From Pirellulales bacterium (GTDB taxonomy: Bacteria > Planctomycetota > Planctomycetia > Pirellulales > JALHPA01): a DNA stretch of 64,000 nucleotides. The notes under the pieces were generated by a model that made no database searches, was not told where the DNA came from, and saw only the letters and a program-made list of their open reading frames with translations. The translations under genes and the position numbers were made by a program. This document shows, one piece after another, positions 1 through 64,000 of the stretch (its first letter is position 1; the number at the start of each line of letters is the position of its first letter). The stretch is taken from positions 1 through 64,000 of the forward strand of contig JANRLT010000065.1 in assembly GCA_033762255.1 (NCBI GenBank), given 5' to 3'.

Positions 1-2642
1 GTGGTGGTCCGGAAGTTCAGAGCGTTCACGACCGCCGCTTGCCGACCGGCCGCGTCGTAAATTTGCGTCGTCCGGTTCCCCCGCCCGTCCCGGACTTCCA
101 CCGTCTGCTGGGCGATCCCGTAACTGTAGGTGGTGCGGCGACCGAGCGGGTCTTGCTGCATCTGCGTGCGGCCAATCGCGTCATAGGTTGTCGTCCAGAC
201 GTTGCCCAACGGGTTTTGCAAGGTATTTTGCCGTCCCAGGCCGTCGTAACCAAAAGTGGTCACGTTTCCGAACGGGTCTTGGCTGGTGCGGCGTTGCCCC
301 TCCATGTCGTAGCTAAAAGTCGTGCGGCGATTGAGCGGATCGACATTCGCCAACACCCGGCCATCCCCGTCATAGACGGTGGTTGTCACAAATCCCAGGG
401 CGTTGGTCAGTTCGATTTGCCGCCCCGCGTCGTCATAGCTATAAGAAGTGACATTTAAGAGCGGATCAGTTGTCGTCGCCAACAAGCCTCCTGTATTGTA
501 GGTCGAGGTGGTGACGTACCCCCGCGCATCCTGCATGGTCACCACCCGCGAAGCCGCATCGTAGGCATAGGTGGTGCGATTGTTCCGCGCGTCAATGGAG
601 ACCGAGTGCCGCCCATTGGCGTCGAAGACCGTGGTGCTGAGATAGTTACGGGCGTTGAGCACCGAATTCTGCCGTCCCGCGTTGTCGTAGCCGTGGGTCG
701 TTCGCCGCCCCAAGCCATCGACCACGGTCCGCTGCCGACCCAAGTCGTCGTAAACGAGCGTGGTCTTGCTTCCCACCGGATTGGTGACCGTCTCGATTTG
801 GCCCCGCCCGGTGTAACTGTAGGTCGTCCGGTTCCCATAAGAGTCGATTTGAGCCTCCAATTGGTCGGCCCCGTTGTATTGGAACGTGGTGACCCGCGCG
901 AGCTGGTCAACCATCGTTCGGACTTGGCAGTTGGTTCCGTAAGTGTAGGTCATGCGCTGCGCCAGCGCGTCTTGCACGCCGAGCAGCCGATTCACTTCGT
1001 CATAGCTGTAAGTCGTGACAGCCCCCACCGGATCGGTGTAGGTCTCGACCTGGCTATTGGCCGTATAGCTCAGCGTGTAACGCCCTCCCGTGGGATTGGT
1101 TTGAGTCTGCTTGCGCCCCACGCTGTCGTAGGTCACCGTCGTGACTTGGTTCAAGGGATTGGTGATCGTCGTAAGCTGGAACTGCGCGCCGTCGTAAGCG
1201 CTCTGGACGATCATGCCCCGCGCGTCTTTGAGTTCAATTAAGTTGCGGCTCTCCGGTTGTTCGCTCCCCCAGGTCAACGTCACCCGCTCGTCCAAGGGAT
1301 TGCGAATCGCCGTGATTCGCCCTTGGCTGTCATACGTCCAAATGAGGGTCGTGATCGACTGCATGGGATCGCACACGCCCCGCAGTCCATAAACTCCATT
1401 CCCCAAGCGTTCATAAACAAAGCTCGTTCGCTGGTTCAAGGGATTTTGCACCCCTTGGAGGAGTTTCCCCGACCAGGTGTAGGTGGTCCGCAGTCCCAAT
1501 GGATCGATCAGCGTGGTTAAGGCTTTGTCCGTATTGTGCACCAGAGTCGTGATTTTTCCCAAGCGGTCGGTGTAGATCGTGGTGTCGCCCGAGTAAGCGT
1601 AGGTGGCGATCTTCCCATCCGTGTATTGGATCGAAGTGACCCGATTGCTCACATCATAGGCAAACGTGGTTCGGGCCCCCGAGGTTTGAATCCGCGTTTG
1701 CAACCGGCCGCTGCCGTCGTACTGGAAAGCCGTCTCGCAGAGTTCCGGAGTCGTCCAATTCACCAAGCGATTCGCGGTCACCGTCAGCGTGGTCACCCGG
1801 CCCGCGCTGTCTTGGATCGTATTGAGCTTGTTGCTGCCGTCATACGTCAAGGTCAAGCGGCGACTGAACGGGTCGGTGACAAACGAGACCCGGTTGGTTC
1901 CCCCCACGTAGGTCAAGGTCCAAACGCTGCCGACATGGTTTTGCAGCCGCACGAGCCGGCCCTTATTCGCGCCGGTCTGGGCGTAGCGATATTGAAAACC
2001 GTCCGGCTGCGTCTCGATGAACTCCGTCCCGTCGGCCTGGAGCGAATTGACCGCCGTCTCCGGAGCGTCGTAATACGCCCCCGCCGTCGGCGTGTAGGTG
2101 TAGTCGTAGCCCGAACCGGTGCGGATCGTGACGTCACCTCCCACAGTCGGTTCGCTTAAACTTCGCTTGAACGTGCCGCTCCAACCGGCCGGGTACTCGT
2201 CGCTATTGGTTAACTCGGCGCCGTTATAGTAAATCAGCGGAATCGGGTCGAAGGGACCCGCTCCCACCGGCGCCAATGCCGTCGTCAACATCCCACGGCC
2301 CGGGTCCACCATGCCGCCGCCGCCGATATCACCTAACCCGGAGACCTGATTCAACGTCTGAAACGCTTCCCCCATAGCTTGGGCGGCCGGGGCTTGCATC
2401 ATTTGCACGGCCGGATAAGCCAGTCCGGACTGGGCTTGCGGAGGTGCCGCAGATGGTCTGGGTCCTGGACTCGGACTGGGCGTCGGTCCCGCCGAGGGGG
2501 TCGGTCCAACAGATGGTGAAGGGGAACAACTACAACTCTGGCAAGTGGATGACGCGGAGGTCGCATCAACCGTCATGGGCGGGGGAGTCTGAGACGCGGG
2601 AATATGCGGGCGGCGGACGATTGGACTTAATGGCTCGGCCAT
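1..2642 (-). CDS. RHS/YD-repeat protein, C-terminus outside window
   Basis: One open minus-strand frame runs from an ATG at 2642 to base 1 without a stop, giving at least 880 residues. The start is supported by an AAGGAG Shine-Dalgarno about 10 bases upstream. The N-terminus has no signal peptide. It has a small Cys cluster (C34, C37, C39), a Pro/Ser stretch to about residue 65 and a Gly-rich turn near 105. From about residue 150 the sequence becomes the regular Tyr-Asp repeat of RHS proteins, with TYDG/YDxxGR motifs every 20 or so residues. Tyr-Asp codons at 54-59 and near 1000 lie in this same frame, so it is intact over the region checked. RHS proteins form a hollow beta-cage carrying a C-terminal toxin, which lies beyond the window here. 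Long plus-strand frames over this gene are antisense artefacts of the repeats. It is separate from the giant RHS gene at 18432-24608. Confidence 0.9.
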   Translation of the reverse strand, partial: MAEPLSPIVRRPHIPASQTPPPMTVDATSASSTCQSCSCSPSPSVGPTPSAGPTPSPSPGPRPSAAPPQAQSGLAYPAVQMMQAPAAQAMGEAFQTLNQVSGLGDIGGGGMVDPGRGMLTTALAPVGAGPFDPIPLIYYNGAELTNSDEYPAGWSGTFKRSLSEPTVGGDVTIRTGSGYDYTYTPTAGAYYDAPETAVNSLQADGTEFIETQPDGFQYRYAQTGANKGRLVRLQNHVGSVWTLTYVGGTNRVSFVTDPFSRRLTLTYDGSNKLNTIQDSAGRVTTLTVTANRLVNWTTPELCETAFQYDGSGRLQTRIQTSGARTTFAYDVSNRVTSIQYTDGKIATYAYSGDTTIYTDRLGKITTLVHNTDKALTTLIDPLGLRTTYTWSGKLLQGVQNPLNQRTSFVYERLGNGVYGLRGVCDPMQSITTLIWTYDSQGRITAIRNPLDERVTLTWGSEQPESRNLIELKDARGMIVQSAYDGAQFQLTTITNPLNQVTTVTYDSVGRKQTQTNPTGGRYTLSYTANSQVETYTDPVGAVTTYSYDEVNRLLGVQDALAQRMTYTYGTNCQVRTMVDQLARVTTFQYNGADQLEAQIDSYGNRTTYSYTGRGQIETVTNPVGSKTTLVYDDLGRQRTVVDGLGRRTTHGYDNAGRQNSVLNARNYLSTTVFDANGRHSVSIDARNNRTTYAYDAASRVVTMQDARGYVTTSTYNTGGLLATTTDPLLNVTSYSYDDAGRQIELTNALGFVTTTVYDGDGRVLANVDPLNRRTTFSYDMEGQRRTSQDPFGNVTTFGYDGLGRQNTLQNPLGNVWTTTYDAIGRTQMQQDPLGRRTTYSYGIAQQTVEVRDGRGNRTTQIYDAAGRQAAVVNALNFRTT

Positions 2643-2973
2643 AACCGGCTCTCCTTGGCACAAGAGTTCACGCAGTCATCACAGGAGTGGATTCAAAAAG
2701 AATCCAGCCTCCACTCGACTCGTCACCGTCGGACGCAACTCACGACGGAGTTCGCCTCCCCAGCCATTCACTGTTGCCAATCTCAAAGAAGTCTGCCCAG
2801 TCATAAACCGCTATTTTAGCAAACGCAATCGCGGTTGCAAATAAAAAGGAACAAATAAATGAATTTCTCATAAAACTCCCCGACTACAAAAATCCATTAC
2901 TTTCGGATATCGACAAAAAGTGGATGCGATTCAGATTATCGCATCATTGCAAAAATGCTACCTAATCGTGGTC
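2643..2973. other. Intergenic, upstream of the RHS gene
   Basis: About 330 bases without a credible reading frame. The stretch nearest the RHS start holds its ribosome binding site. The remainder is AT-rich (2800-2960) and presumably contains the RHS promoter, but no clear -35/-10 pair stands out. Confidence 0.5.
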
Positions 2974-2975
2974 TA

Positions 2976-3522
2976 AGGGCCTATCCCAAAAGCCCTGAAT
3001 GCTTCAAGGTGATGTAAGCGAATTGCAAATGGACAAAGGCCAAGTAATTATCGGCTTTCTTTTCCCATCGCACAAGCAACCGCCGCGCGCGATTGGCCCA
3101 GGAGTGGCTCCCTTCGACAACCCAGCGTCGCGCGCGTTTGCCTTTGCGACGGGGGGTGGGGGCCGCGCCCCCCTTGGGCACGTGCAGATTGTATCCGCGA
3201 TGCCGGGATTCGGCTTCGACAGCCTTGCCGGTGCTGGACAAGCCGAACTGCGGCGGCAAGGCCTTCCTTTGGCAAGCTGTGCGGAGCAGGTAAAAGATGC
3301 CGTCGGCCACGCCCCGCAAACTTACCCTGGGTCGCCCGCCATTACGACTTTTTCCATACTTTGGCAAATGCGACTCCAATCGTCGCCACAGTTTTTCCGG
3401 CATCCGCGCTAACTTGCCCGACCAATCGCGTAACATGCAAACCTCCGTGCAGGGTAGAAAATAGACTCCATATCAGTCCCTACGCACAGAGTGGCTTTAT
3501 GTTCTGTATTGGGATAGGCCCT
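2976..3522 (-). mobile_element. 547-bp deleted IS5-type (IS427/IS1031-like) element
   Basis: Perfect 14-bp terminal inverted repeats AGGGCCTATCCCAA lie at 2976-2989 and, inverted, at 3509-3522. They are bounded on both sides by TA, consistent with a 2-bp target duplication as known for part of the IS5 family. Full-length relatives are usually 0.8-0.9 kb, so this copy has lost its middle. The remaining transposase is described separately. Such deleted copies can still be moved in trans by a full-length relative. A solitary end resembling this terminus is present near 52576. Confidence 0.85.
2981..3436 (-). pseudogene. Internally deleted IS5-family transposase
   Basis: The 151-residue product joins the N-terminal IS5 domain (LWRRLESHLP, then GGRPRVSLRGVADGIFYLLR, residues about 17-55) directly to the C-terminal portion (HRGYNLHVPK, then RWVVEGSHSWANRARRLLVR and WEKKADNYLAF, residues about 79-135). 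The segment that should carry the first two Asp residues of the DDE triad is missing, while the C-terminal Glu of the VVEGSHSW motif remains. The reading frame is intact across the deletion. A GGAGG ribosome binding site precedes the ATG at 3436, and the stop codon lies in the left inverted repeat. The protein cannot be catalytically active but could still bind the element ends. Confidence 0.85.
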
Positions 3523-3629
3523 TAGCGAGATTTCACAAATTTGATATATTGTGCGTAATTGTCAGAGCAGGCGCCCTACGATTATCTCAACGCTTGAATT
3601 CGATAGATGCCGAAAGGCTGTTGTGTAAT

Positions 3630-5750
3630 ATGGAAGCTACTTCATCTTTTGAACCAACTGTACCTCGGCCACCCGAATTGGAGATTGAACGTGTTTATCC
3701 AGACTTGGCGAGAATTCTCACCGATGCTGAACAGGATACCGATGGCCTCCGTGCGGTTGCGCAAGATTCGATTCTTGACCAGCTAAAATCATCCGGGCAT
3801 TTGTCAGCAGCAATCGAATGGGCCGTTTATCTCCTATGCAAGGATGGCATGCTCTTCACAACTATCCTCAAGAAACAACAACTTCGAACGGTCCAGCCAG
3901 GAGTAAGCGAAGCGAAAGCGCGTACGATTGACGTCCCTGCAATAGCTGCGACAGAAATATTTTGGGAGAAATGGAGGTCAGGCTTATTATCACCACGACC
4001 GAAGGAAGTAGTTCTTCTCATTCACGGGATCCGCACATTTGCTGAATGGCAGCCGATGGTAAAGCGTGTGTTAGAAGAAATTCCGAACACTAAGGTGATC
4101 CCAATCAAATATGGCTATCTCGACGCCATTCGATTTTGGTGCCCCTTCTTTACGCGACAATTCGCCATAATTGACTTGCGAAGACAAATACAGGATGCAA
4201 AAGCATCAAACGTGGACTCAGAAGTATCGGTCATTGCACACAGCTTTGGAACGTACGCGATCACACAGATTCTTGTTGACAACCCTGACATTAAGCTCCA
4301 CCACCTAATTCTTTCTGGGTCAATTGTTCCTCGATCCTACCGTTGGGACTATGTTCGAAGCAGGTTGGCGACGGATGTACTCAACGACTATGGAACAAAG
4401 GATTTTTGGCCCGTGCTCGCGAAATGTCTAACCTGGGGCTATGGTGACACTGGACGACACGGTTTTGGTCGCAACGGAGTGACGGACCGGGGATTTGATT
4501 ACAAGCACAGCGACTTTTTCAATGAAGATTTCGTTCGTAAATATTGGAAGCCTTGGATTGAAGCTAACAAAGTAGTTCCATCACCGTGGGACGAAAAAGC
4601 ACCACCAGCGTCATGGTTTCTTAACGTTCTGTCAATACTGCCTTTGCAATGGCTTTTATGTGGTCTAGTAGTTGTTTTGGTGTATTGGATATTTTTCTCG
4701 TCCCCGAAATACGCAGACGTTCCGGCAACAGCTACTCCAATCACACTTGTCGATGCTACCTTTCAAAACTATGTAAGTGACCTTGCAGCACCGCAACTGG
4801 ACATAATAGTTGGCAATTCGCTAGATCGTGCGGTCGTTGTGAAGCGCCTTAAGTTGCAAGTGCATAGAATCTGGAATTTGCATAGACTTCCGACACCTCC
4901 TCAAGCTTATCTTCCCTCTGAACACAACTATCTCCAGTGGCTGGACAATAAAGGGACACCGTACACTAGAGAACTTCCGCTTCAACAAGAGGTTCCCGCG
5001 CGCGGCAACTCACGATTTACGGTGCAGTTTCAGGAACGCCGCTCGGAGGACCTTTTTGCCGCACACACGATCTATTTTGCAACAATATCATTGCTAGCAG
5101 ACGCGGACAATAAAGTTATTGGAACCCAAGATATTGCGTTTATGATATCCTTCAATGGGGCCGCAGTCCCTTCACAAGCTGAACTCGCTGATGCTATAAG
5201 TCACGAAGAGCAAATGGGTCGTCCAATTGATCGTACTAAGCTCAATCAGCAAATCCGTGATAATCGAGAGATGCTTAAGGAAGTGTCCAAGCTAACATCG
5301 ACAAGGAACCCCGCGTTACAAAGCGCAATAGAGCAACTGAAGCCAAATAGTACATCGACTCTCGACGACAGTCAGCGAAGAATGGTCGAGGAGTGTGATT
5401 ATCGCCTGGAGATAATTATTAGCGAATTGGATAAGCCACCAACATCGAAGTACATCCTTGACAAACTTGACCGGACCATAAACGGCTTTTCAGGACCATA
5501 TTATGGCTTGTACCCGGAGAATGAGCGAAGGAGCATCGATCAAATATCGGTTAATCTCGCTAACGAGCTACCCAACAGGCGTGAGTATTTTAATGGGCTA
5601 AGGATAGCGATCAGTGATGTTGTACCACTTGTAACTGAAGTGCAATTGGCATCGCAACAAGATATGCTTATCTGGAATGATGTTCAAAAAGCCAAACTCA
5701 GTGAGTTGGTCAGGAAATTGAAAGAACAACGACTCCATCTAAAAGACTAA
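3630..5750 (+). CDS. Membrane-anchored alpha/beta-hydrolase-like protein
   Basis: A 706-residue protein if the ATG at 3630 is used. An upstream in-frame TTG at 3549 is possible, but the added 27 residues look non-coding; neither start has a strong ribosome binding site. A hydrolase-like core runs from about 125 to 300: VVLLIHGIR (oxyanion turn near H132) and VIAHSFGTYA with candidate nucleophile S205, as in lipases and esterases. A hydrophobic segment (about 329-356) follows and is probably one membrane span. The C-terminal 350 residues hold a beta-rich part and then a Lys/Glu-rich helical part ending at the C-terminus. The substrate is unknown. It stands alone between a transposon remnant and the qat operon, so a defence role is possible but not shown. 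Confidence 0.75.
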   Translation: MEATSSFEPTVPRPPELEIERVYPDLARILTDAEQDTDGLRAVAQDSILDQLKSSGHLSAAIEWAVYLLCKDGMLFTTILKKQQLRTVQPGVSEAKARTIDVPAIAATEIFWEKWRSGLLSPRPKEVVLLIHGIRTFAEWQPMVKRVLEEIPNTKVIPIKYGYLDAIRFWCPFFTRQFAIIDLRRQIQDAKASNVDSEVSVIAHSFGTYAITQILVDNPDIKLHHLILSGSIVPRSYRWDYVRSRLATDVLNDYGTKDFWPVLAKCLTWGYGDTGRHGFGRNGVTDRGFDYKHSDFFNEDFVRKYWKPWIEANKVVPSPWDEKAPPASWFLNVLSILPLQWLLCGLVVVLVYWIFFSSPKYADVPATATPITLVDATFQNYVSDLAAPQLDIIVGNSLDRAVVVKRLKLQVHRIWNLHRLPTPPQAYLPSEHNYLQWLDNKGTPYTRELPLQQEVPARGNSRFTVQFQERRSEDLFAAHTIYFATISLLADADNKVIGTQDIAFMISFNGAAVPSQAELADAISHEEQMGRPIDRTKLNQQIRDNREMLKEVSKLTSTRNPALQSAIEQLKPNSTSTLDDSQRRMVEECDYRLEIIISELDKPPTSKYILDKLDRTINGFSGPYYGLYPENERRSIDQISVNLANELPNRREYFNGLRIAISDVVPLVTEVQLASQQDMLIWNDVQKAKLSELVRKLKEQRLHLKD

Positions 5751-5945
5751 ATTTGCGGACTCCAAATCAAAACGCAATTCGGATTGCATGCGCAGTCGCA
5801 AATAACACCGCATGATGTATTGAAGCGGATGGGAAACTGGGGCGGTGATTGGAAGGAACATGAAGCTGAACCATACTACATTCAATCACTTGTAAGGCTG
5901 CGTGAATTGAGACCGCGCCGAATCCACTACGGTTTCTTTACTTAA
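5751..5945 (+). other. Open frame continuing 64 codons past the hydrolase stop
   Basis: After the TAA at 5748-5750 the same frame stays open for 64 codons to a TAA at 5943-5945. The translation is protein-like, including GNWGGDWKEHE and RELRPRRIHYGFF. There is no good start codon with a ribosome binding site. It may be the tail of a formerly longer protein cut by a nonsense mutation, a remnant of another gene, or chance. The bases from 5946 to 6143 hold nothing recognisable. Confidence 0.25.
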
Positions 5946-6143
5946 CGATACTACAATCATGCGGGTGATCCAGAGTCAGCTAAGGACCAACAGCAGAGGG
6001 CTCAACGTGACAGGAAGTGAGATTCGACACATATGTTGGTGTTCGTTGCTGGCTATTAAGCTAATTTACATAGCAATACTTTTTAGTCGGTTGTAGATCT
6101 TGTGTAGGCAAGTGGATTTGATTTTTGAAGGTCTGTTCGCAAT

Positions 6144-6872
6144 CTAAGTTGTAATGAGCGAAGCGAGATTGTGGTGCAACTTTTCGCTTGCGTCTGTCTC
6201 TGGGATTTGCCAGACTTCTGCTAAAGATTTCACTGCCAGGCGAACATCCCAAGGCTGCAATGTACGCCCTAGGCATTGAGCGAACGGGCCATCGGTCTCT
6301 GTGAATACGCGTTCCCTCGGCAAGCGAGCGGCGATTTCACGTCCCTTCTTGGAAGACAACATGGCTGGGCCAACGCTGAACCAGCATCCCACTCTAATTG
6401 CTCGGTCGAGTTCACGAAGCGTGCCTGAGAACCAGTGCAGAATCGGAACACCGCAAGCAGGATAGTTCTCTAACTTATCAAGTACTTTTGAAGTCGCTCT
6501 TCTACTGTGAATAGAAATAATGCGACCGTGAGCTTCGGTGCATCGCTGGAGCACATGGTTGAAAACGCGGACTTGATCCTCCCACGTTGCCTTGAATTCA
6601 TCTCCCCCGTCGAGTCCCACCTCTCCGACGTATTTCGCGTTGGGCAAGTATTCGTCGAAGAGAGGAAGCTCGTGCTTGCGTTGGCCCGCGAGCTGCGGAT
6701 GCAGGCCAAGAGCCGTCTTGATTCGTGTGGTGTCCTTTGAAAGTGCAGTGGTGCCGTGCCACGCACTCGGTGTAGTCGTTACGGAAAGCACGTGCATGTG
6801 CCTTAGCGAGCATTCGCGTACGACTTCATGTGGGTTCGGATAAAGGTCTAGGTGACAGTGAAGATCAATCAC
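6144..6872 (-). CDS. qatD: QatD, TatD-family metal-dependent hydrolase
   Basis: A 242-residue TatD-type (amidohydrolase fold) protein. The N-terminal metal motif DLHCHLD is at residues 3-9, VGEVGLDGG supplies the next metal-binding Glu, and ETDGPF matches the late TatD Glu-Thr-Asp signature. It starts with GTG at 6872, overlapping the last base of the qatC TAG, so translation is probably coupled. TatD proteins are 3'-5' DNases or related hydrolases. In Qat systems this component is required with QatA, B and C for phage resistance in tested bacteria (established for the family, not here). The order A-B-C-D, tight spacing and motif set make the assignment secure. Length is typical and all visible metal ligands are present. 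Confidence 0.93.
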   Translation of the reverse strand: MIDLHCHLDLYPNPHEVVRECSLRHMHVLSVTTTPSAWHGTTALSKDTTRIKTALGLHPQLAGQRKHELPLFDEYLPNAKYVGEVGLDGGDEFKATWEDQVRVFNHVLQRCTEAHGRIISIHSRRATSKVLDKLENYPACGVPILHWFSGTLRELDRAIRVGCWFSVGPAMLSSKKGREIAARLPRERVFTETDGPFAQCLGRTLQPWDVRLAVKSLAEVWQIPETDASEKLHHNLASLITT

Positions 6873-8137
6873 TATACCCCCACTTTCTTCAGAAATATGC
6901 CGAGTTCTTTAATTCCCCTTCCCACAGTTTCGCGATATTGTTCAGGGTCGCCAATAGAAGTTGAGGCTAAGCTTGCACCGAGCCAAGAAGCGAGTCCTTC
7001 GCTCTTCACTGTCGCAACCGCCAAGGCCGCCGAGCGGACATCATCAAAACGAGCATGTTCCGAATCATCTTTGCCGATGTCGTCATACTTGTACGCCGTT
7101 TTGTCTTTGATCCTGGCGTGGTGAAATGCTGACCTGCGAACAAGGCAGGGAACGCATCGTCCACAATGCTGGTAGGCCGTGCGAACGAAACGGCCGCAGC
7201 TCGTAGATTTATGGGCGTTCTTTTTGATAAACTCGCGGTTGCTGCATTCCTTCAGCATTTCTCCCTTAGTCTTGAATTGATAAGGGTTCTGAATGTCCAC
7301 TCGCAAATCGGCGGCGTTCAACAATGCTTGAATCAGGGCCATGAAAATCGGATGCGTTGTACGTGTGCTCAATGCTCCGAGACGTGCGTTAGTGAGTGGT
7401 GGGTTGATTGACATAAACCCGTTTTCTGGGGTTCGTAGGATAGCTCCGTCCTTCTCGTAGGATTCAAGCAGCGTGGCTGCCATGACGCCATACGCGATGA
7501 AGATGATCGAGCGAGAGCGAGTCGATTGCTCATTGTCTCCAGGCAGTTGAGCACCGTGAGTCAGCTGGAGGTGAGTGAGGCCAAGAGCCTCAGCGAACTT
7601 TCTTTGTTTGTCGCGGTCGCCGTGGGCAACTTGGCTTACCAACAGGACTTTTTCCTTCGCTGCTGCGAGGTCCACTGCACCAATTAGGCTATCCATACCG
7701 CCTGAAAGTAGACTGATGGACGTTTCTGGGTAGAGAATGACTTTCATTGGCACTTCAAGTCGTTCAGCAGCAACGGCGAAAGTGACGGACCAACGATCAG
7801 TCGTTAAAAAGCGGAGTGCTGCGTTGATAGTTTCCTTTTGAGTGTTCCAAAACATCGGATCTGCGACGGCGACGGATAACTCGATATCTCTTGTCCAGCC
7901 GTCTGAGGAGTTGTTACGCGGGACGAGTTGATCCGCCGCAAACACCGAAACCGCTAACGCAACGAAGTCCCAGGCACGCGGAGCCGGATGGTGCTTGTGC
8001 CTCTCCATTGACTCCTTAAGTGCCGCACCAATAGATCCCACATTCTGGTCATCAGAACGTGCGAACAAGAGCACTCGACTTGCCTCCGCAGAGACCTTGT
8101 TTAACTCTTCGATAGATTGCAAGCATGCTACTTTCAC
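6872..8137 (-). CDS. qatC: QatC, QueC-like ATP-dependent enzyme
   Basis: A 421-residue protein with the PP-loop signature SLLSGGMDSLIGAVD (about residues 143-157), the ATP-binding motif of QueC and related N-type ATP pyrophosphatases. QueC makes the nitrile of preQ0 in deazaguanine synthesis. The Qat paralogue has a longer N-terminus and is thought to modify a protein or nucleic-acid substrate, but its reaction is not established. A Cys-rich motif near the C-terminus (CGRFVRTAYQHCGRCVPC) resembles the QueC zinc site. Translation starts at GTG 8137 and overlaps the qatB stop by four bases (GTGA), indicating coupling. It is followed by qatD with a one-base overlap. Confidence 0.93.
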   Translation of the reverse strand: MKVACLQSIEELNKVSAEASRVLLFARSDDQNVGSIGAALKESMERHKHHPAPRAWDFVALAVSVFAADQLVPRNNSSDGWTRDIELSVAVADPMFWNTQKETINAALRFLTTDRWSVTFAVAAERLEVPMKVILYPETSISLLSGGMDSLIGAVDLAAAKEKVLLVSQVAHGDRDKQRKFAEALGLTHLQLTHGAQLPGDNEQSTRSRSIIFIAYGVMAATLLESYEKDGAILRTPENGFMSINPPLTNARLGALSTRTTHPIFMALIQALLNAADLRVDIQNPYQFKTKGEMLKECSNREFIKKNAHKSTSCGRFVRTAYQHCGRCVPCLVRRSAFHHARIKDKTAYKYDDIGKDDSEHARFDDVRSAALAVATVKSEGLASWLGASLASTSIGDPEQYRETVGRGIKELGIFLKKVGV

Positions 8138-8952
8138 GATGCATAGCCCTCGAATACCTCAATCGCATCTCGCAATGCAGACGACACAATACTGACCATG
8201 CGTGCCTTGGTCGGCGGCGTGCCTGCGGCCAGATGTTTGTTAAACTGTGCAATGACGACCTCGCGAATATAGTCCTTTGCTTCCTTGATGCGAGAAAGTC
8301 CCGTTGGAATCGAGGGAGCGTGTTCAAGAATCGCCTTCCCCACGTCCAGAGAAAACCGCATGAAAACATCATTCGCGACGAAGAGTGCCATGAGGTGATT
8401 GAGTTGCTCGGGCGTCAAATTCAGGAAGTCAGCATTGGGGTTCTGCGTTACTAGTTCCGAAAGTGAATCTGCAAGTGCTTTGCGATTCGCTTCGGCATCC
8501 TGAGTTCCATCAACTGGGCTAATCGCCTCGATTAGTACATTGATAATTTGTTCAGTCCCCACACCCGCCTGGACTGCCGCTTCAAGTGCGTCGTGTTCTG
8601 GTGTACGGGCCGCTCCGGCTCCACCAGACAACGCACCCAAGAGAGCACCTGCGGAGCGAGCCGTTCCCCCGAAGCGACGTGCGGCGGTGCCGCCTCCTCC
8701 GTAACCAGACTTGAAGTAGTTGCCAACACCCCGCGTTAGGTTGTCTCGTCCACCGGAAGCACCGAACCGACCGAGATTGAGGCGAGTGGAAAAGAAACGT
8801 CCGGCAGGTGCCAATGGTGCATCGGGTTGTGCTGGAACTTCTGGAGTCGCCGGAGTGCCGTCGGCTTCATCAGGCGGCGATAACGGAGGGACCCAAGGTG
8901 GAACCATTGGGACATTGGCACCGGGGCCATTACTGGAGCTCGACGTTCCCAT
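8134..8952 (-). CDS. qatB: QatB
   Basis: A 272-residue protein with the typical QatB beginning, MGTSSSSNGPGANVPMVPPW, followed by a Pro-rich stretch to about residue 50. A Gly-rich segment (about 75-115) and a helical C-terminal half follow. QatB has no assigned enzymatic activity. The flexible Gly/Ser-containing N-terminus has been proposed as a substrate for the QueC-like partner, which remains a hypothesis. The ATG at 8952 lies just after the qatA stop, and the stop overlaps the qatC start. The family match comes from the N-terminal motif together with its position between qatA and qatC. Confidence 0.9.
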   Translation of the reverse strand: MGTSSSSNGPGANVPMVPPWVPPLSPPDEADGTPATPEVPAQPDAPLAPAGRFFSTRLNLGRFGASGGRDNLTRGVGNYFKSGYGGGGTAARRFGGTARSAGALLGALSGGAGAARTPEHDALEAAVQAGVGTEQIINVLIEAISPVDGTQDAEANRKALADSLSELVTQNPNADFLNLTPEQLNHLMALFVANDVFMRFSLDVGKAILEHAPSIPTGLSRIKEAKDYIREVVIAQFNKHLAAGTPPTKARMVSIVSSALRDAIEVFEGYAS

Positions 8953-8953
8953 C

Positions 8954-10816
8954 TTATTGTTTGCTCGCCTTTGTGATTGCTGTCTTAACTGGGCTCTTTA
9001 CACTGCTCGCATTCCATTTTGCGAACACCTTGTCGCTCCACGGTTCGGCGTTAATCTTAGCGACGATGGCAGGCGTGATTTGCGATGCAGGACGATCCGA
9101 CAGAAACCCAGCAAGCCGGTCGCCAAAGCTACTCTCGACCTGAGCAAGAACGATTGCCGCTTCCAGAATTGGAGGAGTGCCCCATTCTTGAATGGCTCGG
9201 GCTTGGTCTAACACTCTGTCGAATATCACCGTTAGTTCGGGTCGCGGTATTTTTCCGAGGCGTTCTTTTAGCATCCCTGACACCGACGGTGCTGCGATCA
9301 GCCCGGCGAGTAGCTCCGCTGCTTCCGACGATAGTCGGTCTTGCGGCGTAACGATTGGTGCGTGCTCGCGGCTCACGTAGAGAATGCCGCGAAGATCCAT
9401 GTCACCAAGCTTGGGTGGGATAACCAGCCAATCCCTAGTGAATTGGTCATCCCAATGCCCTTCTAGCTCGAGCTTTGTGCCTTGCGTGGCCTTCTCCTCC
9501 CATTCGTTAAGGAATTTGGGCTTTCCAGCTGCGTCTTCATTCACCTTCGACATAAGCTCCATGTAAGCTTCTTTATTGCCGCATCTTTCAAAGAGTTGCA
9601 TCTTGGCTAGGGCCGCCTCATCGACTCCGATATCTAGTGCATCGGAGAGTTTTTTGCGAATAGCGACTGCATTAAGGAACCGCTTGATCAAACGAGGATT
9701 CCCGGCGATTCCGGACGCCTGCGTCATGAGTGGGGCGAGCCGATCTGCCGCGTCAAACTTTTCAATGAGTTCGACGGGCGGATTCTGCATTAACGTCTGC
9801 ATGAATGCGCGATCGACTCGCTTGCCTAGCCACGTCTTCCCGAGTTGATCGCAGACTGCTTTCCGCATCCGCTCTTTCACTTCTTTGTCCTGCTGAGGTT
9901 CCTCGCTCAGCTTCACGTTATCCGCGAACAAAAGCATCATGTATGCTCGGACTTCCTGGGTGCCGAGCGGAGGAACGCGAATGGGAACCTGAATTAGCTT
10001 GTCGAAATAGCTAATAAGTTGGTCGTCGCCAATTCCCTCAAAGTGCTTTCGCACAGCGTACTTAATCATCTCGTTGTCTGCTGCGATGACGAATGCTGTA
10101 TTGTGCAAAAAGAGAAACAACCGAATTGCTTCGAGCGTAGAAATGGTGGTTTCAGGAAGGCAACGGTCCAAGTCGTCAATCAACACAACTAATGTGACGC
10201 CTAGCTCCTTCAGAGTTTCTTCGAAGGAATCACGGATTCCTTGAATCTCTTTGGGGGGCGATTTTTCAGTTTTGGAACGAAGCAATGCAGATGCTTCCGC
10301 CCCTACTCCCTCAGCGACTTTCTCTGCTTCTCCCGCTTCTTCTTCACTTACGCCATCGACTGCGTCCTTCCCGGATTTCAAGACGCGACCCATCAATCCA
10401 ATTGGTAGCCCAAGAAAGAGGGAAGCTGCGAGTGTGGCTGAGTGCTTAGCTATCCGTAGCCAATTGACTCGCCCCAGAAGCTCTGATGCTTTTGCAAGAG
10501 CACCTGACTTTCCAGTACTCTCCGATTCCGCTTTGAGGGCCTCAGCAATAATCTCGACCAGGGCGGCTCGGGCGTCATCATATCCTTGGTAGAGCCAGGC
10601 ATTGAACTCTACGACAACGAATTTTCTCTGTTCTGTCGTCTTCCTCCCAAGTGACGCACGGGTCAATTTGATCAGTGATGATTTGCCTGTACCCCACGCA
10701 CCTGATACTCCAATGGAGATCGGGCGACCGTCCGCTTGCAGAATAAGTTCCGCAACGGTGTCAGCGACACCGGTGAAGTTGATGAAATCTACGTTGGTAT
10801 CGTTGTCCGGCCACAT
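8954..10816 (-). CDS. qatA: QatA, KAP-family P-loop NTPase
   Basis: A 620-residue KAP NTPase. Walker A is SGAWGTGKSS (about residues 38-47). Walker B is VVLIDDLDRC (about 220), with the acidic pair usual in KAP proteins. A hydrophobic segment (TLAASLFLGLPIGLMGRVL) is inserted between them, as in many KAP members, and may associate with the membrane. It is the first gene of the operon. A GGAGAT ribosome binding site precedes the ATG at 10816, and the only space for a promoter is the stretch between here and the IS66 debris at about 10913. In Qat systems this is the likely sensor or energy module. The C-terminus is Lys-rich and ends next to the qatB start. Confidence 0.93.
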   Translation of the reverse strand: MWPDNDTNVDFINFTGVADTVAELILQADGRPISIGVSGAWGTGKSSLIKLTRASLGRKTTEQRKFVVVEFNAWLYQGYDDARAALVEIIAEALKAESESTGKSGALAKASELLGRVNWLRIAKHSATLAASLFLGLPIGLMGRVLKSGKDAVDGVSEEEAGEAEKVAEGVGAEASALLRSKTEKSPPKEIQGIRDSFEETLKELGVTLVVLIDDLDRCLPETTISTLEAIRLFLFLHNTAFVIAADNEMIKYAVRKHFEGIGDDQLISYFDKLIQVPIRVPPLGTQEVRAYMMLLFADNVKLSEEPQQDKEVKERMRKAVCDQLGKTWLGKRVDRAFMQTLMQNPPVELIEKFDAADRLAPLMTQASGIAGNPRLIKRFLNAVAIRKKLSDALDIGVDEAALAKMQLFERCGNKEAYMELMSKVNEDAAGKPKFLNEWEEKATQGTKLELEGHWDDQFTRDWLVIPPKLGDMDLRGILYVSREHAPIVTPQDRLSSEAAELLAGLIAAPSVSGMLKERLGKIPRPELTVIFDRVLDQARAIQEWGTPPILEAAIVLAQVESSFGDRLAGFLSDRPASQITPAIVAKINAEPWSDKVFAKWNASSVKSPVKTAITKASKQ

Positions 10817-10912
10817 TCACGAGATCTCCGAAAAGTGTGAAGTGACATCATACATCAACTATCGGTCGACAATCTAGGTGTTCCTTCCGCGAAGCACAGT
10901 GATTGAGTCGGC

Positions 10913-11285
10913 TTAGGGATTTTCGGGCAGTACAGCGGTTGCCGATTCAGTCGGGAGGGGTTCGGCGGCGTCTTCCTTTTTCCAGACATCGGGCAGGAAT
11001 TGCGCCAACTCGGCGTGTCCGTTCCGCGAACACCAGCTTTTTTCTTTTTGGGCGGGGCGTCATGCTAGCGGCCAACTCTTACTGGGAGGCGGTCGATGGG
11101 GAATCGGGTGCGGGATGCGTCGAAGACGCTCGTGAGATACCACTGCTGGTCAACCCCGTGCCGCTCGCACGTGGCGATCAGCGACCAGAGCCGCGCATGA
11201 TTGGCGTAGGTCGCGTCGTTGCCAGCGAAGAACCAGTTTTTGCGGCCGATGGCAACCCGTTTGAGCGCCCGTTCGCTGGCGTGTG
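10913..11285 (-). pseudogene. Fragment of IS66 TnpC C-terminus, rearranged
   Basis: Two pieces of a TnpC C-terminus lie on the minus strand. Bases from about 11285 down encode ASERALKRVAIGRKNWFFAG followed by NDAT, matching the DDE-domain end of the intact TnpC at 15755-17401. Bases from about 11018 to the stop at 10913 encode AELAQFLPDVWKKEDAAEP, matching its last residues. The part between is altered and stops early. The rest of the transposase is absent, so this is debris downstream of the RHS tip locus and just upstream of qatA. Confidence 0.8.
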
Positions 11286-11330
11286 CCGGGCGTTAGGCTG
11301 CGGTTTCCCGCGCGCCAATCGTTCGCCGCT

Positions 11331-11466
11331 AGCTTTGGAACAAGGCTTGGCAGATTATTTTGAGTTTTACAACATGCAGAGACCTCACCAGTCACTGGAA
11401 TACCAAACTCCGTGGTCGGTATATCAAGCTTCAAGCTGTATGAGGGAGAACCTGGGAGGCGACTGA
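11331..11466 (+). pseudogene. Fragment of IS3-family transposase (OrfB C-terminus)
   Basis: Plus-strand translation gives LADYFEFYNMQRPHQSLEYQ and then TPWSVY, the well-known C-terminal motif of IS3-family OrfB (integrase core with the last catalytic region upstream). It ends at a TGA at 11464-11466. Nothing of the upstream integrase core is present. The frame continues upstream only as an antisense reading of the IS66 fragment, so the apparent long protein is an artefact of two abutting fragments on opposite strands. Confidence 0.8.
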
Positions 11467-11566
11467 GTTAGCCCTGAAGAAGACCGGGCGGGAGATCCAA
11501 GCACACGTCAGCGACAAAAGTGCAAGAAGAACCGATGAAATGGCCGGTCTGCGCAAGCCAGGGGGG

Positions 11567-11690
11567 CTGCGTAAACTGGGCGTTTTTTTGCTTCCCCCCG
11601 CGGGGGGAAGCAAAAGACTACAACATTTACCAAGCGCAAAGTGGTCCAGCGCTTGGGGTCCACTACAAAGACTTGCCAATGCCATTTTTG
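11567..11690. repeat. Dispersed repeat with 30-bp palindrome, copy 1
   Basis: This stretch is about 75-80% similar by eye to 42491-42613. It contains a perfect palindrome at 11586-11615 (arms TTTTGCTTCCCCCCG), and both copies share ACTACAACA and AAAGTGGTCCA motifs to the right. The T-run lies on the outer side of the arms on both strands, so it is not a normal intrinsic terminator. The 3' end of the displaced RHS toxin reading frame (stop at 11663) lies inside this repeat. The nature is unknown; possibly a small mobile palindromic element. Confidence 0.6.
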
Positions 11691-12061
11691 ATGCATTTAT
11701 CATTTTTCTTCTTCTTGAATTCCAATGCCTTATTGCCAACGCAATCAAAATCAATCGCATTTGCATAGCACTCTGGATAATTCGGCATCATAGGATCGCA
11801 TCTCCAAGCGAGGAGATAACATCCTCCTTGTATCTTGCTGCAATCTGCTTGATCTTTACAAAGCACTTGCGATTGATCGATGTGATGTTGTTCATGAGCA
11901 TCTACACACTCAAATAGACCACACTCATCTTTTGGCTTACGAGGATTGCTCGTATCTCGCTGAATCACAAATGCCTTCAGTTTGCCGTTATCACAAGCGA
12001 CAAGTCCTCCGGCAGATGTTGCACCCGCAAGTGCATTTTCGAAGTTCTCATCTAGTAGAGT
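11663..12061 (-). pseudogene. Toxin tail of displaced RHS tip, behind an in-frame stop
   Basis: This is the in-frame continuation of the gene at 12062-13432 after its TAA at 12062-12064. It stays open for a further 132 codons to a TAG at 11663-11665. The region is Cys-rich (about ten Cys) and contains DAHEQHHIDQ, which fits the HExxH signature of zinc metallopeptidases. There is no upstream ribosome binding site giving independent translation, although an ATG at 11968 exists. The simplest reading is a toxin domain split by a nonsense mutation. Stop-codon readthrough or a sequencing error would restore a complete tip. Its last residues overlap the dispersed repeat at 11567-11690. Confidence 0.65.
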
Positions 12062-13432
12062 TTACACATCCTTGTATTTTTCTGACAAGTTAGCTAATCC
12101 ACATTTACAATGTTTCTGTAATAATTGCTTCTCAGTATCCGATACTGCTGCTAGTCCCAATGAGTCGGTTAATGAGATGGGGCAACATTGAGCGTACTTA
12201 TATGAATTAGTGCCATCAAAATATAATGCTCTGTCTCTCGTCACCCACCCCCCCAGCGTGGGATGCAAATAGCGGAACCGGACCTGAAAGAGTCCGCTTT
12301 CGGCGTCCCACTTGTAGCCCGCATAGAGGATGTCCCATTCGAATTCCCCCGGCGTGGCCTTGGAGGTGAAGTCCGGGTACAGAAACGACGGCTGGCCATA
12401 CGGGGAATAGGCGTAACGCTCGCCAACCAAACCCCCTTGGGTAATGGCGGTGACGTTCCAATTAGCGTCCTGCAGGATGTACACCCGGGTTTTGTCGCCG
12501 GAACTGTCCAGATCGCGAAGCACGCAATCGTCGATGTACCGCAAACCCCACACGTACTGCCGGGCATAGGTCGTGGCCGCGTCGATCCGCTCCTCCAGCA
12601 CCTGCCACGCCGCGCAGTAATAATAATGCCGCGTCTCGCTGAGCGCGCCGTTGGCGTAGGGCTTTTTTACCGTCCGCCGCGTGATCCCGTCATAGGCGTA
12701 TTCGGCCACCGTCACCGGCGCGGCCACGTCGGTTCGCAGCTTGACCAGCCGGTGCCACGCATCATACGTCGCCAGGTAGCCCGCAGTCGGGACCAGTGGT
12801 TGCGGCAGGGAGGTCATGTTCCCAGCCGCGTCATAGCCCGGCTGCTTCCAAGCGGCCCCGATGGTATTGGTGATCGCCGTGATTTCGTTGACAGTGTTCG
12901 CGGTTCGGTCCTGGTCCAAATCGTTGGTGCCGTTTCCGTTGGTATCCTCAGTGAACTCCGACCAGTTGCCGCTCGGGTCCAACAAGGGCCACGCCTGGGC
13001 GAAGCGTTTATTGGTGATCGAACTGGGGGGACTCCCCGCCAGTTGCCCACGCTGCATGGTCACTAAACGGTAGGCCCCGTCATAGGCGTACAATTCGTCG
13101 TAGTACTGGGGCGTCGTTTGCGCCTTGGCCACCGGATTTTCCCGCCAAATCCGGTTGCTGGCCCGGTCGTAGTCGTACTTGATCCGGTCCAAATCGACCG
13201 AGTTGATGGTTTCCCGCCACAGATTGTCGATCACCCGCCCAAAACGATCCAGACCGGCGTAAGGGTTTGCGCCGCTGCCGGTGATCAGATCCCAGGCGAC
13301 AGTGACATCGTCGTACAACACCTTCACCGCCGTTCCCAGTCCATAATAGGTGTAAGTGGCCACCGTCGTCCCGTCAAACGACAGCCCGCCGATCCGGCTG
13401 AGCTTGTCGGACACGCCGTGGGCTGCATTCAT
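12062..13432 (-). CDS. Displaced (orphan) RHS tip
   Basis: A 456-residue protein that is nearly identical to the region just before the toxin of the giant RHS protein (18432-24608). It covers the last YD repeats, the core (YAYSPYGQPSFLYPDF, WDAESGLFQVRFRYLHPTLG, GWVTRD) and then a different tail starting near ALYFDGTNSYKYAQ. The ATG at 13432 overlaps the TGA of the upstream immunity-like gene (ATGA), so the tip may be translated by coupling although it lacks an N-terminal cage and export signal. This matches the orphan rhs-CT modules known from other bacteria, where displaced tips are kept as a recombination reserve. The reading frame stops at 12062 within the toxin region; the continuation is listed separately. 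Confidence 0.85.
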   Translation of the reverse strand: MNAAHGVSDKLSRIGGLSFDGTTVATYTYYGLGTAVKVLYDDVTVAWDLITGSGANPYAGLDRFGRVIDNLWRETINSVDLDRIKYDYDRASNRIWRENPVAKAQTTPQYYDELYAYDGAYRLVTMQRGQLAGSPPSSITNKRFAQAWPLLDPSGNWSEFTEDTNGNGTNDLDQDRTANTVNEITAITNTIGAAWKQPGYDAAGNMTSLPQPLVPTAGYLATYDAWHRLVKLRTDVAAPVTVAEYAYDGITRRTVKKPYANGALSETRHYYYCAAWQVLEERIDAATTYARQYVWGLRYIDDCVLRDLDSSGDKTRVYILQDANWNVTAITQGGLVGERYAYSPYGQPSFLYPDFTSKATPGEFEWDILYAGYKWDAESGLFQVRFRYLHPTLGGWVTRDRALYFDGTNSYKYAQCCPISLTDSLGLAAVSDTEKQLLQKHCKCGLANLSEKYKDV

Positions 13433-14154
13433 GTTTCAACCAGATGGACCCGTTCGTCGGAGACTTCGATCAGTCCGTCGGCATAAAGTTGGTATACGCA
13501 TTCGCGAAAGCTATTTTTCATTTTGTAGCATTGATGGTTGCGAAAATCAAAGATATTAGCGGATATCGCGACACCCCAGAAAGTAATGATGTCTGACTGA
13601 ATTACCCAATCCTGACCGGCGACGACATGAATATTGAAAAGTTTATCCGACAGGATGCAAATTTCCGGCAGCCATTTGAGATATAGCTTGAACCACTCGC
13701 GATAAAACTGTGTGCTCTTTAATTCTTGTTGATTGATTGTTAGAGTATCGCCTCGATTAATTTGGTCGAAAAAATCAAGGCCATTGAATGAAAGCCCGTT
13801 GTTCGCCAAGGCGAACCAGAAGTAATCCATGCCTTGAAAGGTGAGCGCGGCGTGCTTCTGCCAATGCTCACGCCGCTCTTCAATTGACGCCAGCGACAAT
13901 TCCTGGACCACGTCCAGCCGCCAGTAGGGATTTTTGGATAACCCCACGCCATATTTGGAAATGATGATGTTTCCCTGCTGAAGATCCCAATAGTTCTTAT
14001 ACTTGCATCCGGCGACCGCCGCGTCCCAGCTTTTCTCTTCCCACACCCGCCGAACGAACTTGCGCCACGCGGTTCGCACCTGTCGCTCCGGCCCGAAAAA
14101 GAATTCGGGAATTACAATCTTATTGATATCCGCCAGGGAGGCAAAATCGATCAT
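13429..14154 (-). CDS. Immunity-like protein, copy 2
   Basis: A 241-residue soluble protein. Its first 130 or so residues are almost identical to the protein at 17544-18266 (shared MIDFASLADINKIVIP, KNPYWRLDVVQELSLASIE, FWFALANNGLSFNG). The second half has diverged strongly and realigns at the end (YADGLIEVSD). I do not recognise a named family. Position between RHS tip modules, coupling by ATGA overlap to the following RHS tip, and paralogy inside the locus all fit an immunity protein. The half-conserved, half-divergent pattern is what immunity families show when partners change. The enzyme or toxin it would neutralise is not known. Confidence 0.7.
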   Translation of the reverse strand: MIDFASLADINKIVIPEFFFGPERQVRTAWRKFVRRVWEEKSWDAAVAGCKYKNYWDLQQGNIIISKYGVGLSKNPYWRLDVVQELSLASIEERREHWQKHAALTFQGMDYFWFALANNGLSFNGLDFFDQINRGDTLTINQQELKSTQFYREWFKLYLKWLPEICILSDKLFNIHVVAGQDWVIQSDIITFWGVAISANIFDFRNHQCYKMKNSFRECVYQLYADGLIEVSDERVHLVET

Positions 14155-14266
14155 GGTAGCATTCTTCTGTTGGGATTGCGGTAAGATCTACCTTTAAGCA
14201 ACCGTTGCCTTTATAACCTACTGCACAAGCTTTTTGAGACGGACATGAGGCAGTGCCAATTTGCCG

Positions 14267-14611
14267 TTAAGTTGTTTTATCCCCAGTCTCCATGTAAGTA
14301 TGGAAATCTTTGCTGTTCTTAAATTGATCGATAACCATAGGTAAGATCGCTATTCCATCTCTATCATAGTGCCAACCTAGCTGGCAACGATCACACATAA
14401 CAGTAATGAATGCGTCATGCTTTGTACGTTCTTTTGAAATTACTATAAAAGCCGACTTGTTCGTAAATCTGTGGCCACAAAAACAGCATGTCCACTTTAT
14501 GATTGTGTTCGTCAGATGACGTTGTCTTAAATGATACGGTATTGCTAAAGATAGCCACACGGTTGCCAAAACCGCAAAGACCACGTAAAAAATAAATAAT
14601 GTGTAATCCAT
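14267..14611 (-). CDS. Small membrane protein with zinc-ribbon-like Cys motifs
   Basis: A 114-residue protein. The ATG at 14611 is chosen over 14653 because a GGAAGGGAG ribosome binding site lies just before it. One N-terminal membrane span (about residues 4-25) is followed by WTCCFCGHRF (C42, C43, C45) and VMCDRCQLGWH (about 72-80), two Cys pairs that could hold a zinc ion. It lies next to the RHS remnant and upstream of the immunity-like gene at 13429-14154. A membrane-located immunity protein for the lost RHS tip is a reasonable guess; no family was recognised. Confidence 0.6.
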   Translation of the reverse strand: MDYTLFIFYVVFAVLATVWLSLAIPYHLRQRHLTNTIIKWTCCFCGHRFTNKSAFIVISKERTKHDAFITVMCDRCQLGWHYDRDGIAILPMVIDQFKNSKDFHTYMETGDKTT

Positions 14612-14702
14612 AACAATCTCCCTTCCAGGAGTTGAAAACTTGATCTTGTACATCCAATTATATCATTGGGTCCATCCGGATTCCCAGTGGGTCGGTACCC
14701 TA
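14612..14702 (-). other. Possible end of a destroyed RHS core
   Basis: Minus-strand translation gives TDPLGIRMDPMI and a stop, resembling the end of an RHS core where the giant RHS reads STDKYGLF and the displaced tip reads LTDSLGL. It may be the left remnant of the tip whose start survives at 17465-17547 on the other side of the IS66 element. The match is only a few residues long. Confidence 0.3.
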
Positions 14703-14935
14703 AAAGGTGATCTGTCGCTTCCCTTTGACTTCACCAACAAAGGCAGTTTCCGCCATCGTCTCTGCCACCCATCGGTCGCCAAAGTCTTGGCGAGCGACCG
14801 ATGGCTGGCTCCGACGAAGGCAGAAAACCCCCGTATTTCCACAGTAATACAATAATTGCGACCGTTCTGAACGCGCCTTTGACCATAAGAACACACCGAA
14901 TGAATTGGTGCCCTGGTTCCAAACAACCACCCCCC
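14703..14935 (-). repeat. Diverged repeat, copy 1 (degenerate coding fragment)
   Basis: Similar over about 230 bp to 30840-31085. On the minus strand both copies can be read as related peptides: here RSQPSVARQDFGDRWVAET and then EVKGKRQITF; in the other copy LSVAHPNYGDRQVEET and EAKGKQQISLHYTD. Stops interrupt both. Similarity at the protein level suggests decayed copies of one gene of unknown kind. It directly abuts the IS66 left end. It also contains an inverted repeat CCATCGGTCGC/GCGACCGATGG (about 14768-14805). Confidence 0.5.
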
Positions 14936-15017
14936 ATGTGTCCGTTCCGTCGAACGCATCTTCTGATTTGCCTGCCGGTTCGTCAAGCTGCTGGTTTTCA
15001 CGACCAGGAGATCCGAC

Positions 15018-15374
15018 ATGGCGCAACATCAACGAGACCTGGAGAAGGAAGCTTCCTGGCGTGGGGTACTTCAGCGTTTCACTTCCAGCGGTTTGAGCGT
15101 ACGTGAGTTCTGCCGACGTGAGCACTTGACCGAATCAGCGTTTTACGCCTGGCGGCGGACGATCGCTGAACGCGATGATCAACTTGGCGAGCGTGATCAT
15201 GCTGGCAATTCCCAGCCTGCGTTCGTGCCGGCTGTCGTAACCAAGGTATCGGCCCCCGTAGCATCGGTGGCCGTGGAGTTGCCTGGTGGTTGCCTGCTGC
15301 GCTTCGAGGGGCCGACAGCTGCCGAGCTACTGGCCGACTTGATCTTCGTCTTGCAAGCACGGAGTGCTCGATGA
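15018..15374 (+). CDS. tnpA: IS66 accessory protein TnpA
   Basis: A 118-residue protein with the TnpA helix-turn-helix region (WRGVLQRFTSSGLSVREFCR, then REHLTESAFYAWRR, residues about 14-47) and a C-terminal motif VAVELPGGCLLRFEGPTAAE typical of IS66 OrfA. It is needed with TnpB and TnpC for transposition in studied members. The stop overlaps the tnpB start (ATGA at 15371-15374), so translation is coupled. It appears intact. Confidence 0.92.
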   Translation: MAQHQRDLEKEASWRGVLQRFTSSGLSVREFCRREHLTESAFYAWRRTIAERDDQLGERDHAGNSQPAFVPAVVTKVSAPVASVAVELPGGCLLRFEGPTAAELLADLIFVLQARSAR

Positions 15375-15700
15375 TCTCTGGTGATTTGCAAAACGTGCAG
15401 GTTTGGATCGCCGCAACGCCGATCGACATGCGGAAGTCGTTTGACGGACTCGTCGAAGTGGTCCGCAGTTTTCTTGGCCATGATCCCCTCTCGGGCAGCC
15501 TGTTTGTGTTCCGCAACAAGGGGGGCCACCTGGTGAAGATTTTGTGGTGGGACCGCAACGGCTTGGCGATTTACTACAAGCGTTTGGAACGGGGCGAGTT
15601 TCAGTTCCCACGCACCGGCAAGCCGGTGATCGAAATCAGTGCTGAACAGCTCTTGCGGTTGCTGTCGGGACTCGACATCAAGTCGCATCGCGTGGCCTGA
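15371..15700 (+). CDS. tnpB: IS66 accessory protein TnpB
   Basis: A 109-residue protein of the IS66 Orf2 family: VWIAATPIDMRKSFDGLVEV near the N-terminus, then GSLFVFRNKGGHLVKILWWD and GLAIYYKRLERGEFQFP. The start at 15371 is fixed by the ATGA overlap with tnpA; longer frames upstream are not coding. Length and motifs are normal for an intact copy. Its biochemical role is not settled. Confidence 0.93.
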   Translation: MISGDLQNVQVWIAATPIDMRKSFDGLVEVVRSFLGHDPLSGSLFVFRNKGGHLVKILWWDRNGLAIYYKRLERGEFQFPRTGKPVIEISAEQLLRLLSGLDIKSHRVA

Positions 15701-15754
15701 TTTTTTTGCCATTTGGGCTGGCGCGATTCGCAACTCGCCAGTACAACGGGATGC

Positions 15755-17401
15755 ATGACGCGTCCTGACGATTTGCCGAACGATGTTGTTGCGTTGAAGC
15801 GGATAATCGCCGAACTTCAAGCGCAGTCGGCGGCCGAGATTGCGCGACTCAAAGCTGAACAACAAGCGGCCATCGACGAAGCTGTCAAAGCGGCGGTGGC
15901 CGCCATCTTACGCCGCTACTATGGCCCGCGGTCGGAAAAGTTCGACCCGCGACAACTGCTCTTGTTTGGGGATTTACTGGCCAGCGCACCAGTGGATGAA
16001 CAGAGCGTTGCCGACGAAGCGGGTGAACAACTGACGACCTGCCGCATTCAGCGCCGCGAAAATCACGGCCGGCAGAAGCTGCCTGAACACCTGGAGCGGA
16101 TCGAGATCGAACACGACCTGGACGACAAAAAATGTCCTGACTGTGGGTGCGAACGCTGCCGGATCGGGGCCGAAGTTAGTGAACAGCTCGAATATTTCCC
16201 TTCCAGCTTCAAAGTCTTGAAGCATATCCGCCACAAGTACGCGTGTGCCAAGTGCGACGGCGAGGGTTACAACCCGAACATCGCCACGGCCAAAAAGCCG
16301 CCACAGCCGATCGACAAAGGCCTGCCCGGTCCGAGCTTGCTGGCATATGTCATCACCAGCAAGTTGGGCGATCACCTGCCGCTGTATCGCCTCGAAGGCA
16401 TCTTTGCACGGCAGCAAATCACAATCGCTCGCAGCACGATGTGTGCGTGGATGCGTTGTGCGGGCGAATTGGTCCAGCCGCTGGTAGCATTGATGGCCGA
16501 GCGCGTGCGGCAATCGCCGGTGATCCACACCGACGACACGACCGTGCCAATCCAGTCGCCAGGTGCGCAAAAGTGCCGCCAGGGGCGCATCTGGTGCTAC
16601 CTGGGGGATGAGGCGAACCCCTACACCGTGTACGACTACACGCCGAACCGCAAGCGTGACGGCCCGGCCAAGTGGCTTTCCGGTTACAAAGGTTACCTGC
16701 AAGCGGATGCGTACGGTGGTTACGACGGGATTTATCATCAAGAAAACGTGACGGAAGTCGCGTGCTGGGCCCACGCGCGCCGCAAGTTCTACGATGCCCA
16801 GGACTCCGACGAGCAGCGTGCGGCGCAGATGCTGGCGCTCATCGGCGAGTTGTATGCCATCGAACGCGAACTGAAAGAAGCGTGCGCCGGCACGTGGAGT
16901 GCGTTTGCGCGCGAGGAGCAACATGCGCGCATTGCAACAGCGCGGCAAGAACGCGCGGTGCCCGTGCTGGAAAAAATCAAGACTTGGCTCAACGCCGAGC
17001 AAGAGCAGATCCTACCGCGCAGTCCGCTGGCCGCCGCGATCACCTACGCCCAGAACCAGTGGGCGGCGCTGAATGCGTACGTCACACGGGGGTTTTTGGC
17101 CATCGACAACAACGCCAGCGAACGGGCGCTGAAACGCGTCGCCATCGGCCGCAAAAACTGGCTCTTCGCCGGCAATGACGCGGCGGCCGAGAATCATGCC
17201 CGGCTGTGGAGCTTGATCGCCAGTGCCGAACGCCACGGCGTCGATCCGCAACGCTACCTCACCAGCGTGCTAGCCAAGCTCGGGCAACTTCCCCGCGACG
17301 CGACGGGCGACATCCCGACCGCCGAGTTGGAGCAATTCCTGCCCGACGTCTGGAAACGCGAAGACGCCGCCGAACCTATGGCTACCGAACCCTCCGCATA
17401 A
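15755..17401 (+). CDS. tnpC: IS66 transposase TnpC
   Basis: A 548-residue transposase. The ATG at 15755 is preferred over an upstream TTG. The N-terminal coiled coil and leucine-zipper-like segment (residues 10-50) is followed by the IS66 Zn-binding region (CPDCGCERC about 125-135; CAKCDGEGY about 165). The DDE core follows, with IHTDDTTVPIQSPG, KGYLQADAYGGYDG and CWAHARRKFYDAQ, and then the C-terminal DNNASERALKRVAIGRKNW motif. All hallmark motifs are present and the frame is unbroken, so the element may be active. Bacteria with this IS often carry many copies; C-terminal debris of a relative lies at 10913-11285. The long minus-strand frame over this gene is an antisense artefact. Confidence 0.95.
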   Translation: MTRPDDLPNDVVALKRIIAELQAQSAAEIARLKAEQQAAIDEAVKAAVAAILRRYYGPRSEKFDPRQLLLFGDLLASAPVDEQSVADEAGEQLTTCRIQRRENHGRQKLPEHLERIEIEHDLDDKKCPDCGCERCRIGAEVSEQLEYFPSSFKVLKHIRHKYACAKCDGEGYNPNIATAKKPPQPIDKGLPGPSLLAYVITSKLGDHLPLYRLEGIFARQQITIARSTMCAWMRCAGELVQPLVALMAERVRQSPVIHTDDTTVPIQSPGAQKCRQGRIWCYLGDEANPYTVYDYTPNRKRDGPAKWLSGYKGYLQADAYGGYDGIYHQENVTEVACWAHARRKFYDAQDSDEQRAAQMLALIGELYAIERELKEACAGTWSAFAREEQHARIATARQERAVPVLEKIKTWLNAEQEQILPRSPLAAAITYAQNQWAALNAYVTRGFLAIDNNASERALKRVAIGRKNWLFAGNDAAAENHARLWSLIASAERHGVDPQRYLTSVLAKLGQLPRDATGDIPTAELEQFLPDVWKREDAAEPMATEPSA

Positions 17402-17464
17402 TCCTACATTCTTATCCGACCCCGGACATCGCGGAACGGACACACTATTTTTGGCACGGGGCGG

Positions 17465-17547
17465 GTGTAAGAGGCTACTGTCGACCCGTCAAACGACAGC
17501 CCGCCGATCCGGCTGAGCTTGTCGGTGAAGCCATTAGCCGTATTCAT
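17465..17547 (-). pseudogene. Start of a second displaced RHS tip, truncated
   Basis: The ATG at 17547 overlaps the TGA of the immunity-like gene 17544-18266 in an ATGA, exactly as at 13432. The first 28 or so codons read MNTANGFTDKLSRIGGLSFD and then GSTVASYT, matching the beginning of the displaced tip at 13432. Similarity stops near 17465, about 20 bases outside the IS66 right end. The remaining RHS core and its toxin are lost from this side. Confidence 0.75.
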
Positions 17548-18266
17548 GTTTCAATCAACTGGACTCGTCCATCCGAGACTTCAATCAGTCCGTCGGCATA
17601 AAGCTGGTGTAAACCTTCCCGAAAATTATAGTGTCTCTGACGTAGAAATTCACGATAATCGCAGATTTTAGCATATATCCCTACGTTCCAGATAGTATGT
17701 ATTTCAGTATTTAATACCCAATCCTGTCCACCGATGACCTGGATATTATAGAGCTTGTCAGACAAAATATAGAGTTCTGGAAGCCACCTAATATATAATT
17801 TGAACCACTCACGATAAAATTCTGTACTCTGCAAATTCTTATTATCAAACATGAAAGTAGTACCTTTTTCAATATTAGTGCAGAAATCAAGGCCATTGAA
17901 TGAAAGCCCGTTGTTCGCCAAGGCGAACCAAAAGTAGTCCATGCCTTGAAAAGTGAGCGCGGCGTGCTTTTGCCAATGATCCCGCCGCTCTTCGATTGAC
18001 GCCAGCGACAATTCCTGGACCACGTCCAGCCGCCAGTAGGGATTTTTGGAGAGACTCTCGCCCGCTTTGGAAATAATGATGTTTCCCTGTTGCAGATCCC
18101 AATAGTTCTTATACTTGCATCCGGCGACCGCCGCGTCCCAGCTTTTCTCTTTCCAGACCTGCCGAACGAACTTGCGCCACGAGGTCCGCACCTGCCTCTC
18201 CGGCCCAAAAAATAATTGGGGAATCACAATCTTATTGATATCCGCCAGGGAGGCAAAATCGATCAT
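17544..18266 (-). CDS. Immunity-like protein, copy 1 (partner of giant RHS tip)
   Basis: A 240-residue soluble protein. It is the first gene downstream of the giant RHS gene on the same strand and therefore the likely immunity protein for its toxin tip. It is a paralogue of 13429-14154: the N-terminal 130 residues are close to identical, the middle to C-terminal part has diverged (here WVLNTEIHTIWNVGIYAKIC) and the end is alike again (YADGLIEVSDGRVQLIET). No catalytic motif, signal peptide or membrane span is visible. No family was recognised. Its stop overlaps the start of a truncated RHS tip. Confidence 0.75.
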   Translation of the reverse strand: MIDFASLADINKIVIPQLFFGPERQVRTSWRKFVRQVWKEKSWDAAVAGCKYKNYWDLQQGNIIISKAGESLSKNPYWRLDVVQELSLASIEERRDHWQKHAALTFQGMDYFWFALANNGLSFNGLDFCTNIEKGTTFMFDNKNLQSTEFYREWFKLYIRWLPELYILSDKLYNIQVIGGQDWVLNTEIHTIWNVGIYAKICDYREFLRQRHYNFREGLHQLYADGLIEVSDGRVQLIET

Positions 18267-18431
18267 GGTAGCTTGCCTAATCCTAATTTATAATGCAAAA
18301 ATGTCGTTTTGAATATTCTTTTCAATGATTCGCGACGACTTGGCAAGAAATTTTGATGTTTCCAAAGCGGAACCTTGAGGTAATCAAGTTAGCTGCGTAC
18401 TTGTAGGCCTTTGCTAACCTGGCTGATTCAT

Positions 18432-21400
18432 TCATTCTTGTTGAGTTGTAAGGCACCTTGATTTGTAATCCGGAACCTCTATAGCATCATTGGGATTGCG
18501 CTTATTCCATTCTTGCAGTTCTTGGATGTAAATTTTTAAGCGTCTGTTATAGTCTTCAACATCTAAAGGACGATTTTCATAATCGTGAATCGATGGGTGA
18601 ATAGGTGGAGGGTCCCCATTTCCGTTACCTCCATTAGAGTAACCATCATTATTGCCGTTATCATTGGGGGCCGGACCGCTTGGTGATCGGGCAGGATTTG
18701 CGGGTGCCGCAGGGCCACTTTGCCCGGCAGGGCCGACACCCCCGGCCAAAAGCACGGCGGGTGCCAATGCAATAGGTAACGCACCCGGCGCCAGTAACGG
18801 CGCTAGCAACAATGCCCCCAGCGCCACCGCTGCCGCTCCCGCCGCTAAGGCGGCCACCGCCAAATCAACCTTAGCAATTACCTCATAGAAAACCACTCCT
18901 CCCAAACAACCCCACATTAACGTGCTCTCGCACCAAGTTCCAACTGCTACTCTAGTGTATCCATAAGTTCCACCGCCACATGTTCCCGGAACGGCATTCA
19001 CACCACACCCATTTAAAATTGTTAAGTATTTCAATAGTTGAACATAACCATCCGCAAGACCTTCAATAGGCTTAATCTCCCAAACTTGCAACTGCCCGCC
19101 ATTTGAAATGGCAATGTCCGGTCGAAAGGGATTTAAGTAAGAGCAACCTGGCCAATTGAATCCTCCTTCACCCTTTACAATTGTACTCATCCGTCGGTCG
19201 GCATAGGATCTGAGGCCATTTGTATTTCTAATGATGGCGTCTGTAATTTCCCGATTATATACCGGCCAGCAAAGTAGCCTGGATGGCCGGGGTACACCTA
19301 GCGATGGTGGAAAGTAAAATAGTCCATACTTGTCGGTGGAGTTGAGTGGGCTGTTGCCTGCGTAATTGTAGAGATTGCGTCCCCCCTCATACCCCAGTGG
19401 ATCCCTCGTCACCCACCCCCCCAACGTGGGGTGCAAATATCGGAATCGCACCTGAAAGAGTCCGCTTTCGGCGTCCCATTTGTAGCCCGCGTAAAGGACG
19501 TCCCATTCCAATTCCCCCGGCGCGGCCTTGGGGGTAAAGTCCGGATACAGAAACGACGGCTGGCCATAGGGGGAATAGGCATACCGCTCAAACACCGGGG
19601 TGCCCAGGGTAATGGCGGTGACATTCCAGTTAGCGTCCTGCAGAACGTACACCCGGGTTTTGTCGCCGGAACTGTCCAGATCGCGGAGCACGCAATCGTC
19701 GATGTACCGCAAGCCCCACACGTACTGCCGGGCGTAGGTCGTGGCCGCGTCGATCCGCTCCTCCAGCACCTGCCACGCCGCGGTGTAATAATAGTGCCGC
19801 GTCTCGCTGAGCGCGCCGCTGGCATAGGGCTTTTTTACCGTCCGCCGCGTGATCCCGTCATAGGCGTATTCGGCCACCGTCACCGGCGTGGTTACGTCCG
19901 TCCGCAGCTTGACCAGCCGCTGCCACGCGTCGTACGTCGCCAAGTAGCCCGCCGTCGGGGCCAGTGGTTGCGGCAAGCTGGTCATGTTCCCCGCCGCGTC
20001 ATAACCCGGCTGCTTCCAGGCGGCCCCGATGGTATTGGTGATCGCCGTGATCTCATTGACGGCGTTGGCGGTCCGGTCCTGGTCCAAATCGTTGGTGCCA
20101 TTGCCGTTGGTATCCTCGGTATATTCCGACCAATTGCCGCTTGGGTCCAACAAGGGCCACGCCTGGGCGAAGCGTTTGTTGGTGATCGAACTGGGGGGAC
20201 TCCCCGCCAGTTGCCCACGCTGCATGGACAACAGGCGGTAGGCCCCGTCATAAGTGTACAATTCGTCGTAATACTGGGGCGTCGTTTGGGCCTTGGCCAC
20301 CGGATTTTCCCGCCAGATCCGGTTGCTCGCCCGGTCGTAGTCGTACTTGATCCGGTCGATATCCTGCGATGAGTCATTATACCGCCACAAATTGTCGATC
20401 ACCCGGCCAAAGCGGTCCAGACCGGCGTAGGGATTGGCACCGCTGCCGGTGATCAGGTCCCAGGCGACCGTGACATCGTCGTACAACACCTTCACCGCCG
20501 TTCCCAGTCCATAATAGGTGTAAGAGGCCACCGTCGTCCCGTCAAACAATAGGCTGCCGATCCGGCTGAGCTTGTCGGAGACGCTCCCCCCGCTGCCGTA
20601 ACCATAGGTGACCTTCCGGGTTCCCCCCGTGTTGTCGGGATACGTCAGTTCCGTCGGGCGGACTGTATTGGCCGAGCCATCCGCGTAAGCGTATTGGACC
20701 TTGGGCGTGGTTCCTGTGTTCACGGCTCCCCCATGCGCCTGGTATTCGATGGTGAGTTGCTGGAAGTTATTGTACGTCCGCTGGAGTTCGTTGACCACGC
20801 TCCCCCCGGAGGCCGCGCTGTACTGCGTCACTTTTTCCGGCAAGCCGCGGACCTCGTACGTCGTCCCGATCCGCAGTACCGCCCCGTCCGTCCCGGAAGG
20901 GAGATTCGTCACCCGGTCGGCGGTCGAACGTCCCAGCTTGTCATAATCCAACTCGTGGACAATCCCTTTTTGGTCGGTTAACTTAGTCACTTGTCCCGCT
21001 CGATTGTACTGCCGCGTCACCGTCTCGGAATCGGGATAAGTTTCCACGCGCAGCGGATCATTACTGTTAAAGGCGGAGCCACCGCCAGTCGTAACGCCAT
21101 AGGTATAGCTGGTTGTTTGGTTCCCCGTGACGGCGTTTACCGCCTTGAGCGTGGCGATTTGACTGTGGGCCGTGTAGGTCCATTCGGTGGTCAGGTTCTC
21201 GTCAGGGTCGGAACCCCCATTCACATAATTGTAAAGCTGCTTGGTACGACGGCCCAAATGATCGTATTCATACCGGGTTCCCTGTCCCGTTGAATCGGTT
21301 ATGAGCAACACCTCGCCGCGGCTATTAAATTCCGTGGAACTGACCAAAATTGTGTCCGACCGGGCGGGAACCGTGGCCGCTCGTGTGAACGACGTATTGT

Positions 21401-24400
21401 TGTTTGTGCCATAATTTGCGGTGTGCCCGGTGCGGCCAATTGTGTCGGGGTAGATGGCGACATACGTATTTCGGGACTTGGGATTGCTGCCACTGGGACC
21501 GTTCAAAACTCCTTCGCTCCCCGTGCCGGTTGCAGGCGCGTCATGGAACCTCTGGGCGGTCGTGGTCTGGATCGCGTTCGACGCCGCGTCGTACGTGGTG
21601 GTTGTCTGCTCGAAGACGATGCTGGTGCTGATGGTTCCCGCCTCGCTGTAATTCTCGGTCGTGGTGCTATAGCCGGTGTAGCTTTCCATGTTGCGGCCGA
21701 CCGGGTCGTAAACGTACTTGGTCCACGCGCTGCTCCCCGCAGGTTTGTGTTTGAGCACGTTCCCTGCCGGATCGTACCAGGTGTTGTCGGTCAGCGCGTT
21801 GCCGACGCTCCCGTTGCTCGGGTCAACGGCGTAAGTAATTTGCTGGTAGACCCGTCCCAGGTCGTCGAAGGCCGTGTCGTTGCGGGCGATCAGGTTGCCG
21901 CCGCTGGTCGTGTTTTTTCGGTCGACTCGGGTAACCCTATTCAGATTATCATATGTGCGAATCACATAAAAATCGATTTCCCCATCGATCACTTCCTGGC
22001 GGTTCCGCCAGTCATACTGAAAATTTGTCACCCGGTTATTGCCGGAGGTTGCATCAACCAGCTGTGTCGTTTGTGTCAGATTGCCATCCAATTTCGCCGC
22101 GCCGCCGTCATAGACATTCGATCCGACAAGCAGCATATTGTTCGGGCTGCCGCTGCCGTCCGGATCGTTCTCGGTCGCCCCCGTGTCATTAGTGCCGACG
22201 TAGGTGGAGACGATTAGACTTCGTACGTTGTATACCGTGCGGGTGATTGTGCCCATGCCGTTGACCAGCTTGTTCTGGCGGTTCATCGAATCATAGCCGT
22301 ATGTCGTTTGATAATAATTCGTGCCCGAAGACCCGCTACCGCTGGCGGGAATTAGATGATACTCGCGTGTGTTCGACAGTTGAAATTGATTATTGAATTC
22401 TGAAGTCGACCAGCGCACCCACGTTGATTGCGGGAAACTGTCGCTTTGGCTCAGCTTGCCGCTGGTTGAAGCGCGAGTCGCGGTGATGGAATCGGTGACG
22501 CGCCCCGCCTTGTCCCGGCGGCTGAGCGAGACGGGATTGACGAGGGTGTAGGTATAGCTGGGCGAACTTCCCGTCGCGTAACCCTGGCTCGACCAGACTT
22601 CGTCTTCGGCATCCTTGTAGACGGTCCAATTCGCGGTGCGGATCGTTGTGTTTGTACCAGAAATATCGATGGCATGGGATGGGCCGAGCGACTGAGTGGT
22701 ACGGCCCAAGTCGTCGATTTCATAATCGCTTGTTAATTGCAACCTGGTTCCCCCATTGGCGGTCCATCCCGAACCTGCAGGTGCATTATCGTCAAGAATC
22801 TGTTTAATTCTAGAATGCGTCGGTAGAAAATACTCGTATGAGTTGATGTAGCCGCGTTCATCCTGGGTCGCCGTCAGATCGCCATACTCGTTGAATAATT
22901 CCCGTCGCACATTGGCTGAATTTGACCCGTTCTGCCCAGTGGAAACTATGGGTAATGTCGTCACCCGTTGCTTCATCTGGGTCGAGTCGCTATGCCAGGT
23001 ATAGGACCACGCCGTCGTGATTCCTCCGGTTCCATTGTCGCTTTTATAAACTGTCTGGTTGGCGGGTGGATAGACCGTGCCACGGGAAATACCACCCACA
23101 ACGGGTCGCCGTAGATAGTACTGAGTTTCGCTTTGCTTGGCATCTACCGCGGTTCCTCCCGAACCTTTACGTAATTTGCGGATCGAAACTTGGTCTTTGA
23201 CGCCGCCTGGAGTGCTTTCCGTGGCGGTTGTGCTGTCATAATAATCGGTCACCATCGTTAGGCCGCTGGTGGTTTGGAGGGTTACTGCCAGATTGGCTGA
23301 CGTATCATTGTAACCCACCACGGCGGATGGCATCGCATGTAGGGTCTCGAATCCGCGGCTGTTGTATTGATGGTAGCTGTACCAATGGTTGGAGCCATCC
23401 GCCAAATCATGCAGCATGATTTGGCTGAGAAAGTTGGAATAGGTTGTCTCTGTCTTGGTGTCTGGACGGGTCATAACCGTCTTGAGCTTCCAATTGTTGT
23501 AGCCGTCGGCATGGGTGCTGACCGTGTAGGCAAACGTAGAGGTGAGCAAACCGCCGTTCGTTATAACCTTTGTTGCGCGGTGATTCGAATCGTATTCGTA
23601 GTAGCTATCGGCATATTTCTTGACAGTACTATCACTGATGGCGTCAAGATCGCTACCATGCTCAAGAATGAGTCGGCGCAGAGCTTCTGGACCCACCCGC
23701 AGCTTCAGCCCATGCTCGAAACCTAGAATGGCGCCTGACTTGTAATAGCGATAGTAACTTGTTTCTTCATCAGCCCATCCCCCTCCTGATTGGGGCAATT
23801 GTACGGTGATTGACCGTAAATCGCCCGCGCTACCATGAACATTACTACCAGTGTAGTAATCATAAACCAGCTTACGCAGATTGATGGATGTGCTGGATGT
23901 GGTACGCTTGGATGTGATTGTTTGAAGCTGGCCTGAGCCGTTATAGGTATAGTCGAGTCGATCCGTATAGGTCGTTCCTCCTTGAGTCACCGAAACGGTT
24001 TGATTATCCACTTGGTCGTTCAGCGGGTTAATTGTCGAAATGGCGGTGGTGCCACCACTCACCTTACGTATGAAGGTTCCAGTCTCATCAAAGTACCACG
24101 TCGATCCGGAGCAATCGCTAAACTTAAATTCGCAAGTCGGGTAATCACTGATAAATTCCAAGCTTGCATCAGTGTCATGCAATGGCGTGTAAGTGTAAAC
24201 TGGGATTTCTGTGAAATCAAAGATCCGTTCCATGTTAAAAACGACCGAGACGACGTTGCTCACCCCTTGACGCTTGTAAATTTTGGGAATCGATGTCGTG
24301 AACCAATTGTATCCCGATCCATAATCCGCTGTCGTCGGAGTGCTGCCGTTCATCAAACCGGACGAATATTGACTGCCGGTTGGTCCCACTTGCGAGGGGA

Positions 24401-24608
24401 TGCCGGGTACATCTGGTTTTACGCATCCGCAATCTGGACATACATCCCCTGGTCCGGAGCAACCGTTGCCGCAACCGCAAGGTTCGCAGCAGTTTTTGGT
24501 GGATGCTGGCAACGGTTTCGTCGCCAATTGCGGTTCGCAATGCGATGAAGACGAACTACTAGAGGAAGAACTAGAGGATGATGAACTGTTATCCGATGTA
24601 GTCGACAT
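18432..24608 (-). CDS. Giant RHS protein with PD-(D/E)XK-like nuclease tip
   Basis: 2058 residues. The N-terminus has no signal peptide. It has a 15-residue Ser tract (residues 8-22, mixed codons) and a Cys/Gly/Pro-rich stretch (about 24-70, with CCEPCGCGNGC). YD repeats fill the middle. The RHS core closes with WDAESGLFQVRFRYLHPTLG and GWVTRDPLG, ending near residue 1764 at DKYGLF. The 294-residue tip contains RPDIAI, then QVWEIKP, with D1831, E1844 and K1846 spaced as in PD-(D/E)XK nucleases. An Ala/Leu-rich hydrophobic stretch (about 1914-1957), an Asn/Gly-rich linker and a charged end follow. A nuclease toxin is therefore predicted; the hydrophobic part might aid membrane passage. AGGGGG lies 8 bases before the ATG. 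The gene order toxin then immunity-like gene (17544-18266) is typical. The secretion route is unknown. Confidence 0.92.
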   Translation of the reverse strand: MSTTSDNSSSSSSSSSSSSSSSHCEPQLATKPLPASTKNCCEPCGCGNGCSGPGDVCPDCGCVKPDVPGIPSQVGPTGSQYSSGLMNGSTPTTADYGSGYNWFTTSIPKIYKRQGVSNVVSVVFNMERIFDFTEIPVYTYTPLHDTDASLEFISDYPTCEFKFSDCSGSTWYFDETGTFIRKVSGGTTAISTINPLNDQVDNQTVSVTQGGTTYTDRLDYTYNGSGQLQTITSKRTTSSTSINLRKLVYDYYTGSNVHGSAGDLRSITVQLPQSGGGWADEETSYYRYYKSGAILGFEHGLKLRVGPEALRRLILEHGSDLDAISDSTVKKYADSYYEYDSNHRATKVITNGGLLTSTFAYTVSTHADGYNNWKLKTVMTRPDTKTETTYSNFLSQIMLHDLADGSNHWYSYHQYNSRGFETLHAMPSAVVGYNDTSANLAVTLQTTSGLTMVTDYYDSTTATESTPGGVKDQVSIRKLRKGSGGTAVDAKQSETQYYLRRPVVGGISRGTVYPPANQTVYKSDNGTGGITTAWSYTWHSDSTQMKQRVTTLPIVSTGQNGSNSANVRRELFNEYGDLTATQDERGYINSYEYFLPTHSRIKQILDDNAPAGSGWTANGGTRLQLTSDYEIDDLGRTTQSLGPSHAIDISGTNTTIRTANWTVYKDAEDEVWSSQGYATGSSPSYTYTLVNPVSLSRRDKAGRVTDSITATRASTSGKLSQSDSFPQSTWVRWSTSEFNNQFQLSNTREYHLIPASGSGSSGTNYYQTTYGYDSMNRQNKLVNGMGTITRTVYNVRSLIVSTYVGTNDTGATENDPDGSGSPNNMLLVGSNVYDGGAAKLDGNLTQTTQLVDATSGNNRVTNFQYDWRNRQEVIDGEIDFYVIRTYDNLNRVTRVDRKNTTSGGNLIARNDTAFDDLGRVYQQITYAVDPSNGSVGNALTDNTWYDPAGNVLKHKPAGSSAWTKYVYDPVGRNMESYTGYSTTTENYSEAGTISTSIVFEQTTTTYDAASNAIQTTTAQRFHDAPATGTGSEGVLNGPSGSNPKSRNTYVAIYPDTIGRTGHTANYGTNNNTSFTRAATVPARSDTILVSSTEFNSRGEVLLITDSTGQGTRYEYDHLGRRTKQLYNYVNGGSDPDENLTTEWTYTAHSQIATLKAVNAVTGNQTTSYTYGVTTGGGSAFNSNDPLRVETYPDSETVTRQYNRAGQVTKLTDQKGIVHELDYDKLGRSTADRVTNLPSGTDGAVLRIGTTYEVRGLPEKVTQYSAASGGSVVNELQRTYNNFQQLTIEYQAHGGAVNTGTTPKVQYAYADGSANTVRPTELTYPDNTGGTRKVTYGYGSGGSVSDKLSRIGSLLFDGTTVASYTYYGLGTAVKVLYDDVTVAWDLITGSGANPYAGLDRFGRVIDNLWRYNDSSQDIDRIKYDYDRASNRIWRENPVAKAQTTPQYYDELYTYDGAYRLLSMQRGQLAGSPPSSITNKRFAQAWPLLDPSGNWSEYTEDTNGNGTNDLDQDRTANAVNEITAITNTIGAAWKQPGYDAAGNMTSLPQPLAPTAGYLATYDAWQRLVKLRTDVTTPVTVAEYAYDGITRRTVKKPYASGALSETRHYYYTAAWQVLEERIDAATTYARQYVWGLRYIDDCVLRDLDSSGDKTRVYVLQDANWNVTAITLGTPVFERYAYSPYGQPSFLYPDFTPKAAPGELEWDVLYAGYKWDAESGLFQVRFRYLHPTLGGWVTRDPLGYEGGRNLYNYAGNSPLNSTDKYGLFYFPPSLGVPRPSRLLCWPVYNREITDAIIRNTNGLRSYADRRMSTIVKGEGGFNWPGCSYLNPFRPDIAISNGGQLQVWEIKPIEGLADGYVQLLKYLTILNGCGVNAVPGTCGGGTYGYTRVAVGTWCESTLMWGCLGGVVFYEVIAKVDLAVAALAAGAAAVALGALLLAPLLAPGALPIALAPAVLLAGGVGPAGQSGPAAPANPARSPSGPAPNDNGNNDGYSNGGNGNGDPPPIHPSIHDYENRPLDVEDYNRRLKIYIQELQEWNKRNPNDAIEVPDYKSRCLTTQQE

Positions 24609-24785
24609 AACTTTGCCCCCTTAGTGTATGCTTATGTGAAGCCGCTGAGATAAGTGGAAAGGATTCGCCACCACAAGTGTAAATCATGTTAAGTAGACTA
24701 TTAATTTGCGTCAATCAAATTGGGGAGTTTTTTTGATTGTGAATACTTCTTAAGGAAACAATGAAGATTATCAAGCAATCTCTCC

Positions 24786-27329
24786 TTACACCGCATACTG
24801 GGTAAGCTGGGCAGGAGGGATCGAGTGTAAGTTCTGATCTTGGGCTGGATACCATGCCTGAATGTCGGCGATATTCTCATGCCAGACTGTTTGCAACGCA
24901 GGCAACCACTTTTCCGCTGCCAATCCAGGACTTAAGTGCTTGCCACCGTGGAAATGCCAGATTCGTGCATCCTCTTCCGGTGGACCATATCTAGGAGAAA
25001 AATTGAATCGATGATCAAGAATCCGATGCGGAAATCGCGGTAGGAGGATTTGCAATGCCACTTCATCACAGATAAACCGATCCCATCCCGCATCGACCAG
25101 ACTCCACCAACTCTGCAACAACGGAATTCCACGCCGATAAGCATGCACACCGCAATTGATGGCGGGTAATCCTTGCAAATTCTCCAATAGCAGTCTGTGA
25201 AACTCTTCGCGGGAAAAGAGTGTTTGCGGAACATCAAACCATGAACGTATTCTACCTTGCATTTTACGTCCCGAAGTGACCCACTTGGAAAACTGTGTTG
25301 TCGCGAAACCAGAATCCTCCGCCGCTTCAAAGAGTGGTTCGATCGATCCGGTCACCAATGTATCGGCATCCAAGAACAAGGAGGTTTCATAAGGTGTATG
25401 TGGTAACATCGCCACCTTTGTAAGGAATGCGGAATTCTTTTCTCGCTGCACATGTGGAATTTGCAATTGCGATACGTTCAAACGGTGGTCCTTTGTGAAT
25501 AAACCGACTAACGCGTGCGATTCGGGTTGGGTACTCATGATGGTGACCGGCCCGGCAAAGTAGCGACGCAAGCTGGCGATGCTGACCGCGAGCCGGACAG
25601 CATGCTTAATACCGGTGAGGAGGTAGAGTACTCCTCGATTTGTGACTTGGGGTATTAGAGAATGCGGAGTTTTGTCCGCTCCCAAAACCTCAGGAGAAGC
25701 CTTGGCTCTATGGAGCGAGATCGCCTGAAGGCAGGCAGCTTGCAATCGACGGCGATTTTTAATATGAGCCCAATGTTCATTCATTCGCTGTCGCACGTAA
25801 TAGTCACCGCGTCGATGAGCACAATACCACAAAAAAGTGTCCTGCGAAGGAACTGGCAACCTCTCGCCGCACTCTGCCCATATTTTCTTGGTCCAATCCG
25901 TATTACCGAAAAAGCACCACGAAATAATGCGGGGATGGCAAAACCGCTCCTGCCCATCGCGAATAGGGAAATTCAATCTGGGAAAACTTTTGATGAAGTT
26001 ATTATTATCCCCCCATTTGTCTAACTCCGTTAATATATTCGCAGGTTTTGTGTAACCCCAAGCGGGTGCGATGAAGACGGGCATTCTTCCATCTTGACTT
26101 GGACTGAACCAGGATAAATCTAGCCAGTTTCCAGATCTTATTGCCGCAACATCAGTATCAAGCTTAAGATACCAAGGAGTGTTGATTTTGGTTGCAGCAC
26201 AGACCACCAATCCCGTTAACATCTTCTCCCGTTGTGATACATCGGTCATATTCCAGCTTACAAGCCGCTTTTCTGGGTGATTAACAAACCGCAGTTGTTC
26301 TTCCCAACTGCTCAACGACCTATTCCCATCACAGATGATGAGCAATGGTTGCTTAAGTATCTCTGGCCGATTCATTTCCCAAGTAGGCCAGACTAAACGC
26401 AGTTCTGGTAGATGCAGCTCATCAACCGCCACGATTGTCGTGAACTCTAATGGAGTCATGCTTATTCCCGAATCTGCATTCATGAGTATGTGTTTTGATT
26501 TCTTTGCCTGTTCACGTTCACGAGCAACTCGATCGTACATCCCGCTAGTGATAATTGTGTTCGGCTGCTCGGCAATCGCGCGCTGGATTGCAACCGCATA
26601 CTCGATTGTCGGAAACGCTGTCAATTCACTATGGGGAGTGCTATTGTATATCTGTACGCCTGTTGCATCGAAATAAGGTTTCAAGGCTGCCAAGCGATAG
26701 TTAAGTATTTCATAGCTACGATTGTTGCCACGGACAGATGAAGGAGAACGATCCTGTTCAAAAGCGTAATTCTGTTTACCATATTCCATCCGGAAGTCGC
26801 AGCCTAATAGGTAAATAATCCGACACCCCAAATGATGTAATAGACGTAGGGCTACCAGCATTACAGAACGCGAGCCCTTTTGACCAAGTTCGTCAATCTT
26901 TCCTGCACTATTACCCCAACATATCGTCTTCTCGGTCAAAAAACTCTCGGCAACAAACCGTTCATTTCGCGCATATCCAAATACGACTGGCATATCACGA
27001 ACTTTTAGAGTAGATGGTATCAAATTAATTTTCGCATCTCGAATAAATATCTCTTTTGCAAAATGATCTTCCGGCACGAACTTGACAATCCCCGGGTCGC
27101 GCCAAATAGCGTCTGAGAAATTACCGGGATCATCGACGCATGTCCACAAATTGGGCCGCACTACCGTGGCAGCGTTGTTGACCGCCAACGTTAGGATTCC
27201 GCGCTGATGGAGCGCTCCCAATTCGTGATTCTTAAGCGATGGACCACTACACACCAAAAACGCCGAAGATCTTCGATAAAGGTTGCTCAGATCAACTACC
27301 TCACCTGAAGGGCGGACAAAATGTAGCAC
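24786..27329 (-). CDS. Multidomain glycosyltransferase-like protein
   Basis: An 847-residue soluble protein with three parts. Residues 20-290: AFLVCSGPSLKNHE and then TLAVNNAA and YLLGCDF, resembling the MAF/DUF115 6-hydroxymethylpterin-pyrophosphokinase-like fold used by some glycosylation enzymes. Residues 300-560: a GT-A-like segment with YLKLDTDVAA as a candidate DxD site. Residues 570-830: a GT8-like segment with LFLDADTLVTGSIEPLF and then INCGVHAYRRG and IWHFHGGKH. This suggests transfer of one or more sugars to a protein or glycan. It is the last gene of the kinase operon and is immediately upstream of the giant RHS gene (about 180 bases). Ser-rich neighbours could be acceptors (inference). 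Exact donor and family are uncertain. Confidence 0.75.
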   Translation of the reverse strand: MLHFVRPSGEVVDLSNLYRRSSAFLVCSGPSLKNHELGALHQRGILTLAVNNAATVVRPNLWTCVDDPGNFSDAIWRDPGIVKFVPEDHFAKEIFIRDAKINLIPSTLKVRDMPVVFGYARNERFVAESFLTEKTICWGNSAGKIDELGQKGSRSVMLVALRLLHHLGCRIIYLLGCDFRMEYGKQNYAFEQDRSPSSVRGNNRSYEILNYRLAALKPYFDATGVQIYNSTPHSELTAFPTIEYAVAIQRAIAEQPNTIITSGMYDRVAREREQAKKSKHILMNADSGISMTPLEFTTIVAVDELHLPELRLVWPTWEMNRPEILKQPLLIICDGNRSLSSWEEQLRFVNHPEKRLVSWNMTDVSQREKMLTGLVVCAATKINTPWYLKLDTDVAAIRSGNWLDLSWFSPSQDGRMPVFIAPAWGYTKPANILTELDKWGDNNNFIKSFPRLNFPIRDGQERFCHPRIISWCFFGNTDWTKKIWAECGERLPVPSQDTFLWYCAHRRGDYYVRQRMNEHWAHIKNRRRLQAACLQAISLHRAKASPEVLGADKTPHSLIPQVTNRGVLYLLTGIKHAVRLAVSIASLRRYFAGPVTIMSTQPESHALVGLFTKDHRLNVSQLQIPHVQREKNSAFLTKVAMLPHTPYETSLFLDADTLVTGSIEPLFEAAEDSGFATTQFSKWVTSGRKMQGRIRSWFDVPQTLFSREEFHRLLLENLQGLPAINCGVHAYRRGIPLLQSWWSLVDAGWDRFICDEVALQILLPRFPHRILDHRFNFSPRYGPPEEDARIWHFHGGKHLSPGLAAEKWLPALQTVWHENIADIQAWYPAQDQNLHSIPPAQLTQYAV

Positions 27330-27405
27330 TGCAGAACCTCAAATGTTAAGTTAATATTACTTGTGTGAACATAAACTCTTAACAAGAGAATTACCCAAAC
27401 CGTTC

Positions 27406-27834
27406 TTAAGGGCCCGAGGAGGAGGACGAGCTGCTTGAACTGGAACTTGCGGAAGGGCAACACGATGGTAAGGAACTTACGCATTTTCCACGAAATTCCT
27501 GAGTCCAGACTTGGTAAGTCGGTGTACCAAAGGAATCTAAATATTCCACCCAACACCAAATAGAGTTTAGAGGATATGGTGTCGGTGGGGCACTGCAAGC
27601 CGCGCCAGAAACATTTCCTAAACACCAATCACCATTGGTTTGGGGGATGCAATACAACGCTCCTGAGGGTGGTCCTTGTGTTGGATTGGGTGGCGTCGTC
27701 GGTGGCTGATAAATTGCGCCATACACGCGATTGGCAACAACCGATCCAGATTTCGCACCTGTCCCTTTGACACAAACCTGCCCAGTTGCTCCGCAGAGAC
27801 AATTCACAAGACCAGTTGGCACAGAGATGCCCAT
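27406..27834 (-). CDS. Small Cys-rich protein with C-terminal Ser tract
   Basis: A 142-residue protein if translation starts at the ATG at 27834, which has GGAG seven bases upstream; a TTG at 27846 is less likely. It has about nine Cys in the folded part (CLCGATGQVCVKG, YCIPQTNGDWCLG, FRGKC, LPSCCPS) and ends with a run of Ser and GP. The Ser tract uses mixed codons, so it is maintained as protein sequence rather than being a slippery repeat. No signal peptide is obvious. It lies 13 bases after the kinase stop and before the glycosyltransferase-like gene, so it is probably a target or cargo of that operon. No family was recognised. Confidence 0.7.
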   Translation of the reverse strand: MGISVPTGLVNCLCGATGQVCVKGTGAKSGSVVANRVYGAIYQPPTTPPNPTQGPPSGALYCIPQTNGDWCLGNVSGAACSAPPTPYPLNSIWCWVEYLDSFGTPTYQVWTQEFRGKCVSSLPSCCPSASSSSSSSSSSSGP

Positions 27835-27847
27835 GAGGTTCTCCAAA

Positions 27848-29809
27848 TTAGTTATTTCTGAATTGCAAAAAATGATTCACCGTCATCAATCCATTATTGA
27901 GTACCATGCCAGCCCAGCCAACCTGATTCAGAGCTCCCAAGGTTGGCAGGACTTGTGTCGGCAACTCGGTCGGCAACGATCGGTCATTCCATTTAACTGA
28001 CATTCCTGCCTTTGTGTATTCAACCTCCATCCGCTGTGTCGCGCGTTGTTTATCCCACTCGACGTCCCAGCGTTGTAACATGTGGTCAATATACCGAAAA
28101 TTGTTTATGTTTAGATTAAAGGAGTATTGGGAATGCGCAAGACTGTAAATCGTTTTCGCGGGGTTGGAATCGACGTTTTTAGTCAACTCCAACGTTTGCA
28201 CAGAGATGATATTGCGAGAATTCCCGGGCGGTATATTGGCTGGAATCGCTTGAATCTCGTGATGTAAACCCCAAAAGATTCCACCTCGCCCTCGAAACGG
28301 CTCTCCTATCTCAAGCCGGAGCGCCAAAGTGTTAGTCGGAATCTGTACAACTTTCAAAAAAGTCGGCTCGATCCCCTCCATTCTTAGTTGCGTACGATTC
28401 CCATTCTTGATCGCTTCCACTTTTCCCGACAAATCGGATGAGTAGGTTGCGTAGTTGGCATCCAGCGTGAACGGTTTCCAACCAGGGATTTGAGGACTGC
28501 TGATAAGTACGCGAATTAGCCATCCCCCGCTAAGTAATAACGCGACCGCAATAATTCCTACCAACCAGTATCGTGGTCGCCATCCATGACTCGGTGGTAT
28601 TCCTGGTAAGCGTTCCTTTTGCGTTACTTCCTTTCCATCGGCTATCCGCGAGGTGTCATCGACTGCTACACGGGCACGCCCCAAAAGCTTAACCAGGTTC
28701 GCGCTTTGGCGGTACGGCAGCAATAGATCCACCAAATCCTGTGGAGTCTGAAACCTGTCTGCGGGAGACTTAGCAAGTAGCTTTTGTAGGGCCGCATCTA
28801 ACTCCACTGGAAATTCCGGTATTAGCTCACGTGCAGCGGGGATCGTGGCAGCCAGATGGGCCTGCTTTTTGACCGACAGATCTCCCTCAAACGGCGCGAA
28901 GGGGGCTTGCCCAGTCACAAGTTTGTACCAAGTGCAACCCAGCGAATAGAGATCGGATCGGATATCGTGGACTTGACTGCCTGACCATTGTTCGGGAGAC
29001 ATATAATTGCTCGTACCTACAATGGCCCACCGATCTGCTGCCGTAACTGTGCCAGCGCTGAATTTCGCCAAGCCAAAATCGAGGATTTTTACAATCCCGT
29101 TTTCACTCAATAAGAGGTTGGATGGCTTGATGTCGCGGTGGATCAAATCTTGTTCCCAGGCGTATTGCAGTCCTAGCGCCACCTGCCGCACAATGTCCAC
29201 GCTATCACTCCAGGGGACTTTTCCCAAGCGTTGCAAGATTTCGTGCAGACTCAGCCCTGGGACATACTCCATAACCAACAAGTGCAATCCAGCAGACGAA
29301 CGGGCATCGACCGCATGCAAAACATTACTGTGCTGCAGTCGTCCGACGACAGCCATTTCATGATAGAAGTTAGCGATCATCGCTTCGTCTAACAGACGAT
29401 CCGGCGCGAGGACTTTAATGGCGACCAATCTTCCCAGGTGGCGATGCCGGGCTTTATATACCTTGCCCGTTGCCCCCTGTCCCAACGGTTCGAGCAATTC
29501 GTATTGGTCGAGTTGCTGTGGAATCTCGACCAACTCCGTCGAACCAGGTAGCATTCTATTCAGCAGATTGGCCCGCATCCGCAAATAGCCAGGTTCCTGA
29601 ATCAGATTCCCTTCATATTCTTCCACCCAACCGACAATCGAGTCGCTCGGCTCTTCGGCAGACAATCGATTGAGAATTTCCAGACAGTCGGGACACTGTT
29701 GTAAATGATCGCCAATCTCGGCTACCTGCGGCTCATGAAGTTCGCCTCGCAGAAATGCCTGCAACTGCAGATCAGTAAAACAGCTCGATTTTATGTCAAT
29801 GGATTTCAT
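27848..29809 (-). CDS. Transmembrane Ser/Thr kinase with anti-sigma-type zinc finger
   Basis: 653 residues. The N-terminal HxxxCxxC (H35, C39, C42) is the zf-HC2 motif of anti-sigma factors. The kinase domain runs from about 103 to 370: glycine loop LGQGATGKVY, catalytic K132, HRDIKPSN with D226, DFG at 244-246 and MSPEQWSG. One membrane span (about 411-436, WLVGIIAVALLLSGGWLI) follows, and then an external beta-rich domain of about 210 residues without known motif. The ATG at 29809 has GGAAG upstream. The ECF sigma gene lies directly upstream on the same strand. The zinc finger may bind that sigma factor, and phosphorylation may control it; this arrangement is common in planctomycetes (family knowledge plus inference). 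Confidence 0.93.
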   Translation of the reverse strand: MKSIDIKSSCFTDLQLQAFLRGELHEPQVAEIGDHLQQCPDCLEILNRLSAEEPSDSIVGWVEEYEGNLIQEPGYLRMRANLLNRMLPGSTELVEIPQQLDQYELLEPLGQGATGKVYKARHRHLGRLVAIKVLAPDRLLDEAMIANFYHEMAVVGRLQHSNVLHAVDARSSAGLHLLVMEYVPGLSLHEILQRLGKVPWSDSVDIVRQVALGLQYAWEQDLIHRDIKPSNLLLSENGIVKILDFGLAKFSAGTVTAADRWAIVGTSNYMSPEQWSGSQVHDIRSDLYSLGCTWYKLVTGQAPFAPFEGDLSVKKQAHLAATIPAARELIPEFPVELDAALQKLLAKSPADRFQTPQDLVDLLLPYRQSANLVKLLGRARVAVDDTSRIADGKEVTQKERLPGIPPSHGWRPRYWLVGIIAVALLLSGGWLIRVLISSPQIPGWKPFTLDANYATYSSDLSGKVEAIKNGNRTQLRMEGIEPTFLKVVQIPTNTLALRLEIGEPFRGRGGIFWGLHHEIQAIPANIPPGNSRNIISVQTLELTKNVDSNPAKTIYSLAHSQYSFNLNINNFRYIDHMLQRWDVEWDKQRATQRMEVEYTKAGMSVKWNDRSLPTELPTQVLPTLGALNQVGWAGMVLNNGLMTVNHFLQFRNN

Positions 29810-29853
29810 GGCACTTCCGCCGAACTATCGGCTGCGCTCAATCGTTCTGCAAT

Positions 29854-30507
29854 TTAGCGTGTTTCCTCTGTCACGGAAGCAGCTGTTTCCGTCCGCGCGA
29901 GTTGAGTGTATGCCTTGCGGATTTTTTGCGTTAGTCGACTCTTGATGATATAAACATTTCCCACGCTTACTTGAAATCGTTCTGCCAACTCTTCGGGCGT
30001 GCTCGTCTCGCTGACATAAGCCATATAGATTTGCCAGTGTTCCGGCTTGCATGATTCTCGAACTTGCGCGACAGCTTGAGCTTCCAAACTCGGTGGGCCA
30101 AATATTTGCGCGGAGCAGGTAGTCGCATCTCCGCAAGGAAGTTGTCCTAGCGATAAGCAATGATCGGTCCCTCCAGTGGCTTCAATCCGGGCCTCCTTTC
30201 CTTTGCGTCGATACCAATCGTGAATCCTGCTCTGCGTGACGGTTCTTAACCAGCCCCGGAATGTGTCGCCGGGCCGGTCACGCCTTAGCTTTGATAGCGA
30301 CTTTGCCACCGTTATAAACACTCCTTGCATCACTTCCGCCGCATCTGCATCTTGCAACCCAGAATCACGGCATTGCAAGTAAATCCGTCGTGAATAACGG
30401 TGCACCAAGTCGACCCAGGCAAACTGGTCGTTCGCAATAGCTGCCCGGAGCAAGTTACTAGCCGTGTCGCTAGAATCCTCCTTATTACTAACGAATTCGT
30501 CTTTCAT
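29854..30507 (-). CDS. ECF-type RNA polymerase sigma factor
   Basis: A 217-residue sigma-70 family protein. Region 2: FAWVDLVHRYSRRIYLQCRD and then DADAAEVMQGVFITVAKSL, RPGDTFRGWLRTVTQSRIHD. Region 4: STPEELAERFQVSVGNVYII and KSRLTQKIRKAY, a helix-turn-helix. The linker between regions 2 and 4 is about 50 residues and contains two or three Cys. GGAGG precedes the ATG at 30507. It is the first gene of the sigma-kinase-small protein-glycosyltransferase series, and may drive its own operon, though no promoter motif was identified. Confidence 0.93.
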   Translation of the reverse strand: MKDEFVSNKEDSSDTASNLLRAAIANDQFAWVDLVHRYSRRIYLQCRDSGLQDADAAEVMQGVFITVAKSLSKLRRDRPGDTFRGWLRTVTQSRIHDWYRRKGKEARIEATGGTDHCLSLGQLPCGDATTCSAQIFGPPSLEAQAVAQVRESCKPEHWQIYMAYVSETSTPEELAERFQVSVGNVYIIKSRLTQKIRKAYTQLARTETAASVTEETR

Positions 30508-30839
30508 CGTGCCTCCTTGGCTCAGCGAAATGTCATAGTTTGAAATGTAGGTCTGCTGAAAGGTATTGGCGTTCTTGAATTAGGGCAGTTGCTCTAGTAA
30601 GAATGTGCTGGCACGCGGTGAAAGGCTGATGTTGAGTCAAGCTCTATGCTCGAGCAATTTAACTTAATGGCAAGCGAAAGAACATCGAATGGATAATCAA
30701 GTGGTCCCCGCCATGACACGTTACCTCGAGGGGCAAGTCGATGCGACGGTCAGGCGGGAAACCGCATTTGTTTTAGCTTGCCCTCTTGTGATTGTCAATT
30801 TTTTGGGTTAGTTAAAAATTTGGTCAATCCAGGTTCTTG
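30508..30839. other. Intergenic, upstream of ECF sigma gene
   Basis: No credible coding frame. The sigma gene ribosome binding site is at its left edge. A pair of inverted GCAAGC/GCTTGC segments (about 30670 and 30775) brackets the centre. No promoter could be assigned with confidence. Confidence 0.4.
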
Positions 30840-31085
30840 AGTCGGTATAGTGCAGCGAGATTTGTTGTTTCCCTTTGGCTTCCACAACACAGGCCGTTTT
30901 TGTCTTCGTCTCTTCCACCTGTCGATCGCCATAATTTGGGTGAGCGACTGACAGCTAGCTCTGGCGAAAGCAGAAATCCCCGTATATTTCAGTGGAATGC
31001 TTGGTTGCGACGATTTTTTTCAGTCGTTGTTTCCTTAATGACTCACTGAATGAATTGAACTTGGCGCCCCTCCTCCCATGAGTAG
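30840..31085 (-). repeat. Diverged repeat, copy 2 (degenerate coding fragment)
   Basis: Counterpart of 14703-14935. The minus-strand translation LSVAHPNYGDRQVEETKTKT and EAKGKQQISLHYTDSRTWI parallels the other copy, and an in-frame TAG breaks it. The remaining bases up to 31326 hold no gene that I can support and contain the untranslated leader of the five-gene operon. Confidence 0.5.
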
Positions 31086-31326
31086 GCAACCCACTCCAAG
31101 CCAGGGTGAACCATCCTATTTCGCTATGATCCAATTTGGACATCTTTTGTGTTTCAAGTGAATTGGAAAATGCTGATGGATTTTCCTAAGAGCTAGGTGT
31201 CAATACTTTTGATGGCGACATGAACGATGTGTTTTTTTTAGGAGTACTGCGCCCAGGATCTAAGTGGTTTGGGTGCATCGGTGAATTTTCGTTGCAAAAT
31301 ATGGGTGTAACCAGATAGGCATTATA

Positions 31327-32184
31327 ATGTACCCAACTCAACGGGACTTAGAGCAAGTCCGTCAATCCATAAAGTCGTTTATTCATAGTTACGATATTCA
31401 GAAATCTACGCTCATTCTTGATGGTCCTGGGTATGGTTGCAGTCAGCAAGTTCTATGGTTGGCATTAATTGGCAAGGAACGGCTGGAATGCTTTCAGCGA
31501 ATTCATGTTTTTAGTGCCGCAGGATATGCCTACCTACTTTATCTTGCAAAGCAAACGGGCTGCTTGGTGTATAACAGCGATTCTATGAAACGCTGGAACT
31601 TAGATAATATGAAGAGTCATGGGATTCGAGCATTCGGTCTCACGTTGATGCGATTTCTTTTGTACAAAACGTTTATAGGTGGACCTTACTTCGGGAATGT
31701 ACTCTTAGCCGATCCTATAAATCGCTCGTTTACCAAAGAGTTTGCCGAAGCTCGAGTGACGAGCCTTCCAGCAAACATTTCATTCTGGGCATACGATGCC
31801 AATTCGCGTGCATTTATAGAAATAGATTCTAAGAATCGATTTTCGGAATTTACACTCAGTGAATTAATGCGAGCAATTGCTAGCATGCCTTATGTTTACG
31901 AATCGTTTTGCTTTAATGGCCATGTTTTACGTGATGCTGCAGTTCAAAACGGTGTAGGAGAGTTGTTTCGACAGTTAAGGTCCAGCTCAGATGGCTGTAT
32001 GTTTCTTAGCATGGAGCGAAGCGGACAGGACGGAAGTACGAGTTTCTACAAATTACACAAGCAACGATCGGGAAAACTGCGACTAAACAGGGACATGACT
32101 TTGTTTTTAGCTGGAATCGACAATCTCGAATTCGTTGAGTGTCTTAGGCTTGGTCTCTTTGAGTTGGAAGCACTATCTACTTAA
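31327..32184 (+). CDS. Degenerate patatin-like phospholipase-fold protein (gene 1 of five)
   Basis: 285 residues with the order of motifs seen in patatins. An oxyanion-type LDGPGYGCS turn (residues 31-39) stands where patatins have DGGGxRG. FSAAG with candidate nucleophile S63 replaces GxSxG, lacking the first Gly. LMRAIASMPYVYESF then leads into GHVLRDAAVQNGVG with D203, aligned with the DGG motif of the Ser-Asp dyad. Both catalytic residues are therefore in place but each motif deviates. It could be a membrane-damaging lipase, an altered specificity, or a binding protein. It opens a five-gene operon with a 14-base gap to the trypsin-NACHT gene. The start ATG has only a weak ribosome binding site (AGG). 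The patatin assignment is moderate and rests on motif order. Confidence 0.6.
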   Translation: MYPTQRDLEQVRQSIKSFIHSYDIQKSTLILDGPGYGCSQQVLWLALIGKERLECFQRIHVFSAAGYAYLLYLAKQTGCLVYNSDSMKRWNLDNMKSHGIRAFGLTLMRFLLYKTFIGGPYFGNVLLADPINRSFTKEFAEARVTSLPANISFWAYDANSRAFIEIDSKNRFSEFTLSELMRAIASMPYVYESFCFNGHVLRDAAVQNGVGELFRQLRSSSDGCMFLSMERSGQDGSTSFYKLHKQRSGKLRLNRDMTLFLAGIDNLEFVECLRLGLFELEALST

Positions 32185-32198
32185 CGCATCTTATTTGC

Positions 32199-34868
32199 AT
32201 GATTCCCTATCCGAGTAGTTCTGTGTGGTACATCCGAGTCTCGTCGAAAGGCGAGAGCGGACAAGGTTCCGGTGTTGGCATTCGGTTGAAAAGGAAGTTA
32301 CAGCCCGGTACGGAAGAAACATTCATTCTGACGTGTGCCCATGTGATTCGCCGCAAGGGTAAGAACGACCAGGAACTCGGTCCAAGGTATGAAAACCTTT
32401 GGGTGTATCCCGCTGGTTACGGCTATGAAGAAGCTGATGGGATTCCAGTTGAGCCAGTTACGTCAGTAATACCCCTGAAGACGTATTCTGGCAACACGTT
32501 CTACAATCAGCCGGTTGAGGATATTGAGACCGCGGACTGGGCACTGTTGGCTTTTACTGAGCTAAACTGGTCCCATTCGCGGACAAGTCATTCCTTAACT
32601 CGGCGCTGGCACCTGACAAATCTGGAGCTAGGAGACCAGTGCGTCATTTCCGGCTATCCAGAGGGAGAAGCCGGGTTCGCGGGTCACAACAATGGAAACG
32701 ACAACATTGTCCGACCTAAGCCAGGCTATGCGCTACAGACGATCGAAAAGGTTGTTGACAACATCATCACGTTCGATGGAACTCATTCACGATCCGGGAT
32801 GAGTGGCGGTGGAGTTTTTCGCAAGGATGGGGAGAATTACTCGCTGTGTGGCCTTCATCGAGCACGGCATGACGAGAGTCTGCAACTCAAAGCAGTATCG
32901 ATCCAAAGTATATTGCTTCGCTTGAATGAGTTGGGTTATGAACCAGTTGAGGTACCCGCCCCCAAAAGCGAGGCGTCTTGGTACTGGGCGATCTGGCAGT
33001 ATCTGAACAATGCGCCAGAACTCTTTGCTAAACTGCAGATTGCTAAAGGCTTCGTCACGCCCTCAGCCTATGTCGGCAGAGTAGTCGAAGACGGCGTGTT
33101 TCGGCAAAAAATCATCGAGTGGTTCACGAAGATACTCTGCGTTCCAGTTGAGAATCATTCGACGACTCTGCTGCTTGGGGGATATGGAAGCGGGAAAAGC
33201 AGCGTGCTGCATGTCTTGGGGCGTGACATGGCTCAAAACGCCTTAAGTGACTATCCCGAGAAGCCAATCCCAATCTACTGCCGCCTGGACGCCTGTAGGG
33301 GCAAGACATCACTCGCTGAGGGGGTGGCTGCGTTTTTGGCGCGCTACAGTGTCAACATATCGCCTGCATCGGTGAGCGAACTGTTCAACGACCCAGATCA
33401 TCAAGTGGTATTGCTGCTTGATGGACTCGACGAGTATTGCGATCGCGTTGACTATCAGCGTGTCTCACAGATTCTGGCTATGCTGGACGAGGCACGCGGG
33501 CTGTCGGCTCTGCAACTGGTGATTTCCTGTCGCGACACGTTCTTCCCGTCAGCTGACGACATTGCAATTGTTCACCCGGACACCATCGTCAAGCTGGCCC
33601 AATTCTCCGATGAACAAGTTTCGGAATATCTACAACTTTGGCAACCTGCACTGCCAGTCGAGACGGCGAGCATTCTAGAGACTTCGCAGCATCTCAAAGA
33701 TGTCTGCCGTTCGCCGATTCACCTCTTTTTGTTCTGCAAATACGTGTCGAAGCTCACTCCCGAAGACTTCCAAAAGGCAGCGACAGGGACGCCTGTTGTT
33801 CGCCGTGTTGACCTCTATCGATCGTTCACACTGGAGACGCTTTCAGCAGATCAAGCCGTTGCTGCTCGCTGGCCGATTTCCGAACGCCGTGTCTTCCTCC
33901 GCGAGTTGGCATTCCATTGGCACGACAAGTCCATCTCGGAATGGAGCTTGAGCGAGCTAAAATTGTTCGCAACACGTAGCTTCGGCACAATGCAGCCAGA
34001 CCAAGCACAAGTCGAAGAATGCGCCAACAGTATCTTCAACTGTTCGTTTTTCACTCGAGTTGGCGATCGCTTTCGGTTCAGTCACAAATCCTTTCAGGAG
34101 TTCCTAATCGCAGAGGCATTGGCTGACGAGATGAAAACTGGGAAGTTCTCCAAGTGGGAGACTCCCATGTACAATGAAGTCTATTTCTTCGGTGCAGAGT
34201 TGCTTCGCCCGACACCAGAGATGTTGACCGCTGTCTTCTCAAGTAACCTCTTGCGTACACAGGGGAATGTGCTTGCGACGATGTATAATGTGCCCTCTCC
34301 CGATGTCGACAGCTTGATCAGAAAGCTGGCGTTGACCTCGCCTTATACAACGGTTCGTCAAGTCGCAGTGCAGGCTCTTGGATTCTATCGGCATAAGTCA
34401 CGCGTTGCCCTCTCTCTAGATGAGCAGGCCGTGGGGCTTACTCTCGATATCCAAACTGCGTTGTCCGCGTATAGGGTCGAGAAAAACACAATTATTCGCG
34501 CCACACTGCAACTAATAATGGAATGGAGCAAGACTCAAGATGTCGTTCTTCAAAGTGCTGATCGAGACGCGCTACTGACGTCTATTGCTGAGGACAGCCC
34601 ACTGGAGAGAAAGGACGCAGAGGACATACTCGACGTTCGAACAGATAGCCGGATCATTCCCCTCTATCGGAAGGCAGCGATGCAACTTGACCATCGTTGG
34701 CCATCGGTAATTGGAGGCATTCTGCTGCTCGGAACAATCCAGGATACTGATTCTCGCCATGACCTCGAACAAGTTATCAAGCGATCGACTTCCAACGAAG
34801 TACGCCGAGCATGGCAGATCGTATCGCAGGGTTGGGGCCAGCCAAGCCAAAAGGACTCACAACAATAA
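32199..34868 (+). CDS. Trypsin-like protease fused to NACHT NTPase (gene 2 of five)
   Basis: 889 residues. Residues 1-250 are a trypsin-fold protease: LTCAHV (H48), TADWALLAF (D113), RSGMSGGGVF (S202). A linker with a Trp-rich patch leads to a NACHT-type STAND NTPase: GGYGSGKSS (327-335) is Walker A and VVLLLDGLDEYC (403-413) is Walker B with the extra acidic residues of NACHT, followed by LQLVISCRDTFF. HRFSFSHKSFQEF-type sequence (RFRFSHKSFQEFLIAEALAD) closes the NACHT module. The last 250 residues look helical and repetitive, HEAT-like, and could sense a ligand. No signal peptide or span. STAND proteins with fused proteases are known in bacterial immunity. Here the protease sits on the sensor, suggesting that ligand-induced oligomerisation switches on proteolysis (inference). 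Confidence 0.92.
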   Translation: MIPYPSSSVWYIRVSSKGESGQGSGVGIRLKRKLQPGTEETFILTCAHVIRRKGKNDQELGPRYENLWVYPAGYGYEEADGIPVEPVTSVIPLKTYSGNTFYNQPVEDIETADWALLAFTELNWSHSRTSHSLTRRWHLTNLELGDQCVISGYPEGEAGFAGHNNGNDNIVRPKPGYALQTIEKVVDNIITFDGTHSRSGMSGGGVFRKDGENYSLCGLHRARHDESLQLKAVSIQSILLRLNELGYEPVEVPAPKSEASWYWAIWQYLNNAPELFAKLQIAKGFVTPSAYVGRVVEDGVFRQKIIEWFTKILCVPVENHSTTLLLGGYGSGKSSVLHVLGRDMAQNALSDYPEKPIPIYCRLDACRGKTSLAEGVAAFLARYSVNISPASVSELFNDPDHQVVLLLDGLDEYCDRVDYQRVSQILAMLDEARGLSALQLVISCRDTFFPSADDIAIVHPDTIVKLAQFSDEQVSEYLQLWQPALPVETASILETSQHLKDVCRSPIHLFLFCKYVSKLTPEDFQKAATGTPVVRRVDLYRSFTLETLSADQAVAARWPISERRVFLRELAFHWHDKSISEWSLSELKLFATRSFGTMQPDQAQVEECANSIFNCSFFTRVGDRFRFSHKSFQEFLIAEALADEMKTGKFSKWETPMYNEVYFFGAELLRPTPEMLTAVFSSNLLRTQGNVLATMYNVPSPDVDSLIRKLALTSPYTTVRQVAVQALGFYRHKSRVALSLDEQAVGLTLDIQTALSAYRVEKNTIIRATLQLIMEWSKTQDVVLQSADRDALLTSIAEDSPLERKDAEDILDVRTDSRIIPLYRKAAMQLDHRWPSVIGGILLLGTIQDTDSRHDLEQVIKRSTSNEVRRAWQIVSQGWGQPSQKDSQQ

Positions 34869-34883
34869 TGGGGATGTCATAGT

Positions 34884-36590
34884 ATGCCGAGAAAGGTGAC
34901 ACTTGTTGATTTGGAGTCGACGTTTCCGAATCTGACGTCGCAATACGTCATGCCTCGGCATGGGGTTCTTCCAATTGGGACAGCACTTCATGAACGCGGT
35001 CATGATGTCGCTGTCTACGTGGAGGTTCTAAACGGTGTCAATCATGATCGGCTTGCCAATTCAGACGTTGTCGGCTTCGCGGTTACCGCTCCAAACCTGT
35101 CTCGAGTTGCAAGATTGTCTCGCGACTTGAAGAAGACAAATCCTAATTTGTTGGTGATCGCCGGGGGACCGCATGCAACGGTGAGTCCACGGGAAGCCCT
35201 CAACTTTGCGGATGTCGTTGTTCGAGACGAAGCGGAGATCACAATTGTAGAGCTTCTTGCAGCCGTTGATTCCAAATCGTCCTTTCAGAACGTCTCTGGG
35301 ATTTCGTATTGCGAGGGAAGTCGTGCAGTTCATAATCCGCGACGTCCCTACATGTCAGTTGCAGGACACAGGGAGAACCTGTCTTTACTCGCGGGATATA
35401 ATCCACGGTCTCGGCTTGCTGACATGCTGACATTGACTCAAAGATGTGCCCTGGTTGGCACTTCTCGGGGATGTCCATTTCCATGCTCTTTCTGCTACGA
35501 GAATATGATAGGGGGGACGGGTTTTCGTCGCAATACTACAAGTGGTATGATTGCTGACATTCGGGAAAAAAAGAAGTTTTTCGGGACAAATCGGTTTTGG
35601 ATTTCAGACAGTAACTTCGGCACAAACCCAACGCATACTGAGCAGACGCTTCAGTCAATTATCAATGCAGATCTGAATTGCGTATTTTCATCCCTTTGCC
35701 GCGTAGAAATTGGCAGTCGCCCACACATCCTGGACTTGATGAAAAAGGCAGGGATGTCGACAGTCTCAGTCGGGATGGAAACGCTTCGGGATGAGCAATT
35801 GACATCCATTGAAAAACGGCAGAGTGTTGATGACATTCGCCGGACCATCGATCAGATACAGTCTCATGGGATCGCAGTCTTTGGTCTCTTTATGGTCGGA
35901 TTCGATGATGACACGGAAGATACTCCGTGGGAGATCATCGAGTTTTGTCGAAAGGAGGGGGTCGCTGGACTGAGCCTTTATTGCTTGTCGGAATACCCAG
36001 CTCTGCCGGGTAGGTCTCTACCTAGGCATCGAATTTGCGAGGACAATCTTGACTATTATAGTGGCCACTTCGTAACAACTTTTCCGAGACGAGTACGACC
36101 AAGTGTCTTAGAACAAAACGTGTATGACGCCCTTCTCGATTACTACAGTGTGTCGAAGATTATTCATGGCTTAGCAACTCTAGACAGACGCTCTCTGCAA
36201 TTTGGTGTTCCACTTTATTGGCAGATGAGGAAGATGGCCGCTATTTCCAAGTCTCACTGCGATGCATTACGGTCTCGCGAGGAGCGGTATTACTCACATG
36301 GGGGTGTTCTTCACTTGGATTTACTCCAAGCTTCTCCGTGGCTCAACTCTGCGCTTCCTGAGGATACGATGGAGTGCTGGGCTGACGCTGTCGAACATCG
36401 GCCAGCATCTGAAGGACCGCGATCGGAATCCACTCAGTTGTTCGCAGCTGGTTCGGAGGAGTACGGGCAGGTCAATTTTGGTAACGAGGCACCGCACTAC
36501 GCAACGAGCAACTGCCAGACATCATCTGCAATTCATAACTCAGGAACAGGCAGTGACACAAAAATTTTCGACAGCGAGATAATCCGATGA
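34884..36590 (+). CDS. B12-type radical SAM protein (gene 3 of five)
   Basis: 568 residues. Residues 1-130 resemble the cobalamin-binding domain of B12-type radical SAM enzymes (VVGFAVTAPNLSRVARLSRD, LLVIAGGPHATVSP), although the DxHxxG ligand motif is not evident. The cluster motif SRGCPFPCSFC supplies C197, C201 and C204 (CX3CX2C), and the barrel continues with FWISDSNFGTNP, GMSTVSVGMETLRDEQL and GLFMVGFDDDTED. The last 90 residues are Ser/Asn-rich and probably disordered. Members of this group do methylations and C-C or C-S bond chemistry. The substrate here is unknown. It overlaps the lipase gene by ATGA and lies 15 bases after the NACHT gene, so it is part of the unit. Confidence 0.88.
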   Translation: MPRKVTLVDLESTFPNLTSQYVMPRHGVLPIGTALHERGHDVAVYVEVLNGVNHDRLANSDVVGFAVTAPNLSRVARLSRDLKKTNPNLLVIAGGPHATVSPREALNFADVVVRDEAEITIVELLAAVDSKSSFQNVSGISYCEGSRAVHNPRRPYMSVAGHRENLSLLAGYNPRSRLADMLTLTQRCALVGTSRGCPFPCSFCYENMIGGTGFRRNTTSGMIADIREKKKFFGTNRFWISDSNFGTNPTHTEQTLQSIINADLNCVFSSLCRVEIGSRPHILDLMKKAGMSTVSVGMETLRDEQLTSIEKRQSVDDIRRTIDQIQSHGIAVFGLFMVGFDDDTEDTPWEIIEFCRKEGVAGLSLYCLSEYPALPGRSLPRHRICEDNLDYYSGHFVTTFPRRVRPSVLEQNVYDALLDYYSVSKIIHGLATLDRRSLQFGVPLYWQMRKMAAISKSHCDALRSREERYYSHGGVLHLDLLQASPWLNSALPEDTMECWADAVEHRPASEGPRSESTQLFAAGSEEYGQVNFGNEAPHYATSNCQTSSAIHNSGTGSDTKIFDSEIIR

Positions 36591-37651
36591 AAAAGTCTTC
36601 AGCTACTTTTCTGACACCATCGTATACATTGACAGTGTCAGTGTCATTGGGAACACCCGTACTTCATCGGGATTCGAACAGAGATCTGATTTCCGATGTA
36701 ATTCCCAAAACGACGGAAGGTCAATCAGTACCTTCACCGCCGGCGATTGACACCGCACCGTTCCACCAGGACTCCCTCTCGAACTCGACCTTCAACTGGA
36801 AGGCCGCCTTGTCGTTGGCGCTCGCGAGCAAACTGGCTTATGAGTCCGAAGTGAGTGTCAGGTCGACGTGCCTTGGCTCGGCGAGAGCATGGGGGTTCGA
36901 TTCCTGTGAGTTCATAGATGTCGATGACACGCAATGCTTTGTCGCGTCGTCCCCTGAAATCGCGTTAGTCTCATTTCGCGGAACCGAAAGTCGTGGCGAC
37001 TGGCTGCGAAACATAAATGTTCCTGGTCGAACACGTGACTACGGAATTGTACACCGGGGGTTCCTCGGCGCTTTTCAAGCCGTCGAGTCTCGAATAAGGT
37101 CGACTATAACAGGAATCCACGGGCGAAAGCTCATTTTGACAGGTCATAGTTTGGGCGGAGCTCTTGCAACTGTGATGGCTGCCGAGTGGCAAAATTTCAT
37201 GCCAGCATCCTGGATCGTGACATTTGGACAACCCGCTGTCGGTACCGGTGCTTTTCAAATGTTCTTCCAGCAACACTACTTCGGTAAGTTCTTCCGTTTT
37301 GTGAATGACGACGACATCGTGCCCCGTGTACCTCCGGGTTATAGGCATGTAGGTCGCTTGCTGCATTTCGATGCACGAGGCAACCTACAGAATGGTCAGA
37401 CTCTGCCACAGACAGAACACCTTGGCGTAGAGTCGCTGCAATTGGAATCGCAAAACCAAGGTTTGCCCATGCTGAGTGAAGCTGAGTACGAAGTCCTCCA
37501 ATCGCGGATTGGACAGGAGGTTGTTCGGGTGAATCGTTCGTTGTCGGAATCAGTCTCACGACCGCAATCAGAAGGTTTCTTCCCCAGTGTCAACGATCAC
37601 AGCCTTGACAAATACATCGCCAAGATTATCGCCAAGGTGGGATCTAGGTAG
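36587..37651 (+). CDS. Class 3 lipase (gene 4 of five)
   Basis: A 354-residue protein of the fungal-type lipase class 3 family. The nucleophile motif LTGHSLGGALA holds S188. VTFGQPAVGTGAF, then FVNDDDIVPRVPP (Asp near 243) and GYRHVG (H254) complete the triad. SFRGTESRGDW is the lid/oxyanion-side motif of the family. The N-terminal 75 residues precede the lipase fold, have no signal peptide and begin with SYTLTVSVSLGTPV, similar to linker sequences in the two protease-nuclease proteins of this region. Translation is coupled to the radical SAM gene (ATGA). Likely substrate: membrane or stored acylglycerols or phospholipids of the producing cell, as in suicide-type defence (inference). C-terminal 60 residues are helical. 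Confidence 0.9.
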   Translation: MKKSSATFLTPSYTLTVSVSLGTPVLHRDSNRDLISDVIPKTTEGQSVPSPPAIDTAPFHQDSLSNSTFNWKAALSLALASKLAYESEVSVRSTCLGSARAWGFDSCEFIDVDDTQCFVASSPEIALVSFRGTESRGDWLRNINVPGRTRDYGIVHRGFLGAFQAVESRIRSTITGIHGRKLILTGHSLGGALATVMAAEWQNFMPASWIVTFGQPAVGTGAFQMFFQQHYFGKFFRFVNDDDIVPRVPPGYRHVGRLLHFDARGNLQNGQTLPQTEHLGVESLQLESQNQGLPMLSEAEYEVLQSRIGQEVVRVNRSLSESVSRPQSEGFFPSVNDHSLDKYIAKIIAKVGSR

Positions 37652-37703
37652 ATCACAACCAAAAAAATCCTCTCATTCCTTCGCCATTCACAGGAGACTT
37701 CCC

Positions 37704-39917
37704 ATGCCCAGAGACGCCTCATTTCTAGCCCTTCGTAGAAAGCTTTCCAAGGTTGCCGGAGCCAACAAGCTGGAATCGCTGGCATTAGGGAGAACGACTC
37801 GGCCAGTGGTTGAGAGTGGTCTAGAAAACCTGCCTGGCAATTCCCCTGGAATCAGGGGAGCGTTGGATTATCTTGTAACACGATCGATTGATGCGGACGC
37901 TGTGGCTCTGCGTAAACTGGAGAACGGCGACTTTGAAGACATCTCACCCCGCGAGCGTAGGCATCTCGAAGCGATTGTCGAAGAAGATGGCCGCCCGGTT
38001 GTGTTCATCATCGACGATCAATATGACGTGCTCCCGGCACCATGGACGCAACTCAATGTAGATCCAGTACGCACGCGCATCAATACGGTGATTCCATCCA
38101 TCGGTCGCATTGAAGATATCTCCGGAGGAATCCCGCAGCACATCGGCACCGGCTTTATCGTCGGCCCAAATCTCATGATGACGAACCGGCACGTGGCGGA
38201 GGCCTTCGTGCGCGGTGTGGGTCGTGTCCGCAATCAACTGTCCTTCGTGCCCGGGATTGAGTCAGCGATTGATTTCCGACGTGAAAACGAACTCGAACCC
38301 AATGATCTTTCCACCAGTTTCCGCCTGACCGACGTGGTTATGATACACCCATATTGGGACATGGCGCTGTTCCGGGTCGATGGACTTACCACAGCGAATG
38401 GTACACTACGAATGTCAGTACGAGCACCAGAGGATCTGATCGGTCGTAATATCGTGGCGATTGGCTATCCCGGACGAGGCAAGGATCGGTCTCGTCGTGC
38501 AGTACGGCTAGAACGAAAAGTATTTGGGACAACCTTTGGCGTCAAGCGCCTGGCTCCTGGCGAGATCGAGGTTCGAGAACGAATCGAGAGCTTCGACCAC
38601 ATTGTACCCGCAATGACCCACGACAGTTCCACGCTAGCCGGAAATTCGGGTTCCGCTATTGTCGATATTGAAACAGGAGAGGTGGTGGGGCTACATTTTG
38701 CTGGCATAACGCTCAAAGCGAACTACTCGGTGCCGATGTTCGAACTGGCCCGTGATCCGCGCGTAGTGGATGCAGGTGTTAACTTTGTGGGCAGCGTTCC
38801 GTCGACTGACGAATGGGACCGCGTATGGCGCGGCATCGAGTCACTGAGCGGCGGCGGAGTCACGTCTGCAGCCATTCCAGATACTCAAGTCATTTCCAAT
38901 CAGACTGGAAACCAGACGGCCACTTGGACGATTCCTATCCAAGTCTCAATTACATTGGCACAACCAGTAATGGGGGCTGCCGACGTACCAATGACGGCAC
39001 CCGTTAGCGCCGCTCGCGAAGCGACGTTTCAAGTCCCGGTCATTCATCCCGACCTGGAACTGCGGACTGGATATGATCCGAACTTTTTAGAGCTCGACGG
39101 TGGTGAAATGGTCCCTCTCCCGCAACTCACAGCGGCTGGGGTAAATGCCGTTTCTCAGCTGGGAGATGGCAGCCATGAACTGAAGTACCACCGATTCTCC
39201 GTCGTCATGCATAAGCATCGTCGACTGGCGCTTTTCACGGCTTCCAACGTCAGTTGGCAACCCGGCGACAAATTCCTGTCCGACGGTCATAAGCCGACTC
39301 GCGATGAACTCAACGGCTTCGAGGATGACAATACACAAGAAGCCTGGGTAATTGACCCGCGTATTCCTACCGAAGAGCAATTGCCTGACAAGTTCTTCAT
39401 CAAGGATCAAGGGGCCTTCGACCGCGGTCATCTTGTCCGCCGAGATGATGTGGCCTGGGGGGACTCATTCGAGGACATGCAAAAGGGGAATGGCGACACG
39501 TTCCACACAACGAACTGTTCACCACAAGTGGCCAAGTTCAATCAGGCTACGAAAGGTGTCGACAATTGGGGCGACCTCGAAAACATGATTGCAGACGAAA
39601 CGACAACCGAACGGGTGATCATGTTTTCTGGGCCAGTTCTCGATCCAGCCGATAAACGTTTTAATGGAGTAGATTCCAGCGGACCGGTCAAAATTCAAAT
39701 CCCTAAGCAGTTCTGGAAGATCATTGTTGCAAAGACAGAAGACGGCCCCAAAGCCTTTGGCTTTGTGCTCAAACAGAAATTAACAAGCGTTCCACTGGAA
39801 TTTGCTGTACCTGAGGACTGGGAGCCCTACCAAGTGCCGATCTCCGAAATCGAGGACTTAATGTTCGGCCTCGTTGAATTCAGTTGGTGTAAAGAGCGAG
39901 ACTCTATGGATTTATAG
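37704..39917 (+). CDS. Trypsin-like protease fused to DNA/RNA non-specific endonuclease (gene 5 of five)
   Basis: 737 residues from the ATG at 37704, chosen because AGGAG precedes it; the frame is open further upstream, within the lipase gene. A helical N-terminal region (1-100) is followed by a trypsin fold: MMTNRHVAEA (H163), HPYWDMALFR (D219), LAGNSGSAIV (S315). A linker (about 385-445) contains ATWTIPIQVSITLAQPV. The C-terminal domain is a NUC/EndoG-type beta-beta-alpha-metal nuclease: KYHRFSVVMHKHRR, then AFDRGHLVRRDD (general base H576) and TTNCSPQVAKFNQ (metal ligand N613). The canonical DRGH is present. No signal peptide, so it probably acts in the cytoplasm. Protease domain may be self-releasing or be cleaved by the NACHT-linked protease. 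Confidence 0.92.
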   Translation: MPRDASFLALRRKLSKVAGANKLESLALGRTTRPVVESGLENLPGNSPGIRGALDYLVTRSIDADAVALRKLENGDFEDISPRERRHLEAIVEEDGRPVVFIIDDQYDVLPAPWTQLNVDPVRTRINTVIPSIGRIEDISGGIPQHIGTGFIVGPNLMMTNRHVAEAFVRGVGRVRNQLSFVPGIESAIDFRRENELEPNDLSTSFRLTDVVMIHPYWDMALFRVDGLTTANGTLRMSVRAPEDLIGRNIVAIGYPGRGKDRSRRAVRLERKVFGTTFGVKRLAPGEIEVRERIESFDHIVPAMTHDSSTLAGNSGSAIVDIETGEVVGLHFAGITLKANYSVPMFELARDPRVVDAGVNFVGSVPSTDEWDRVWRGIESLSGGGVTSAAIPDTQVISNQTGNQTATWTIPIQVSITLAQPVMGAADVPMTAPVSAAREATFQVPVIHPDLELRTGYDPNFLELDGGEMVPLPQLTAAGVNAVSQLGDGSHELKYHRFSVVMHKHRRLALFTASNVSWQPGDKFLSDGHKPTRDELNGFEDDNTQEAWVIDPRIPTEEQLPDKFFIKDQGAFDRGHLVRRDDVAWGDSFEDMQKGNGDTFHTTNCSPQVAKFNQATKGVDNWGDLENMIADETTTERVIMFSGPVLDPADKRFNGVDSSGPVKIQIPKQFWKIIVAKTEDGPKAFGFVLKQKLTSVPLEFAVPEDWEPYQVPISEIEDLMFGLVEFSWCKERDSMDL

Positions 39918-40424
39918 CGTGACAAAGCTCATTTGAACTCCCTACGAAGCCATGATGACTGGAACGTTACTAGATCATTTTAACCGTAGTAACACTGAGG
40001 CGATCTTGGCTATGAGACAATGGTGACGTATCGCTCCCAGCGGTGCAACTCGTAAAAGGTATAGTGGCCCTAGCCAGATGTGGTATTCCATTTAACTTTG
40101 TCCGTACTGGTAAGAATGCTTTGTATCAGTAACTTGGGCTGGGGGCACTAAATGTCCTTAAGCTCCATCGTAATGCATTTACGCCAAATAAAGTATCGAA
40201 TTGTCCAGTCCCTGCACAAGTCTGCGAACTTACCTTACCACTTGATGTTAGGGAATTCGCTGATATTCCCGTCTGTGAGATGCATCCTTGGCTGGAATAA
40301 CGGGCCGCAACCTCCCGTGTCGAGAAATGAGGCGATATTTTCCGATTTGCAAGACGCCAGCGTTAATTCTTACGTGCGAGTCTGTTGAGAGATCGGTACG
40401 CATCATGCTGATAGGAGTGGAATC
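39918..40424. other. Intergenic between the five-gene operon and haem-motif gene
   Basis: About 500 bases without a gene that can be supported. A short plus-strand frame (40152-40388) lacks a ribosome binding site and does not look like protein. It contains the leader of the gene at 40425, with AGGAG nine bases before that ATG. Confidence 0.4.
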
Positions 40425-42239
40425 ATGCTGAAGAATTGCCAGAAAATCTATATCCTCTCGTTGTGCTTGGCATTTATCGCTGCCATGGCCTCGGTAGCGA
40501 TCGCAGTGGATGGAGCAAATTCTTCCCCTACGCGATTGGATGTGAACGATATTTCCATACTTTGGCCAGTTCCCAAGAGTAGCGATGACCTGAATAAACT
40601 TATCGCACTTGATGAAAAACTGGCCGATGGAATCAGTACAATCTGTCCGGAAAACGCCTTCCAGCAATTGGTAACCACCGCTCAAGGGGTGAATGTCTCT
40701 GGGTCTGCCGGAAACATTGTCCAGATAAAATTTCGCAATCAGAAAGCGGCATTTGAATCCGCGACGAACTGGATAATCGCTGGGATTCGTATCGACCCTT
40801 CCGCACCGGGGTGCGACAAAAAGCTAATTGCCGCGTTCGGTTCTACGCCACAGATTCGACTGATCGTCCAGCCTGTGACGCGGCAGGGTGAAAAGGTCAT
40901 TGTTCATGATGTTACAGCCCATCTGGTCTATAGCTTTGTGGCTGGCATCGAACCTGCTACCGCGAGTGGCCTTCCTGCTCGAGTCAATCCGGACAAAGCC
41001 AAATTCAAAATCGTTCTGGATGATCTCGCCACGCTCAAAGCGGAACTCCTGGCTGCCGGGATCAATAGCGATGGGGAACTGAGTGTCCATCCGGCATTTG
41101 CCTCCGAGACTATAAAGTTTCCTGAGAAGCTCCGGGTCTTCCTCAAAAAGCACCTCTCGGCAGAGCAATTGAGTGCGATGGCCTTTATGGGAATTGATTC
41201 TCCCGAGCCTTGGATTTTCTTCGCGATGGTCAAGCAGGAAGGCAAATTTGTTCGTACAGGACATCCAACCCTGGGAACAGAACAGGCCCAGATGTTGACT
41301 TTTCGAGGTGGCGATAAAGTAATGCCGCATCCTAAGAATTCGACCTTCGGCAATGGATTTGGAGTGAGTACTTCAGTACTCTTCGAACCTGTTAATCTTG
41401 ATGGCTTGTTGTTACCTGGAGGCGAACACCCGGCCACGTTTCGGGAAATACCCGATATCGTCGCCAATCCGCAGATCTCCCACTTTTTTAACACTGACTG
41501 CGTCAGTTGCCATAGCGAGAGCACCAGGCGGTCTAATCTTAGCTTGCAGGGAACTGTGTCCCCTTTTCAGTTCCAGCGCCCTGCAGGGATTTCTGGAGTG
41601 AATGACGCTGTTTTGGCTAAGCATGAGTGGAACGTGCGAAATTTCGGTTGGTTTCCCGATTTTTTCAATGAGGGGAAGGCGGTGGAGTCAGTCTCGATGA
41701 GGACGGCCAACGAAGCTGCCGAATCAGCAGCATTTATCAATCGTGAGTATTTCACCAACACACCGGAGCCTGTAATGACCAAGAATGTAACCAACGCATT
41801 GACGTTAGTGATGACCATCAAATCGCCAGACGACAAAGTGAAGCTCAAGCAATTAATTACCTCGCTCCAGCAGCTCCCACCGGAGAAAAATCCGATCGCA
41901 GTTGCCCTAACCAAATTGGGAAACGTGCACTTCGCAAGATTTGTCTTCATCGGCGATGATCAATTGGCTGTAATCACTTCCTACGACAACGACTTTGAAA
42001 CCTACATCCTCTCCTTTGTCGATGAATTGGGTGAGGTCTTTGATAAACTCCTGGTCCACATCAAAGACGCGCCACCCTTACCGGTCAAGGAGCATCCCGA
42101 GGCGTTTTTGGAATTTGTCAAAAAGCGTGACTTAATTTGTGAGCCGCCGTTTTATAGCGCCTATCCGACGTTGAAGGTGCAAGATATCCTGACGTTGCAG
42201 AAGAAGGCGACTGAGCCGACAAGCAATCCCAGGCAATGA
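40425..42239 (+). CDS. Secreted protein with c-type haem motif
   Basis: A 604-residue protein. A signal peptide is clear (basic start, hydrophobic ILSLCLAFIAAMASVAIA, cleavage near residue 28), and AGGAG precedes the ATG. Most of the sequence is not recognised. Near the middle NTDCVSCHSESTRR holds CxxCH (C359, C362, H363), the haem c attachment motif. The C-terminal 130 residues (GNVHFARFVFIGDDQLAVIT, then DFETYILSFVDELGEVFDK) resemble the start of Dyp-type peroxidase folds or related ferredoxin-like domains. It is therefore likely a periplasmic redox or oxidase-type protein. It is in the same direction as the five-gene operon but 500 bases away and exported, so a common role is uncertain. 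Confidence 0.75.
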   Translation: MLKNCQKIYILSLCLAFIAAMASVAIAVDGANSSPTRLDVNDISILWPVPKSSDDLNKLIALDEKLADGISTICPENAFQQLVTTAQGVNVSGSAGNIVQIKFRNQKAAFESATNWIIAGIRIDPSAPGCDKKLIAAFGSTPQIRLIVQPVTRQGEKVIVHDVTAHLVYSFVAGIEPATASGLPARVNPDKAKFKIVLDDLATLKAELLAAGINSDGELSVHPAFASETIKFPEKLRVFLKKHLSAEQLSAMAFMGIDSPEPWIFFAMVKQEGKFVRTGHPTLGTEQAQMLTFRGGDKVMPHPKNSTFGNGFGVSTSVLFEPVNLDGLLLPGGEHPATFREIPDIVANPQISHFFNTDCVSCHSESTRRSNLSLQGTVSPFQFQRPAGISGVNDAVLAKHEWNVRNFGWFPDFFNEGKAVESVSMRTANEAAESAAFINREYFTNTPEPVMTKNVTNALTLVMTIKSPDDKVKLKQLITSLQQLPPEKNPIAVALTKLGNVHFARFVFIGDDQLAVITSYDNDFETYILSFVDELGEVFDKLLVHIKDAPPLPVKEHPEAFLEFVKKRDLICEPPFYSAYPTLKVQDILTLQKKATEPTSNPRQ

Positions 42240-42490
42240 TTTAAGCGTTGTGGAACTCGCAACCTCAAGAATGATGGTCGACTATCCCCGAGGCCTGTTC
42301 CAAGTTATGGACTTGCGTCCGTCCGCAAACCTGGATTCATCGCTAATTAACGGCGTGAGTTGACGACCCCTTCAACGGCAGATCGTAGGATGCGCGCGGA
42401 TTAAGGGACGGTTTATCAAAGGCAACTGACAAACGCTGAGCATGTGCTCCACCGAGCGGCAAGTTGGCTGACATGCACTTCCGAGGTAGG
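42240..42490. other. Intergenic spacer
   Basis: Follows the stop of the haem-motif gene. No coding frame or clear hairpin terminator seen. The dispersed repeat begins at its right end. Confidence 0.35.
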
Positions 42491-42613
42491 CTGCAAATAC
42501 TGGGTGATTTTTTGCTTCCACCCACAAGGGGGGGGCAAAAGACTACAACAATTACTAAGCGTAAAGTGGTCCAACACTTTGGTTCTACTGCAACTTGCCT
42601 ACGGCATTTTTTT
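42491..42613. repeat. Dispersed repeat, copy 2
   Basis: Counterpart of 11567-11690 with the same order of motifs: CTGC near the start, TTTTTTGCTTCC, a broken palindrome with GGGGGGGG, then ACTACAACA and AAAGTGGTCCA and a final GGCATTTTTTT. The palindrome is imperfect in this copy. In both locations the repeat lies at the 3' end of a minus-strand gene (here 42612-43046). Confidence 0.6.
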
Positions 42614-43046
42614 AACTTGGTAAACTCTTGACCGAATCGGCTTTCAAATCTTGGATGCCTGGAATGGGCGTAGTGTCGTAAATAATGAATTCTTTCTGAA
42701 CGCAAGTGTAGACCAGCAATGTACCGCAGATTACCAACAATGCGCCAGGACCGGCGGCGGCAAGTTTGCCTTTTGCCTTGCTGCCATCAACTTCAAGCCC
42801 AAAATCTTCAGTTACGCCATACCAAGCCACGATAACACCGAGATAAGTGACCGTAAGACCAACCAGCATTCCAAAAGTCATTTGCATCAGGCGAACTGCG
42901 AAGGTCTGGCTACGCAAATTATCCATCGTGAGTCTGTACAAGATGGTAATCATAATGGCGATGACACAAGCCACACATATACCAAATAATGCAGACATCA
43001 CCCAAATCATGGGATCTTGTAAGAGCAATTTCGGCGAACGCGGCAT
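42612..43046 (-). CDS. Small membrane protein, three predicted spans
   Basis: 144 residues. Hydrophobic spans at about 13-37 (WVMSALFGICVACVIAIMIT), 55-77 (MTFGMLVGLTVTYLGVIVAW) and 96-114 (GPGALLVICGTLLVYTCV). A short loop and a polar tail follow. AGGAGC precedes the ATG at 43046. It is the last of three small minus-strand genes for membrane or exported proteins (44191 to 42612) separated by about 25 and 140 bases. No family was recognised. The group may be one operon, possibly linked to the trypsin-nuclease gene upstream on the same strand. Confidence 0.7.
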   Translation of the reverse strand: MPRSPKLLLQDPMIWVMSALFGICVACVIAIMITILYRLTMDNLRSQTFAVRLMQMTFGMLVGLTVTYLGVIVAWYGVTEDFGLEVDGSKAKGKLAAAGPGALLVICGTLLVYTCVQKEFIIYDTTPIPGIQDLKADSVKSLPS

Positions 43047-43070
43047 AATTGAAGCTCCTGAAATGCGTAA

Positions 43071-43745
43071 CTACTTTTCACCTGTAATTACAGGATTGAC
43101 CGTTTTTTCATCATCAGTACCGAGTAAACTGAATTCACAAATGGTCGGACCGTCGATGGCTGCGCAAATTGCCGTTCCGTCTCGAAATTGATTTGTGCCA
43201 CCAAGATGACCTAAACGATCCTCGTTTGTATAGAAGTCATCCACAAGCTGATTGTTTGCCCACACGCGTATGCGATACCGCAAACGATAATTGCCTTCCG
43301 GTAACTCAATCACGGCATAAGGCAAAAACAGTTGGATGTTGTAGGCTTTGTCTGTTTTCTCGGTATTAGTAAACCTTGTCCAAACACCGGCCGATTCTAG
43401 AGTATTGGACCGATAGCCCCATTCTGTTCCCAACGGAGATGCGGGAACAGAAGCCCAAGCAGACACATCCACCCACGATTCACCCTGTCTCTCAATTTTT
43501 CGATAATACAAATATACACCGACAGTGATGTTCTCATTTGACTTTGAATTAGCAGACAAAAGTATCAAGTCACCGGCTTCTCCGTGATTGTGAACTGACC
43601 GGTCCGACGCCCATTTAGGAATCCCAATAGCATACTTGGAAATATTGCCATTCAGAGCAATCCGCTGTCGCGGAGTTTGAGCTTGTGACAAATGAGTTAA
43701 TGCAAAAAACGTTAGAACTATTGCAATGATGGTGCGAGCATGCAT
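43071..43745 (-). CDS. Secreted protein of unknown function
   Basis: 224 residues using the ATG at 43745, which has AAGGA upstream; the frame extends nine codons further to 43772. A signal peptide is present (MHARTIIAIVLTFFALTHLS, cleavage after QAQ). The mature part is rich in Tyr, Trp and polar residues with alternating beta-type pattern (NYRLRYRIRVWANNQLVDDF), consistent with a beta-sandwich domain. No catalytic motif is recognised. It lies between two small membrane proteins on the same strand, with 25 bases to the next. Confidence 0.7.
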   Translation of the reverse strand: MHARTIIAIVLTFFALTHLSQAQTPRQRIALNGNISKYAIGIPKWASDRSVHNHGEAGDLILLSANSKSNENITVGVYLYYRKIERQGESWVDVSAWASVPASPLGTEWGYRSNTLESAGVWTRFTNTEKTDKAYNIQLFLPYAVIELPEGNYRLRYRIRVWANNQLVDDFYTNEDRLGHLGGTNQFRDGTAICAAIDGPTICEFSLLGTDDEKTVNPVITGEK

Positions 43746-43885
43746 GTCATCGTCCTTAAGAAAACAGTACAACGAAAGTTAAGACCATAAACTGTACTCA
43801 ATATTATACATAATAGTCCGGTGTTGGGATGACTGATTGCATAATTGGACTCAAAATGTGATCGTGGGGCTCACTGGTTAGCAAG

Positions 43886-44191
43886 TTAGTTCGAATTGCT
43901 TTTGGAACCAAACCAAAAGCCCAAAACCAGAGTAACGATAGGTGGAAGGGCTTTAAGACAACCATCGAAGATTTCTTTGCCAGAAGAGCCAACGGTGTCC
44001 GCAGGTTCCGCAGCATAGATGCTCATGCTAAATAGAAACACCAAGAGAACCCCTGTCATAGTTGCTGCCGCGAATCGTAGGGGTCCCTGATTTGCTGTTG
44101 ACTCGTTGTTTTCCAACCTACCGAGAAGCCACACCACACCAGCTACTGTTACAAGAATGACAAACAGCATGGCGTAAGGTAAGTAGATCAT
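43886..44191 (-). CDS. Small membrane protein, unknown
   Basis: 101 residues. Three hydrophobic stretches: MIYLPYAMLFVILVTVAGVV (1-24), AATMTGVLLVFLFSMSIYAA (about 42-61) and LPPIVTLVLGFWFGSKS (about 82-98). The alternation of spans with short polar loops is clear. Ends with SKSNSN. No known motif. The ribosome binding site before the ATG at 44191 is not obvious. Confidence 0.6.
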   Translation of the reverse strand: MIYLPYAMLFVILVTVAGVVWLLGRLENNESTANQGPLRFAAATMTGVLLVFLFSMSIYAAEPADTVGSSGKEIFDGCLKALPPIVTLVLGFWFGSKSNSN

Positions 44192-44631
44192 GAGTGTACA
44201 GATTTGGCAAATGAGCGAAGTGATTGGGCTGCCAGTCTAAGGCCAACCGCATCTTGCGTAAGCTAGCCCAAAACTTTCGCGGACTTTCAGATGTGGTTAA
44301 AATCCCACTAAGGATGTCGATGGATGCAGGAAGTCAATACTGCGAAATTGAATTGTCCGGTCAATCTACGTCGGGAGTTTCCGAATTAATTCAAGCGAGA
44401 CGTCGTGAATTTTGTAGGGCGTGAAAATACATGTTTCGCGTGGTGGCCAAAACAATGGAATTAGTCGAGTAATAGCTACAGTATAGGTATGCGAGTTCGA
44501 CACCGTGACCGGCTCAAAAATCTGGAATTGCGAGAATCATATTCATGAATTGTCTCAGTCTGATGTGGTGAAGCGACCATTCCGATCGTATAATAATTTA
44601 GTTTTATATAAACCGCAGGCGTCGGTTTCGT
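44192..44631. other. Intergenic between small membrane genes and trypsin-nuclease gene
   Basis: About 440 bases. A short plus-strand frame at 44224-44424 lacks a ribosome binding site and looks non-coding. Nothing else recognised; a promoter for the 44191 gene may be here. Confidence 0.35.
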
Positions 44632-46815
44632 TTAGTCTTTAAATACAAGACGAGCCCAATCGGGATGGTCAATAAACGGATTTCGGTTCTTCTGAATATC
44701 CGCGATCGCCTGGTTACGGTGTAATTCGTGCTCGGTCACCGGCGTTCCTTCATGCCAATCAAGGAGGGTCTCCAAACCTTGTTGCACATCTTCGTACATG
44801 TTCTCGAAATGCCCTCGATAACGCACGAAAAAGTAGAGCGTGGCCCTGGCGACTTTACCTTTTCCCATGAACGGTTCGAACAATCCATCATCCGAGAAGC
44901 CACATTTCGGCCGGTCCGCTTCCTGTGCGATTGAAAACTTCCCGAAGTCGTTGTAAGGACGATTCCCGCGAAAACTATTGCATTGACTCTGACACGTGAA
45001 CAGATGATGCAAGTCCCCTTGCATCGGTGCGTCGTTGCCAAACCAGGATTGCGGGACAACATGTTCGCAGTTAAACGGTTGTTGTGCTTCGAGCATTGCC
45101 GTCATTCGTTCCAGCGCCTCCGGCGAGCGATTCCCCTCCCGCAATGAACGGCGCTCGATAAGCTGCTCCAGGTGTCTCTCAATCCCAAAATCCTCTTTGA
45201 TAAACTGTTTCGGATTGAATCGTTCATCGGAGTAGATACTCCGTACTTTTTTGTCTCGCTGCAGATCGACCCAGGCATACAGGTGTTCAATTCGTGCTAC
45301 TTTGTATGACAATTGCTGCTTGTGCGTCTGGGTTACAAGAGCATTGAGATCGTCGAACAACGAAGTGCTGCGCGGGTCGATGTCACGATAATAATTGGCT
45401 CGGCTCGTTTTGTCACGCTCCTTTTCGTAATACGTACGCGTCTGTGAACGCTCCAAATTCAGGAGGCCTCTTTCTACAAGATTTACCGATTCAGTCCTTG
45501 TATCTCCCGTATCTGTGTTTTTTACACTGGACTTCCGCCAGGTTCTAACTCGGTCGGGAGTATCATGTGAGAAAGTTACCACGACAGGGGTTGAATCTCC
45601 AACGCTCACTGTAACGGTCAAGCTGTGTGCTGTGACACTGCATTTGTTAGTGTAGATAGGTTGCTCAATATCATTGCCAGGTGCGAGATGTTTTTCCGAT
45701 GGCGGCACTTCGTCAACCCTCCTGTCGCCTAGTTGTTCCTCTGAGTATGGTGGGTTGTTGGTTTCACGGGGAAATTCCGCTAATATTGCTGGCCAAGCGT
45801 TGCCATGCTTCTTGGCAACTTGGCGTATGACATCAGCAACAATTCGGCTAATTCGAATCCCTTCATTGCCGATCCATTTAATTAAATTCGGATCATCCGT
45901 GTCAGGATTCCAGATCCGGTTATCGGATGTGAGGATATTGCCTTTAGAATCCTTTAGCGGTACACCAGCATGATGTAGGCAAATGACCTGCCACTGATCA
46001 TTGAACACAGGGGATCCAGAAGATCCAGGCAGCGTATCGGATTCGTAGTGCACATACCGTTCGAGTAGCGCAGTAAATCGGTTCTGTCGCAATGCCAGCC
46101 GCTTGGGCGCACCATTGGGGTGTTGGAGAATATTCAGGCATTCGCCCCGTAATGCATTGGCGACCGATGTCTCCAAACGGAGAAATCCGAAGTCGGATAT
46201 CGCAATCGAGCCGGACACAGATATCGGTTCCACGGCCACCAACGTATAGTCGAGTTCGTCTTCGGGGCTAGAGAAAAAGAGTGCCTGAGGTGCAAGTTTA
46301 AATGGAACCGATGTTTCCATCCCGACACCAATCAAGCGATCCTCGTAGTTAAACTCAGCCATACACAGCATCGCAGTTGCGGGATCCCCAATGACATGAG
46401 AATTGGTGAGTAACAATCGTGGCGTCACTAGAAATCCGGTTCCAATTCTTCGGTAGTTCTCCTGGATGCAACAGACCGATTTGGTTGCTTCGGCCCCCCG
46501 TTCCAGAAAAACGGATGAGAGCAGATCGTTCTCCCCAATAATCCGCTCCAAGCCAGGGTTTTTGGGCCGCGGCAACGTGCGTGCCTCACGAGTGTCAACG
46601 GCCTCTTTGAAACTTCGGGCGAAATTTTCTGCGGTTTCTGTCCCGATCCCTAGATCGGCGACCCTTCTTTCTACCCGGTCGACGCGCTCTATTTCAACCG
46701 GCGACTTGCCAATCTTGATTTGCTCCTTCACAAACTCCCGTTCACCGGCCGAATCACGGAAGCGAGGGCCAACTCCCTTAAGTCTAAGTTGCGATTTGAT
46801 ATCACTTTGTGACAT
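44632..46815 (-). CDS. Trypsin-like protease fused to Endonuclease I domain
   Basis: 727 residues. A helical N-terminal region (1-110) precedes a trypsin fold: LLLTNSHVIG (H140), DELDYTLVAV (D189), LPGSSGSPVF (S266). A linker (about 350-500) includes HSLTVTVSVGDSTPVVV. The C-terminal domain has NCEHVVPQSWFG (H585) followed by MQGDLHHLFTCQSQCNSFRG, the Endonuclease I (EndA/NucM-type) signature. All catalytic motifs of both domains are present. No signal peptide, unlike secreted EndA. Architecture parallels the protein at 37704-39917, with the same protease-linker-nuclease order but an unrelated nuclease, so both are probably protease-controlled effectors of one strategy (inference). No strong ribosome binding site at 46815. 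Confidence 0.9.
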   Translation of the reverse strand: MSQSDIKSQLRLKGVGPRFRDSAGEREFVKEQIKIGKSPVEIERVDRVERRVADLGIGTETAENFARSFKEAVDTREARTLPRPKNPGLERIIGENDLLSSVFLERGAEATKSVCCIQENYRRIGTGFLVTPRLLLTNSHVIGDPATAMLCMAEFNYEDRLIGVGMETSVPFKLAPQALFFSSPEDELDYTLVAVEPISVSGSIAISDFGFLRLETSVANALRGECLNILQHPNGAPKRLALRQNRFTALLERYVHYESDTLPGSSGSPVFNDQWQVICLHHAGVPLKDSKGNILTSDNRIWNPDTDDPNLIKWIGNEGIRISRIVADVIRQVAKKHGNAWPAILAEFPRETNNPPYSEEQLGDRRVDEVPPSEKHLAPGNDIEQPIYTNKCSVTAHSLTVTVSVGDSTPVVVTFSHDTPDRVRTWRKSSVKNTDTGDTRTESVNLVERGLLNLERSQTRTYYEKERDKTSRANYYRDIDPRSTSLFDDLNALVTQTHKQQLSYKVARIEHLYAWVDLQRDKKVRSIYSDERFNPKQFIKEDFGIERHLEQLIERRSLREGNRSPEALERMTAMLEAQQPFNCEHVVPQSWFGNDAPMQGDLHHLFTCQSQCNSFRGNRPYNDFGKFSIAQEADRPKCGFSDDGLFEPFMGKGKVARATLYFFVRYRGHFENMYEDVQQGLETLLDWHEGTPVTEHELHRNQAIADIQKNRNPFIDHPDWARLVFKD

Positions 46816-47354
46816 AAGCTTGCATTAACAATCGCTGTTTTGTGAAGGTTGTTGACAGCTAAATAATCAAACCACAGCACTCACAGTTACTCCCCTGCAC
46901 AACGTCCATTTGTGGACATGGAGATCAAAGTCTATCGAATTCTCGTTCCACTACCCTAAGTAACGTCCGCATCTTACAGCACTGCACAATTTTATGGGAT
47001 TTTTGCCGATTCTAGCGTTCTTGGAGTTCCTTGAGCTGATTGATTGGGTATGCAAAGCGGCTTTGTTCTATCTCTTTTATTGACGAGATTGAAAGACTAT
47101 ATCGTTTTACAAGTGAATGCCAGAATCACCGATTCTCGACATGGCCAATAACTAACAACGCAGTTCGGTATTCGAACACGTGACATGGGATCACCCACCT
47201 AGTACTCCTCACATAATAACGAGTGTTGAATTAAGGCTGCCGCACGCTGTAAGCCGGACACTCACGGAATATGGCGATTCGGCAAGTTACGTATCGCAGT
47301 CATTAATTCCTCCGAGTAACTTATCACCCTATTTCACAACCCAAGGAATGTGTC
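46816..47354. other. Divergent intergenic region
   Basis: About 540 bases between the divergently transcribed trypsin-Endonuclease I and subtilase genes. It should contain the promoters of both. AT-rich in part, no coding frame supported. AAGGA lies 8 bases before the 47355 ATG. Confidence 0.45.
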
Positions 47355-48551
47355 ATGCACGGGAGTCCATCCGATCGAATTGTACTTCGTAGTAAGCTCT
47401 CGTTTCGTCGAACTAGGACCGCTGGTCCACTTGGTGCTGGACCATTCGGATTAGAAAGCTTGCCCACATTGGTTGAGCCTATTCTCGAACAAGCTCATTT
47501 AACGGCTGCAGAGGCAGCCGATTTGCAGCGCGATCCAGAAGTCGTGGTGGTGGCCGATCCCATGCCTCTAAAATTGATCGAGCCTGTAGGAACTCCCGAA
47601 CCAACTCCTACGGCAGTCGGCAATACATGGGGAGTTGAAGCGGTTAAAGCTCACACCAGCCCATTTACTGGAGCAGGAGTTGTCGTTGCCGTTTTGGATA
47701 CGGGGATTAACTCTAGCCATGTCGCCTTTCAAGGGGTTCAATTAGTCCGTCGCAATTTTACTCAAGGAAGTAATGACGATGAAGTAGGTCACGGTACGCA
47801 TTGTGCCGGAACAATCTTTGGCAGGGATGTTAACGGACTACGCATTGGTGTGGCGCGGGGTGTCACCAAGGCATTAATCGGAAAAGTCCTGGGGCCTGGT
47901 GGTGGTTCATCTGCCACTTTGGCAACTGCGATCAATTGGGCTTATGAAAATGGCGCCAATGTCATTTCTATGTCGCTGGGCATCGACTTTCCTGGCTTCG
48001 TTGCTGAATTGATTGACCAAGGCTTACCAGTTGAAGCAGTGACGTCAATCGCACTTGAACAATATCGGGCCAATGTGAATTTATTCTCAAGCTTAACCCA
48101 GTTGTTGGCACAATCCAATGCCTTCTCACAAGCAGCAATTATCATTGCAGCCTCAGGTAATGAAAGCAATCGACCTACGTACGAAGTCGCTGTAGCACCG
48201 CCAGCAGCGGGTGATGGTATGATCTCCGTCGGAGCATTACAGCGTTCTGCTGCCGGTAACCTAAGCATTGCCGCTTTTTCAAACACACAATGCAATTTAT
48301 GTGGACCGGGCGTAAGTGTGACGTCTGCTTGGATCGGCAGCAATAGCATATTGCAGACACTCCAAGGCACGAGTATGGCCACTCCACACGTAGCTGGATG
48401 TGCAGCTTTGTGGGCCCAACAACAGTTGCAACTTACGGGTGTTTTAACCAACAAAAACCTTGCAGCCAAAACTCTCGCATCAGCCGTTTTTGTTCCCGGC
48501 GCGTCATTTGATAACATCGGCAACGGCATGGTGCAAGCACCGCAAAATTAA
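47355..48551 (+). CDS. Cytoplasmic S8 subtilase
   Basis: A 398-residue subtilisin-like protease. Triad: VVAVLDTGIN (D115), VGHGTHCAG (H146), QGTSMATPHVAG (S340). The oxyanion Asn region AASGNES is present. No signal peptide or export propeptide is evident: the first 90 residues are basic and Pro-containing. It likely acts in the cytoplasm or is exported unconventionally. An insertion of about 60 residues (VAELIDQGLPVEAVTSIALE and following) separates helices in the core. Cytoplasmic subtilases occur in bacterial conflict systems with STAND proteins and nucleases (family knowledge), and it is divergent to the trypsin-Endonuclease I gene, which supports a shared role. Confidence 0.9.
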   Translation: MHGSPSDRIVLRSKLSFRRTRTAGPLGAGPFGLESLPTLVEPILEQAHLTAAEAADLQRDPEVVVVADPMPLKLIEPVGTPEPTPTAVGNTWGVEAVKAHTSPFTGAGVVVAVLDTGINSSHVAFQGVQLVRRNFTQGSNDDEVGHGTHCAGTIFGRDVNGLRIGVARGVTKALIGKVLGPGGGSSATLATAINWAYENGANVISMSLGIDFPGFVAELIDQGLPVEAVTSIALEQYRANVNLFSSLTQLLAQSNAFSQAAIIIAASGNESNRPTYEVAVAPPAAGDGMISVGALQRSAAGNLSIAAFSNTQCNLCGPGVSVTSAWIGSNSILQTLQGTSMATPHVAGCAALWAQQQLQLTGVLTNKNLAAKTLASAVFVPGASFDNIGNGMVQAPQN

Positions 48552-49350
48552 TCGATGCTTCAGTTGTTGAGGCAGCTTGGTAAACTCCGTAACATTTACC
48601 GACACAGCATTATTGCTTGACGCAGTATGGGGTTATCAACGCCATTATGGCTCCGAATAGCCCGCCCGGACTTTAGAGATTTTGGTTGACTGCTCTTTGA
48701 CAAGTGCATAAAGGATTCCGTGTTACGTCTAGCCATCATGCGAGCGCTGCTACTAGGTTCGTCTAACCTTACAATTGGTAAGCTTGCGAGAATGGGTCTA
48801 TTGGAGGATTCATTGCGGCTTACACTAAGTTCTTGGAACTGAGTAGGTCATGGGAGACACTGAGTTATGACGAGGGTTGCCCTTGGGTAAGTAGTGTCTG
48901 AAGCTTTTCTGCAATGCGCTCTGCGGACATACCTACTCTGGCAAGTGTTGTACTGAGAGCCATTAATCTTCGTAGCTATTGTTGAAGAGGCTAACTGGTT
49001 AGTTCTCTCCGTGATGAATACGAACCTCATTTTATTGATAACACAATATGTATTCACCAGCAAGCCTAAATCTACTTGCTCTGGATTATACAACGTCTCC
49101 AAACCGCCCACGAAGTTTATTACGCTAGCTCCTAAACCCGCGTTGCGTTTGAGTTTGATGTCCGCCTGTCGTGAACTTCCTTCTAGCAACTATGAAAAAA
49201 AGTTTATTCTGATTATCGATGCAACCCCAACGGTCTTACTGGACTTGCGTACTATGCTATTTCGTTGCGCAATTTAATACACAATTTGTGAGCTTCTAGA
49301 GTTGTAATGGCGTATTTGAGTAGCACCACTTTTCGTGGCATCATGGGGCT
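48552..49350. other. 800-base region without supported genes
   Basis: Boundary between the conflict-gene cluster and the plasmid backbone. Weak frames exist on both strands (minus 48848-49189 and plus 49011-49277), overlapping each other, without ribosome binding sites. The minus one has a short protein-like portion (GLGASVINFVGGLETLYN) and could be a gene remnant. No insertion-sequence end was recognised. Confidence 0.4.
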
Positions 49351-49962
49351 ATGAACCAGACATTAGTTTTCTTCGATCTTGAAACGGGCGGAATCGACCC
49401 GAAACGTCATCCGATCATCCAAATAGCGGCCATCGCCGTCGGAGAGGATCTAGAACCGATCGAGGCGTTTGAGGCCAAAATCAGATTTTCTTCCAAAACT
49501 GCAACAGCCAGTAGCTTGCGCAAGAGCAGCTATCATCCGGGTGTCTGGGCCAAAGAAGGCCGCGAACCCGCAGAGGTCGCCAAGGAATTGGCCGGGTTTC
49601 TGCGTCGCCATGCAACGCGGCCAGCACTCACCGCTGACGGCAAGAAATATCAGGTCGCGCAGCTCGTCGCCCATAACGCCGCCTTCGACGGTCCGTTTAT
49701 ATCGGAGTGGTTCGACCGTTTGCGGGTATATCTTCCTGCGCGAAAACTCGTCCTTTGCACGCTGCAACTTGCCCTGTGGAATGCCCAATCGCAAGGTGGA
49801 ACAGAACCTGCCAACTTCCAGCTTGCTACCCTTTGCCGGCACTACGGCGTCCCATTTCACGCCGCCTCCGCCCACGACGCCCTCGGGGATGTTTCCGCCA
49901 CGGTGGGTTTGTTCCAAGCCATTGCACGGTCGATGCAGACTTCCTCAAGAGCAGCGGCGTAG
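49351..49962 (+). CDS. DnaQ-like 3'-5' exonuclease
   Basis: 203 residues of the DEDD exonuclease fold. Motif I is VFFDLETGG (D9, E11), motif II LVAHNAAFDGPF and motif III HDALGDVSATV, with the His of DEDDh type. It resembles proofreading subunits and related plasmid-borne exonucleases. The ATG at 49351 has no strong ribosome binding site. The gene is followed by 50031-50327 in the same direction and marks the left edge of backbone genes. The role may be in plasmid replication fidelity or DNA processing. Confidence 0.88.
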   Translation: MNQTLVFFDLETGGIDPKRHPIIQIAAIAVGEDLEPIEAFEAKIRFSSKTATASSLRKSSYHPGVWAKEGREPAEVAKELAGFLRRHATRPALTADGKKYQVAQLVAHNAAFDGPFISEWFDRLRVYLPARKLVLCTLQLALWNAQSQGGTEPANFQLATLCRHYGVPFHAASAHDALGDVSATVGLFQAIARSMQTSSRAAA

Positions 49963-50030
49963 CCCGAATAATTTGAGTAGCAAGCGTCCCTGTGAGAATA
50001 TTAGCTGTAGTTTTTTTGATAAGGAGACCT

Positions 50031-50327
50031 ATGACCGAACGAATTGATTCCAAAAAGAAAAAATCACAAACGGCCGAGACGCCCGTTCACGCGCTCCACG
50101 CCGGGAGCGTGGCGGCGCTCATTTGGCGACGACAATCGCCCGCCGGATACGTATATTTCGACTATTCGCTGACCCGCTCGTGGCAGAGCCTTTCCAGCGG
50201 CAGTCGTGGCCAGTCGCGAAACTTTTTCGCTCAGAATGAACGCGAACTGTTGACGGTCGTCCAACAGGCGTCCAACTGGATCGCCGAGAATGAGCGCAGC
50301 TTGGCTTCAGCCGCCAATCCCGAATGA
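50031..50327 (+). CDS. Small conserved-looking plasmid protein, unknown
   Basis: 98 residues; the ATG at 50031 is preceded by AAGGAG, so the longer frame from 49992 is not used. A Lys-rich start is followed by ALIWRRQSPAGYVYFDYSLT and FFAQNERELLTVVQQASNWI. The Tyr/Trp and Arg pattern suggests a small beta-alpha fold, perhaps nucleic-acid binding. It overlaps the end of the convergent gene 50307-51056 by 21 bases. No family name can be given. Confidence 0.7.
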   Translation: MTERIDSKKKKSQTAETPVHALHAGSVAALIWRRQSPAGYVYFDYSLTRSWQSLSSGSRGQSRNFFAQNERELLTVVQQASNWIAENERSLASAANPE

Positions 50328-51056
50328 GTGATCTTGCGCAGCGCACTTGTCAGCGCTAGCGTCAATAGTTTGCGAATGAAAAGGTGAGCTAGGCCCGAAT
50401 GCCCGGACAATCTGTCGTTTGAAACGCAGGCAGGACACCGGGATTTTCTGATAGCCCGCGGCCTGCCGCTCGGTGTTCACAAGTCGCAATAGCTTCAACA
50501 GTTGCTTCCTGACGGGAGCGTAGGGTTCGTAGGGAAGGCGATAGAACTCTTCCATGAGCGCCTCGACTCGGCGATGTCGCGCCGCGTCGAGGAACCGGGC
50601 GCAGAGTTCCCGGTACGGCTCGCGCGCGATCAGCACCCGAACCCGCCATCGGCCATCCGGCGTCGCGGCATCCGCCTCGGGTGCCTTGCGCAGGAAATTG
50701 CCACGCTTCACGTAGACAGCGTAGTCCCCGATGCGCAGCGGTGCCCTCCGCGCGTCCTTCAGATTCTTCCCTTCTCCCTCTCGGATGGCGTGGTCGCCGT
50801 GAGTCGCCAACAGTACCCAGTGATTCTTGTAGCGAACATACTGGACGTTGCCGAGTCCTTGCTGCTTCCGCCAGCGGCGGGCACCTTCACTCTTGGCAAT
50901 ATCATACTTCGCGAGCAACTTGACGTCGAGAGCGACAGGGTTCTTGCCCTCGGGCAAGGTCCCCTGCACAAAAAAATAATACCCTTTCGGCAGGAGGTGT
51001 GTCGCCACCCGCTGCAAGAATCCCGTGAGGCTTGTGACCTCGTATTTATACTCCAT
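50307..51056 (-). CDS. Protein of unknown function downstream of hairpin-rich region
   Basis: 249 residues with the start at 51056, where AAGGAGG lies upstream; the open frame continues to 51128. Motif-like stretches: GYYFFVQGTLPEGKNPVALD, YVRYKNHWVLLATHGDHAIR, GDYAVYVKRGNF and VRVLIAREPYRELCARFLDA, with a helical, basic C-terminal half. No family assigned; the sequence could be a replication or mobilisation accessory. It is directly downstream, on the same strand, of the predicted large structured RNA (51156-52300). The stop overlaps the convergent 50031-50327 gene. Confidence 0.75.
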   Translation of the reverse strand: MEYKYEVTSLTGFLQRVATHLLPKGYYFFVQGTLPEGKNPVALDVKLLAKYDIAKSEGARRWRKQQGLGNVQYVRYKNHWVLLATHGDHAIREGEGKNLKDARRAPLRIGDYAVYVKRGNFLRKAPEADAATPDGRWRVRVLIAREPYRELCARFLDAARHRRVEALMEEFYRLPYEPYAPVRKQLLKLLRLVNTERQAAGYQKIPVSCLRFKRQIVRAFGPSSPFHSQTIDASADKCAAQDHSFGIGG

Positions 51057-51155
51057 TGAACTGCCCTCCTTGGTGACCGCTAGACCTACCCCAGCGGTCG
51101 CAAAGAAGGGCGAGCTTGTCCATATCACTCGCCCCTGAAACGAAATCCTTCTACA

Positions 51156-52300
51156 CTTGGTCGCGACTCATCTGGAGTTACGACCAAGGCTCCGGGAACC
51201 TCTGCAAAATCCCTTGAACCTTACTTACGAAAGCCTTGCGGTTGCGGCGGCGCGAGCAGCAGGGCTGCTGAATTCTCAGCAGCCCTGCGCTCAATTCCAT
51301 GCCACCGTTGTACCGAAAACCACGCGGGTGTCGTCGCCATGCACTGCGTACACGTCGACTGTCCACCCTCGATTCGCTGCCAAAGGGATTATCTCCTCCC
51401 GGAGACAATTCGTTTGACTCACTATGCTTCCAACCAAGGAAATGCCGCACGCCACCCGACCGGGAATACAAATCCCGGTCAGGTGCGCGGCATTGTCCAT
51501 CCGTTTGGCCCTTAGGCCAGTCACTGCTTTCGTCGTGGCTTACTTGCTTCGGTGCCACCCGAAGCGCCAACGAGTCCGGACTGCCTTGCCCGGCGCTGGC
51601 GAGTCGTATCGTGCGACCGCCCGCGTCTTTGCCTTCGCAAAGACCATCGTCCGAAACGTCCCCAGGCTTCCGCCCGTGTCGCTTCGGCTACCTACTTGCA
51701 GCCCACTCCCCCACTGACGAGTTTCAAGCACGCGGCCGACGAGGCCGCGCACCGGTTACCAACCGGCGTCGTCAGTGGTTCCTGCGTTAGTCAGTTTCTT
51801 CATTTTGAGAGTTCCGTGGGTGAGCTGGTTGCCCAGCATGGCAATCACGTTTCTAGGTGCGGCCGTCAGGCCGTCCTACTTTCCGAGACCGTTTGACCGA
51901 TAAGGTCAGAGGGCTCGATTTCCCCCTACGAATCCAGAAGATCGGGTTACAGAGAAACGGTTGCTTGTCCCCAGTTCGATGCGGCTATCGCCGCCTCGAA
52001 CTGATTTCGGCATCGACCCTCTCAATACTTACCAGCAAGCGATCTCTCGCCTTTTGAATGGTTGAGCTTTTCGCGTTCGCAGACTTCCTGCGATACCCGA
52101 GGATGTCATTCCCCGGCGCGGCCTGTTACCAGGCGCGCGGCTCCCCACGCTGGACAACGTTGGACGCCCCTTAGATAAGGAAGCGAACCCCGTGTGTGGA
52201 TTACGCCATGCAAAAACATGGCCTCACCAACTTTGATAACTGACGGCTTGCGATAGAACTCCATCGCAAGTTGTTCCGCATCGCCCCCATTCGCTGAGAG
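51156..52300 (-). ncRNA. Candidate very large structured RNA
   Basis: About 1.1 kb without credible genes but with a dense series of perfect or nearly perfect helices: 51156-51163/51181-51188, 51259-51288, 51441-51494 (two stacked 8-bp stems), 51625-51644, 51824-51837, 51972-52003, 52039-52050, 52116-52138 and 52247-52270. Two closing stems enclose further hairpins as multibranch junctions: 51711-51720 with 51769-51778 (10 bp; inside are 51731-51749 and 51752-51766) and 51888-51894 with 51955-51961. Read on the minus strand, three loops are GNRA tetraloops: GCAA at 51829-51832, GAGA at 52043-52046 and GTAA at 52126-52129. This sets the likely strand. Ends are uncertain; similar hairpins (52493-52511) may extend it to about 52.5 kb. 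No group II domain V or RNase P core was found. Alternative: single-strand DNA structures of a replication origin. Confidence 0.5.
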
Positions 52301-52575
52301 CTTGAGAAAAAAGAAATTGCTATAGGATAGAAATCCAGGATTACTCTGCGGTCGGTTGGCTGCGAAACAAAGGCAGCGCGTACTGGCAGGATTACTCTGG
52401 ACAGCCTCCTTCGAGCACGGACAAGCACCTGTAAGGCGCATCCGGCTCTACCGGCAAGCGATCATGACGGGCGGTAAACACCGTCCCCTTTTGCATGGCT
52501 GGCGGCCATGCTCCTCGGGCAATCGCTTCCAAACGGATGGAACTTGTCAAAGCGTTTTACGATCATCAACAGTCG

Positions 52576-52600
52576 AAGGGCCTATCCTAAAGCCCTTCTG
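52576..52600. repeat. Solitary IS5-type element end
   Basis: AAGGGCCTATCCTAAAGCCC closely resembles the left end of the element at 2976-3522 (AGGGCCTATCCCAAAAGCCC). No partner end or transposase fragment is found nearby, so it is a decayed remnant or chance. Confidence 0.45.
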
Positions 52601-52659
52601 AGATGCATCTATAACATGGTTTTACCAACGCAATCAACTGGCGCACTCGGTTAGGAACG

Positions 52660-53109
52660 TCAGGCGTCCGAATTCTCTTCACGGGCGCGAAGGTAGCCGT
52701 GCTTGCGAAACCAATCGCCGAGCGCCGCCTCGACAATGTCTTGGCGCGTGGCCGGAGTCTCCTTCTTCAGTCTTTGACGCAATGCCGCTTCGGTTAATAG
52801 TTTGTTGGTCCTTTGTCGCAACCGCGTGGTGACGTTTTCCAATGGATCGTCGCGCTCCAGCTCGGGAACGAGCCGACTACGGCTCGCCTTGCGTTTCTGC
52901 GGTGCATGAGATTCTGAGGATGACACTGCTGCTTTGGGCTGGATTGTCGTAGCCAGAGAAGGAGGGGTTTGCCGTGGTTCCTGCTTGGCGTTCGACGAAC
53001 GACCGACAGACCGTTTCTGTTGCAACGCATGCAACACATCCCCTACTTCCGCCGTGACACTGTCTTGCAGGGAAGCAAGGTCGGTTCCAAAATCAGGTTG
53101 TTTATTCAT
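52660..53109 (-). CDS. ParB-like/small partition partner of ParA
   Basis: 149 residues. The first 85 are hydrophilic and probably disordered (Ser, Gln, Lys, Pro-rich). The C-terminal part (LRQRTNKLLTEAALRQRLK, then TPATRQDIVEAALGDWFRKH) looks like a short helix-rich DNA-binding or dimerisation domain of the kind found in small plasmid ParB/CopG-type partners. It overlaps the end of the parA-like gene by eight bases (ATGAATAA), so the two are translated together. Function as centromere-binding protein is inferred from this arrangement, not from a recognised family. Confidence 0.7.
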   Translation of the reverse strand: MNKQPDFGTDLASLQDSVTAEVGDVLHALQQKRSVGRSSNAKQEPRQTPPSLATTIQPKAAVSSSESHAPQKRKASRSRLVPELERDDPLENVTTRLRQRTNKLLTEAALRQRLKKETPATRQDIVEAALGDWFRKHGYLRAREENSDA

Positions 53110-53758
53110 TGGCTGTTCTCCTTGAAATTAAATGATCTCCCAAAAGTTCCGTGAACAAGGCGTCGATGTCGGCGGCCGCTTCTTTACTTTTAGGCGTGTT
53201 CTCGCGCGTCACCGCCGAATCACAAGAATCGGCCAACGCATCCAGCCGACGGATTTCGCTTTTCGCGACCCGCAGTCCCAGCGGGTCAAGTTGTTTGCGC
53301 AGCACCGACGTGCGCAGGCTTTTCTTGCGAACGCAGTTGAAGACCAGGATCGTCTCCGGGCGGTTGCCTTTTGTCACGGCGTGGGCGAGGCGGATTGTTT
53401 TCAGGGCGTCTTTCAAAGCCCGCACATCCGGCTTGGTCGGCTGGAGGGGCAGGATGGCCATATCTGCCAGGAGCGTCACGGCATTGGCCGCCTCCCCTTC
53501 TTCGCCCGGCGCGTCGGCGATCACAAAATCGTGGCTTTTTAAAAGCTCGTCCCGAGATTTTTGGATGCCGTCGCTGTCGCTCGTGGCTCGAATGGTGATC
53601 TGGGGTTCAGCCCGCCGCAGCCACTCGGACGACGTACCTTGGGAATCGGTGTCGAGGAGCGCGACTTTGAAACCGCGGTCAAAGAGCCAAATAGCAAGAT
53701 GCGAGGCGAGTGTGCTCTTGCCGACGCCTCCTTTGGTGTTTGTGAAGGTAATGAACAT
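53102..53758 (-). CDS. parA: ParA-family partition ATPase
   Basis: 218 residues from the ATG at 53758. Deviant Walker A KGGVGKST at residues 9-16, LLDTDSQGTSSEWLRRA (Walker A'), FVIADAPGEEGEA (Walker B-type) and PLQPTKPDVRALKDA, all hallmarks of small plasmid ParA/MinD-type ATPases. An upstream in-frame ATG (53800) would add residues before the conserved start, which is less likely. It is divergent to the rep gene, with origin sequences between. It is expected to segregate the plasmid with the product of 52660-53109. Confidence 0.93.
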   Translation of the reverse strand: MFITFTNTKGGVGKSTLASHLAIWLFDRGFKVALLDTDSQGTSSEWLRRAEPQITIRATSDSDGIQKSRDELLKSHDFVIADAPGEEGEAANAVTLLADMAILPLQPTKPDVRALKDALKTIRLAHAVTKGNRPETILVFNCVRKKSLRTSVLRKQLDPLGLRVAKSEIRRLDALADSCDSAVTRENTPKSKEAAADIDALFTELLGDHLISRRTANE

Positions 53759-53784
53759 ACGAACGAGCCTTGCACGGAAGTTTC

Positions 53785-53913
53785 CATGCTGGCAAGTCAC
53801 TATTTGCGGGCCGAGCCCGCATCGCAGGACATCCTGTCCATTATAGACGAACTAGCCGGTCAAGCTTTGCACGCTGGCCACGATAGTACGGCTGGCCAAG
53901 CCAGCATGGCCAA
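53785..53913. promoter_or_regulatory. Repeat cluster upstream of parA, candidate partition site/operator
   Basis: A GCTGGCCA-type motif recurs: CATGCTGGC (53785-53793), CACGCTGGCCA (53870-53880), CGGCTGGCCA (53889-53898), and inverted AGCCAGCATGGCCA (53899-53912). Short hairpins TGCGGGC/GCCCGCA (53805-53821) and CAGGA/TCCTG (53825-53836) lie between. The position just upstream of parA fits autoregulatory operators or a centromere. Confidence 0.4.
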
Positions 53914-54281
53914 CAAATGTCAAAATCAGGAGCAGAACTCACAGAAGTTGACGCTACCCAAGACAAAATTGCTATTTTAAAGGAGCAAGGTTGCTCGCCA
54001 CGCTGCAATCTCCAATCAGCCAGACATCGTGATAGGGGTTGTCGAGATTGTCGTTCTCATGCAAAATCCAACAATTCGTTTTCAGCGCATTCCGAAGCTC
54101 TTTCGCGCGACACTCAACGTCGCCGGCGGTGAAAATCTGTGTAGGTCATATTTACGGCGTCGATCGTCCACACTCTAGTTACATCGTGCAATACATGACT
54201 CACTCCATTCGGCGGGCGGCAGCGGCGAGCGTGTGGTCTCTAAAAAACCGCTTGCCAAGGATGACGAATTCACGGTAAGTC

Positions 54282-54300
54282 ACTTCAAGGAACTTGAAGT
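54282..54300. promoter_or_regulatory. Inverted repeat at edge of iteron array
   Basis: Perfect 8-bp arms ACTTCAAG/CTTGAAGT with a three-base spacer, 19 bases before the first iteron. Typical place for a Rep or host factor binding site or rep operator. Confidence 0.45.
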
Positions 54301-54318
54301 TAGGGCCGGGCGTAGCGA

Positions 54319-54448
54319 CTACCGTGTTCTGAGACAAGCTACTGTGTCGCCAGACAAGCGAGCAACGTGTTGCCAGACAGGAAGCTACTGTGTTCAGAGG
54401 CAAGTCGTACCGTGTCCTGAGACAAGATTTGCCGTGTTGCCGGACAAG
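54319..54448 (+). other. Iteron origin of replication
   Basis: Six direct repeats of 20 bases close to TACCGTGTTCTGAGACAAG start at 54319, 54339, 54362, 54385, 54407 and 54429, spaced 20-23 bases (about two helix turns), and a degenerate seventh follows at about 54452. The core GTGT and AGACAAG is kept in nearly all. Just downstream lies an AT-richer stretch (54495-54540) and then the rep gene. This is the arrangement of iteron-controlled plasmids, where Rep binds the repeats to open the origin and limit copy number. Confidence 0.85.
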
Positions 54449-54544
54449 GGAAGCAGCGTTTTGTCGAGTACATTCAGCCGGTTGGCGGAGCGGAACTCTT
54501 GAACTAGCTTAACATTAAAGAACGTTTGGGCGACTTTATTAAGA

Positions 54545-55732
54545 ATGGGGAGGAATTTGACTAGAGAAGCGAGAGACGACCAAGGAAAGGTCATACCACT
54601 ATTTGGCAAGGACGAAATGAACCTGATCGAGTTTCCCTTCGGGCCAATCAGTACCACTACGGGCAAAACGCTGGAGGTTGAACATGCGACGTTCGACCGG
54701 AGGCTTAAACGCGAGGTCACCCGCACGCTCATCATCACCGGCTCAGACAAATGGGGGCTGCCGCGACCGATAGACGACCAAGTGCTCTTGGGAATGAAAG
54801 CTTTAACCTATGAAGCAGGGTGCGTGTCACCAAAGATCGCTTTCAGCCGTTACCGGCTCTGTCAGGTCATCGGCTGGCCCCCGGATGGACGGGCTTACCG
54901 GCGTTTGGAGGAATCGCTCGACCGCATCGCCGCCACAACCCTCAAGTTCAAGAACGCGTGGTGGGACAAGGGGGAGAAACAGTATAAGTCCAAGACCTTC
55001 CATCTGATCACGGAGGTAGAGATTTGCAATCGAGACCAACTTGATCTGAGTCGCGTCGCGACTGGCCGCTCCGAGCAGCAGCTTTGCACGTTTACCTGGA
55101 CCGAAGTGATCTGGAAAAGTTTTCAGGATGGGTTTATCCGCACACTCGACATGCAGCTTTTCAGGCGTATCGCTCAAGGGCGTCGCCGCGAAGTGCCACT
55201 CCGGCTGTTTCGAGTCCTTGATAAACGGTTCTATCACGCGCCGGTTGCCAAGTTCGACCTCCGCCGACTTTGCATCGGCACGCTGGGACTTTGTCCGAAC
55301 TACAGCCCCAGCCAGATGATCCGTGTTCTCGACCGCGCGGGCAAATGGCTGACCGAGTGTGGCTATCTGCAAGAGGTTTGGTACACAGGGCAGGGCAAAA
55401 ACATCGACGCCTGTTTTCGTAAACGAATCACGGCGCTCCAGCGCCCCCCACGCAACCTTGGTCAGGAAACTATTGGCTCCATGCACATGCTACCTCACGG
55501 CGTTGATCGTCTGAAAACTTGGATCAAGGAGCAGTGCGAAGCCGATTTGTGGCGGTACGAAACCGACGCGCTCGCCAGCGCCTTCGGGTCTGAACTGGAA
55601 CGGTCCATCGTCACCAAGGAGCGCGAGCAGGGGTTGCCTGTGCTGAGCGGCGGACGGACCCGCCTAGAGTATGTTCGCCGCTACTACGAACGTCAGGTAG
55701 AAACCTTGCCCAGCGCTGCTGTGGCGAGTTGA
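54545..55732 (+). CDS. Plasmid replication initiator (RepA/RPA-like)
   Basis: 395 residues. The beginning GKDEMNLIEFPFGPIS and the later segment TLIITGSDKWGLPRPIDDQV, then GWPPDGRAYRRLEESLDRIA and LFRVLDKRFYHAPVAKFDLR, match the general look of replication initiator protein A of iteron plasmids in several phyla. Winged-helix DNA-binding domains are expected. There is no strong ribosome binding site before the ATG at 54545; an internal start at 54617 would remove the conserved GKDEMN motif. The gene directly follows six iterons, which supports the role. The last 90 residues are variable. Confidence 0.85.
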   Translation: MGRNLTREARDDQGKVIPLFGKDEMNLIEFPFGPISTTTGKTLEVEHATFDRRLKREVTRTLIITGSDKWGLPRPIDDQVLLGMKALTYEAGCVSPKIAFSRYRLCQVIGWPPDGRAYRRLEESLDRIAATTLKFKNAWWDKGEKQYKSKTFHLITEVEICNRDQLDLSRVATGRSEQQLCTFTWTEVIWKSFQDGFIRTLDMQLFRRIAQGRRREVPLRLFRVLDKRFYHAPVAKFDLRRLCIGTLGLCPNYSPSQMIRVLDRAGKWLTECGYLQEVWYTGQGKNIDACFRKRITALQRPPRNLGQETIGSMHMLPHGVDRLKTWIKEQCEADLWRYETDALASAFGSELERSIVTKEREQGLPVLSGGRTRLEYVRRYYERQVETLPSAAVAS

Positions 55733-55961
55733 GGTGTAAATAAGGTTCTTTACTCGCTGTAGTAATTGCGTTTTAATGCGTAATGTCAAAGCGTTACAAG
55801 TTGTTTGTTACAAGCAAAAACTTGACGATAATTGTTTTTTTAAGCATTTGTTACAGCCCCCACGTGAAGGCGACGAAAGTTGAAAGCGTGCAATCTTTGC
55901 ATTCGCGCGATAAAATAGAGGCATCAGGGAACCAACGGCTTCCATAGACTTTGGTGACTCA

Positions 55962-56900
55962 ATGACTTCCCATGAATTATGTCGATCGTTATTTGATTAC
56001 AGCAGCCGAATTTCCTTTCTGGAACCTCTGCTGGAACCAGTTGGCGGCAACGATCTAGGACAGGGCTACCGCCATGTGCTTTGGCTAGGGACAGAAGAGC
56101 AGTTTGAGCTTCAATTGACTAAAGGTCTAACGAAACTGGTCAGCCATCATTTGGCGCTGTCATCGCAACGCGACTGGACGCGACAGCACAAGTGGATCAA
56201 CCAAATGTTTGGTGAGGTCTTCCGCCGCACGACGACCGACCGGCCGGCCTTTATCTGGACCACCCCGATCTGGAAAATCCTGTCACGCCCTAGTTTTGAC
56301 AAAAAACGCTGGTCTGTTCAAGTAAATCGCCCGTCTACAACAAAATTCCTCGGGCCTTGTCGAACCCCGACACTGCAAGCGATCTCCGCGATTGCGTCGG
56401 GGCGTGTGCAGATTCCCTTCAATAAGCTAGACTTACCTCGTAGGCGAGGAATTCGCGAACAGATATTTACGATGCGTCGTGAGCGAACTGTACTCGACTC
56501 AACCGGTCGCCCGATTGGGCCATTGCAGGAAAACCGCTTGACGTTGGGGCATCCTAGCGAAGACGCTGAAGCGTTACTAAAAGATCAGCAACCTATGGAG
56601 AGGATGCTGTTTTGCAATGGTGGCGGCTCTCCTTATGTCGATGCCATTAACATTCACATTGGAATACTTTATAACACCTCGGATCAGTCAACGGCTCTTG
56701 TAAAGCGCAGCAGCTTCAGCTTCGACAGAGAGGCACGCTTCCTTGGCTATGAAGACTCTAGCTGGCCTTTCCAAGCCTTGATGGAATTGCATCCTGATCT
56801 CCGCGCATTATTGACTGAGGCTGTCATCCAACTCAATATCAAGAAATCGATACAAGCATGGCCAAACGTACTCCTGAGAAACTCTCGACTCGCATGGTAG
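55962..56900 (+). CDS. Unknown protein, first of an overlapping pair
   Basis: 312 residues. Contains WLGTEEQFELQLTKGLTKLV, FIWTTPIWKILSRPSFDKKR and RSSFSFDREARFLGYEDSSW, none recognised. No signal peptide, span or clear enzymatic motif. It overlaps the next gene by 43 bases (or seven if the internal ATG at 56894 is used). Located between rep and the ParB-domain gene, so probably backbone. An AT-rich, rep-proximal leader (55733-55961) precedes it. Confidence 0.65.
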   Translation: MTSHELCRSLFDYSSRISFLEPLLEPVGGNDLGQGYRHVLWLGTEEQFELQLTKGLTKLVSHHLALSSQRDWTRQHKWINQMFGEVFRRTTTDRPAFIWTTPIWKILSRPSFDKKRWSVQVNRPSTTKFLGPCRTPTLQAISAIASGRVQIPFNKLDLPRRRGIREQIFTMRRERTVLDSTGRPIGPLQENRLTLGHPSEDAEALLKDQQPMERMLFCNGGGSPYVDAINIHIGILYNTSDQSTALVKRSSFSFDREARFLGYEDSSWPFQALMELHPDLRALLTEAVIQLNIKKSIQAWPNVLLRNSRLAW

Positions 56901-57961
56901 TCACCCCGCCGACATTGCCGGATTCCTTGGAGGGGCGCAATTCATCCGACGCGAAGAGCCAATCTGCCTACGTTCTCATGGCCATCCTGACAGCGGAAGG
57001 TAAGCTCATCGCAGCGGATGTCGTGCGATCAGGTGATTTTCAGCAACCCGATAACGAACTGCTTCAAAGTTTCGCGGATGCATCGCGGGCGTTTATATCA
57101 AATCGCCACTCCAACAAGCAAATTCAAAAATCGAACATTCATTTGATTGGGAATTATTCTAGCAACTCGCCGGGATTTCCGCAAGAGGATTACTATGCTG
57201 CACTTGAACTTGCATTTGCAAAGATTGATGCGGAAAACATCAATTATTGTCATATCGAATGGGGTACGGTTGAGTTGAGGTTGTTGACATTCCACGACAA
57301 ACAGTGGCAACCTTCCCAAGTGTCCAACAACGAGCTGCTGATACGTCTTCCCGAACTTCCACGAAATGTCTCTCCGACCGAGGCGGCGCAGCGAACATTG
57401 GAGGCACTGGACCAGCTTATTGTGCCGCTACGCGAGCAATGGGCATCCTACGAGCGAACGCATGGACGTGCACTCAATGAGACAAAGTATCCAGAAGTTG
57501 CCCGCGTCCGGGCTGCAATTCAGCCTTCCGAGGAACAGGTCCGTACGCAGGAAGACAAAATACTTTCAACAACTGCAAGCACTAAGCAAATAGTTGATAA
57601 AGCTTACACTATCGTCCAGGATTCGCTCCGACCTCGAACTTTCCGCCTGAAAATCGCTCGAAAGTTGAATCAATGCATCGAACGCTTCAATCGTCTTGAT
57701 TCAAAAGAAACCGAAGCCGGTGTTAAAAAGCAGCTAGTTGATGCGATTAATCTAGCCAAGAGGACTTTACGGCTGGAATCACGACTCACGAAATCTCTGA
57801 AAGAATTGACCAAAGGAACTTCTGTAGGGATTTCCTTTAGATCTTCATCAGTTAGCCAAAAGACAGGTCGCTTTGTAGTCCAGCAAACTTCGACACCTGA
57901 ACGAAAGTCTGCCAATCTGACTCGCGTCCTACCTATCACCCTCGTTCTTACAGACGAGTAA
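56858..57961 (+). CDS. Unknown protein, second of an overlapping pair
   Basis: 367 residues from the ATG at 56858 (the alternative at 56894 overlaps the upstream stop by seven bases). The N-terminal 170 residues form an alpha/beta-like domain (QSAYVLMAILTAEGKLIAAD, NYCHIEWGTVELRLLTFHDK). A long helical, probably coiled-coil section follows (from about 175 to 320, with QTEEQVRTQEDK-like and KSLKELTKG segments). No known family. It may work with the overlapping 55962-56900 product. Confidence 0.65.
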   Translation: MAKRTPEKLSTRMVVTPPTLPDSLEGRNSSDAKSQSAYVLMAILTAEGKLIAADVVRSGDFQQPDNELLQSFADASRAFISNRHSNKQIQKSNIHLIGNYSSNSPGFPQEDYYAALELAFAKIDAENINYCHIEWGTVELRLLTFHDKQWQPSQVSNNELLIRLPELPRNVSPTEAAQRTLEALDQLIVPLREQWASYERTHGRALNETKYPEVARVRAAIQPSEEQVRTQEDKILSTTASTKQIVDKAYTIVQDSLRPRTFRLKIARKLNQCIERFNRLDSKETEAGVKKQLVDAINLAKRTLRLESRLTKSLKELTKGTSVGISFRSSSVSQKTGRFVVQQTSTPERKSANLTRVLPITLVLTDE

Positions 57962-58100
57962 TCTCGCCGAATTGCTTGGCATTCCCTTGACTGAAAAAGC
58001 GAAGCTTCTATTATTTAAATAGTCATCGGCGATGGCTTTTTTCAGCGACTAATCGTCGAAGCGAATTAGCAATGTCAATCGCTTAACCTATTCCCCGAAC

Positions 58101-59096
58101 GTGGCAACGAACGTCCAAGATGCAACCATGGATCACAAAAATCGCCTCAACGGCCATTTCCCCGACCCAAACCCTAAGCCAAACTCCTCGCAAGGTCGAG
58201 ACATCAATTTTGATCTCGACGAAAAAACTCACGACAAGCTTACGGGACATGCTATTTACGAGATTGCCCCGGAGCATGCAGCAAGTTTGCCTGAGCATGC
58301 AGCCGCGGCGCTGTTTCCGATCTACGAGGTCGATGTCAAGCGCCTCACGCTGAGCATCCAGCAGTTCGAGCAACAGGTGCCGATTGTGCTGTACGAGGGT
58401 AAGGTCCTCGACGGCCGCTGCCGCATCCGAGCTTGTGTCAGTCTCAACCTTCCCGTGCTCGCTGTGCAATTTGCTGATTGCGATTTGAACGGTTTCTCGC
58501 CCAAGCAATGGGTTCTACACAGGAACCGTACAGCAACCGATGGCCGCCGTATGACTGACGTGGAATATGCACTTATTGTAGCTACCGTGTATGGCGCAGA
58601 GGCAAGCGAGCAGGCATCTCTTAGGATGAAAGGCGGCGTGGCAATTGATGACGTGCTGCGCGGCCCCGCAAACGAACTTCTGGCAATGGCATTTAACCTC
58701 TCTCCGAGCTTGATGAAGCAAGCCATGAAAATATCCAAGGCCGGAGAGCCAGAACTCATCGAATTGGTGAAAACAAAGAAGCTCAGTCTCTCGAAAGCCG
58801 ACGAGATTCTCAAGCTGCCCAAAGCTCAGCGCAAAGCAGCGATGAATGACCCGAAGCGACCATTGCCCTTGGCCAGCGCGGAACAAGCCCTTAAGGCCTT
58901 GAAGATCACCCTGAAATTGCTCGATAAAACCGAGAAGCGTATCTTGGAGATCACCGGTTCTAAGCACTTCAATGCCGTTAAACAAATAGACCTAGAGCTG
59001 TCGCTCAAGAAACTCCGCGACGCCATCTCGGGACTGCAACCAGCACAAACAGAAAACGCGATTTCGCAAGCAGAATCAAATGGTGGAGTCGCTTGA
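58101..59096 (+). CDS. ParB N-terminal-domain protein
   Basis: 331 residues starting at GTG 58101, or at ATG 58128. After a polar leader, residues about 75-135 fit the ParB/Srx fold used for CTP-binding or sulfiredoxin-like domains: KRLTLSIQQFEQQVPIVLYE, then GKVLDGRCRIRACVSLNLPV. A helix-rich middle (LSPSLMKQAMKISKAGEPEL, LSLSKADEILKLPKAQRKAA) resembles the KorB/ParB helix-turn-helix part. It is the second partition-type gene in the backbone and not paired with a ParA. It may be a regulator, or cooperate with the tubulin-like/vWA pair that follows. Confidence 0.75.
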   Translation: MATNVQDATMDHKNRLNGHFPDPNPKPNSSQGRDINFDLDEKTHDKLTGHAIYEIAPEHAASLPEHAAAALFPIYEVDVKRLTLSIQQFEQQVPIVLYEGKVLDGRCRIRACVSLNLPVLAVQFADCDLNGFSPKQWVLHRNRTATDGRRMTDVEYALIVATVYGAEASEQASLRMKGGVAIDDVLRGPANELLAMAFNLSPSLMKQAMKISKAGEPELIELVKTKKLSLSKADEILKLPKAQRKAAMNDPKRPLPLASAEQALKALKITLKLLDKTEKRILEITGSKHFNAVKQIDLELSLKKLRDAISGLQPAQTENAISQAESNGGVA

Positions 59097-59173
59097 GCTT
59101 CTTTGCGAAGTGTACTACTTACATCATCTCTTACCCGCAGTGTTTCTGCCCTTAACAAGGAGTTCGACCCAGC

Positions 59174-61297
59174 ATGGCTTACAACAACAATAAATGGCGG
59201 CCTCATCAAACCGTACTCGTGCTGATCGGCGGGCACGCGCAACGGCTGATTCGTTACATCAAGGCAATCTACCCTCACATCACCTATGTGCTGGTCATAG
59301 ACGCGCCGAAAGAGATCGACGCCCTCTCTGGTCTTCCTCACAAACCAGCTATCAAGCTCTTCCACCTTGGTCACGGTCACACCGCGCTTACACTTAGCAA
59401 GATGCTGCCGAAACGCATGCTCGAGAAAATGCGCTCGTTGGGGGGCATGGCCGCTTCGGAAGGAATGGGGCAATCGATCCTGGTCGGTCGTCTGGCGGCG
59501 CAGGAATTGGTGAAATCTCGCGACTTTGTCGAGTTCATCAAGCAACAGCTTCTGCCGGCGATCCGCAAGACAGCCGGGGGCGCTATCGAAGAAGTCCTCT
59601 TTTTGTTCTTAGGCTCGGCGGCGGGTGGGACGTATTCCGGTGCCGAATTGCCGGTCGCCCACGCCCTGGCCACGCTCATAACCCAGTTCACATCTGCGAT
59701 CGCGCACGTCAGCTTCCTGGTGACAGGGCCGCTTACCTATGAAGGGCTTGGCGACCGGATTCTCAAGAACGGAGCCGCGGCATTGGCGGAATTGACGGCC
59801 TATGTGACCGCCACCGACCGCAACGCTCGCCACATCCGTACTTTGCGCCTCTTGGAACTGTCCCTGTGTGGGATCGACGAGTCATTGCGGGACGGTTATC
59901 TCGCGCAGATCGAGCAGGCCGCCCAGAGTAGTTGGCTAAAATACAATCTCCAAAGGACTGCTCCGAACCGCGCGCAGAATGGTCGATATGGAAACATCCA
60001 CATCTGGGAGGCGGCGTTCGGGTCGCCGCTCAACGATCACCAGCACATCGCTCCCGTGATAGCGGACTCCTACTTGCCCGCGCTCCGGCTCGTTCGTGAT
60101 CGAGTGCCGTCCGATTCCATCTTTCAGCGCCTGGAAATCGACCATGATCGCACCACGACCGTTGGTCGCACCGTTGAGCAAATTCTCGACGACGCTGACA
60201 AGTTGCCCGCAGACTCGCTGCTGCAGGAATTGGAGTCCTGCCCATTTTTGGATGCTGCTGAGGTGTTCGTGCGACGTAGCGCGAGCGAGCGTCTCAAGAT
60301 TCAGGAACTGCAAGACAGTTGGGCGGCCCCGGCGGCCACGCTTGAGGTTCTCGACCAGCGGATGCAGGCTCAACGGCGGCTGCTGGACCTGTTGCGAATC
60401 GAGTTAGAACTGCTAACGCAGCGGGAGTTGTCGCTGCAATCAGTCATCGTCGAGTCACGGCTCGACTTCCACCGCCAACACGCTCTACTTGTACCAGGAA
60501 ATCTCTGGAGCCACCTGCGTGGAGTCTGGAGTAGCACGGCCCAGAAACTTGCCCGGCTCGGTCGGGCGGCCTTTGCCGTCCATAATTCTTCGGTCGAAAT
60601 GACTGAGATCAAGACGGAGCTTGCCGCACTTGAACGGCTGCAAGCGACAATCGAAGCCGACTTCGATTATTGCCATGGCAAACTCGTCCGGCTGATTAAG
60701 CGGATAGAAGATTCTTGTCATGCTCTCGGTAAGCAACTTCCCAGTGTGATCGCGCGCCAACTCGACGAGCGCTTGCCGGAACTATGGGATGCGATCGATA
60801 AAACGAATGTCACGTTCATGGATGCGATTCGCGGTTCGGTGTGTTCGGTGACTATGAGCGGTTTGGCCCTGATCACAGACGCTCCGGGTCCGCGGGTAGA
60901 AGAGATTGCTGCCCAAATTGCCTCCGGTGCCTATTGCCAAACTCCGGCCGTGCCATGGGGTGGACAGCGGCGCTCGGAACAGGGAGCATTTTTCCTGATT
61001 TTTCCTCCAGTCGATGCGCCTTTGGCAGAGGTTCTCCGCCGCGAAGTGGCTTCTGCCGTCCCAGACGTGGCGATTGCATTCGCCGACTCCGTTCCAGCGG
61101 TGATCAATGTCACGGCGATCACGATGCGGCTTGTGCGTCGCCTCACTGACATTCTCACTAAACCGTATCACCACTCTCTCCGCGAAGTCGTTACAGATCC
61201 GTTTATGGAATCGTTTCTCCCCAACGGCCTCAGTACCCTCAAGGCGTTGGGGATGTCAGTGACTCGACCTCGGTCAAAAACGAAGCGTCTTACTTAA
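59174..61297 (+). CDS. Tubulin-like (Tubulin_2-type) protein
   Basis: 707 residues; AAGGAG lies 11 bases before the ATG. The N-terminus has a short Rossmann-like segment (TVLVLIGGHAQRLIRYIKAI). GMAASEGMGQSILVGRLAAQ (about 91-110) and FLFLGSAAGGTYSGAELPVA (about 143-162) correspond to the two regions around the nucleotide in the tubulin-like family, the second to the GGGTGxG loop, but with AAGGTYSG in place of the canonical sequence. VSFLVTGPLTYEGLGDRILK follows. The C-terminal half contains coiled-coil helices (about 400-530) and ends with an alpha/beta part. Pairs with a vWA gene downstream (25 bases). GTP-dependent filament formation is not certain. Confidence 0.7.
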   Translation: MAYNNNKWRPHQTVLVLIGGHAQRLIRYIKAIYPHITYVLVIDAPKEIDALSGLPHKPAIKLFHLGHGHTALTLSKMLPKRMLEKMRSLGGMAASEGMGQSILVGRLAAQELVKSRDFVEFIKQQLLPAIRKTAGGAIEEVLFLFLGSAAGGTYSGAELPVAHALATLITQFTSAIAHVSFLVTGPLTYEGLGDRILKNGAAALAELTAYVTATDRNARHIRTLRLLELSLCGIDESLRDGYLAQIEQAAQSSWLKYNLQRTAPNRAQNGRYGNIHIWEAAFGSPLNDHQHIAPVIADSYLPALRLVRDRVPSDSIFQRLEIDHDRTTTVGRTVEQILDDADKLPADSLLQELESCPFLDAAEVFVRRSASERLKIQELQDSWAAPAATLEVLDQRMQAQRRLLDLLRIELELLTQRELSLQSVIVESRLDFHRQHALLVPGNLWSHLRGVWSSTAQKLARLGRAAFAVHNSSVEMTEIKTELAALERLQATIEADFDYCHGKLVRLIKRIEDSCHALGKQLPSVIARQLDERLPELWDAIDKTNVTFMDAIRGSVCSVTMSGLALITDAPGPRVEEIAAQIASGAYCQTPAVPWGGQRRSEQGAFFLIFPPVDAPLAEVLRREVASAVPDVAIAFADSVPAVINVTAITMRLVRRLTDILTKPYHHSLREVVTDPFMESFLPNGLSTLKALGMSVTRPRSKTKRLT

Positions 61298-61322
61298 TTT
61301 TTCAATCATTTAGGAGCATGTC

Positions 61323-63182
61323 ATGTCATTCTGCCTACGATTCCTGGTTTTTTTGATTATTGATATCGTCGCTGTCGCGAGCTTCGCGTGGGCAGACACG
61401 CTGCACATCCAGTTAGGAGGTATTCCGGCCAGCGTATTGCTACTACTCGGCACGATTTTCTTGTGGGTCACTCGAACGCGGACGACTGGTCACCAGAAGT
61501 TTCGGGAAAGCCCGCTTCGCGAAGCATTAGTCGGTGCATTCATGGGTGCTGTATGGACCGGGATGCTGCTGCTCTACTTCTTCGTGGCGGCGCGCCTACC
61601 AGGAACCCACGCCTTTTTCCTGGATGGCAATCGAGCGTCGGTCGAATATTCTGTCCGCCTGCTGGAGGAGCGCGCTAATCACTTGGAAGCCGCCGAGATT
61701 TGCCTCGCTGAACTCGCAAATCTACACACGGCCGATTACACCCTGTCCCTCGCTACTCGTGCCGTCCGGAATCTCACTCTTGCCGCCGAGCGCTTTCCTG
61801 CACAAGCGGGAGAATTGCTCAATCGGGCGATACGCGTAGCCCAGCAGTATGGCGTTTCGGCTGATTATCCACGCTCAGTGCTTGCTGCGCTCGCGGCTCT
61901 TATCCAGCAGAAAAAACTCGCTGGGGAGATAGCCGCTGCTCAGACACAATTGAAAACAACTGACGCTCGCCGCCAGGAAGGAGAGCGGGAGTTAGCCGCC
62001 GCTCAAGAAAAACTGAAAACAACTGAAGCTCGCCGTCAGGATGGAGAGCGGGAGTTGGCCGCCGCCCAGGCAAAACTGAAAACAACTGACGCTCGCCGTG
62101 AAGACGCAGAGCGTTTGCTCGCGTCGCATGAACGACAGTCGGCGGCAGCACTCCATGCCGCCATCGCAACGCGACTCCAGTCAGTTATCGCTGTCGTCCG
62201 CGCTACACTCGCGGACGATTTGACGACGGTCGGGCAACTCCTCGAAGACGTGATGCGAGTGGCGGCCGACAAGCAAGTTTCCACGGTGGATGCCGCCAAG
62301 GTCGTGACGGAGGTCCGCGCGGCAATTGCGAGCAGGCAGCCGCAAGCTTTACCTATAGGTGCTCGGGCACGCCTGTTACGGTTCTTGCCGTCTGCCATGC
62401 CGGGACTGTTGATTGCCGACATGCAAGTCACCGACGCTGCTGGCAACCCCATGGCCTCCTTGCGTTCCGTTGACTTCGTCGCGCGGCAGGACGGACGTAT
62501 TTGTACTCTGGCGGCAAGGCCGCTGGCAGGGGAAGGAACGCTCGAACTCGCATTAGCGCTTGATCGCAGCGACTCGATGCAGGGAGAGAAGCACCATTCC
62601 ATGAAGGCTGCCTGCGTAGAGATGCTGCAGAAGCTCCCCAGCGAAGTTAGCTTGAGAGTGACAACCTTTGGTACCGACGTTAGGACCGTGGCAGACTGGG
62701 GAACAAAACGCGACGTGGCCATCGTTGGCTGTCAGCGGCTCCAAACGGGTGGCGCTACGGCGTTGTTTGCCGCAATCGCCGAGGCACTTCGGTCCTTGGC
62801 AGACCGGCCAGGTCAGAGGCACATCGTCGTCTTCAGCGACGGCGCCAACTCGGTCCCGGGGCCTTCCCCCGCGTCTCTCATTGACGAAGCCCGGCGGCGA
62901 CAGATCTCTATTCATTTCATTGCCCTGACCTCGGGAAATGACGACCTCACCGACGTTAAGGCAATTGCCACCAAAACCGGAGGTCGTGTCCTGGTTGTCG
63001 GCGACGCCCGCGATCTGACTGTCTCGTTTCGCCAAGTGGCGGACGAACTGACAGCGAACTGTCATCGGCTCGCAATCCTCGACGTTGCCCCATCCCAGCC
63101 ACTCGAGATTCAGATTGGTGGTCTCAACTCCGTGCAAGTCGTCGTCCCACCCCAAATAGCCCAGCGGACCGTCGCACAATAG
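61323..63182 (+). CDS. Membrane protein with coiled coil and von Willebrand A domain
   Basis: 619 residues; TAGGAG precedes the ATG. Three hydrophobic spans lie at about 4-22, 36-51 and 70-94. A helical region and three exact-length 21-residue repeats (LKTTDARRQEGEREL type, residues about 204-266) form a coiled coil. A second helical stretch to 340 leads to a vWA domain with the metal-ion site D414-R-S416-D-S418, QTGGATALFAAIAEAL and IVVFSDGANS. So the vWA domain should be on the same side as the coiled coil. It is directly downstream of the tubulin-like gene and probably works with it as a membrane-linked unit. The paired arrangement is known for such families; function is not. Confidence 0.85.
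   Translation: MSFCLRFLVFLIIDIVAVASFAWADTLHIQLGGIPASVLLLLGTIFLWVTRTRTTGHQKFRESPLREALVGAFMGAVWTGMLLLYFFVAARLPGTHAFFLDGNRASVEYSVRLLEERANHLEAAEICLAELANLHTADYTLSLATRAVRNLTLAAERFPAQAGELLNRAIRVAQQYGVSADYPRSVLAALAALIQQKKLAGEIAAAQTQLKTTDARRQEGERELAAAQEKLKTTEARRQDGERELAAAQAKLKTTDARREDAERLLASHERQSAAALHAAIATRLQSVIAVVRATLADDLTTVGQLLEDVMRVAADKQVSTVDAAKVVTEVRAAIASRQPQALPIGARARLLRFLPSAMPGLLIADMQVTDAAGNPMASLRSVDFVARQDGRICTLAARPLAGEGTLELALALDRSDSMQGEKHHSMKAACVEMLQKLPSEVSLRVTTFGTDVRTVADWGTKRDVAIVGCQRLQTGGATALFAAIAEALRSLADRPGQRHIVVFSDGANSVPGPSPASLIDEARRRQISIHFIALTSGNDDLTDVKAIATKTGGRVLVVGDARDLTVSFRQVADELTANCHRLAILDVAPSQPLEIQIGGLNSVQVVVPPQIAQRTVAQ
61932..62120 (+). repeat. Three tandem 63-bp repeats in vWA gene
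   Basis: Each unit encodes 21 residues AAAQxxLKTTxARRxxxERxL. The codons are well conserved among units, suggesting recent duplication; unit number may vary between strains. Confidence 0.8.
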
Positions 63183-63393
63183 TTGTACCTTACAAGACCC
63201 ATAACAGACCTTTTCAACCCATACCACACCGTGGCACCGCAGTGCTTGCTAAGAGATCGCTTCGCTCCAGAAATCGAAATAAAAGAGAGACTTCGGGCGT
63301 TTACAGAAAGCCCATAAGTGTTTGCAGGAAGCATTCGACTCGCAGGTAGAGCCTTTCCCGTCAAGACTTACAACGCAAACCACCAAGAAACAG
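63183..63393. other. Upstream region of RHH/relaxase genes, possible oriT
   Basis: 210 bases between the vWA gene and the relaxosome genes. Small inverted repeats occur (GGGC/GCCC at 63295-63298 and 63310-63313) in an otherwise AT-balanced stretch. MobF plasmids usually have oriT next to these genes, but no nic site could be identified by eye. Confidence 0.3.
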
Positions 63394-63681
63394 ATGAACT
63401 CCCAGACGATCGCCTTTCGCGTAAAGCAAGAGTTACTTCAGCAACTCGACGAAGAGTGTCGTCGCTTGAACGTGACACGGAGCGACCTTGTGCGCGCAAT
63501 CGTCGAGGAGCACTTCGCGATCTGCCCCGCTCGTCTCGCGGAGGAAATCTCCAAGCTGCACGTGCGGCTCAAACTCGTCCACCGCAATCAGGCGCGCTCG
63601 CTCGTAACGCTCTTGACGGCAGGTGGCCAGATATCCCTCGAAGACGCCAAAACCATCGCCCGCTCCGATTTGCTCAGCTAG
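63394..63681 (+). CDS. Ribbon-helix-helix relaxosome-type protein
   Basis: 95 residues from the ATG at 63394. The N-terminal segment TIAFRVKQELLQQLDEECRR and then NVTRSDLVRAIVEEH is a ribbon-helix-helix DNA-binding fold (residues about 5-40). The C-terminal part is helical. It lies nine bases before the relaxase gene, in the position of TrwA-type proteins that bind oriT and help the relaxase. The frame is open upstream, but those residues have no ribosome binding site. Confidence 0.8.
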   Translation: MNSQTIAFRVKQELLQQLDEECRRLNVTRSDLVRAIVEEHFAICPARLAEEISKLHVRLKLVHRNQARSLVTLLTAGGQISLEDAKTIARSDLLS

Positions 63682-63689
63682 GAATTCAG

Positions 63690-64000
63690 ATGTTGACGCT
63701 TACGGTTCTCGAAAGCGGGATCGAAGAATACTTTAACGGTATCGTCAATCCCGACTACTACACCGGCGGTGGCGAGCCGCCGGGCCGCTGGTACGGCCGC
63801 GGTGCCGAACGGCTCGGTCTCTTGGGACGAGTCGAAGCCGAAGCATTCAGTCGAATCCTCGAAGGTCTCGCCCCTGACGGAAAGCCGCTTCAAGTAACCC
63901 GCCGATCGAAGACTGAAAAATATACGAACAACATCAGCTTAGCGAATTCCGCACAGCGTGTGCCGGGATACGACTTGTGCTTCTCGGCTCCCAAAAGTGT
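63690..64000 (+). CDS. MobF-family (TrwC-like) conjugative relaxase, N-terminal part
   Basis: The first 103 codons are inside the window. NPDYYTGGGEPPGRWYGRGA holds the catalytic Tyr pair (Y23, Y24), and GYDLCFSAPKS is the next motif of TrwC/TraI relaxases. Such proteins nick oriT and usually have a helicase domain in the C-terminus, which would be to the right of base 64000. The gene shows that the replicon is conjugative or mobilisable. No transfer (type IV secretion) genes are within the window. Confidence 0.92.
   Translation, partial: MLTLTVLESGIEEYFNGIVNPDYYTGGGEPPGRWYGRGAERLGLLGRVEAEAFSRILEGLAPDGKPLQVTRRSKTEKYTNNISLANSAQRVPGYDLCFSAPKS

Follow-up and report, generated by a model that had tools for sequence, protein, structure and literature searches.

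Gene content and genomic setting of the locus

The window, that is the whole stretch of planctomycete DNA that was analysed (64,000 nucleotides), contains a gene for a B12-binding/radical SAM protein, which is the third in a row of five same-strand genes (Table 1). The others encode an orphan protein, a trypsin-like peptidase joined to a NACHT-type STAND NTPase (trypsin-NACHT), a class-3 lipase, and a trypsin-like peptidase joined to a NucA nuclease domain (trypsin-NucA). The spacings are 14 bp, 15 bp (between the trypsin-NACHT and radical SAM genes), a 4-bp overlap and then ~52 bp; the overlap, on which the first-pass annotation had based a translational coupling of the radical SAM gene to the lipase gene, was read directly in the DNA as ATGA. 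The five genes are in all likelihood co-transcribed. Promoter- and terminator-like sites in 30500-40500 were no commoner than in shuffled sequences, and no Rfam family matched in the window at the gathering thresholds, so no cobalamin riboswitch was seen.

Table 1. Features of the operon, of the radical SAM protein and of their surroundings
Feature	Position	Strand	Basis or detail
QatABCD, complete anti-phage system	6144-10816	-	QatD 6144-6872, QatC 6872-8137, QatB 8134-8952, QatA 8954-10816
First gene, orphan, 285 aa, weak patatin-like match	31327..32184	+	E=0.05, below cut-off
Trypsin-like peptidase + NACHT STAND NTPase + weak HEAT match, 889 aa	32199..34868	+	Pfam
B12-binding/radical SAM protein, 568 aa, intact	34884..36590	+	ORF list, Pfam, structure model
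B12-binding domain, residues 18-124	34935..35255	+	Pfam PF02310, E=1e-12
GGPHAT motif, residues 94-99	35163..35180	+	Family alignment
Radical SAM core, residues 193-355	35460..35948	+	Pfam PF04055, E=3.8e-18
[4Fe-4S] motif CPFPCSFC, C197/C201/C204	35472..35495	+	Family alignment
LSEYP, residues 368-372	35985..35999	+	Comparison with relatives
Tail, residues 487-568, non-conserved	36342..36587	+	Alignment, composition, structure model
ATGA overlap, lipase start/radical SAM stop	36587..36590	+	Read from DNA
Class-3 lipase, 354 aa	36587..37651	+	Pfam
Trypsin-like peptidase + Endonuclease_NS (NucA)	37704..39917	+	Pfam, junction sequence
Cytochrome-c-like protein, CVSCH motif	40425..42239	+	By eye; homology to L086
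Trypsin-like peptidase + Endonuclease_1	44632..46815	-	37% over 727 aligned positions to L086
Subtilisin-family (S8) peptidase	47355..48551	+	Neighbouring gene
Plasmid-type replication initiator (RPA/TrfA)	54545-55732	+	Within window
Tyrosine recombinase	L107:4570-6210		~4.6 kb past window end

Searches for the orphan in plasmids and in genomes of the order (146) and the phylum (294) found no relatives; it also has no sequence match in the PDB, and its structure model is poor. The trypsin-NACHT protein has Trypsin_2 at residues 41-212 and NACHT at 322-481 (Pfam); across 198 genomes of the class a single further match was found, and it covers the trypsin part only. Lipases 47-50% identical to that of the window were found in three genomes of the order. 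For the trypsin-NucA gene the likely start is the ATG in Table 1, whereas the listed ORF begins at GTG 37587. In its make-up the operon resembles a bacterial system for immunity or cell suicide, and the place that the first-pass annotation gave to the radical SAM gene in a conflict-type operon was borne out, with the trypsin-NACHT gene on one side and the lipase and trypsin-NucA genes on the other.

Beyond the tyrosine recombinase, apparent trmD, rpsP and ffh genes were recognised by eye. Because a plasmid-type initiator and a tyrosine recombinase lie ahead of these housekeeping-like genes, the window seems to belong to an integrated mobile element that carries several systems of the defence type. 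The window also encodes a tubulin-like protein (59174-61297, +) followed by a vWA-domain protein (61323-63182, +).

The radical SAM protein

The boundaries of the radical SAM gene were confirmed and the frame runs through them without interruption; the choice of start codon is consistent with the alignment of the nearest relative, which begins at that protein's own N-terminus. Composition is coding-like along most of the frame, tail included, with a coding score near or just under zero in three stretches; shifting the frame lowers the score, the one exception being a frame at residues 431-486. Both Pfam domains exceed their curated cut-offs, and a whole-genome family search returned the same interval for the B12-binding domain.

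The cluster motif reads C197-x3-C201-x2-C204, its cysteines being invariant across the family alignment, and all nine residues that are invariant in 84 relatives (9/9) are present in the window enzyme. The GG-x-H of the B12 domain is also kept, with G95 invariant and G94 and H97 nearly invariant in the alignment of 84 sequences. One departure is S243, which replaces a nearly invariant Asp (D in 92% of relatives).

A Ser/Asn-rich tail of about 90 residues had been taken by the first-pass annotation as a hint of a different reaction. The tail is there, but it comprises ~82 residues and is only modestly rich in these amino acids (S 11 and N 5 of 82). The alignment gave no counterpart of residues 487-568 in the relatives, where a conserved tail had been suggested as a check, and disorder is predicted from about residue 496 (pLDDT <50). 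Unconserved and disordered, the tail therefore says nothing on the reaction.

Enzyme class

The protein has the layout of class B, in which a B12-binding-type domain at the N-terminus precedes the radical SAM core (by Pfam and by fold matches to TsrM, MgmA and OxsB), together with the CxxxCxxC cluster motif. A structure model built from the 84-sequence alignment has a mean pLDDT of 85, and its top structural matches are AprD4 (Z 29.2), MgmA (26.9), CysS (26.0), TsrM (25.0) and OxsB (24.7), with MiaB at 21.8. MgmA (9ccb), CysS, TsrM, OxsB, TokK and AprD4 (6fd2) share the same two-domain fold over residues 1 to ~450; the known class-B enzymes and AprD4 align at Z 21-29 with an rmsd of 3-5 Å and the cluster motif kept, although at an identity of 14-19% only. 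In this model the window enzyme has the structure of a class-B radical SAM protein, in agreement with the cobalamin-type assignment first made from the GGPHAT motif. Unlike known class-B enzymes, it carries L-x-[ED]-[YF]-P where a Pro-containing motif is usual, as well as the disordered tail.

Cobalamin binding is likely, judging from the domain and its retained motif. AprD4 shares the fold yet is not known to use cobalamin, and since it is the best structural match, cobalamin use by the window enzyme is not certain. B12-binding domains also occur in two other ORFs of this genome, one of 1238 aa, putatively MetH-like by its size only, and one of 639 aa; the longer ORF makes cobalamin use plausible.

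At family level, no NCBIfam model reaches its cut-off. The families scored include BchE, HpnJ, HpnR, PhpK, KedN5, ApyD and TIGR04013; the highest scores, all below cut-off, are to BchE (103 bits against 481) and HpnJ, with a ladderane lipid family lower. Ten relatives are also under every NCBIfam cut-off among the matches listed, and the relatives tested commonly give BchE/HpnJ-like scores. The enzyme thus appears, from these profile scores, to lie outside any named housekeeping radical SAM family. Membership among the methylthiotransferases (MiaB/RimO/MtaB), which have an N-terminal MTTase domain with three cluster-binding cysteines, was rejected: residues 1-130 contain no Cys, there is no MTTase Pfam match, and the MtaB model gives 23 bits against 357. 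The PADLOC candidate defence family PDC-M51A gives 57 bits with the window enzyme and 39-52 bits with five relatives outside such an operon, so this match is not specific.

Relatives of the enzyme

In searches of 57 genomes of the order and 392 of the phylum, identities over the greater part of the enzyme stayed at or below 34%, and a scan of genome contigs gave none above 31% among the matches listed. Peptide patterns found no close relatives in 84,980 species genomes or in IMG/VR. Plasmid matches are generic (≤28.5% identical among the matches listed), and a phage search gave one weak match.

A quick tree places the window enzyme in a set of eight with 98% support (SH-aLRT), together with an Anammoxibacter protein, other Planctomycetota and two Actinomycetota; long branches leave the exact sister of the window enzyme unsure. 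The signature L-x-[ED]-[YF]-P, at window residues 368-372, is common to most of the eight. Position 370, an acidic residue in the window enzyme, is Pro in 73 of 76 sequences from outside this set. The two actinobacterial members (loci L149 and L152) adjoin carrier-protein-like and ketosynthase genes, surroundings that are possibly an undescribed biosynthetic cluster. At L149 (Actinocrinis puniceicyclus) the homologue adjoins an acyl-AMP ligase gene, and a PEP-mutase-like gene is near. At L152 (Streptomyces cupreus) two radical SAM genes, 8476-9783 and 9780-11306, share a 4-bp overlap.

Comparison with known conflict systems

The operon fits the description of System 3 by Kaur et al. (2020, PMC7159879), which combines NucA with trypsin, either as a fusion or within a single operon, sometimes with S8 peptidases and sometimes with a STAND NTPase that has an N-terminal trypsin; some of these operons carry an EAD1 or a Death-like bDLD2 domain, and deployment of the nuclease through a proteolytic cascade has been proposed (PMC7159879). 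In the window, trypsin and NucA (Endonuclease_NS) are joined in one protein, the trypsin-NACHT protein is a STAND NTPase with an N-terminal trypsin, and there are more trypsin genes and an S8 peptidase nearby. The class-3 lipase, the orphan first gene and the B12-type radical SAM gene go beyond System 3, and the System 3 section of that work mentions no lipase and no radical SAM gene (PMC7159879). Its single mention of a radical SAM component is in the FtsH ternary (vWA-MoxR) systems, where a stand-alone radical SAM gene likewise lies within a conflict operon and was proposed to modify a peptide effector; the core of these systems differs (vWA-MoxR-FtsH), and no B12 domain is mentioned in the text searched (PMC7159879).

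The best-conserved related system is in genome G484 (locus L086), of the same order, with homologues of the trypsin-HNH protein (37%), the trypsin domain (45%), the lipase (42%), NucA (53%) and, beside the system, the cytochrome-like protein (36% identical). It has MoxR-like and beta-propeller-lipase genes, but lacks homologues of the orphan, trypsin-NACHT and radical SAM genes. Behind the MoxR-like AAA gene of this locus, positions 1489-6711 encode a 1740-aa protein with WD40-type beta-propellers and a class-3 lipase, suggestive of a beta-propeller ternary conflict system whose effector is a lipase.

A short, beta-strand-like motif, [IV]-x-[IV]-P-L-x-I-x-V-S-[LI]-G, recurs in proteins of System-3 loci, either between trypsin and effector domains or, in stand-alone effectors, near the N-terminus, and might serve for assembly or for amyloid-like docking. 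The strict form occurs in five proteins: the L084 lipase (residue 84), the L086 trypsin-lipase (393) and NucA (20), the L098 trypsin (394) and the L100 trypsin-NucA (209). No window ORF has the strict pattern; looser forms were seen by eye in the window lipase (about residues 8-25), in the trypsin-NucA linker and in the trypsin-HNH protein, and the radical SAM protein is without any form.

Recurrence of the association

The association was searched for in both directions by tblastn (E 1e-3) in sampled genomes. None of 90 radical SAM loci had homologues of the orphan, trypsin-NACHT, lipase, trypsin-NucA, cytochrome-like, trypsin-HNH or S8 proteins, with flanks of up to ~9 kb, many ended by contig edges, and none of 15 System-3/lipase loci had a radical SAM homologue, tblastn being insensitive to distant relatives. 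Within this sampling, the radical SAM gene is therefore an addition found in this operon alone. The first-pass annotation had held that the coupling to the lipase makes the gene no bystander; the overlap does indicate co-expression, but the association is confined to the window operon among these loci. Of the two observations that it had named as speaking against its reading, unlinked neighbours in relatives were found, whereas no placement in a named housekeeping family was.

Interpretation

Class-B enzymes are of a kind usually found in biosynthesis, and one of them is an unusual part for an operon of this type. Its pairing with this operon is new and is known from one genome, and a literature search gave no direct match for a B12-type radical SAM enzyme in defence. 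Here it is proposed that a biosynthetic-type enzyme was recruited into a System-3-like operon as a co-expressed accessory enzyme of the trypsin-NACHT/lipase/trypsin-NucA machine, a reading for which belief and doubt are evenly balanced. It is favoured by the tight operon, the System 3 domains, the invariant residues kept, the confident class-B model and the two actinobacterial clade members beside carrier-protein and ketosynthase genes, as well as by the precedent of the stand-alone radical SAM gene in a related conflict system (PMC7159879). The lack of recurrence, G484 without the enzyme, AprD4 as the top structural match and the departure at S243 all weaken it.

Alternatively, a biosynthetic or metabolic class-B gene could have been placed in the operon by chance shuffling of the integrated element, with no role in conflict. 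This is a serious contender, though on the improbable side: the association does not recur either way, the nearest relatives are lone or biosynthetic genes, the tail is non-conserved, and shuffling is common on elements such as this one appears to be, with its plasmid-type initiator and tyrosine recombinase. Such a passenger would have to be reconciled with the close packing on both sides, the intact motifs and the coding-like composition, and with the ATGA overlap, since a 4-bp overlap would rarely be expected from random insertion. It is unlikely that the enzyme acts instead on a small molecule or lipid, making or altering, with the lipase and the possibly patatin-like first gene, a lipid or acyl signal sensed by the NACHT-trypsin protein, or shielding the cell's own lipids from the lipase. 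The direct coupling to the lipase, the weak patatin match, the ranking of BchE, HpnJ and the ladderane lipid family among the NCBIfam scores and the carrier-protein, ketosynthase and (at L149) acyl-AMP ligase genes of the clade point that way, but those scores are far under cut-off and of a kind usual among the relatives, and the model of the first gene is poor.

To our knowledge, the radical SAM enzymes with antiviral roles are viperins. A viperin-like antiviral nucleotide enzyme would agree with the radical SAM core, which both have in common, and with the defence context; it is nevertheless extremely improbable. The window enzyme has the B12-type N-terminal domain that viperin is without, its structural match to viperin is to the core only (Z 13.4 over about 204 residues, 187-422, against Z 29 over 403 residues for AprD4), and no viperin model appears in NCBIfam or PADLOC among the matches listed. 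The distinction from viperin drawn by the first-pass annotation was thus upheld.

Under the recruitment reading, the gene would have been acquired once, as an accessory gene for maturation or effector modification. An invader would be sensed by the NACHT-trypsin protein, which would set off a proteolytic cascade; the lipase and the nuclease would thereby be released, and the cell would be killed. The enzyme, with its [4Fe-4S] cluster, S-adenosylmethionine and probably cobalamin, would alter a C-H bond of a system component or product. The commonest C-H alteration in class-B radical SAM enzymes is methylation. The most plausible targets would be the coupled lipase, the product of the orphan first gene, or an acyl or lipid substrate linked to them; a specific protein-modifying role of the enzyme is doubtful and stands well on the unlikely side.

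The significance of the finding rests at present on one genome. If the enzyme is functional in this setting, immune chemistry would extend to class-B radical reactions, linked to protease-triggered killing.

Follow-up and report, generated by a model that had tools for sequence, protein, structure and literature searches.

A predicted CP group II ribozyme paired with an AcpG-like protein on planctomycete plasmid replication backbones

The locus and its structured RNA

The window (the whole 64,000-nt stretch of DNA analysed here) is carried on a 328-kb contig of a planctomycete genome. Among named relatives, those closest to the RNA-acpG locus described below belong to the Pirellulales and include Lacipirellula limnantheis. 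The gene order in the window is RepA (+), ParA (-), a small gene (-), the RNA (-) and the acpG homologue (-), with the RNA directly 5' of the latter gene (50307-51056) on the same strand (Table 1). A RepA-type initiator (PF10134) is encoded within 5 kb of this pair in 17 loci, and ParA-like proteins are found within the same distance in 18 loci. In 11 loci the RepA-type gene runs in the direction of the RNA and stops immediately 5' of it, and another rep-like protein family takes the place of RepA 5' of the RNA in four more. Homologues of a DEDD-type exonuclease (window 49351-49962, +) and of a small protein without assigned function (49992-50327, +) also occur within 5 kb of acpG, each in about 10 loci. 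The window further encodes a trypsin-like protease domain fused to an Endonuclease I domain (44632-46815, -) and, close to the plasmid backbone, a subtilase-family protease (47355-48551, +).

Table 1. Features of the RNA-acpG locus, listed from the 5' to the 3' end of the minus strand. Domain II-, III- and IV-like elements are named from their position in the RNA.
Feature	Position	Strand	Basis
Candidate sigma70-type promoter, TTGATT-18-TATAGA	52608..52637	-	similarly placed site in about 10 relatives; weak singly, shuffle p 0.01-0.1
Entire predicted CP group II RNA, about 1.5 kb, ends inferred	51102..52601	-	blastn and nhmmer profile
P1 hairpin, loop GGAUA(G)	52575..52599	-	alignment
P2, branched stem 5' of domain V	52453..52529	-	alifold, region test, loop complementary to D2 loop
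Domain V: AGC triad, 5 bp, UU bulge, apical stem-loop	52413..52448	-	R1 136 bits, E 8e-34; covariation
Domain VI, bulged putative branch-point A 52328, predicted 3' splice site 52322|52321	52322..52410	-	alignment, covariation
35-nt linker, predicted circle; 3' end is putative IBS1 (GAAUGG)	52287..52321	-	unconserved between conserved splice sites
Predicted 5' splice site and start of domain I, |GGGCGAUGCGGAA	52273..52286	-	GGGCGA invariant in alignment A4
Domain I-like scaffold	51783..52272	-	covarying helices
Domain I-like covarying helix	52244-52237/51797-51790	-	alifold, region test
Domain I-like covarying helix	52153-52149/52036-52032	-	alifold, region test
Domain I-like covarying helix	52028-52019/51811-51802	-	alifold, region test
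Putative EBS1 loop GGAUUC, partner of IBS1	51930..51935	-	blind complementarity scan
Domain II-like three-way element with 10-bp stem	51711..51778	-	alifold, region test
Domain III-like element, assigned by position	51523..51702	-	covarying helices
Domain IV-like variable arm(s)	51376..51494	-	51422-51376 covaries; 51494-51441 hairpin in close relatives only
3' terminal hairpin and U-rich tail	51102..51134, hairpin 51134-51108	-	inverted repeat in relatives
Putative acpG homologue, 249 aa, maturase-like palm and thumb, no conserved catalytic Asp	50307..51056	-	profile match, predicted structure

The original prediction had placed a large structured minus-strand RNA in a geneless stretch of the plasmid backbone and linked it to the gene 50307-51056. 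A coding explanation of this stretch is ruled out by frame-breaking indels, as 76 of the 81 gap runs among the four closest relatives are not multiples of three. Full-length matches of the RNA with 77-82% identity were found by blastn in three relatives, while the remaining relatives were reached by an iterated nhmmer profile of the RNA. The RNAalifold consensus fold of 33 homologues contains about 40 helices, most of which are 85-100% paired with many double changes, and region tests confirmed covariation for P2, two domain-I arms, D2, D3 and one 3' arm. The structured RNA and its link to the neighbouring gene are thus borne out by homologues and covariation, with the pair found in 38 of 41 loci (see below).

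Two stems had been singled out in advance for compensatory changes. The 10-bp stem at 51711-51778 is 96% paired, with 87 doubly changed cells out of 328, and its region test counted 122 double changes, whereas shuffles never exceeded 40. The stem at 51441-51494, by comparison, is visible in close relatives but forms no consensus helix across the family. Likewise, the proposed interval (51156-52511) does contain the RNA, but the RNA is longer and runs from about 52601, next to P1, down to the 3' hairpin. In 28 of 33 relatives the latter is represented by an inverted repeat of 7-11 bp, placed 45-85 nt upstream of acpG, its arms varying yet staying paired. We infer that transcription starts just upstream of P1, where the candidate promoter, statistically weak as it is, predicts a start at about 52601 that abuts P1. 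Strict promoter and terminator scans at the RNA ends returned nothing above shuffles and also missed this TTGATT-18-TATAGA site.

Domain architecture and class of the RNA

Circularly permuted (CP) group II ribozymes are defined by the domain order D5-D6-linker-D1-D2-D3-D4 (Roth et al., 2021; PMC8637638). These RNAs of about 900 nt, formerly called T-large, are found on plasmids and chromosomes and back-splice in vitro to give a small circle and a T-shaped branched RNA; they are active in vitro but their role is not known (PMC8637638). The window RNA follows the order P1-P2-D5-D6-linker-D1-D2-D3-D4-like, with predicted reversed splice sites 35 nt apart. Judged by its sequence and predicted fold, it is a plasmid-borne relative of this class, sharing with the published members the D5-D6 block at the 5' end, the reversed splice sites around a linker, the D1-D4-like part placed 3', the P1 and P2 stems 5' of D5, the plasmid location and the AcpG neighbour. 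The differences are the length (about 1.5 kb versus about 900 nt) and the position of acpG, which is nearly always directly 3' on the same strand in the window family and loosely associated in published CP systems. The family also extends the class to Planctomycetota and Cyanobacteriota, whereas the main text of the CP paper names Deinococcus-Thermus, Firmicutes and Proteobacteria (PMC8637638).

The group II domain V architecture can be seen in a relative, locus L034, where the 5' quarter of the RNA contains GAGCCGGAUGCGAUGAGAGUCGCUUGUCCGUGCUC: an AGC triad is followed by five pairs, a two-nucleotide bulge (UN type), an upper stem and a GNRA loop. A 171-base piece of this RNA matches RF00029 (Intron_gpII) with 36.5 bits (E 4e-6; cmscan), just below the Rfam gathering cut-off; the alignment covers the whole D5-D6 model down to its final AU. 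The window's own D5-D6 copy, with its altered D5 loop, is unrecognised by Rfam, and a search of the window's own genome with RF00029 at E 1e-3 gave no match. The apical GNRA is present in most members but absent from the window copy, whose loop reads UUACA, the tetraloop and a few upper-stem pairs being lost. The D5/D6 pairs are formed in 95.1% of the cells of 28 sequences (74.2% when shuffled), with a covariation score of 0.58 versus 0.18 and double changes in 20 of the 28 pairs; none of 500 shuffles reaches the observed values. The D6 branch strand is of the CUA*UCCNAU type, with the bulged A seven nucleotides before an AY-type (A)U 3' boundary, in 33 of 33 aligned relatives, and the D6 stem covaries.

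The predicted linker, 35 nt in the window and mostly 16-60 nt in relatives, has the lowest majority frequency (0.43), while the splice-site block has the highest (0.90). GGGCGA matches the published GUGYG pattern in four of five positions and occurs at the same place in the published RNA of pPNAP05. A blind scan compared the six bases before GGGCGA with complementary segments across the D1-D4 region. It ranked a loop at 51935, or consistently shifted at 51933, first in three registers (permutation z 4.7-5.3), and this candidate EBS1 sits in a hairpin loop within the domain-I-like scaffold. Matched changes are seen in several relatives (GAACGU/ACGUUU, AAUCU/AGAUU, GAGCCU/AGGUUC), and four of the six positions pair in the window itself. 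Upstream of D5, the outer helix of P2 is 90% paired with 80 double changes out of 292 (alifold), and its loop ACCAA is complementary to the D2 loop UUGGU with little covariation. Such a loop-loop pseudoknot between P2 and D2 is a CP-specific feature (Roth et al., 2021; PMC8637638).

A covariance model of our own (R1), built solely from planctomycete RNAs, recovers the published CP RNA of the Polaromonas plasmid pPNAP05 (57 bits, E 8e-13) and scores 72-104 bits on cyanobacterial RNAs (E 6e-25, 9e-17). Since four canonical planctomycete introns score 24-32 bits with R1 (highest 32.0), these matches discriminate, whereas that to the Thermus plasmid (32.3 bits) does not. The RNA had been put forward as possibly new, a match to a known intron class being named as what would count against this. 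Such a match was found, and the claim of novelty is not supported: D5, D6, the splice-site boundaries and EBS1-IBS1 place the RNA in the CP group II class, albeit a rare and unusual one.

The AcpG-like protein

Searches with the protein of gene 50307-51056 in Pfam, NCBIfam, PHROGs and PDB sequences, and a fold search in BFVD, returned nothing significant. AcpG has been reported to be without homology to any other protein class, and it would be surprising if the CP RNA needed no protein help in vivo (PMC8637638). When a profile of 28 homologues of the window protein is compared with one of eight AcpG proteins from Thermus, hhalign finds a collinear match of 170 columns (Prob 92.9/87.5, E 4e-7/4e-6, score 53.0). 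One hundred column-permuted controls reach a score of at most 22.9 and a Prob of at most 2.8, and reversed controls score about 16.5. The profile comparison thus identifies the product as a remote AcpG. Like the window protein, AcpG of Thermus (TTHC007) is the partner of a CP group II RNA, but its C-terminus differs and the pairwise searches used miss the relationship. On the searched 50 kb of pPNAP05, acpG was not found.

AlphaFold models were obtained for the window protein (pLDDT 90) and for a divergent family member found elsewhere in the phylum (pLDDT 95); their alignments overlap in part, so that the two are not fully independent. In both cases the best matches are group II intron reverse transcriptases (RTs), with VIA-align Z 10.1 and 9.4. 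The leading rows have an rmsd of 3.5-4.6 over 176-201 residues, and the rest of both lists consists of Prp8, DGR, DRT, retron and telomerase chains and a viral polymerase. With Foldseek, the top three matches of the second model are group II RTs with a probability of 1.00. The match begins near RT residue 102-125, which indicates that most of the fingers are absent. No conserved Asp is found in the 28 proteins at the position of catalytic motif A or YADD, and the active-RT sequence YVRYADDFVI corresponds to YVRYKNHWVL here (by eye and in a low-confidence profile alignment). AcpG is thus probably a shortened, catalytically dead group II intron maturase, as far as the models allow. It shares the predicted palm and thumb with the maturase/RTs LtrA, GsI-IIC and T.el4h (Z 9-10), which are also partners of group II RNA, but has a core of about 225 residues without conserved catalytic Asp and is not encoded in D4. 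The RT-like domain of spliceosomal Prp8 (Z about 7-8 in both lists) likewise has a catalytically dead RT fold and assists an active site of group II type; Prp8 is eukaryotic and much larger, and we claim resemblance rather than descent.

A different view is that the RNA belongs to the CP group II class while AcpG is not derived from RTs and shares with them the common alpha/beta arrangement of polymerase palms. In its favor, the profile match between the AcpG family and group II RTs (hhalign score 22.7, Prob 1.2), though collinear with motifs A, C and RT7, is at noise level and not significant, so that the AcpG-RT link rests on predicted structure. We nevertheless consider this view unlikely, because RT-family chains fill both VIA-align lists with group II RTs first and the whole core spanned, the best Foldseek matches of the second model are at probability 1.00, and the genomic partner is a group II RNA.

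RNA-protein pairing, proposed reaction and alternatives

Homologues of the AcpG type were found in 22 of 97 related genomes, in seven further genomes from other groups of the phylum and on pK2D_1, a planctomycete plasmid. In the cyanobacteria Leptolyngbya boryana and Calothrix, plasmid-encoded homologues match over the N-terminal half. The RNA-gene pair, with heavy compensatory base changes in the RNA, occurs both in Planctomycetota and on cyanobacterial plasmids. In 38 of 41 independent loci (33 in the alignment and five detected by covariance model), the D5-D6 block lies upstream of the protein gene on the same strand. The three exceptions are L033, where the contig breaks off, L045, with an incomplete RNA, and L049, from which the RNA and part of the protein have gone. 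L045 and L049, with an acpG next to partial or no RNA, are from the same genus. Divergence of the RNA correlates with that of the protein (Mantel r 0.835; null maximum 0.27), as expected of a unit that travels together, with shared descent of the hosts contributing. No viral relatives were found in phages or IMG/VR.

The domain order, branch A, splice sites, EBS1-IBS1 pairing, association with AcpG and predicted RT-like fold together argue for a CP group II ribozyme with its own protein AcpG, the two genes being retained as a module on the backbones for plasmid replication and partition, a reading to which we assign a probability of about 0.87. Against it stand the predicted 5' splice site GGGCG, which departs from GUGYG, the GNRA tetraloop and upper-stem pairs lost from the window's D5, the scant covariation between the P2 and D2 loops, and the non-significant sequence match of AcpG to group II RTs. 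According to this reading, the transcript would adopt a group II active-site fold, aided by AcpG as maturase or folding cofactor. The 2'-OH of A52328 would attack the 5' splice site (52287|52286), and the freed 3'-OH of the linker would then attack the 3' splice site (52322|52321), yielding a 35-nt circle and a T-shaped branched RNA. Since the linker sequence is unconserved, selection probably acts on the reaction or on the branched RNP, and not on the circle's sequence. The P1 loop GGAUAG (52583-52588, -) is fully complementary to the D6 branch strand CUAUCC (52325-52330, -), and both are conserved within the close subfamily. By pairing, they could sequester the branch A in an off-state; covariation between the two was looked for and none was seen.

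The group II character of D5 and D6 could also be that of a decayed or rearranged canonical mobile intron, but this is very improbable. The domain order is reversed, and in the 11 loci where repA ends directly 5' of the RNA there is no space for upstream D1-D4. The Rfam group II D1D4 and D5 models, although they find canonical introns in these genomes, gave no match on the window, and the RNA is conserved over many families, which argues against decay. We thus rejected a canonical mobile group II intron, with D1-D6 order and an RT ORF in D4. A new class of giant ornate RNA of the GOLLD, ROOL or OLE kind is scarcely credible. GOLLD and ROOL had been brought up for their likeness in the original prediction, and all three are large ornate bacterial RNAs like the one described here, with GOLLD and ROOL on mobile elements; size, complexity and location are thus compatible. 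However, the Rfam models of GOLLD, ROOL and OLE did not match the window, no other sequence or structural match to these RNAs was found, and the catalytic landmarks of group II (D5/D6, EBS1-IBS1) are present.

Another alternative is that the CP group II fold no longer splices in the lineage of the window and serves with AcpG as a scaffold or regulatory RNP. The apical loop of the window D5, which departs from GNRA, and the variation of the linker and P1 point in this direction. It is nevertheless improbable, because the branch A, the splice-site boundaries and EBS1-IBS1 are kept in the 33 aligned relatives while the linker drifts, and landmarks kept around a drifting linker are expected only if cleavage matters.

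Returning to the ribozyme-AcpG module, its adjacency to repA and parA makes a role in plasmid replication control or maintenance conceivable, although speculative. Copy-number control, stability and interference with other replicons may be candidate roles of the pair. In pTT8, almost the entire CP RNA can be deleted with autonomous replication kept (Roth et al., 2021; PMC8637638), so an essential role in replication is unlikely there. With moderate confidence, we propose that the module is a stand-alone, apparently non-mobile bacterial group II RNP with AcpG as dedicated dead RT-fold cofactor, both being inherited together as part of plasmid replication backbones in two or more additional phyla. 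If true, it would parallel, in bacteria, the RNA core of the spliceosome with its Prp8, and AcpG would supply the maturase so far missing from CP ribozymes. The pairing with AcpG is near-strict, and this protein, previously without known relatives, gains a testable identity as a dead maturase. The link to repA and parA makes the function testable in cultured planctomycetes such as Lacipirellula limnantheis and strain K2D (pK2D_1).

Several loci deviate from the simple arrangement of one RNA and one gene. Two CP group II RNAs (G020:C116:118013-118181 and G015:C287:4827-4978) have no acpG match nearby. On plasmid5 of Calothrix NIES-4101 (L070), one strand carries two CP D5-D6 blocks, the second (2635-2768) about 2.1 kb 5' of the first. 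Finally, two RNA-acpG modules, L041 (G010:C80:5566-16222) and L042 (G010:C80:20441-31094), lie on one contig about 15 kb apart in the same orientation.
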